Shown piece by piece: positions 1-28,080 of a stretch of 28,080 bases of DNA. The translations under genes were made by a program, and so were the position numbers. A model generated the notes under the pieces. The model was not told where the DNA came from and did not search any database. It was given only the letters and a program-made list of their open reading frames with translations. The DNA lies in IMG/VR virus record IMGVR_UViG_3300010300_000079, positions 1 to 28,080 of that record; one strand, written 5' to 3'. Within the stretch, counting starts at the first letter, position 1. Each line of letters begins with the position of its first letter. Origin of the DNA: a virus.

Positions 1-1315
1 CACCGCTATTTCCCCAAGTGTTGTAAAGGCGGAAGGTTTGGGCGTTGGTGTTACGGCGCTGGGCAAGGGTGTCGGCGTCGTCTCTCCATAGTTTTATATC
101 ATAATTTCCACCTTGGACGTTAAAGTTCTGATCCGACCAGCCAAAATAAGCATTTGAGTTTAAAGCAAAACCCGTGCCTGGCTGAAACAGCCACTGCCTG
201 TAGCCTGAACTTACATTATTAGCTAAGTATGTTACTCCATAATCAATTACATAAAGCCTATTGATGTTGACTCTGTAATCGTTTGCGACGGCACTTATTC
301 CAGTTTCAATATCACCCTGCCCACTTGTGGTCTTTAGCTGACCTGCTTTTGTTACATTAAACTTGCTACTTCCACCCACCTGCAAATCAAGCAGGTTGCT
401 ATCAGAAAGACTTGCAGTATCCGTTACATTCAGTTTCAACCCAGTAAATACTGTTGAAGACTCGTTCCAGTCAAGGTCAACATTAAAATCACTACTAGCA
501 GCAAGTTTTCCAGCATTATTATATTGAACATTACCAGTAGTCCCTGCAACGAGAGCTATTGTTCCAGTGGCATCTGGGAAAGAAATATTTCTATTATTTG
601 TTGGTGTAACATACTGTATAACAGTATTATATGGTCCAGTATCAGATAAGATAAGACCATCAGATGCTTTAATACTTCCAACAACTTCCAATTTCTCTGT
701 TGGAGTTTCTGTTCCTATTCCAAAGTTTCCTACATCAGCATTAATGCCAGCAATAATAGTTCCATCAGCATCTACATCAATATAAGGAAGACCTGCAACA
801 TTATTGACAGAAAATAAAGAACCAGTAGAAAGATTATTTGTAACAGAAAATAATTGACCTTCTGATCCTTCAAATGATATAGTATCTACGCCAACATCTG
901 CAGCACTATAACTAATTACATTTATATTTTCAAATAATAAATTACCAGATAATTTGATACTGCCATCAATATCAACTTTCTGAGTTGGATTAGTTTTACC
1001 AATACCAATGTATTCTGTTTGACCAAAAGGTGCTAATAAAATAGTTCCATTTGCATTTACATCTAAACTCGGAACACCAGTTGCATCATTAACAGAAAAA
1101 ATAGATCCAGATGTTAAATTATTACTGATAGAAAATAAAGTGCCAGCAGATCCTTCTAACCTTAGTGTCCCGTTGTTTATAGTATCGTAAGGAACAAGAT
1201 CTATTGCAGTACCTACAGATACTTTTCCAGTGACATTCAAGACGCTATCGGTATCTGTATACCCCGAAATACCAACGTCTAATTTTCTTACTCTGGAGGA
1301 AATAAATGGTGTCAT
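1..1315 (-). CDS. Tail fibre-like structural protein, 3' end outside window (partial)
   Basis: An open frame starts at the ATG at 1315-1313 and reads through 438 codons to the window edge without a stop, so the C-terminus is missing. It begins MTPFISSRVRKLDV and has two tandem copies of a ~75-residue unit (residues ~54-128 and ~149-223), each with an EGSxGxLFSxxNNL start, an FSVN stretch and an IGxxxPTxKxxxxGSIK end. The latter is a beta-rich shaft motif common in marine phage fibres. Near the window edge it reads DIKLWRDDADTLAQRRNTNAQ, a motif I know from marine phage fibre C-termini. The role is probably host recognition at the baseplate or fibre tip. It follows the 109-aa gene after a 24-nt gap. 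The last visible part is clearly richer in GC than the rest. Fibre-like is well supported; which fibre it is cannot be told. Confidence 0.75.
   Translation of the reverse strand, partial: MTPFISSRVRKLDVGISGYTDTDSVLNVTGKVSVGTAIDLVPYDTINNGTLRLEGSAGTLFSISNNLTSGSIFSVNDATGVPSLDVNANGTILLAPFGQTEYIGIGKTNPTQKVDIDGSIKLSGNLLFENINVISYSAADVGVDTISFEGSEGQLFSVTNNLSTGSLFSVNNVAGLPYIDVDADGTIIAGINADVGNFGIGTETPTEKLEVVGSIKASDGLILSDTGPYNTVIQYVTPTNNRNISFPDATGTIALVAGTTGNVQYNNAGKLAASSDFNVDLDWNESSTVFTGLKLNVTDTASLSDSNLLDLQVGGSSKFNVTKAGQLKTTSGQGDIETGISAVANDYRVNINRLYVIDYGVTYLANNVSSGYRQWLFQPGTGFALNSNAYFGWSDQNFNVQGGNYDIKLWRDDADTLAQRRNTNAQTFRLYNTWGNSG
647..1156 (-). repeat. Tandem ~75-residue repeat in tail fibre shaft (two copies)
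   Basis: Copy 1 (about 1156-932) and copy 2 (about 871-647) encode matching units. EGSAGTLFSISNNL aligns with EGSEGQLFSVTNNL, SGSIFSVND with TGSLFSVNN, and NPTQKVDIDGSIK with TPTEKLEVVGSIK. A linker of about 20 residues separates them. This looks like an internal duplication building a fibrous shaft. Confidence 0.7.
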
Positions 1316-1339
1316 TTTAATTAGGTACTTTTATCGTAA

Positions 1340-1669
1340 TTAATTTAATGTTTCCAAAATTGAAGAAATAAACTTCAAGTTTGTTGCATCACTGCCAGAT
1401 AATACTAGTTGGTCACCTGTTTCCAAAAATAATTTTCCAGATATTAAATTAATAGTATCATTACCAGCAATTGGGAAATCTTTTACAATTTCAGTATCTG
1501 TTCCCCCTCTCCTATGTAGTAAAGTTACGTCATAAGATGTAGAACTAATATTAGCAATTTGTCCCAACAAAACAACTCCAGTATATCCAGTTGGAGCTGT
1601 ATATACAACTGTTGGTGATGTTGCAACGATTTCAGTAATAGTTTTATAATTATTTAATTTTAATGCCAT
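1340..1669 (-). CDS. Small beta-rich virion structural protein (109 aa)
   Basis: The 109-aa product starts MALKLNNYKTITEIVATSP and is an alternation of short hydrophobic beta strands, for example GYTGVVLLGQIANI, SYDVTLLHRR and LFLETGDQLVLSGS. It has no membrane segment or signal peptide. Similar short proteins lie beside tail fibre genes in marine T4-like phages and are usually called virion structural proteins; this is from memory of the family, not a search. The start is well set: an AGGAGG ribosome site lies 8 nt upstream of the ATG, formed by the last codons (Leu-Gly-Gly-stop) of the upstream 594-aa gene, with only 4 nt between the genes. It could be a fibre connector or decoration protein. 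The exact role is unknown. Confidence 0.7.
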   Translation of the reverse strand: MALKLNNYKTITEIVATSPTVVYTAPTGYTGVVLLGQIANISSTSYDVTLLHRRGGTDTEIVKDFPIAGNDTINLISGKLFLETGDQLVLSGSDATNLKFISSILETLN

Positions 1670-1673
1670 TTGA

Positions 1674-3458
1674 TTAACCTCCTAATGCGAGAATGAATGG
1701 TGTTACTGTAGAGAATAAACTCTTTGTGTAGGCTTCACCAGAGATATTTCCTGTACTCTGGTTAATAACCACACCATCACCAATTCTAAAATTTCCTGAT
1801 TGATCTGTGCTAGTATAAACTACTATGCCGCCATTAATACTAACAATTTCATTTTCTTGAATAGTTATTCCGCCATTTTGCGGAACAGCCGTAGTAATAT
1901 TTGTTCCAGAACCAATTTGTTGGAAAGCATGAGAAGAAGCAAGTAATCTAGATTGTTTGTAAAAATAACAAGTATCAGAAATAGAAAGCGCTAGTGGAAT
2001 TTCATTAACAAAAGTAACATCATATACATCAGTAGAAACTTCTGTTGATTCAGATACAATAAAATATGAAGGAACCATTACAGCATCTGCAGTCGCTGTT
2101 ACACCACTAGTTGGCGGATCAATTGTAATAGATGGTGGAGTCACTGAATATCCTCTGCCAGTAGAGACAATATCAATTGCAGTAACTACTCCATTTGTTA
2201 CTTCAGCAATTGCTTCTGCATTAATTCCCCATGCTTCTGATTGTGTTCCGATTGTAACGTTTGGAACTGATGTATAACCACTTCCACCATTTGTAATGTC
2301 AATTCTTAACAACTCATAATACAAAGTGTCAAAATAAACAACTTGACCATCAAATGGTCTAACATTGTTTACTTGTGCAGTTCCTCCATTTTGATAAGTA
2401 TGAACAATATCAGATGTTCCTACATTTACAACAAATTGATTTGCTGCAGGTGTAGACTCTACATTAAAAATGTATCCATAAGCACCAGAAGGAAATGCTT
2501 GGTTTGATGTAGAACCACCAGAAGTGCAACTAAAAATTAAATTTTCTACCTTTACATCCATTCCAACTTGGAATCCATGATTAGCAGTTGTTGTTGCAGT
2601 TAACAATCCAGTTACATTATCATATGTTGCACTACTAATACTGAAAGAAGTTGTTGAAATATCAACTCTTACAGTATCTGCATCTGCAGTTGTTGCAAGA
2701 GAAACACTGCCAGTATATTTTAAATCACTAACACCATCTGCAATGAGACCATAATTTCCAAAAGAAGAATTAGAATTGGTTAAGTCGCAACTTCCACCAT
2801 TCAAACATTCAATAGCTTTATTTGTGCATATGGTAAACATAGAAACAAGTTGTGCATATGATTCATTACAAATACTTGCTCCTATTCCATTTGCGTTGTA
2901 TTGAGTATAAGAATCAACAACCATTGATTTCAAAGGACCTATGGCATCATCACCGTCTACTTTCAATCCAATACTATCTGGGACAAAATTTGTGCAATTT
3001 TGAATGTATGGAGATTGATCAATATAAGGAGGATCATTTGGATTAAATGATATCATTGCTCCTGTATTGCTGCTACCAACAAAAGACATGTTGGCAATGT
3101 AGCAACCGTTTCTTACATAAAATAAATCTCCTGGACTATTTGCAGGAGTTACAGTAACTTCTCTTAAAGAAGTTCCTATAATACTAACTTGATCGGGAAG
3201 AACTAATGGATTGTTTTCTACATAAACACCAGGATAAACTTTAATTGTGATGTTGTCTATGTCAACTACTGCCAATGCACCTTCAATCGTTGCTTTTGCA
3301 GTTGCTTCAGTTAATCCATCATTCGCATCATCTCCTTGTTTTGTAACATAAATAATATTTACAGGTGATGTACCATTAAGATACGCCACCATGTCATTAA
3401 TTTTTTGCCTTTGAATTTCAAAGGTGTCAGTCTTTAATACTGGAACTGCTACTGCCAT
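1674..3458 (-). CDS. Beta-helix tail fibre-like protein (594 aa)
   Basis: The N-terminal ~40 residues form a short head. A right-handed beta-helix (pectate-lyase-like) segment follows: IIYVTKQGDDANDG, then IKVYPGVYVENNPLVLPDQV, VSIIGTSLREVTV and NGCYIANMSFVG (residues ~45-130). This is the usual opening of cyanophage fibre-like proteins of this type. Residues ~390-457 carry the GSGYTSVPNVTI / GRGYSVTPPSITI beta module that also occurs in the wedge proteins of this window. The C-terminus (IGDGVVINQSTGNISGEAYT) looks like a fibre tip or trimer end. The protein probably forms a short trimeric fibre or adhesin, possibly binding surface sugars; no catalytic residues are evident. The start overlaps the upstream 70-aa gene by 32 nt and has no clear Shine-Dalgarno, but the conserved N-terminal layout supports it. 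Confidence 0.75.
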   Translation of the reverse strand: MAVAVPVLKTDTFEIQRQKINDMVAYLNGTSPVNIIYVTKQGDDANDGLTEATAKATIEGALAVVDIDNITIKVYPGVYVENNPLVLPDQVSIIGTSLREVTVTPANSPGDLFYVRNGCYIANMSFVGSSNTGAMISFNPNDPPYIDQSPYIQNCTNFVPDSIGLKVDGDDAIGPLKSMVVDSYTQYNANGIGASICNESYAQLVSMFTICTNKAIECLNGGSCDLTNSNSSFGNYGLIADGVSDLKYTGSVSLATTADADTVRVDISTTSFSISSATYDNVTGLLTATTTANHGFQVGMDVKVENLIFSCTSGGSTSNQAFPSGAYGYIFNVESTPAANQFVVNVGTSDIVHTYQNGGTAQVNNVRPFDGQVVYFDTLYYELLRIDITNGGSGYTSVPNVTIGTQSEAWGINAEAIAEVTNGVVTAIDIVSTGRGYSVTPPSITIDPPTSGVTATADAVMVPSYFIVSESTEVSTDVYDVTFVNEIPLALSISDTCYFYKQSRLLASSHAFQQIGSGTNITTAVPQNGGITIQENEIVSINGGIVVYTSTDQSGNFRIGDGVVINQSTGNISGEAYTKSLFSTVTPFILALGG

Positions 3459-3639
3459 TTTTTATTAATTGACTTAAAAGATTTTTTATTTCAGAAATCT
3501 CACTCTTCAAAGTATTTATATCATCTATTGCAGTATTGAGTTTCTTTGAAATCGTTTGTTTACTAGGTTTTTCTAGGTTAATAATAGCACCAGTAGAGGG
3601 GTCTCTATACAACCCCTCATGCCCTTTTACTTTTAACAT
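3427..3639 (-). CDS. Small coiled-coil protein between DUF4815 gene and fibre (70 aa)
   Basis: The 70-aa protein has two parts. A conserved-looking head, VKGHEGLYRDPSTGAIINLE (residues 4-23), is followed by a helix with hydrophobic heptads (AIDDINTLKSEISEIKNLL, residues ~37-55) predicted to form a coiled coil, then a Ser-rich tail. The GLYRDPxTGAI head recurs in small proteins of T4-like marine phages, in my recollection. Its ATG shares one base with the stop of the preceding reading frame (TGATG), so translation is probably coupled. Its 3' end overlaps the 594-aa fibre gene by 32 nt. Position and coiled coil suggest an adaptor linking fibre to baseplate, but that is inference. Confidence 0.65.
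   Translation of the reverse strand: MLKVKGHEGLYRDPSTGAIINLEKPSKQTISKKLNTAIDDINTLKSEISEIKNLLSQLIKNGSSSSSIKD
3515..3522 (-). promoter_or_regulatory. Possible T4-type late promoter (TATAAATA) before the beta-helix fibre gene
   Basis: The minus strand reads TATAAATA, a perfect match to the T4 late -10 element, 57 nt upstream of the 594-aa fibre start. It lies inside the 70-aa gene (codons for Asp-Ile-Asn), and a random 8-mer of this kind is expected several times in DNA this AT-rich, so support is modest. Confidence 0.35.
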
Positions 3640-5225
3640 CAGTATGAAGCAACAGCTCTTAAATCTTGAATCTTTGGAACATACGCTGGATCATCTGTTT
3701 TCATAACGATTTTGATTCCATACGAACCAAATTCTGTCAAATCAGATGCACTATATTTTAGTTCTTGATAAGACTTTTGATCTTCAAACTCTCCAGAAAT
3801 AGAATTTGTTGCTGTTGCAATTTCATCTGTATCTGGATTGCCATCAATATTAAATGGAACCCAGTTAATATCTTCAAAATTATCTTGTTCGGAAGAGTTC
3901 TTTGTTTTGTAGAAGACTTTGACATTATTAACGTCTCTCAAGTTAACAGTAAGTCTTACATCAATTGAAGATCCGCTATTATTTAATGAAACTTCTTTAG
4001 TAATATATTTTGCAATAGAAGAACTATTTTTTGAACCAGTTTCATCAATATAATCTACACCATTTTCAAACTCCATTGATGAAACTTCAATAAACTGAGA
4101 ATCATCCGTTGCTAGGTTTGATTTGTATAAAAAGTCTCCTACTCTAAAAATATCATTTAATTGATTTTCTGCAACAGAATTTCTAGAGAAAGAACTTCCA
4201 ATTGTTATAATGGATTCAAAATCGTCATTAATAGGTTGTTTGTTATTCTCTACAATTAATTCTCCAAATTGAGGATTCCAATAAACAACCTTTCCAGATA
4301 TTTTATTTTCGTATTTAACTGTGTTATTACTACTATTCATAGATGTAACAGTTGATCCAATTGTAAAATCTGGAATAATTTCTGTCACATTACCAGAAAT
4401 ATTAATAGGATTATTGAAAGAATTGGTAGAGAATTTCAATTCTTCATTTGATTCAAATGCATTGATGCTTGTCAATTTAACAGTTACATTATTACTTTCA
4501 TACTTAATTACTCGTCCTTTTGCTTTTGAGGATACTCCTTCAACAGTTTGATTTAAAGTAATATCAGTAGATTCATTTCCAGTAATAGTAAAAGTGTATA
4601 TTGAATAAAACTTAAGTTTTTGATATCTCTTACCAAAACGATCTTCTTTGCCACTTGAATTTTCAACTCTATTTGTTGAAGTTTTAATTGAAGATGATGT
4701 AACATCTATTACAGGAGACAAATAAGAAACGCTTGATGAAAGTTGAATTTTATACGTCAACGAATTATCAATATCATTTAGAGTTTTATTAATATCAGAA
4801 ACAACTACCTTTTGATTCGTAAAAATATGTTCTTCATTTAAAAATGTTTTTTCATAATCAGATATTGAATAAGAAGTATAATTTTGTGTTGAAGAATCAA
4901 CAGGGACAATATTAGTAGTTTTTACAAATGAATTAATAGATGTCCCCTCAGATTGAATATATTGAACTTGTGCATATAGTTTTTCATATTTTCTGTTATA
5001 AGAAGCAATTAAATTGCCTCCACCAAAAACACTACTACCAGCTCTGTAAGGAATTTGAATATTGTATGAATCAACACCTGCATTTGTTACTTCAAATAAT
5101 GTTGAATTCAATGTTTCGGATGTTACTCCGCCAACATCTTGTGCATTATTAAAGAATACATAAGAATTTCCTTCATCTTCAAATCCATGATTTTTATGAT
5201 TAACTTTTACAATAGCGTTGTTATT
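3639..5225 (-). CDS. C-terminal part of the DUF4815 structural protein, separated by a frameshift
   Basis: This frame is open from 5225 down to the stop at 3639-3641 (528 codons). The only usual start codon in its first part is a TTG at 5111 with no good ribosome site. Coding-like sequence extends upstream of it in the same frame: IVKVNHKNHGFEDEGNSYVF, GGVTSETLNSTL, then DSYNIQIPYRAGS. This is the 'NHGF...GD...GG...L...DSYxI' unit expected inside long phage baseplate proteins, and it continues directly from the end of the 2175-aa frame. The rest is beta-rich (SYLSPVIDVTSS, NNVKVFYKTKNSSEQDN) and ends YVPKIQDLRAVASY, which looks like a natural C-terminus of the DUF4815 family. I read it as the missing tail of the upstream protein in the -1 frame. 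It ends in a TGATG overlap with the 70-aa gene. Confidence 0.75.
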   Translation of the reverse strand, partial: NNNAIVKVNHKNHGFEDEGNSYVFFNNAQDVGGVTSETLNSTLFEVTNAGVDSYNIQIPYRAGSSVFGGGNLIASYNRKYEKLYAQVQYIQSEGTSINSFVKTTNIVPVDSSTQNYTSYSISDYEKTFLNEEHIFTNQKVVVSDINKTLNDIDNSLTYKIQLSSSVSYLSPVIDVTSSSIKTSTNRVENSSGKEDRFGKRYQKLKFYSIYTFTITGNESTDITLNQTVEGVSSKAKGRVIKYESNNVTVKLTSINAFESNEELKFSTNSFNNPINISGNVTEIIPDFTIGSTVTSMNSSNNTVKYENKISGKVVYWNPQFGELIVENNKQPINDDFESIITIGSSFSRNSVAENQLNDIFRVGDFLYKSNLATDDSQFIEVSSMEFENGVDYIDETGSKNSSSIAKYITKEVSLNNSGSSIDVRLTVNLRDVNNVKVFYKTKNSSEQDNFEDINWVPFNIDGNPDTDEIATATNSISGEFEDQKSYQELKYSASDLTEFGSYGIKIVMKTDDPAYVPKIQDLRAVASY

Positions 5226-5228
5226 TTA
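5207..5228 (-). other. Frameshift junction splitting the DUF4815 gene
   Basis: The upstream frame ends with TLFKITTLL and a TAA at 5209-5207. The downstream frame has its own stop at 5228-5226 and is open after it, reading NNNAIVKVNHKNHG. The switch (-1 or +2) must therefore fall in this short window. Adding one A in the A-rich stretch just after TTTAAAATA would give a smooth reading, LFKINNAIVKVNHKNHGF. No in-frame X XXY YYZ slippery heptamer is present. A one-base deletion, real or from sequencing, is the simplest reading. Confidence 0.75.
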
Positions 5229-8200
5229 AACAGCGTTGAAGTAGCAGTTGATTCAGATATAGATGAGGTTTCAATTGGATCTATTTCTAAAGATTCATAC
5301 CCCAAAGATTTTTCTTTAATGAACAAGTCTGCTGTTCTGCTAATATCAAATTCTGCTCTGTATAAAGTAAACTTTGCATCTTCAAAAAGATCTTCTGTCC
5401 AATTGTCAATATTTTGTGATTTATATAAAGAACCTAATGCAGGTTGAGTTGTAACTGTAATGTTTGTAGAAATGTCAGAATCTCCTAATTTAGAAGACCA
5501 CATTTCATATTCAGTAGAATCAGTTTCTACAACCAAAGCATAGTTAGCATTATTTTGAAGATATATTGGATACTTAAAGTTAAATCTAGTTGGTGTGGTA
5601 GAATCGGTCACTGCAAATGTATCAAAGTCATCATTTGCTACACCCATAACAACTGCAGGAGTATCAATTTCAATCTTTGCTTTAACTACTGCTCCAGCAG
5701 CACCAGATCCTGTTCCTCTTACAACGATTGATGGGTTTTCTGTATAACCGCTACCAGGAATTACTAATTCTGTCGTATATACTTTACCACCAGAAACTTT
5801 ACATGAAGCTGAAGCAGATGTTCCTCCTGGTAATTGTGGACTTTCAATACTCAAAATAGCATTATCATAATTATTACCTACAGAATCAATTAAGATTTCA
5901 GAGATTTTTCCAGAATCTTTTGCAATAGTTACAGTTAAATTAGTGCCTTTTAGATTATTTTCAGCAGTTAATGTATCACTCGTTAACTTTTCATTTTGTG
6001 TGAAGTAAATTCCATTATAATTTGAAAGAACTAATGTATAAACTTGTTCATTATTTAAAGTTACAATTCCACTAGCAGAAGCAACAACCTCTGAATTATT
6101 TTTATCATATACTTTTGCAAGTGGACCAGAAGCACCTGATTTTTCTCCATTGATAAGTTCACCAATTTTTAAAGGTAACGAACCACTTGTATATACTTTT
6201 AACTTAGTTTCTGGATTCAAAGAACACTCTGTTCCTGGAATAATATTTTTTGCTGGTTTTCCTAAATCTACATTGGTTAGATATACTCTAATTGGAATGT
6301 CAGAACTCTTTTTGTTAAAGAAAAGATCTACACCAGTAGCAAAAACACCACCTTTATAATTTTCAATTTTGAAAGTTTGTGCCAATGGATTTGGTCTTAC
6401 TTCAATATCAGTATTGCTATCAATTAATTGCACTCCTTCATTTGATTTAAAGTAAGATGGTCTTGTTGAAATAATTGAAGAAGGACTTTGTGGAATAATA
6501 CCAGTAGCATAATATTTTACTTCTGCATAAGTTTCTACAGTATTTTTACTTTCATTTTCAGAACTTGATGTAAATCTGATAGTTTTTATACCAGTAGGGA
6601 ATCTTAATGATTTTCCTGTAGTATCATAAGTTATAGATTCTATATTATTATTCCAAGAAGATCCTTCTACTGGAGCAGAACCTGCTGGAATAATAATGAC
6701 ACCACTTGCATTTCCATTTTCATCTGTAACAATAGATCTTCCAAAAGCAGTAGAAGAGTTTCCAGCAATACCAGTAAACTTAAAGTCTGGATTAACCCAT
6801 CTTCCAATATTTGTTCCTTCCATGAAAACAAATATTTCAGTTTCTGGCTTCATTCTACCAACAGTAAATTTAACTGCTTGGGTTCTTGCATAATATTGAA
6901 CAGCATTCAATACAGATTTGTTTCCAATAACATTTCTATTGATACCTTGCGCAAGTTCATAATTTTGAGGACTTATATTAGAACTACTGGAAATCAAAGC
7001 TAGATCTACACTTGTCTTAGATTTCTCTGCATTTAAAGAAGTAAGAGGATCAATATTATAGAACGTTCTATCTGTTCCAACCCAGTTAACAATATAATTA
7101 TTGTAAATACTTGATATAGCAGAATCAGTAGTTTGTTTTGCAGAAAAAATAGAGAACAATCCAACATTATCATTTACAACCAATGGTTTTGTAGTATTGT
7201 CATACCATTGATCTACTTGTGGACTTAAAGATCCATCACCAGCATATTGAATTACTACAAATGGATTTGGATTAATTTTCTTTGTAGCAAATTGATTTTG
7301 AACAAGATTTAAATTTGTAAATGGTAAAGTAACAATACCATCATTGTTAACATATCCACTAATTGATCTTTCTTCATTTGATTGATATAACTCTTCAATT
7401 TTTAAAGAATCTTCTTTTGCTTCTGGTCTTAATACTGATTGTTGTGTATCAATAGAACACTTGTAATCAATAGAAGATAAGTTACCAACTTTATGAGATT
7501 CAAAATTGTCAACAATAAATCCAACTTTAAATTTATCAATGCCAACTTCATCTTTGATTTGCATGTTCAAAGCTTGTTGCTCTAGGATGCTTAATGTAGT
7601 ATAATGTTCAAGACGCTCAATACGCTTTTCTAATTTTCCAATATCACGCATCGTATATCTACGATTGTCAACTGCAATAATTTTTACATCTTCACTTGTA
7701 TTTGTAAATGCAGGAATATAAACATAATACAAAGGAATACTATCATCTATAGATTCTGGTTTTGTTGGGTTCAAAGAAGAATTGCCCTTTTTAACAACAA
7801 AATCTCCTTTCTTAGTCAAGAATATTCCATCAATTCTATCTAAGTATTGTGATTGACTGAATGAAATTGTATAATCAATATTTGAATCAATTGCTGGAGT
7901 GCTACTTGATACACCACCAGGTCCATTGAAACTAATAAAATTGGACTTGCTTAAAATAGAATTATCTTGGAATCCAGTTATTAAAGATGTTGTATCTACT
8001 TTTGGTCTAAAATCAACGACATCCTTGAGTAAAAGATTGCCATAAACAGAAGAATTAAAATCTGGAATTTCTTCTTCGCCAACACCAGCTTCATGTAAGT
8101 ATGAATCTACAGTACAGAAATCACCTTGAGAATGTTCAAAATAATCAAATCCAACAACTAATTGACCGTTTGGTGATTCAAATCCAGGTTTCAATACAAT

Positions 8201-11200
8201 TCTTGAAATATCATAAAAAGTATCTCTTTGACCATTATCAAATGTAAATCTATTTGTTACGTCTTCGCCACTAATCAAATTTCCACTTAGATCAACCACA
8301 GGTGGATTTGCTCCGCCAACATAAACATATCTCAACTTGTATGCATCAGAGTAGCTAAATGATTCGGTATCTTCTGTGTCATAATCATATCCTCTAAGTG
8401 GAATTACTCTATCTCCACTAGATGAAATAACAATTCTCTTATTAATAACCGAAGTTTTCAATCTTGGTTTTGCCTTTGAAACTTCTAATGTTGCTGTTAG
8501 TTTTAATGTAGGGAAAGGTGCTGAAAGATTTTCTCCAAAGAAATTACTGGGGAGATTGATAGTAACACTTCCAGAAGTAAGACCACTTGTAGAATCTGTA
8601 GAAGTAGAGATATCTACATAACTTTCATCAATATAAAGAATATCCCCATTTTCTACTTCAGTAGATGATCCTTTATCTAAAACAGTAATAATATAATTTT
8701 CTTTTTCGTATTTTACAAATCTCTGTGTTCCAAATGGCAATTGAGCAGCAAAAGTTAAATTGCCTCCAGAAGAAGCAGCTTCAACAACAAAATCTCTTCT
8801 AAAATAATATTTAAATTTAGAATCGGATACATCTTTTACTAAAGATTTTGTTTGCTTACTACCTGTTGGGAATAGTAAAGTTGATGTCGTTGTATTTGAT
8901 TGTTTTGGTCTTACAGAAACAACAGATGAATTTAATACATTTTCTTGTAAAACAGAATCTAAATATATTCTTGTCTTTATAGTTCCTTCTGGGCTAGTTG
9001 TATACTGTACAATAGACTTATTAACATTTCCAGTAGAATCTGTAAATTGAATTAGGTCACCCTGTTGCAAATATTTTGATGCATCATCACCAAAACCATT
9101 TGATTCTAGATACTTATAACCCTTTGTCCCAGAAAAAGTAAATGAAGTTACTTGTGTAACATTAGAATATTTTTCTCTATTCAAATCAATATCAGCACTA
9201 AACTTATTCGTATTACCAGATCCAAATACAGAGTATAAAGATTTTATATTGTTTGGAGAATAGTTAAGTACTGTATTTTTAAACAATACAGCAACAATTG
9301 TTGCTTCAGGATTTGGAGATGCTGTAGGTCCACTAACTAAAGCTTTTACTGTAGGTGGAGTTGCATAAGTTTGCAACGTTGCATTTCTATCTGCAATTTC
9401 AACTTTATACAAAGTTTGGTCTCCAGAAATCCCTAATGATATTTTAGAGTTATCATATTCAACACCATTCAAAGAAATTGTAGTGTTTTCTGCAGGATAT
9501 CCAGATTCTTTTTTCGTAACAATAAAATGAGAGATTGTATTTTCAATTGCGATTCTTCTTACGTTGTTGTCTTCATCGGAAATTGTTTCACCTGGAAGAA
9601 AATTGCCAGATAAAGTTTTTACGAATAACTGATTTGCAAAAGAAAATGCTCCTCCAGAAGTTCCTTCAATGACGCCATAGGCACCACTCTTTGATCCTGT
9701 AATATATTTTCCAGGGAGAAATGTATTTGATGCAACTTCATCATCTAATGTTATTTTTGTAAAGAATATTGGATTGAAGTAACTATAAGAAAAAGTGCCA
9801 TCATATCCATTAATACCTTTAGAAATAATTTTATCAACGTTTGAATTAAATCCTGCAGGAAGATCTTTAAAGTAAAAATTCTTTGGTTTTGAAATTCCAA
9901 CCAAAGGTGTAATTATTTCATTATAATCTCTAATTGCAGCAAATTCATTAGAACTTGCCTCTGCATCTTCTTTTGATCTATAGAGAAATGTTTGTCTTAC
10001 CGATACACTTTCATTATATTCTTTAAAGAATATATTTAAATCATTTTTATTTCCATAAACTGTTAACTCCATGTAATCTGTTTGACCAGACCCATCAATT
10101 TCTGGTCTCTTTACAAGAGAGTATGCAATAGACTTTACTGAAGAAACTTCAGTTTCTGATCTTTTAAACCAAAGATCTCCAATTAAAGTTCTAAAATCAT
10201 TAGATGCATCTACATCACCAAAGTTAATTGAAGAATCTAAACTCAATTCTAAGTAAATTGTTTTAATACCAATGTCTTCATTTGAGAACGTAGTAGTATC
10301 TGAAATGTAAGAATATTGTTCTCCTCTTCTAGAAACAGTAGTTTTGTAATCATTTGAAGCTCCATTGAGTCCAATACTACCGTCATTAAACGTGGAGTAT
10401 AAGTATACATCTGGATATGAAGTCAATTCAGATCCATCTGTATTTAAAGGAATAGATCCATATGTGTTTGTAATTTTAAAGTCAGATACTCCCCTTCCCT
10501 TTAATGTAATATTATCTCTATCAAGACTATCCCTTGCTTTATCAATCTCTAAAAACTTTGTGTCTTTATTAACAATTTCATAACCTTTTACGTATGCTTT
10601 TCCTGGTCCAATAGAAGCAATCATTTTTTTCTTTGCTTCTTCTAGAGAGATACCATTAACAGTGTTATCAGAATTTAAATCATAAACTCCATTATTAGTA
10701 TCATTCTGATAAAATTCTCTAATATTTACAGAAAAATTATCTACTACATAATCACCAGATTCGTCATAAGTTCTTTTTGCTAACGTATCTTCAATTAATG
10801 TATAATCTGCTTTCTTAATCTGCTTTTCAATAATACCAGATTTTACTTTTAGTATCTGAATAAAGTTTTTATCTGTAATTTGAGAGTAGTCATACTTTTC
10901 TAGAGAAAGAGATATTTTTAATCTACTTGCTCCAGGAGATGCAAAGTTTGAATAACCTCTTGCATTATCATATAAAGAACTATCTTCCTCAGCAAAAATC
11001 AAAGATTCTGAAATTTTGAATCCTACTTTTGCTGAAGGTCTGTTATAATACTTGTTTATAATAAGTAGTTCTTCATCATTGCGAACAAAAAATCCATTAA
11101 CAAAATAGATACCTTCTTCAACTTTTACAGCTGAAGAATGACCCATTGCAGGACTTAATTCATTAGATACTTCTCCAGTATCTGGATCTACAATAGATAT

Positions 11201-11734
11201 GCTAGTTGGGAGGACGCTACCATCGGTTCCAACGATCAATAGAGGAGTATTGATACCATTTACTACTTCAAGTGTTTCACCCTGCCTGAAGGTCCTCTCA
11301 GTAGCAGCATCGCCACTTGTGGTATACTTTACGTAAATTGTATCCGCTTCTGATTCTGTAGCATAATCTGTCTCAATAACAGTAGCTATAACTCCAGATG
11401 TAATACCTTGTAATTTTTCACCTACTAGTTGTTTTATATCATACTTACGATAAACAATTTCGCCATCAACATTAACTGCAACTTCTGATACAGAAGATAA
11501 TTTTACATAATCTAAATTATTGTTTAAACCAACTTCTCCAGGTACAACAAGTTCTCCTTGTTTAAACTGGAACTTGCCATAACTTTCAATTTGATTTTGC
11601 AAAATAGACTGCAAAGTAGTAAGTTCCCTACTTTGGATAGAATATCCAGGTCTAAAAAGAACTCTGTAAAAGTTCTTGGATGGATCAAAATCATCAAAGT
11701 AGGGATCTACATTGAGGTTAGTCTTCTGTGGCAT
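5207..11734 (-). CDS. DUF4815-type baseplate/tail structural protein, N-terminal 2175 aa
   Basis: The N-terminus (PQKTNLNVDPYFDDFDPSKN, then FRPGYSIQSRELTTLQSILQ and GELVVPGEVGLNN) is the hallmark of the DUF4815 family of phage baseplate or tail proteins. Around residues 1355-1390 lies a predicted coiled coil: RRYTMRDIGKLEKRIERLEH, then TLSILEQQALNM. Residues ~1950-2015 hold the GSGYTENPSIVVRGTGSGAA beta module shared with neighbouring proteins. Near the end, FEDAKFTLYRAEFD is typical of the family just before its C-terminal domain. The frame then stops at TLFKITTLL, while family-like sequence continues in another frame; the intact product would be about 2,700 aa. The gene sits after gp8, where T4 carries genes 9-11, so it probably connects the wedge to the fibres. 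The ATG follows a 42-nt gap after gp8 with no clear ribosome site. Confidence 0.85.
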   Translation of the reverse strand: MPQKTNLNVDPYFDDFDPSKNFYRVLFRPGYSIQSRELTTLQSILQNQIESYGKFQFKQGELVVPGEVGLNNNLDYVKLSSVSEVAVNVDGEIVYRKYDIKQLVGEKLQGITSGVIATVIETDYATESEADTIYVKYTTSGDAATERTFRQGETLEVVNGINTPLLIVGTDGSVLPTSISIVDPDTGEVSNELSPAMGHSSAVKVEEGIYFVNGFFVRNDEELLIINKYYNRPSAKVGFKISESLIFAEEDSSLYDNARGYSNFASPGASRLKISLSLEKYDYSQITDKNFIQILKVKSGIIEKQIKKADYTLIEDTLAKRTYDESGDYVVDNFSVNIREFYQNDTNNGVYDLNSDNTVNGISLEEAKKKMIASIGPGKAYVKGYEIVNKDTKFLEIDKARDSLDRDNITLKGRGVSDFKITNTYGSIPLNTDGSELTSYPDVYLYSTFNDGSIGLNGASNDYKTTVSRRGEQYSYISDTTTFSNEDIGIKTIYLELSLDSSINFGDVDASNDFRTLIGDLWFKRSETEVSSVKSIAYSLVKRPEIDGSGQTDYMELTVYGNKNDLNIFFKEYNESVSVRQTFLYRSKEDAEASSNEFAAIRDYNEIITPLVGISKPKNFYFKDLPAGFNSNVDKIISKGINGYDGTFSYSYFNPIFFTKITLDDEVASNTFLPGKYITGSKSGAYGVIEGTSGGAFSFANQLFVKTLSGNFLPGETISDEDNNVRRIAIENTISHFIVTKKESGYPAENTTISLNGVEYDNSKISLGISGDQTLYKVEIADRNATLQTYATPPTVKALVSGPTASPNPEATIVAVLFKNTVLNYSPNNIKSLYSVFGSGNTNKFSADIDLNREKYSNVTQVTSFTFSGTKGYKYLESNGFGDDASKYLQQGDLIQFTDSTGNVNKSIVQYTTSPEGTIKTRIYLDSVLQENVLNSSVVSVRPKQSNTTTSTLLFPTGSKQTKSLVKDVSDSKFKYYFRRDFVVEAASSGGNLTFAAQLPFGTQRFVKYEKENYIITVLDKGSSTEVENGDILYIDESYVDISTSTDSTSGLTSGSVTINLPSNFFGENLSAPFPTLKLTATLEVSKAKPRLKTSVINKRIVISSSGDRVIPLRGYDYDTEDTESFSYSDAYKLRYVYVGGANPPVVDLSGNLISGEDVTNRFTFDNGQRDTFYDISRIVLKPGFESPNGQLVVGFDYFEHSQGDFCTVDSYLHEAGVGEEEIPDFNSSVYGNLLLKDVVDFRPKVDTTSLITGFQDNSILSKSNFISFNGPGGVSSSTPAIDSNIDYTISFSQSQYLDRIDGIFLTKKGDFVVKKGNSSLNPTKPESIDDSIPLYYVYIPAFTNTSEDVKIIAVDNRRYTMRDIGKLEKRIERLEHYTTLSILEQQALNMQIKDEVGIDKFKVGFIVDNFESHKVGNLSSIDYKCSIDTQQSVLRPEAKEDSLKIEELYQSNEERSISGYVNNDGIVTLPFTNLNLVQNQFATKKINPNPFVVIQYAGDGSLSPQVDQWYDNTTKPLVVNDNVGLFSIFSAKQTTDSAISSIYNNYIVNWVGTDRTFYNIDPLTSLNAEKSKTSVDLALISSSSNISPQNYELAQGINRNVIGNKSVLNAVQYYARTQAVKFTVGRMKPETEIFVFMEGTNIGRWVNPDFKFTGIAGNSSTAFGRSIVTDENGNASGVIIIPAGSAPVEGSSWNNNIESITYDTTGKSLRFPTGIKTIRFTSSSENESKNTVETYAEVKYYATGIIPQSPSSIISTRPSYFKSNEGVQLIDSNTDIEVRPNPLAQTFKIENYKGGVFATGVDLFFNKKSSDIPIRVYLTNVDLGKPAKNIIPGTECSLNPETKLKVYTSGSLPLKIGELINGEKSGASGPLAKVYDKNNSEVVASASGIVTLNNEQVYTLVLSNYNGIYFTQNEKLTSDTLTAENNLKGTNLTVTIAKDSGKISEILIDSVGNNYDNAILSIESPQLPGGTSASASCKVSGGKVYTTELVIPGSGYTENPSIVVRGTGSGAAGAVVKAKIEIDTPAVVMGVANDDFDTFAVTDSTTPTRFNFKYPIYLQNNANYALVVETDSTEYEMWSSKLGDSDISTNITVTTQPALGSLYKSQNIDNWTEDLFEDAKFTLYRAEFDISRTADLFIKEKSLGYESLEIDPIETSSISESTATSTLFKITTLL

Positions 11735-11776
11735 TTTACGAGTCTATCTACTTTTGTTATTAATAAACAGACTTAA

Positions 11777-13585
11777 TCAGAACTCTATAACTAGTTTGAT
11801 ATCTTCAATCTGATCAGGAGCTCTCGTGATTAGTCTTCTATTCTCTATGTATATGACATCTCCGCTATTATTGTCAATTTCAGGAAGCGAAATGCCATTA
11901 GTAAATGTTCCGAACAAACTTGGACCAGATGCAGCGTTATAAGTGTTATCAATAGTTCCTGCAGTAACAGAATTAGTTCCATCAACAGTTGCGGCAAGTG
12001 AAGAATCAAATGCTCTTACAACACCATTATCTTTGTGATATTCTGTAGATTGGAATATTTTTAGTACACCATTGAAAGAACCTACAGTATCTGGTTCCCA
12101 AGAAACAACTGTTCCTTTTGCAGTTAGTCCACCACCCAAATCTTGAGTTACAACTTCATCTACAATATAATCAGCACCAGCTCCTGTAATCTTTAATGCA
12201 GTCAATCCATTCAAGGTGTCTGCAATTGCAAGAGATCCATTTGAGGTTGGGTCTTGAATAATACCAATTCTACGGAAATCATTATCAACAGGGAAATCTC
12301 CACTTCCTTCATTTGATGCCAAACGAATGTTTGTTAGAACTCTCTTTCCATTCAATTCTAACTCCATATCAGCACCGTATCCTCCCTGAGGTGGAATTAC
12401 AACTTCAATATTTGCTTGACCACCTGGATTTGCTGGTGTGGTCAAAGTAGGGTTGCCAAATAGTCCATTGGCAGTTGCACCAGACCCTGTACCAGTAGCA
12501 AATGTAACAGATCCGTATGTATAACCAGAACCTCTATTAGTTGAATATGTTTCTACAGAAGTAATAACATTGCCACTAACAGTAATTACTGCAATAGCAC
12601 CAGATCCATCGCCAACAACTGGAGCATAATAAGTTCCATTAGTCAATCCAGTTCCTTCATCTTCAATTACATATGCATCAATTGCTCCATCAACAACCTG
12701 TGTTGCTAAAACATTTGCTCTAGTTGCTTCTGTTGGCAACACAATTGGCATAAAATCAGTTGTGAGGAATCTCATAACGTCATCTGTTGGAATAGTATAC
12801 ATATATTTCCAAACATACGTACCAGTAGATTCTCTAAACAATCCTGTGCTAGAATTATAAGTTCCTACAGATGGAGTAATAGAAGGTTCTTCAGTTGATT
12901 GTGATCCATTTGAGTTTTGAACACAAGACCAAACTTGATAAGAAGAATTCATTACATAATATTTTGCAGAAGAAATTGATGGAGCTCCATTTGCCGCTGT
13001 CTTACCAGTTCTTCCAGTAGAAACACCTGAGTAGTCTGGTTTCCACATATCATAGATTGTGCCTGCAATCCAATTGTATCTAGTTACTACAGTTCTAACA
13101 TAATCAGATGAAATTCTTTTTGCAGAAATTAGGTCGTCATAGACAGCATATTTTTCTGTCTGGTTATCTAGTGGTTGAGGTGGAATTTCATCGGTAGCAT
13201 ATCTGTAAACTCCTGTTACAGCTTGAGCACCAGTGTTAACTCCGCCCGAGTAACCAAGTAAAGTTGAACCAACACTTGGTGTGCTAGAGATTCCTGCCGC
13301 ACCATTTACATCATAGAGAAGAAGACTTTCTTCAAAAACTTGTCTTACTTTTGCTCTAAAAGTTGAAGATCCGTAGTTAGCACCGACGAAAACTTCGTCT
13401 CCAACATTAAATGCTGTAGCATTTTGACTGTAAATTTCTAGATATGCGTCCCATCTTTGAGGACGACCTACAAAGAAATACATTCTAGTTCTAGCGGTAT
13501 CAGACTCTCCACTGCCTTCAGTAAAAGACTCTATAAACTGCTTCGCATTAAAAATTCTAAACTTTTCTGAGATGATGGCAGGCAT
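11777..13585 (-). CDS. 8: Baseplate wedge protein gp8
   Basis: The start MPAIISEKFRIFNAKQFIES followed by RTRMYFFVGRPQRWDAYLEI matches the T4-like gp8 opening (SxKFR...NF, then a strand ending in GRxxxW). Residues ~170-270 hold further gp8 signatures: IYDMWKPDYSG, YYVMNSSYQVWSCVQNSNGS, STEEPS and TYVWKYMYTIPTDDVMRF. At 602 aa it is almost twice T4 gp8 (334 aa). The extra length is mainly glycine-rich beta sequence after residue ~290 (GDGSGAIAVITVSGN, GSGYTYGSVTFATGTGSGAT). In T4, gp8 dimers sit in the outer wedge and help transmit fibre signals. A perfect TATAAATA lies 30 nt upstream, so the gene probably has its own late promoter. Confidence 0.88.
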   Translation of the reverse strand: MPAIISEKFRIFNAKQFIESFTEGSGESDTARTRMYFFVGRPQRWDAYLEIYSQNATAFNVGDEVFVGANYGSSTFRAKVRQVFEESLLLYDVNGAAGISSTPSVGSTLLGYSGGVNTGAQAVTGVYRYATDEIPPQPLDNQTEKYAVYDDLISAKRISSDYVRTVVTRYNWIAGTIYDMWKPDYSGVSTGRTGKTAANGAPSISSAKYYVMNSSYQVWSCVQNSNGSQSTEEPSITPSVGTYNSSTGLFRESTGTYVWKYMYTIPTDDVMRFLTTDFMPIVLPTEATRANVLATQVVDGAIDAYVIEDEGTGLTNGTYYAPVVGDGSGAIAVITVSGNVITSVETYSTNRGSGYTYGSVTFATGTGSGATANGLFGNPTLTTPANPGGQANIEVVIPPQGGYGADMELELNGKRVLTNIRLASNEGSGDFPVDNDFRRIGIIQDPTSNGSLAIADTLNGLTALKITGAGADYIVDEVVTQDLGGGLTAKGTVVSWEPDTVGSFNGVLKIFQSTEYHKDNGVVRAFDSSLAATVDGTNSVTAGTIDNTYNAASGPSLFGTFTNGISLPEIDNNSGDVIYIENRRLITRAPDQIEDIKLVIEF

Positions 13586-13614
13586 TTAAAAAATCTCTTC
13601 TACAATTTCTGATA

Positions 13615-13622
13615 TATTTATA
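13615..13622 (-). promoter_or_regulatory. T4-type late promoter before gp8
   Basis: The minus strand reads TATAAATA, identical to the T4 late promoter -10 element, in the 47-nt gap between the giant wedge gene and gp8. The gp8 ATG lies 30 nt downstream, leaving room for a short leader. As in T4, such sites have no -35 box and depend on a phage sigma factor and sliding clamp. The placement between genes makes this the most convincing promoter of the window. Confidence 0.75.
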
Positions 13623-13632
13623 CAATTAAGCA

Positions 13633-16600
13633 TTAAAAGGTTCTGATTAAATCTCCAGCATCATGTGGTTTTGCTGTAGTTCCGTCTACACCTCTAGTAA
13701 CTCCAATAAAACGATCTGTTAATTTAGATGTATATTCAATTATTTCATCACCAAGTAAAAGTTTTCCTGATGCTGCAAATCTACTAGTGTCTGGAACGTA
13801 TATTGTATTATCAGTTGCATTTACTGCAATATCTAGATATGATGCAAAATTTTGTATTGATGGATAAGCAGAATTAAATCTAAGATCAAGTGTAGTATTT
13901 ACACGAACAGTTCCAGGTTCATCAAAATCTCCAATTGTCAAATCTGGATATAGATTTGAATAATCTTCAATTGTTAGTAAAGAAACATCTGAGTATCCAG
14001 TTTCAACAAATTTAAATCCTTCAAAAGTTCGTAAACTATTTCCTAATATATCTTGATTATAAAAATCTGGATATTCATTAAATGCTTTGTCAATAGATCC
14101 AAGCAATCTTGTAAAGTTTATAATTGTTTTATCAATAGAAACTTCAACAAGTTTTACATCAACTTCAACAACATTAACAGCAGTGCTGAAAGTAGTTGAA
14201 GACATTGATATTTCTTTTGCAGAAACATCAATCTTACTTACAATTTCATGAGAAACAGAAACATCTAACTCATTTTCAATAGTTATTTGATTAATACCTA
14301 CAAATTCATTATTAAGTTCTGCAGGTGAAGAAACAGAAGCATATAATACAACTCCATCTGGTTGATATCCGCCAACTATTGCTGTAATTGTTGATGTAAC
14401 AAAATTACTTGATTTTACATTTGTTTCTGTAGGAATTTTAGAGAAACTAATATAATAATCAATCTTTCTATGATCTTTATCTCTAAAATATCCACGAGAA
14501 ATTACTACTTTTGGTGGTTGTGTATATCCAGATCCAGGATTTGTTAATACAATATCAACTACCATGCCATTTAATACTATGGCTTCTGCTTTAGCTCCAC
14601 CGCCATTATTATCAACAGGAATAAATTCAATTTCTGGTGGATACATGTATCCATAAACAGTTGATTTATCAACTATTCCAAATTCAGTATATAGATTGTA
14701 ATCTCTTTTATTCCAGACTAAATTAGAAACTGACCCATTTGATAGTTCAGCAACTATGCCTAAACCAATTCCTTTTGTAAATCCGTTATAATTAGTTGCT
14801 GATACTTTTGCATATATTTCATTATGTACAATAGTTCCAGGTCTAAAATCTTTTGAGAATACAGTATCAGGTATTGAAGTTATTTCTCTAAAGTCAGATT
14901 CCCCATCAATTTTAATCTTATCGCCTTCTTTTAAATTTGGAATCATCGATGGTTTTAAATCCCATTCTTTTTTAGCATGTGCAGTATCATATGCAAATGG
15001 AGAAGCAGTTCTTGGAAGTCTTCTTAGTCCTGTCTCTGCATCTAAATCATAAGTAAAATCTGCAGTTACTTCATTGCTTAATTGATAACTTACATTATTG
15101 GGATTGTTTAATGAACCATCATATGATAGAATGTGAGTTCCATTTGGATCCAATATTCCAAACTCATTGCCAACCACAATATTATTACTAGAAATAACAA
15201 AATCTACCCTATTTAAATTTTGATCAAAAAATACTTTTTTAATATGACCAATTATATTCAATTCTCCAGTAGTTGTATTTAATTCAAGCAATGTAGTACC
15301 ATTTACAACTTTAGAAAGATTGTAATTTGATGGTGCAAATAATTGGAAATATTGTACAATTTTATTATACTCTGTTGCACCTACACTAGAATCTGTAATG
15401 CTAAAATTGACTTTATTATAATAAGTTTCTGGCTCAAAATCATAGAAAGTTAATTTTTTCTCAATATCTCTACCATAGAATAATAAGATATCAACCCTTG
15501 GAGAAATTTGAGTTCCGTCATCAAGTATGTGATATGAAAGTGGTTTTTTAAATGTAATAGTGGCACCACTGATTATATAAGATTTTGATGCATTTTGTAA
15601 AACGCCATCTACAAAAACATACGCATATCTAGTATCATCAATTTTTCTTGGAATGTTTGTTTTACTATCAAAGATTAAAAATGGTCCAGTTTTTTTAATA
15701 GATACTCTTTCGTTATCTATTGTTAACGATTCATAACTACCAACTCTAGTAATAAAGGTTTTGTCAATAGCTATTGGTTCTTGTGTAGTTATAGAATTTA
15801 AATTTTGTTCCCATTTCGGTGCTTCTGTGAAAGATATAATATCTGGTTCATTTTCATCACTAGATCTTACAATGTTGTAAGATTTTGGCAATTGCAAAAC
15901 TCCATTTAAGAATACAAGAAGATTTTCATTTTCGTCTGTTTTAACTATAGAAGAGTCTTCATAATATAATTCGAATTCCTTTGTTTCGCCATCAATATAA
16001 TCTACATTTGTTTTAATTACAGAATTTACACCATTTAATAATACAGATTCCAATCCGCCGTAAAGAGACGAAATAGAATCTACTACGTCATCACATTCTT
16101 TTGATCCAATAGAATCATTATAATCTGGATATGATATCAATTTAGAATCTGCAATGATATCATAATTAGAATATGTCTTTCTATTTGTCCAATTTCCAGA
16201 TCTCTGACTATTTTCTGGTTCTGGTTGAACTAAACCAATGCCATTAAGAAGTAATGTCTTTACAATATTTGAATAAGAATCTAATGAAGATTCTACTTCA
16301 ATACATGATGCTAAGAATGGTTCTGGATCTGATAAAATATTTTGACCTGTAAAAGGTATTTCTGAGGTATAAGTTCCATTGGGCAATAAGGTTCTCATTG
16401 CTAAAACCATTAATGATACTGCATATTCAAATGCTTCAACAGATTCTGTGAGTTCATTATTAATAAATTTTAAAGTGTTGCCATTATAATAAGATTTTGC
16501 AAATTCAATTATCTTTTCAGTTCCGCCATATCTTAAAGAATAAACAACAGCATCCACTAGATAACCAGTATCTCTCTTACATTTTGTTTCGTCTGGTATG

Positions 16601-19600
16601 ACTAATAATGGATATTGTGCTTTAATATATCCAAGAGTTTCTTCTTGAATGTATAATTTATTTTTCTCAATTAAGTTAGACGCATCATAAAACGTTCCAT
16701 TGTTTATTTTACTTAAAGAAAATGTTACTTGTGGAATAGTAAAGAAAGATGTTACTGATGTTAAAGTAGCCGCTCCAACCTGTGCAACGTTAACATCACC
16801 AACTTCTATAATTCCTGTATCTTGTATTTGTACACCTGCATAAACTTCATTTAGTAAAATAATTACAGTTTGTCCTGGTTGAACATCTAGAGAATTTGCA
16901 ATATTAGAAATAAAAGAATTATTTGAAACTCTTACTTGAGTATCATTAACAATTTCAGTTACTGTAGTTCCTTCAGCATATTGAGAACCACTACTGATAT
17001 TCATTCCAATAACAATACCAAATGTAGAATCAACTTGAATAATATCAGTTTCATTATTTGGAGCAATTACTGCGTTTGTAACAGTATAATCCCAATTTCT
17101 TATTGCTGCTGCGCATAGTTTTGCTGCATATTTAAAAGCATCTAAAGATTCTGTAATCTGATCTGTAATATGATCTACTGTATTATTATTATAATAAGAT
17201 TCAGCTGCTGAAATGCTCTTAAAGTTTCCTCCAAATCTAATGTCATGTTCTATAGCATCTATAAAATATCCAATATCTCTAGAACACTTTTCTCTAAATT
17301 GGTTCCATGCAATGTTTGGATATTTTTCGGTAACATATCCAATAGATTCTTCAACAATAAATTGTCTATTGAATTTTATTTGATTTGCTGCATCTAACCA
17401 TCTACCATTTCTCTGGAAGAAATTTCTTACTTTCCTTAAATACTCTTCATTTAAAGTATCAATTTTGAATTTAAATGCTCTTCCATAAAAAGTTTGAGGA
17501 GGAACATTTTGACCTTCTGCTGTTCTTTCTCCAAGAGGAGCATCTGCAAAAGTAATGTTTGTTCCAGAAACTGTATATGCTACTTTTGGTTCCTGAACAA
17601 CTCCATCTAAAGTAATTAAAAGTTCTTCTTCATTATATGGTGTTAATGGATTGTTAGTATTTTTATCTTGAATTGTAAAAGTTTTTGTAACACCATCAAA
17701 TGCTGGAGATATACTTATTTCAGTAGCATATGTTTCTGTATTGTTTTGAGAATCAACTGAGACAGATCCTAATCCTCTTTCTTCATTAACATGATTATAA
17801 TTAACAATTGACTGCTTTATAAACTTGCTAGTAGAAAGATTTGATACCTGTTTTGGAGCAAGGTTTATAATACTAAAGTTCTTTAAATTAGCACTCTTTA
17901 CATCATTTTTTCCAAAAGATTCTATAACTAATTCTCCAAATAACTGGAATCCAGCTGGGTGAGTAGTTTCTTTAATTAAATTTCTCCAAACACTAATAGG
18001 TGTTTTTGATCTAATTACATACGAAAAATCTTGATAGAAATAAGAATCTGTTATTTTTTGAGAATTAGAACCAATTTTACCCTTATCAGATTTATAGTAT
18101 CCAATGTTATCATAATATGTCTTTACATTTGGAGAAAACTCTGACGTAAAAATATCAATAATCTCTGCAGGTTTTTTTCTAAATTCACTCTGGACTGAAA
18201 GACCTTTAATAAAACTTCCAGTAACGTTACGTAGTCTTATAATATTACTTCCCTTTTTCCATCCATTTTTTGCTACTATACCAGTAGCATAGACTACGCC
18301 ATTACTTTCAGATACAACCTTCTCTCCCTCTGTAAATGCATCTTCGTCAACATTAAAAAGAGTTAATGCAGTAGTTGACAAATACTTTCTGGATAAAGTA
18401 TCATCAGTATGATATAAGAATCCGCTATTTTCTATTTTTACACTTTCTGGAACGCCAATATTATCTGATTGGAAATATATTTTTACTGAAGTCTCTACAA
18501 TTTTTATTGATGGAGCACTATTGTATCTTCCGCCATTTTTTAAGAATACAGATACAATTTCACCATCCTTAACAAAAACATCTATTATAGCTCCAGAACC
18601 ATCGCCAATTACAACTGCTTTTGGATTAACATAGTTTTTACCTTTTTGAAGAAGAGTAAGACCAGTTATATTTTTTGATACTGGATTGTATTGAACATCA
18701 ACAGTAGCTTCTAATTCTCTGCTTGGAGCTACACCAAAAATAGATGGTACATTTTCATAACCATCTCCAGGACTATCTATTTTTACAGATTTAATTCTAC
18801 CTACAGCAAATCTATTAGTTGTAGAGTATTTAATTGTTCCTGATCCATCATATTGCGGAGTTGTTGTATAATCATAAACAAAAGAATTTTCTGTTGTGAA
18901 AACAATCTTCTTACGACCTTGTAATGGATCATTAATTATGTTAAAATAACTATCAGAAACATCAACATCATTATTTTTATCAAAGAAATAGTATCTTGTG
19001 TATTCAACTAGAGATTCATCTTTTACTAGAGCATTTCCATCAATAGCATTTCCAATAGGAGTTGATCCATAAAAATAACTAAACGTTTGTCCTGGTTTTA
19101 AAGTAATATAAGATCCATTTGCTCCAGGAGCAAAGTTTGACCTAAAACTATCTACAGCAATAATGTTTCTGTTGATACTTGGAGAAAATTCCAAGAAAGT
19201 ATTTGCCATAGACGAATGACTAGTGTCAAATTTATAACTATAATTTTTCTGTAAGTCTAATGTTGTTAGAATTTCAAAATTTGTGTTAGACTTAGAGTAT
19301 TCAAATTTATTATATAAAGCAATTAATTCTGATACTGATGCTGTCTTGGCAGGAGAACTTTGATCAGTAAACAAAGTATTTAAATTAATATTTCTTATAC
19401 TTGTTTCGCCATATTCATAATATAAAGTAAGTACTTGTGTATCTTTATCATATGACTTAACAAATGGATCTCCAGGATCTTGATCAAACAATTGTGTTCC
19501 TGGAGTAAAGCGATATTCAGATTCAATTAATTCGCATGTAGTGCCATTGTAATGATCTGTAATTAATGTATTATTTTGACCTCTTTCTACAACTACTTTG

Positions 19601-22600
19601 TTATTAGTAATATCAACTGATAATACTTTTACTGTTTCTTGACCTATTCTTAATAGATCATTTTCAGATAATCCTCTTACATTTACTAAAGAAAGAATAT
19701 TATCAGTAGTTGATAATCCTATATGATCTACAATTGCAAGATAGTCTCTTGCATTTGGGAAATTGCCTTTATCTAAATCACTATCAGCAAAGGAAATTGT
19801 ATCTCCTTTTCTATAATTTGTTCCTTTTGAAGTTATAGTTACTGTTGAAACTACTCCTGGATTAAAAACAACTGTAGTTAATGCACCTGTTATTGGAAAA
19901 TTAGTTTGATTGTTTGTTAGTGTAATTGTATTAGTATCTCTATCAACAGATAATACAGATGTATCATTAGAAATATTTTGTCCACGAACTCTTATTCCAG
20001 GAAATACATGAGTCGTATCATCTACAACAATTGTATTTGTTGCGCTATTTGATGATGTAACGTTAACAATATAACCAATTGTAACTGTAGCTCTAGCATT
20101 ATCAGATCCACCAGATCTCCCAATAACAGCACTATCTACGTCACCAACAGTTTGACCAAGATTATTTCTTGCATCATTAACATTTGAGAATAAAACTTCA
20201 ACATCAGTAAAAGTTCCACCACCAAAAGTTGATGATGCATAATCAAACCCGCCAATTAATGTATCAATTCTACCAATACCAGTATCTTGAATAGTAGAAA
20301 AATAATTTTGTTTTGCTAATTTAAGTTTTTGATACTTTCTTTTTCTTACATAATAAGTTGTTTCAGTAACAGAATCGTCTGGATCAATCTCAACATTAAT
20401 AATATCATTAATTGATAGTCTGTGAGCATCTTCAGTTTTTACTAAAACAATATTAGAAGAAGATGATAATACGTTAATGTTTTTACTTAGTGAACTAATA
20501 ACAATTATTTTAGAACCAGAAGTGTCAATTAAATTATCACTTAATAAAGAATAACTATCATCTACAATAAAAGATCCAGTCAATACTTTTAATTTTACAA
20601 TATTTTGATCATTAGTAGATTCTAATACTTCACCAGTAGCAATTGTAGAATCAACACCATCATACAAACTTAATACAGACCCTTTTACATAAGACGATTC
20701 TTTATCTATTGTTACATTAATAATAGTTTTATCTGAACTAATAGTGTCAGTAGAATTAAATGTATTTGTTACCGATCTAAGAACAATTTCTGTTGTATTA
20801 AAAGAATCACCTACAACTTCTCCCGTGGCACCAGTATTATCTTGAGTAATAATATCACCATCAAAGAAATATACAAAATTTCTTGTAGATATTTTTGTTG
20901 GTTTTACTTCTACTGATTCTACACTCTCTACATTTCTTCCAAAAATTTCGCTAACAGATGCTGCAGCTCCTTGTCCTCCAGTATTTGAATCGTCAACTAG
21001 TACTAAACTATTCAGATTTAATTCATTATCAACAGAAAAATTGCCAACAGAATCTTCTACTACAGCAGATGTAACAGATCCTTTTTTAACAGATTGAATA
21101 GTTGCAACAGCATTATATCCGTTTGAATCTATGCCACTAACATTTAATCTTAAACTATTTCTAGGAAGATCGTTTTGTGAAATATCTGAACTATAATTTG
21201 AAGATACTGGTAAAGAATAAAAATTTTCTCCAAGGATATATGGAAAGGTTGGATTATTTAAACTATTAGTAGATATAAAATATGCGTATGTTCCTTCTGG
21301 ATATTCTGGTGTTACGCAATATCTTCCGTTATTTTCATCAAGTCTTGTTTTACCAGTAGTAATATTCTTTGTCCATGTATAGTCATCAATAAAGGTTCCT
21401 AATGGATAGGTTGCAATAGATGGACCATTTTCCCTTGAAGTTTTAATTGTATATCCAGATTGCATTCTTGCAATAGATGATGTAGGATCACCTGGATCAG
21501 AATATCCAAATGGTCCATAAATTGGATTGCCATCAAAAGCATATCCTAGAATTTTTGAGTGAACCTTAGTTGCAGGTTCTTGTAATAGATTATTTAAGTT
21601 ATCCCCAATCTTCGCTCTCAGTTTGAGTGGATTTGCAACTATGCCATAATGTTTACCAGTTGATGGATTATATGTATCAAATACATAACCATTTGCATCA
21701 TCTAAAGAATTTTCAAGTTTTTTATATCTGTTCTTAACCCACTTTCTAATTTCAGCAGTTGCTGTAGAACCAGATCCTTGTGCTATAATATCTACAGATA
21801 CTGTGTTCTTTCCATACAATCTACCTTTATTAATCTGTATAAATTCTGTAACTTGACCATCTTCTGATACTACAGACTCATATTCAGCAAAATTTCCTTT
21901 TCCATTAGAATCTGTAATTCTAACAATTGGAGGACTTGAATAATATTCTCCTGGATTTTCAACAACAATACTAGTAATTTCACCCTTTGTAACAATTGCT
22001 TTTGCAGTAGCATTTCTACCAGATGTAATAGTTACTTCAGGATCATCTGTGTAAATTTCATTATTAATGATAGAAATTGAATTTACAGTTTCTCCAGATA
22101 GTACAGAAACAGCTTTGTTAGGTTGATTATTAATTAATACAAACGGAGATTTCTTATATCCAGATCCTTTTGCTGTAATATTAGTTTTTGTTATATAACC
22201 ATATTTTACAAGATCGCTATCTTTGTGACTAAACGCCAGAGTTCCATCTACAAAAATACCAACGTCTCTATTACTAGTTTCATAAATTTCAGTAGTCTGT
22301 ATTGGATTTTTTCTAATAATCCTTAAAACTTTAGGATCAAGAAGAGTTTCGTTATCAGTGACACTTAAAATATCATAAGATGGATAACTAGATGAACAAA
22401 TGTAGTAAAACTGTTCATCTTCATAGATAGCAGAAACATCAGCAATAAAATCTTCTATTTGAGTTTGTAGACTCAAATTGGACGAAGAAGAAGGGGCAGT
22501 ATTTAAATCATTTAAATACCACCTAATTGTTTCATCACTGGCATTAAAAATAACTCTATCTCTGGTATTAAATCCAGAATTTGTTATTTGAACACTATCA

Positions 22601-23817
22601 CCCTTTGCTGCATATGGTAAAGAAATTGATGGTTTTAAATCATATAACGTGCCAAATACCATTAGCACAACATTATTATACTTTACAGGAGAAAAATCAT
22701 ATACAGCATCACCAACATTATGTGTTACTGAAGATGATCTGGTATCTACATAAAATTGTTTTACATTTTTTTCTTTAAATGTAAATGTTTCGTTACCAAC
22801 AATAAATGATCCTTCTTTTTTCCATCCAACAGTTGATTGTACAGTAACTCTATCTCCTGCAGTTAAACTAGTTGAAATTTCTTCTTCTAGCTCAGTTCTT
22901 GAAGAAATTCTAAATTCTCCATTTACTGATTGTGGATTTAAAATTACTTCGTAAATTTGTTCGCCATCAGCACCACCAATTGGTCTTACATCATCTACAA
23001 TAGCAGATGCATAAGGATAATTTTTATCATCTTGTATAATTTTATTTCCAATAAGACTAGATGCATTACCAGAAACAACTTTTACTTTTAATGAATATGA
23101 TGTAACCCAATCTGATATTGAAGACTTTAACGTATAATCTCTTGGATTATATGTTGATGGAACATTATCTTCTTCTTTTGCAATAAGAGAATTGAAAACA
23201 AATTTAATTGAACTTTCAGTTCCTTTTGCTTTATAAAACTTTTGAATGTTTTTAATTAAAGTTCTTTTGTCTACATCTTCCTTAAGATACTTTTCAGGAA
23301 AAGAACCTAAGTATTGAGACTCAAAATTTCTTACAATTGCATAAAGAAATAAATTACTGATGTTATATACTTTTTCTCCTAATGAATGTGTAGAAGCTAC
23401 AGTAGTTACAAAATTTGATTCATTATACAAATCTCCTAATTTTGTATTACCACTAACACCTCTAGAACATTCTAGGAGTTCATTACCACTTCTACTAGCA
23501 TAAAATATAATTTCTTCACCAATTCTTACGTATCCATTCTTTTCTGGAAATGAAGAACCATCTACAAGAGTAATAGATGTATCTGTTGAAGTTAATGATA
23601 ATGCTAATTCATCATTTTGCTTAAGTAAATTCTTTTCATAATAATCAATATCCATATACTTTTGGATATTGGTAATTACATCTAATGGAGCACCTTGTAC
23701 TTCCTGAGATTCATAATATTTTTGTACAAACTTACTAAACATCTCATATTCACTTGAGATGAATTCTGGTAATTGTGATTCAATAAGAGTAGATATTCTT
23801 TTAGTCTTTACGGTCAT
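13633..23817 (-). CDS. Giant YHYH-domain baseplate wedge-like protein in the gp7 position (3394 aa)
   Basis: One frame of 10.2 kb lies between gp6 and gp8, the slot of T4 gene 7 (gp7, 1032 aa), so the product is likely a gp7-like wedge connector; similarity to T4 gp7 itself is not visible by eye. The N-terminus (KRISTLIESQLPEFISSEY, then GAPLDVITNIQKYMDIDYYE and FYKAKGTESSIKFVFNSL) is typical of large marine myovirus wedge proteins. Residues ~755-850 form a YHYH-type domain (ILGYAFDGNPIYGPFGYSDP, then GRYCVTPEYPEGTYAYF). Other parts are modular: GxGYxxxPxVxI beta units (~543, 619, 1682, 1760, 3093), a duplicated helical domain (~2140-2490), three DGVLQ-type hairpins (~2066, 2630, 2735), and IGxExIxYxxxxxxxxxxxRG units at both ends. 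The ATG follows the gp6 stop by 4 nt, with a weak GAG ribosome site. No signal peptide or enzyme active site is seen. Confidence 0.8.
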   Translation of the reverse strand: MTVKTKRISTLIESQLPEFISSEYEMFSKFVQKYYESQEVQGAPLDVITNIQKYMDIDYYEKNLLKQNDELALSLTSTDTSITLVDGSSFPEKNGYVRIGEEIIFYASRSGNELLECSRGVSGNTKLGDLYNESNFVTTVASTHSLGEKVYNISNLFLYAIVRNFESQYLGSFPEKYLKEDVDKRTLIKNIQKFYKAKGTESSIKFVFNSLIAKEEDNVPSTYNPRDYTLKSSISDWVTSYSLKVKVVSGNASSLIGNKIIQDDKNYPYASAIVDDVRPIGGADGEQIYEVILNPQSVNGEFRISSRTELEEEISTSLTAGDRVTVQSTVGWKKEGSFIVGNETFTFKEKNVKQFYVDTRSSSVTHNVGDAVYDFSPVKYNNVVLMVFGTLYDLKPSISLPYAAKGDSVQITNSGFNTRDRVIFNASDETIRWYLNDLNTAPSSSSNLSLQTQIEDFIADVSAIYEDEQFYYICSSSYPSYDILSVTDNETLLDPKVLRIIRKNPIQTTEIYETSNRDVGIFVDGTLAFSHKDSDLVKYGYITKTNITAKGSGYKKSPFVLINNQPNKAVSVLSGETVNSISIINNEIYTDDPEVTITSGRNATAKAIVTKGEITSIVVENPGEYYSSPPIVRITDSNGKGNFAEYESVVSEDGQVTEFIQINKGRLYGKNTVSVDIIAQGSGSTATAEIRKWVKNRYKKLENSLDDANGYVFDTYNPSTGKHYGIVANPLKLRAKIGDNLNNLLQEPATKVHSKILGYAFDGNPIYGPFGYSDPGDPTSSIARMQSGYTIKTSRENGPSIATYPLGTFIDDYTWTKNITTGKTRLDENNGRYCVTPEYPEGTYAYFISTNSLNNPTFPYILGENFYSLPVSSNYSSDISQNDLPRNSLRLNVSGIDSNGYNAVATIQSVKKGSVTSAVVEDSVGNFSVDNELNLNSLVLVDDSNTGGQGAAASVSEIFGRNVESVESVEVKPTKISTRNFVYFFDGDIITQDNTGATGEVVGDSFNTTEIVLRSVTNTFNSTDTISSDKTIINVTIDKESSYVKGSVLSLYDGVDSTIATGEVLESTNDQNIVKLKVLTGSFIVDDSYSLLSDNLIDTSGSKIIVISSLSKNINVLSSSSNIVLVKTEDAHRLSINDIINVEIDPDDSVTETTYYVRKRKYQKLKLAKQNYFSTIQDTGIGRIDTLIGGFDYASSTFGGGTFTDVEVLFSNVNDARNNLGQTVGDVDSAVIGRSGGSDNARATVTIGYIVNVTSSNSATNTIVVDDTTHVFPGIRVRGQNISNDTSVLSVDRDTNTITLTNNQTNFPITGALTTVVFNPGVVSTVTITSKGTNYRKGDTISFADSDLDKGNFPNARDYLAIVDHIGLSTTDNILSLVNVRGLSENDLLRIGQETVKVLSVDITNNKVVVERGQNNTLITDHYNGTTCELIESEYRFTPGTQLFDQDPGDPFVKSYDKDTQVLTLYYEYGETSIRNINLNTLFTDQSSPAKTASVSELIALYNKFEYSKSNTNFEILTTLDLQKNYSYKFDTSHSSMANTFLEFSPSINRNIIAVDSFRSNFAPGANGSYITLKPGQTFSYFYGSTPIGNAIDGNALVKDESLVEYTRYYFFDKNNDVDVSDSYFNIINDPLQGRKKIVFTTENSFVYDYTTTPQYDGSGTIKYSTTNRFAVGRIKSVKIDSPGDGYENVPSIFGVAPSRELEATVDVQYNPVSKNITGLTLLQKGKNYVNPKAVVIGDGSGAIIDVFVKDGEIVSVFLKNGGRYNSAPSIKIVETSVKIYFQSDNIGVPESVKIENSGFLYHTDDTLSRKYLSTTALTLFNVDEDAFTEGEKVVSESNGVVYATGIVAKNGWKKGSNIIRLRNVTGSFIKGLSVQSEFRKKPAEIIDIFTSEFSPNVKTYYDNIGYYKSDKGKIGSNSQKITDSYFYQDFSYVIRSKTPISVWRNLIKETTHPAGFQLFGELVIESFGKNDVKSANLKNFSIINLAPKQVSNLSTSKFIKQSIVNYNHVNEERGLGSVSVDSQNNTETYATEISISPAFDGVTKTFTIQDKNTNNPLTPYNEEELLITLDGVVQEPKVAYTVSGTNITFADAPLGERTAEGQNVPPQTFYGRAFKFKIDTLNEEYLRKVRNFFQRNGRWLDAANQIKFNRQFIVEESIGYVTEKYPNIAWNQFREKCSRDIGYFIDAIEHDIRFGGNFKSISAAESYYNNNTVDHITDQITESLDAFKYAAKLCAAAIRNWDYTVTNAVIAPNNETDIIQVDSTFGIVIGMNISSGSQYAEGTTVTEIVNDTQVRVSNNSFISNIANSLDVQPGQTVIILLNEVYAGVQIQDTGIIEVGDVNVAQVGAATLTSVTSFFTIPQVTFSLSKINNGTFYDASNLIEKNKLYIQEETLGYIKAQYPLLVIPDETKCKRDTGYLVDAVVYSLRYGGTEKIIEFAKSYYNGNTLKFINNELTESVEAFEYAVSLMVLAMRTLLPNGTYTSEIPFTGQNILSDPEPFLASCIEVESSLDSYSNIVKTLLLNGIGLVQPEPENSQRSGNWTNRKTYSNYDIIADSKLISYPDYNDSIGSKECDDVVDSISSLYGGLESVLLNGVNSVIKTNVDYIDGETKEFELYYEDSSIVKTDENENLLVFLNGVLQLPKSYNIVRSSDENEPDIISFTEAPKWEQNLNSITTQEPIAIDKTFITRVGSYESLTIDNERVSIKKTGPFLIFDSKTNIPRKIDDTRYAYVFVDGVLQNASKSYIISGATITFKKPLSYHILDDGTQISPRVDILLFYGRDIEKKLTFYDFEPETYYNKVNFSITDSSVGATEYNKIVQYFQLFAPSNYNLSKVVNGTTLLELNTTTGELNIIGHIKKVFFDQNLNRVDFVISSNNIVVGNEFGILDPNGTHILSYDGSLNNPNNVSYQLSNEVTADFTYDLDAETGLRRLPRTASPFAYDTAHAKKEWDLKPSMIPNLKEGDKIKIDGESDFREITSIPDTVFSKDFRPGTIVHNEIYAKVSATNYNGFTKGIGLGIVAELSNGSVSNLVWNKRDYNLYTEFGIVDKSTVYGYMYPPEIEFIPVDNNGGGAKAEAIVLNGMVVDIVLTNPGSGYTQPPKVVISRGYFRDKDHRKIDYYISFSKIPTETNVKSSNFVTSTITAIVGGYQPDGVVLYASVSSPAELNNEFVGINQITIENELDVSVSHEIVSKIDVSAKEISMSSTTFSTAVNVVEVDVKLVEVSIDKTIINFTRLLGSIDKAFNEYPDFYNQDILGNSLRTFEGFKFVETGYSDVSLLTIEDYSNLYPDLTIGDFDEPGTVRVNTTLDLRFNSAYPSIQNFASYLDIAVNATDNTIYVPDTSRFAASGKLLLGDEIIEYTSKLTDRFIGVTRGVDGTTAKPHDAGDLIRTF
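15548..17625 (-). repeat. Three DGVLQ-type beta hairpin modules in the 3394-aa protein
   Basis: Three short units occur: LLITLDGVVQEPKVAYTV...ITF (about 17625-17541), LLVFLNGVLQLPKSYNIV...ISF (about 15930-15820) and AYVFVDGVLQNASKSYIISG...ITF (about 15630-15548). The pattern 'hydrophobic strand, DGVLQ, Y, ITF' is common in phage fibre and fibre-anchor proteins. Confidence 0.6.
16365..17400 (-). repeat. Duplicated helical domain inside the 3394-aa protein
   Basis: Copy 1 (about 17400-17075, residues ~2140-2247) and copy 2 (about 16692-16365, residues ~2376-2484) share an ordered set of motifs. DAANQIKFNRQFIVEESIGY aligns with DASNLIEKNKLYIQEETLGY, CSRDIGYFIDAI with CKRDTGYLVDAV, RFGGN with RYGGT, SYYNNNT with SYYNGNT, and ITESLDAFKYAAKL with LTESVEAFEYAVSL. 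The DNA has diverged, so the duplication is old. Confidence 0.8.
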
Positions 23818-23821
23818 TTAA

Positions 23822-25618
23822 TTACTCTTTGTAAGCTGTAAAACTTGAATTAGCAATATCAACATCTAGATAAACTTCTCGTACTGCCCTCACATCATTA
23901 GATTCTGGGCTTATTCTTACAGATATTCTATTATCAGAAAAACTACCTTTAATGATAGTCACATCATACATTCTTAATTCACCTTTTTGATAATCAATAT
24001 CACCAAGTTCTTCGTTAAGAACTACTTTTTCGCCATTTAACGAGTCTAGTCTATATAGGACAATTTTGCCATTTCGGTCTTCAATATAAACATCATAATT
24101 TGGATATTCAGTAACCCTAAACCCTGTACTGGTCAAAACTGGATCATCACAATCAGTCTCAAAAGCATTCTGAAAACATATCTCATAATATGTCTTTGTG
24201 TTTAGTTGTGGAATAAAATCTTTCCTCATTTTAATAGAGGTTAAGTTAGAATTTATACTACGATCAGAATTATCAATAACACCTACAATTTTACTATATC
24301 TAAATTTACCATTAAACTTTTCAATATCAGAATCATCAAGATAATCTTGTACAGATCCAATAACTTTATCTCTAATTTGTGCTTCTGTCTGATCTGTTGT
24401 ATTACTATTGTAATAGATCTTACTAGTTAACTCAACATACAATACAGATGGATCAATAATTACAGGTTCAATTGATGCAATTGTATATTTTCTCAAATCT
24501 GAAATAATATTTGCTTTTGTAGTTGATGTTAAATATGCAGCATTTGTTGGTTTAATTACAAGAAATACTTTTCCATATTCTGGTGGATCTTGATCCTCTC
24601 CACCAAAAATAATAATATCACTAATTGATGGATAAACATTCCTTACAATTGCACTATAATCTTGTGCAGTTACTGCACGATTCTGTGTACCATATGTCTT
24701 TGGTGCATTATATTTAATCTTCTCAGTAGATTCTTTATCCTCACCACCAGCAGCTGCTATAGTAGAATTAATTGTTACTTCATAAGAATTTGGTGTTACA
24801 CCATCTGGATTCTCTAATACACCAGAAAATACAAATGTTTTTACACTATTTGATTCTGGTCCACTAGTTGTAATATACGATACTTCAATTCTAGAATTAT
24901 TGTCTAACTTCTTACCAATAACTCCATCACCAAATAATATCTCATAACGATCATCTTCTATCTCATCAAGAAAGAAAATCTTTGATTGTCCATCAACACC
25001 TAATATATTGTCAGAAATTAAATATTCTTCACTAAATGATCCTCCTGTAGGAAAAACATTTACTCTGATGGTATTAGTGTCAATATTTGGATTGTCTAAA
25101 ATAAATCTCTGTGTACTTAATGCAGTATTGATTGTATACGTATTTGTAATTAATGTTCCCTCTCTTAATGGAACATTTGAATATACTGCTTGATCATTAA
25201 CAACTTGACCAGTAACATCTTCCGTTGCAATGTACTGATAAATGTTATTATCAAATGAAGTAATAAATCCAGTACCTCTTCTTAATATTAACTCCCTATC
25301 AGTTGTTGGTGTATTATAATCAATCGTGAAGTTAATATAAGCAGTTGGTGATGTAATACTTTTGGGTCTATACCCTAATTGCTTCGCAATTGCTACCACA
25401 TTGTCCCTTAACGTAGCAGAATCTATGAATAGTTCATTTACCACCATATTGGTGTTAAATGCCGTATAATACGTATTATACGCTAATGTGTCAATTAATA
25501 CTGATAATGCTGACCCTTCAAAATCATAATCAGTAAAATCTGATTGTGCCCTAAGATATTCTTTTAGAGCTAATTTAATATCTTCAAAATCTAAATTTGC
25601 AACCTGTGTATATGGCAT
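23822..25618 (-). CDS. 6: Baseplate wedge protein gp6 (baseplate J family)
   Basis: The 598-aa product has the gp6/baseplate-J layout. A helical N-terminus comes first (YDFEGSALSVLIDTLAYNT, residues 31-49; then NELFIDSATLRDNV and QLGYRP, 61-85). It is followed by a beta-rich region with FGDGVIGKKLDNNSRIEVSY, and by the family motif TAQDYSAIVRNVYPSISDII near residue 310. T4 gp6 is 660 aa. In T4, gp6 dimers form the inner ring that holds the wedges around the hub and with gp25 and gp53 starts sheath contraction. Its ATG shares one base with the gp25 stop (TAATG), implying coupled translation of the two partners. There is no sign of truncation. Confidence 0.93.
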   Translation of the reverse strand: MPYTQVANLDFEDIKLALKEYLRAQSDFTDYDFEGSALSVLIDTLAYNTYYTAFNTNMVVNELFIDSATLRDNVVAIAKQLGYRPKSITSPTAYINFTIDYNTPTTDRELILRRGTGFITSFDNNIYQYIATEDVTGQVVNDQAVYSNVPLREGTLITNTYTINTALSTQRFILDNPNIDTNTIRVNVFPTGGSFSEEYLISDNILGVDGQSKIFFLDEIEDDRYEILFGDGVIGKKLDNNSRIEVSYITTSGPESNSVKTFVFSGVLENPDGVTPNSYEVTINSTIAAAGGEDKESTEKIKYNAPKTYGTQNRAVTAQDYSAIVRNVYPSISDIIIFGGEDQDPPEYGKVFLVIKPTNAAYLTSTTKANIISDLRKYTIASIEPVIIDPSVLYVELTSKIYYNSNTTDQTEAQIRDKVIGSVQDYLDDSDIEKFNGKFRYSKIVGVIDNSDRSINSNLTSIKMRKDFIPQLNTKTYYEICFQNAFETDCDDPVLTSTGFRVTEYPNYDVYIEDRNGKIVLYRLDSLNGEKVVLNEELGDIDYQKGELRMYDVTIIKGSFSDNRISVRISPESNDVRAVREVYLDVDIANSSFTAYKE

Positions 25619-26010
25619 TATCGTGTACGCTCTAGAAAGAATTCTACTGCTATTGGTGCATCATCTCTTCCAATAATAGTATATGATAACTCAACTTCAT
25701 ATCCATTATTCAAATCATCAGGTATACACAAAATATTATCAATACTAATTCTTGGTTCGTAACGATTTAATGTATCCCTTATCTCAGATTTGATAATACC
25801 TGCAGTACCATAATCTAATGGTTCAAATAATGCATTCTGTATCCCACAACCTAACTGAGGCTGAAATGGTCTCTCACCTTTCCTAGTAAGAAGCAACACT
25901 GTTATTGCCTGAACAATAGCAGCTTTATCTTTTACTGTTACTAGATCATTAGAAACAGGATGCTTCTTAAATGTAACACTCAAATCTTTGAATGTCTGAA
26001 AGGTTGGCAT
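25618..26010 (-). CDS. 25: Baseplate wedge protein gp25 (GPW/gp25 family)
   Basis: At 130 aa it is nearly the length of T4 gp25 (132 aa). It shows the family core: the helix DKAAIVQAITVLLLTRKGER (residues ~28-47), FQPQLGCGIQNALFEPLD (49-66), TAGIIKSEIRDTLNRYEPRI (69-88), and C-terminal strands ending PIAVEFFLERTR. In T4, gp25 bundles with gp6 and gp53 at the baseplate centre and touches the first sheath ring. It is followed at once by gp6 (TAATG overlap), a pairing seen in many contractile systems. A late-promoter-like AATAAATA lies 25 nt upstream, while no Shine-Dalgarno is visible before the ATG. Confidence 0.93.
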   Translation of the reverse strand: MPTFQTFKDLSVTFKKHPVSNDLVTVKDKAAIVQAITVLLLTRKGERPFQPQLGCGIQNALFEPLDYGTAGIIKSEIRDTLNRYEPRISIDNILCIPDDLNNGYEVELSYTIIGRDDAPIAVEFFLERTR

Positions 26011-26034
26011 TTAGACACAACAATAGACTGCAAT

Positions 26035-26042
26035 TATTTATT
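26035..26042 (-). promoter_or_regulatory. Late promoter-like element before gp25
   Basis: The minus strand reads AATAAATA (7 of 8 to the T4 late consensus TATAAATA), right at the end of the 72-aa gene and 25 nt before the gp25 ATG. The spacing is like that of the perfect element before gp8, which supports it as the start of a wedge-gene transcript. Confidence 0.55.
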
Positions 26043-26260
26043 CATTCGGTCCAATGCTCTACATAATCATCAAATCCTCCAGCACCTCCACAAGGGCGTT
26101 CTAGGCGGTCTTCAGGCATTGGATATAGTTCATCCTTCTTTTTCTTACTGGATGCCTTTCCTGACGCTTTTAGATACTTCTCACTATCAGTCTCGGTGAT
26201 TAATGTCATCCCTTCATTAATAAATTCTTGACTCTTGTCTACTGGATACAATCCCATCAT
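26042..26260 (-). CDS. Small charged protein of unknown function (72 aa)
   Basis: I do not recognise this protein. It is hydrophilic, with a lysine cluster (KASGKASSKKKKDELY, residues ~31-46), an acidic C-terminus ending FDDYVEHWTE, and a Cys-Gly-Gly-Ala-Gly-Gly stretch near residues 57-62. It has no membrane segment. A purine-rich GGGGG sits just upstream: 2 nt before the first of two adjacent ATGs (26260) and 5 nt before the second (26257), so the second may be the true start. It lies between the 167-aa gene and gp25 in the same direction, so it is probably expressed with the late genes. Length, strand and ribosome site support it as a real gene. Confidence 0.6.
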   Translation of the reverse strand: MMGLYPVDKSQEFINEGMTLITETDSEKYLKASGKASSKKKKDELYPMPEDRLERPCGGAGGFDDYVEHWTE

Positions 26261-26294
26261 AGCCCCCGCTATAAATTTGTTTTAATAGAACTTT

Positions 26295-26316
26295 TAATGG
26301 GGTTTCTATCCCATTA
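26295..26316 (-). terminator. Hairpin between the 167-aa and 72-aa genes
   Basis: A perfect 7-bp inverted repeat (TAATGGG / CCCATTA) with an 8-nt loop begins 8 nt after the stop of the 167-aa gene. No T-run follows on either strand, so it is a poor intrinsic terminator. It may instead be a processing or stability element. Confidence 0.3.
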
Positions 26317-26323
26317 CCTTAAT

Positions 26324-26827
26324 TTATTTCCAATGATTATTTGGTCTCTCCCACCAAAAATGTAAGTCCTCTACCTTATCATCATAATATAGTGAAACCA
26401 TATCACTCTTATATTTACTACCAATATTCTCGCAAAGTGATAAAGTATAATAATTCTTCTCTGAAAACTTCTCCATACTACTAGTAATCCAACTATAGTT
26501 CCCACCTCGGATAACGCCTGCCTCACATAATACAAAGTTATCCCAATCTAATACCCACTCCGCAAAATCTAACTCAAAATTTAACTTGTACTGGGAAGGA
26601 TCTTCATCTGGAAATGGCACATTCACTGCCTCAATATGAAAAATCTCCCGATCCATTGTTAATGAATGCGAGAGATGTTGTGTCACAATACTTGAATAAT
26701 CAGGAGAAACACACAAAAAACATGTCTTACTTGGATGTATATCCCAATCTGACATCTTGATCTTGTATGACATCTCCTGAATGAGTGCCATCTCTTTATC
26801 CTGTGAGATGAACAGTAAATCTTTCAT
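26324..26827 (-). CDS. Uncharacterised protein with a phosphoribosyltransferase-like motif (167 aa)
   Basis: This soluble 167-aa protein has no signal peptide or membrane helix. Residues 98-114 (FVLCEAGVIRGGNYSWI) follow the shape of the PRPP-binding loop of phosphoribosyltransferases: four hydrophobic residues, an acidic residue, then a Gly-rich turn. The usual second acidic residue is Ala and the final Thr is Asn. The strand TLSLCENIGSKYKSDMVSLY (128-147) follows, as strands do after that loop in the fold. The C-terminus is rich in Trp (LHFWWERPNNHW). The similarity is by eye and weak, and the loss of the second acidic residue argues against normal activity. The ATG overlaps the stop of the 48-aa gene by one base (TAATG), with GGGAAG just upstream. 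A conserved late-region protein of unknown role is the safe call. Confidence 0.6.
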   Translation of the reverse strand: MKDLLFISQDKEMALIQEMSYKIKMSDWDIHPSKTCFLCVSPDYSSIVTQHLSHSLTMDREIFHIEAVNVPFPDEDPSQYKLNFELDFAEWVLDWDNFVLCEAGVIRGGNYSWITSSMEKFSEKNYYTLSLCENIGSKYKSDMVSLYYDDKVEDLHFWWERPNNHWK

Positions 26828-26973
26828 TACTTCCCTTGCCCTCTATATGCTTTTCGTGCCTTGTTACGACTAGTCGCAGCATATTTAGTATGCTTCCCAC
26901 TACCTTGGCGTGTGTTCTTTGGATGAGACTCAATAATCTGCTTCCCACTAATACCAATCTTGCTTCGTGCCAT
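26827..26973 (-). CDS. Very basic 48-aa protein of unknown function
   Basis: A short frame starts MARSKIGISGKQIIESHPKN and ends RNKARKAYRGQGK. About a quarter of its residues are Lys or Arg with a single acidic residue, so it is strongly basic and may bind nucleic acid or an acidic virion partner. It is well supported as a gene. A GGAG ribosome site sits 7 nt before the ATG, formed by the final codons of the PAAR-like gene; the start is 2 nt after that gene's stop; and its own stop overlaps the next ATG (TAATG). I recall similar short basic proteins ending in RGQGK beside baseplate genes of marine T4-like phages, but the function is unknown to me. Confidence 0.7.
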   Translation of the reverse strand: MARSKIGISGKQIIESHPKNTRQGSGKHTKYAATSRNKARKAYRGQGK

Positions 26974-26975
26974 AA

Positions 26976-27359
26976 TTATACTCCTATTGTTTGTGTTCCA
27001 ATCTCTATTGTAGGATAACTAAAAGGCCCTGTCAAGGTCCTTGGTGTGCCTATCCCTATAATTAATTCTGCCTCGTCACCAGTAACAGCAAATAATTGCC
27101 CGTTGATAAACACATTCTTGTTGATTACTGGTTCAATCCTTCGTGTACCTGGTTGACATACCCCTGTTGGATTCGTGGGTAATGGTACTCCAACTACAGG
27201 CGCAGGTATACTAGTACTAGTATATACCTTTGCTGGTAATTTATTTATATACACATTTGCTGATACATACGGATTACCTCCTAATGGTGCTGCAGGATAT
27301 GTACATAATCCATCAGTACTTGGTGTGTCTATTGTCTCTGGTCCGACAATAAATGGCAT
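26976..27359 (-). CDS. PAAR-like spike tip protein (gp5.4-like)
   Basis: The 127-aa product has two related half-units, ANVYINKLPAKVYT (residues 35-48) and KNVFINGQLFAVTGD (81-95). Both resemble the 'vfvnGxpaarvGD' repeat of PAAR proteins, which cap the central spike of contractile tails; T4 gp5.4 (97 aa) is the counterpart. The Pro-Ala-Ala-Arg motif itself is degenerate (LPAKV). Cysteines at positions 19 and 68 could take part in metal or disulfide links. The ATG has GAGGAG 8 nt upstream, inside the last codons of the preceding small gene, which it overlaps by 31 nt. The place just before the wedge genes suits a spike component. An alternative is a small unrelated beta protein. Confidence 0.6.
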   Translation of the reverse strand: MPFIVGPETIDTPSTDGLCTYPAAPLGGNPYVSANVYINKLPAKVYTSTSIPAPVVGVPLPTNPTGVCQPGTRRIEPVINKNVFINGQLFAVTGDEAELIIGIGTPRTLTGPFSYPTIEIGTQTIGV

Positions 27360-27511
27360 CTTAGCTCCTCTATACTATTGTGCAAATAATTTAGAGTGTC
27401 TGACAAACTTTCATACTCACTCGCCTTCGGGCGTTTGTACATTATTGTCGGTCTCTCTAATTCCTTCACCCTCTCCTCTAAAATTTCTAATCTTCTCACT
27501 AATTCTTCCAT
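27329..27511 (-). CDS. Small coiled-coil protein (about 60 aa)
   Basis: From the second of two adjacent ATGs (27511) the product starts MEELVRRLEILEERVKELER, a strong Leu/Glu/Arg heptad pattern predicting a coiled coil. A second helix follows after a Pro break: YESLSDTLNYLHNSIEELR. GGAAGG lies 3 nt upstream of this ATG. The frame also runs to an upstream ATG (27538), which has no ribosome site. Its first ~95 nt overlap the preceding gene in another frame, and its 3' end overlaps the PAAR-like gene by 31 nt and carries that gene's ribosome site. Function unknown; perhaps an assembly or adaptor protein. Confidence 0.6.
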   Translation of the reverse strand: MEELVRRLEILEERVKELERPTIMYKRPKASEYESLSDTLNYLHNSIEELRCHLLSDQRQ

Positions 27512-27626
27512 CATCCTTCCCAAAATTACTAAGTGCACGATCCTCTAAATCATCACAAAATTTATCAAAACTTTCTAATATATCATTACGATTACTTACA
27601 TACTCGTCATAATTAAACTTTTCCAT
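27417..27626 (-). CDS. Small acidic protein of unknown function (69 aa)
   Basis: The first ATG of this frame is at 27626, giving MEKFNYDEYVSNRNDILESF and a charged, probably helical protein ending NVQTPEGE. The frame is open further upstream to a TTG at 27683, but that extension (KRFYKNPEKKKNFPEK) starts almost on top of the candidate promoter and is Lys-rich and low in complexity, so I prefer 27626. No Shine-Dalgarno is clear. It would be the first gene after the candidate promoter at 27687-27693. Its 3' part overlaps the coiled-coil gene out of frame by about 95 nt. I do not recognise it. Confidence 0.5.
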   Translation of the reverse strand: MEKFNYDEYVSNRNDILESFDKFCDDLEDRALSNFGKDDGRISEKIRNFRGEGEGIRETDNNVQTPEGE

Positions 27627-27686
27627 AAGAATTTTTTCTGGGAAATTTTTTTTCTTTTCGGGGTTTTTATAAAACCTTTTCAATAA

Positions 27687-27693
27687 TATTTAG
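27687..27693 (-). promoter_or_regulatory. Candidate late promoter upstream of the small-gene cluster
   Basis: The minus strand reads CTAAATATT; TAAATA matches the last six positions of the T4 late element. It lies in the only sizeable gap of the window, after the tandem hairpin and about 60 nt before the ATG at 27626, where a promoter for the downstream cluster would be expected. Confidence 0.35.
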
Positions 27694-27748
27694 CGGTCGT
27701 CTGGATACTTTTGTAGGTTAGGAGGGACCCAGAGTTTTCGCTCGGCGG

Positions 27749-27785
27749 CCTTAAATAACATTTAAGGGGGCAAATTAACTGCCCC
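27749..27785 (-). terminator. Tandem hairpin, probable terminator after the HicA-like gene
   Basis: Read on the minus strand, GGGGCA-GTTAATT-TGCCCC (27785-27767) is followed directly by CCTTAAA-TGTTA-TTTAAGG (27767-27749); the two stems share one base. The first begins 7 nt after the stop of the 66-aa gene. The GC stem followed by an AT-rich stem with T-rich segments resembles a phage terminator, though there is no pure T-run. The 108-nt gap around it (27684-27791) holds only this element and the candidate promoter. Confidence 0.55.
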
Positions 27786-27791
27786 TCAGTG

Positions 27792-27992
27792 TTACTTAAC
27801 TGCTGCTAGAGATCTTCTAACTTGCCTCTCAATCTGTGCAATGGCGTAGTTATCACTAGGTGTTTTTGAGCATGTCTGAATGATACCTAGTTCCTTGTGT
27901 TTGTATTTTAAATGCTTGGATTCGTTGTGAATGTAGAAGTTGTTGTCTGCCATGATGGCATCAACAATCTTGCGATACTTACGTTGATTCAT
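27792..27992 (-). CDS. HicA-like small protein (66 aa)
   Basis: The protein begins MNQRKYRKIVDAIMADNNFY, then has ESKHLKYKHKELGIIQTCSK (residues ~24-43) and TPSDNYAIAQIERQVRRSL (~44-62). The order 'helix, H-L-K strand, second strand with S-K-T-P-S-D, basic helix' matches short HicA-like (double-stranded-RNA-binding fold) proteins in phages, where the His before the strand corresponds to the HicA catalytic His. No HicB antitoxin lies downstream; upstream is only partly visible. It may be an RNA-binding or RNase-like protein acting on host messages, or a member of the fold without activity. The ATG follows the upstream gene by 2 nt; the tandem hairpin follows its stop. The fold call is by eye. 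Confidence 0.55.
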   Translation of the reverse strand: MNQRKYRKIVDAIMADNNFYIHNESKHLKYKHKELGIIQTCSKTPSDNYAIAQIERQVRRSLAAVK

Positions 27993-27994
27993 GA

Positions 27995-28080
27995 TCAGTT
28001 AAAAGCGTAACGATTGACCCATGCACCTGCACTTTGCTTGAGGTTAGTTACCAAGCGAAGCATATCACGACGGCGCACAA
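27995..28080 (-). CDS. C-terminal end of an unidentified protein (partial)
   Basis: The minus-strand frame entering from the right edge reads VRRRDMLRLVTNLKQSAGAW then VNRYAFN and stops at TGA (27997-27995), 2 nt before the ATG of the 66-aa gene. Tight spacing and the same strand make a real gene likely. It uses GC-richer codons (CGC, CGT, CTC) than the structural genes; the last 60 bases of the window are 50% GC by count. Too little is visible to name it. Confidence 0.5.
   Translation of the reverse strand, partial: VRRRDMLRLVTNLKQSAGAWVNRYAFN

Follow-up and report, generated by a model that had tools for sequence, protein, structure and literature searches.

The window analysed here, 28,080 bases long, is the whole of one virus record, with an overall GC content of 31.9% and with its long open reading frames (ORFs) on the minus strand. 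It encodes a baseplate wedge cluster (PF09215 Phage-Gp8, together with phrog_438, phrog_219 and phrog_261, all described as 'baseplate wedge subunit'), and we take the wedge proteins besides gp8 to be of the gp6 and gp25 type; proteins of these three types thus stand together in a cluster of the T4-like cyanophage baseplate/fibre kind. Positions 1-4000 resemble 83 records at 60-80% identity, all of them bearing Synechococcus, Cyanophage, Marine or Prochlorococcus names, and none of them covers 80% of this region. Judging by gene content and by these resemblances, we read the window as a fragment that probably derives from a T4-like cyanophage. Near its other end, at positions 26042-27992, lie the short genes g72, g167 and g66, with a GC3 of 0.35-0.44 as compared to ~0.14 for the large structural genes.

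At position 1, which is the end of the record, the window cuts through a tail-fibre ORF that has no Pfam family and for which PHROGs gave one weak family of no known function. The features discussed below are the following:

2..1315, minus strand: fibre ORF of 438 codons, cut by the contig end; its N-terminal part (934-1315) is ~94% identical to the fibre of locus L125
1340..1669, minus strand: neighbour gene of 109 aa (phrog_1276, function not assigned), used as a marker for finding phages with the same locus
485..526, minus strand: linker QYNNAGKLAASSDF, the last part common to the near relative, from the alignment
2..478, minus strand: foreign, GC-richer module (codons 280-438), from the changepoint, relatives and composition
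359..394, minus strand: block A, LLDLQVGGSSKF (DLQVGGSSKF), codon-conserved in the comparison between phages
104..358, minus strand: variable insert between the blocks, from the alignment of relatives
17..82, minus strand: block B, DDADTLAQRRNTNAQTFRLYNT, codon-conserved, with DNA matches to unrelated phages at 18-82

After block B, 16 bases of the window remain. The native part of the fibre carries a 120-nt repeat, at 755-874 and 1040-1159 (71% alike), of which a further relative is present in the fibre of the near relative.

A composition break at a shared linker

The GC content of the fibre ORF is 44.1% at positions 1-478 as opposed to 33.6% at 479-1315, and positions 1-120 and 1-480 are the most GC-rich stretches of their respective lengths in the window (scan steps of 10 and 20 bases). 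The first-pass annotation had put positions 1-120 at about 52% and 661-720 at 37%, in agreement with our recounts of 51.7% and 36.7%, and the change from AT-ending to GC-ending codons that it described is likewise evident: codons 281-438 have a GC3 of 0.33-0.53 per 40-codon bin, with z 3.6 to 6.0 per bin relative to the GC3 that the other genes would predict for each amino acid, while the seven 40-codon bins upstream of codon 281 range from 0.03 to 0.28. A scan of codon usage along the gene, which had been proposed as a check, places the changepoint at codon 279 (window position 478), and none of 5,000 permutations reaches it. As the insert taken alone (codons 320-404) is also raised, with a GC3 of 29/83 vs 34/278 upstream (Fisher p 9.6e-6), the shift extends beyond the conserved blocks. 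With a finer segmentation, the first 52 codons of the fibre are also somewhat raised, to a GC3 of 0.31, over a background of ~0.14 for the fibre gene. The GC shift that had been noticed is confirmed, and what it marks is a mosaic junction.

The nature of this junction is seen in the IMG/VR record 3300044723_007303, which is 94.35% identical to the window across positions 933-17309. Its fibre has the N-terminal part in common with that of the window and, past inner repeats that differ, also the linker (V/I)QYN(N/D)AGKLAAS(S/G)(D/N)F, after which the two sequences diverge; the composition changepoint of the window lies two codons past this linker, and the relative, which continues differently, is without the window's segment. 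This supports an acquisition from another phage, as the first-pass annotation had supposed, and we read the shift in GC as the seam at which a piece of fibre was acquired horizontally. After its fibre, the relative has two genes of higher GC content, 418 and 654 aa long, in which DVASITG motifs recur.

For a survey of fibres at the same locus, 53 of 80 loci and the window were given; 31 were dropped because an ORF of 200 codons that starts with ATG was missing near the neighbour gene and another 5 for repeating the start of another fibre or leaving too little background, so that 18 distinct fibres were analysed. Fourteen are without a changepoint, and clear GC3 islands are found in the window, in the near relative L125 (codons 253-487, GC3 0.38, with flanks at 0.13 and 0.06) and in L143 (codons 309-534); in L136, there is a short island within collagen-like repeats. 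L125 and L143 are the two complete fibres among those with a clear island, and in both it is internal. These two islands begin at a linker of the GxVG(I/V)G type and then revert to native composition. Relatives of the near relative's own GC island were found in 4 of 27 stretches, one of which is itself.

The module family and its place in the fibre

A search for the domain in other phages had also been suggested, and the segment does have relatives elsewhere: a first search found them in 31 of 43 candidate stretches, and profile matches were obtained in 323 of 356 candidate IMG/VR stretches, 80 of which were kept. The module also occurs in 11 of 69 bacterial genome stretches, those of Polaromonas, Roseicyclus and a Verrucomicrobiales MAG among these, and a gp8-type protein is also found in 2 of the 10 carrier records tested. 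The plan of the module comprises TWN...TFTGxKxNVTDTAS, block A (DLQVGGSSKF), a variable insert and block B (RDAAxTLAQRNGTNAQTFRxYNTYTD), and block A, insert and block B follow one another in this order in the window. We also observed a sister module, with LLDLQVNG replacing DLQVGGSS and with the same block B DNA (L211, L212, L214, L215, L216, L217, L220 and L227), and, in a Verrucomicrobiales MAG (L113), an ORF of 1362 codons with four copies of block A, all of which have TTG CAG for LQ. In the named phages S-TIM5 and MW202483, an expression search found neither block and there is only a related stretch. No donor was found, the best match across most of the segment being at 42% protein identity; the 23-mer of the window's block B has no exact match in IMG/VR, and the segment has no plasmid match. 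An AlphaFold2 model of the module (48 sequences, mean pLDDT 68.3, pTM 0.44) had no PDB match in Foldseek at E up to 10.

The difference between module and background GC3 is +0.27 in the window and has a mean of -0.02 in 81 carrier loci, none of which reaches the window's value (83 loci were given, L097 and L098 were filtered out, and near-duplicate contigs were retained). Carriers are thus generally without such a gradient, so that the same gradient in vertically inherited homologues, which the first-pass annotation had named as the result that would refute it, was not found; an origin of the gradient in the module itself is rejected on the same ground. Module GC3 tracks that of the carrier with a slope of 0.61, the window having the lowest background and the largest excess, and the regression residual is larger than the window's in 6 of the 81 loci, so that its excess is not extreme. 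A shift of about this size is to be expected when such a module enters an AT-rich genome. GC3 does vary in other genes of the window too, but with no permutation reaching the changepoint, carriers on average so close to their background, and the segment absent from the 94% relative, it is hardly credible that we are looking at ordinary composition variation in a vertically inherited gene or at a property of the module itself.

The first-pass annotation had held the shift to fit a swapped receptor-binding tip, and of this reading the acquisition is supported and the tip is not. In all 64 closed relatives, the module match is followed by a further 56-527 residues (median 134.5; 71 distinct modules), the islands of L125 and L143 are internal, and the gene of the window is cut at position 1. 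A swap of the whole receptor-binding tip, in which the blocks would play no part in the exchange, fits the position of the segment, which lies towards the distal end of what is known of the gene, and the fact that there is no return to low GC before the record ends, but the residues that follow the module in its relatives and the internal islands of the two complete same-locus fibres make it distinctly unlikely.

Codon conservation in blocks A and B

At the DNA level, the segment has short matches to unrelated phages, among them one of 33 nt with 97% identity and one of 77 nt with 84%. The peptide of block B is TLAQRNGTNAQTFR, and its consensus TLAQRNGTNAQTFRxYNTY has the version TLAQRRNTNAQTFRLYNT in the window. 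We compared codon identity between phages with the expectation from each phage's own codon usage, for 69 of 84 loci (15 near-duplicates were removed by hand) in 35 clusters, and obtained 0.475 vs 0.312 expected for block A (z 21.0) and 0.478 vs 0.361 for block B (z 21.6). Conserved columns between the blocks have a z of -0.8, the D..L.R just before block B one of 0.7, and those after it one of 1.4; the stretch before block A is intermediate, being somewhat codon-conserved (z 8.3). In the six AT-rich clusters alone, codon conservation is weak (z 2.0 for A and -0.6 for B). The codon of the window is the commonest codon of the others at 9 of 12 positions in block A (3.1 expected from its own usage) and at 14 of 20 in block B (1.75 expected, p 1e-12), as compared to 7 of 30 elsewhere (6.7 expected).

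A sample selected on protein sequence alone covers 76 of the 80 listed loci, from at least 120 stretches, in 38 clusters; among the matches listed, CGC encodes the block B arginine in 35 of the 38 clusters, against an expected share of 0.30, and in 5 of the 7 AT-rich ones (0.17 expected), and AAC is used in 33 of 38 (0.58) and GGC in 29 of 38 (0.41). A single 23-base version of block B recurs without mismatch in 17 contigs from 10 clusters, with a locus GC of 0.38 to 0.65; phages between 38 and 65% GC have the codons of the blocks in common. In cultured Roseicyclus, with a locus GC of 65%, block A reads GAT TTG CAG GTT GGT GGG AGT AGT AAG, nearly as in the window, and the arginine of block B is AGA, not CGC; block B of Polaromonas has GCC CAG CGC. 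As the usual block codons are thus found in cultured genomes, assembly error is not their general cause. For the window itself, a chimeric contig, in which the assembler would have joined two phages at a common stretch, might be suspected from its being a metagenomic fragment with the segment at the contig end; we hold this to be very improbable, given that the reading frame is open across the junction, that the junction falls at a protein linker also present in the near relative, and that cultured genomes contain the module as well as the block codons.

The module could have been acquired horizontally and the codons of A and B nevertheless have been kept by something other than exchange, be it a DNA or RNA signal, co-translational folding, or a recent spread with slow amelioration. 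Blocks A and B also carry the most strongly conserved residues, and this, like the partial codon conservation before block A, speaks for such a cause. Against it, DTAS just before block A is equally conserved as protein and near neutral in its codons, and no alternative frame is generally open (at most 1/35 per frame). RNAalifold found no consensus structure, a test that says little, as random controls also gave 0.00.

Insert replacement and the proposed exchange

In five pairs of phages that are 90-97% identical up to block A, the inserts are 19-33% identical and the sequences realign at block B (L061/L065-66, L047/L065-66, L047/L061, L054/L069 and L085/L237); of 8 pairs, 5 gave an insert identity, and L065 was represented by L066, to which it is 97.9% identical, where it gave none itself. 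The pair L067/L087 has the same pattern at the DNA level. In the comparison of L047 with L065, the sequence has been replaced on either side of block B, which itself stands as a 49-nt piece of 98% identity. Of the 16 pairs viewed, which were chosen after their DNA matches had been seen, three keep the insert and show no break at the blocks (L055/L058, L055/L059 and L085/L090). Across 150 of 167 loci, 56 alignment gaps remained after deduplication, and 27 of these have one edge no more than 30 nt from A and the other no more than 30 nt from B, where random placement gives 1.55; there is some circularity in this test, since an alignment gap has to close wherever the DNA is conserved, as it is at the blocks. 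Near-identical genes that differ between two conserved motifs are thus seen in the relatives; the window shows only the linker junction.

The same insert was not found in two different backbones in any of 47 insert-sharing pairs: in 36, the flank upstream is shared as well, and the remaining 11 pairs belong to a single phage group, where one of the contigs stops at that point. This absence speaks against the exchange and for other causes of codon conservation, but near-identical phages that differ just between A and B argue against them, and on the whole we regard such causes as rather unlikely.

Two other routes to insert variation found no support in the relatives. An invertible fibre segment or shufflon would require further insert copies, and within the stretches compared none of 105 inserts of relatives has an inverted or second copy in its own stretch. 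Diversity-generating retroelements act on a variable repeat of equal length by adenine-directed substitutions; the inserts are of unequal length in most pairs and share the low identity given above in relatives.

We consider it probable that the fibre took up a module from a GC-richer phage and that A and B are joints for the exchange of cassettes. The native part of the fibre would then end with the linker, and the foreign part would start at window position 478. Upon co-infection, homologous recombination at A and B would replace the insert, or recombination would take place at one block and at a point beyond; the replaced insert would change the surface of the fibre, and repeated exchange would keep the joints alike. 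We infer that recombination acts at the two blocks, and the segment of the window may have arrived through them. The insert presumably faces the host, in which case its exchange would be expected to alter host range. By analogy with T-even fibres, homologous recombination at short joints is the likely mechanism. More tentatively, A and B could constitute a DNA-level coupling common to unrelated phages over a wide GC range, which would open a pool of inserts to any fibre gene with both joints and would keep the joints alike as DNA, not as protein alone; we regard this wider reading as possible but doubtful. GxVGIGT and other fibre linkers may belong in this category too.

Fibre mosaicism is well known. 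Exchange between conserved motifs was reportedly described in 1998 by Tetart, Desplats and Krisch for gp37, the distal tail fibre of T-even phages, and A and B are apparently other peptides than those motifs. As in T-even gp37, short conserved motifs within the fibre gene flank the exchanged segments; unlike in gp37, the codons of blocks A and B stay the same from phage to phage at anything from 38 to 65% GC, and in the relatives more protein follows the insert. With respect to T-even fibres, the novel feature is a pair of proposed joints whose DNA stays alike in phages that are otherwise unrelated. The question that this touches upon is how pieces of genes move in frame between phages of little DNA similarity, and short blocks that keep their codons suggest a testable answer, namely that phages retain the homology that exchange requires at the joints and nowhere else. 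If this is true, the blocks could be used to find exchangeable fibre inserts in metagenomes and to predict which phages draw on the same pool.

Cryoconite phages with flexible gene modules have near-identical core genomes in which fibre regions are replaced by very different variants (PMC7468147). Near-identical genomes with replaced fibre regions are also what we see here; the parts of that account available to us make no mention of codon-conserved boundary blocks inside a fibre gene (PMC7468147). Distant Alteromonas phages have a common, multi-gene host recognition module (PMC10579305). There too, fibre parts have moved between unrelated phages, but whereas the Alteromonas module spans several genes, that of the window is a piece within one gene (PMC10579305). 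In the open-licence PMC literature, we found neither the peptide of either block nor a description of such blocks.

Codon usage was also compared at GxVGIGT linkers, in a small sample of 13 clusters. Three of the six codons are above expectation, one is less clear and two are not; GGC (9/13), GTC (7/13) and GGG (8/13) look more alike between clusters than their own usage predicts.
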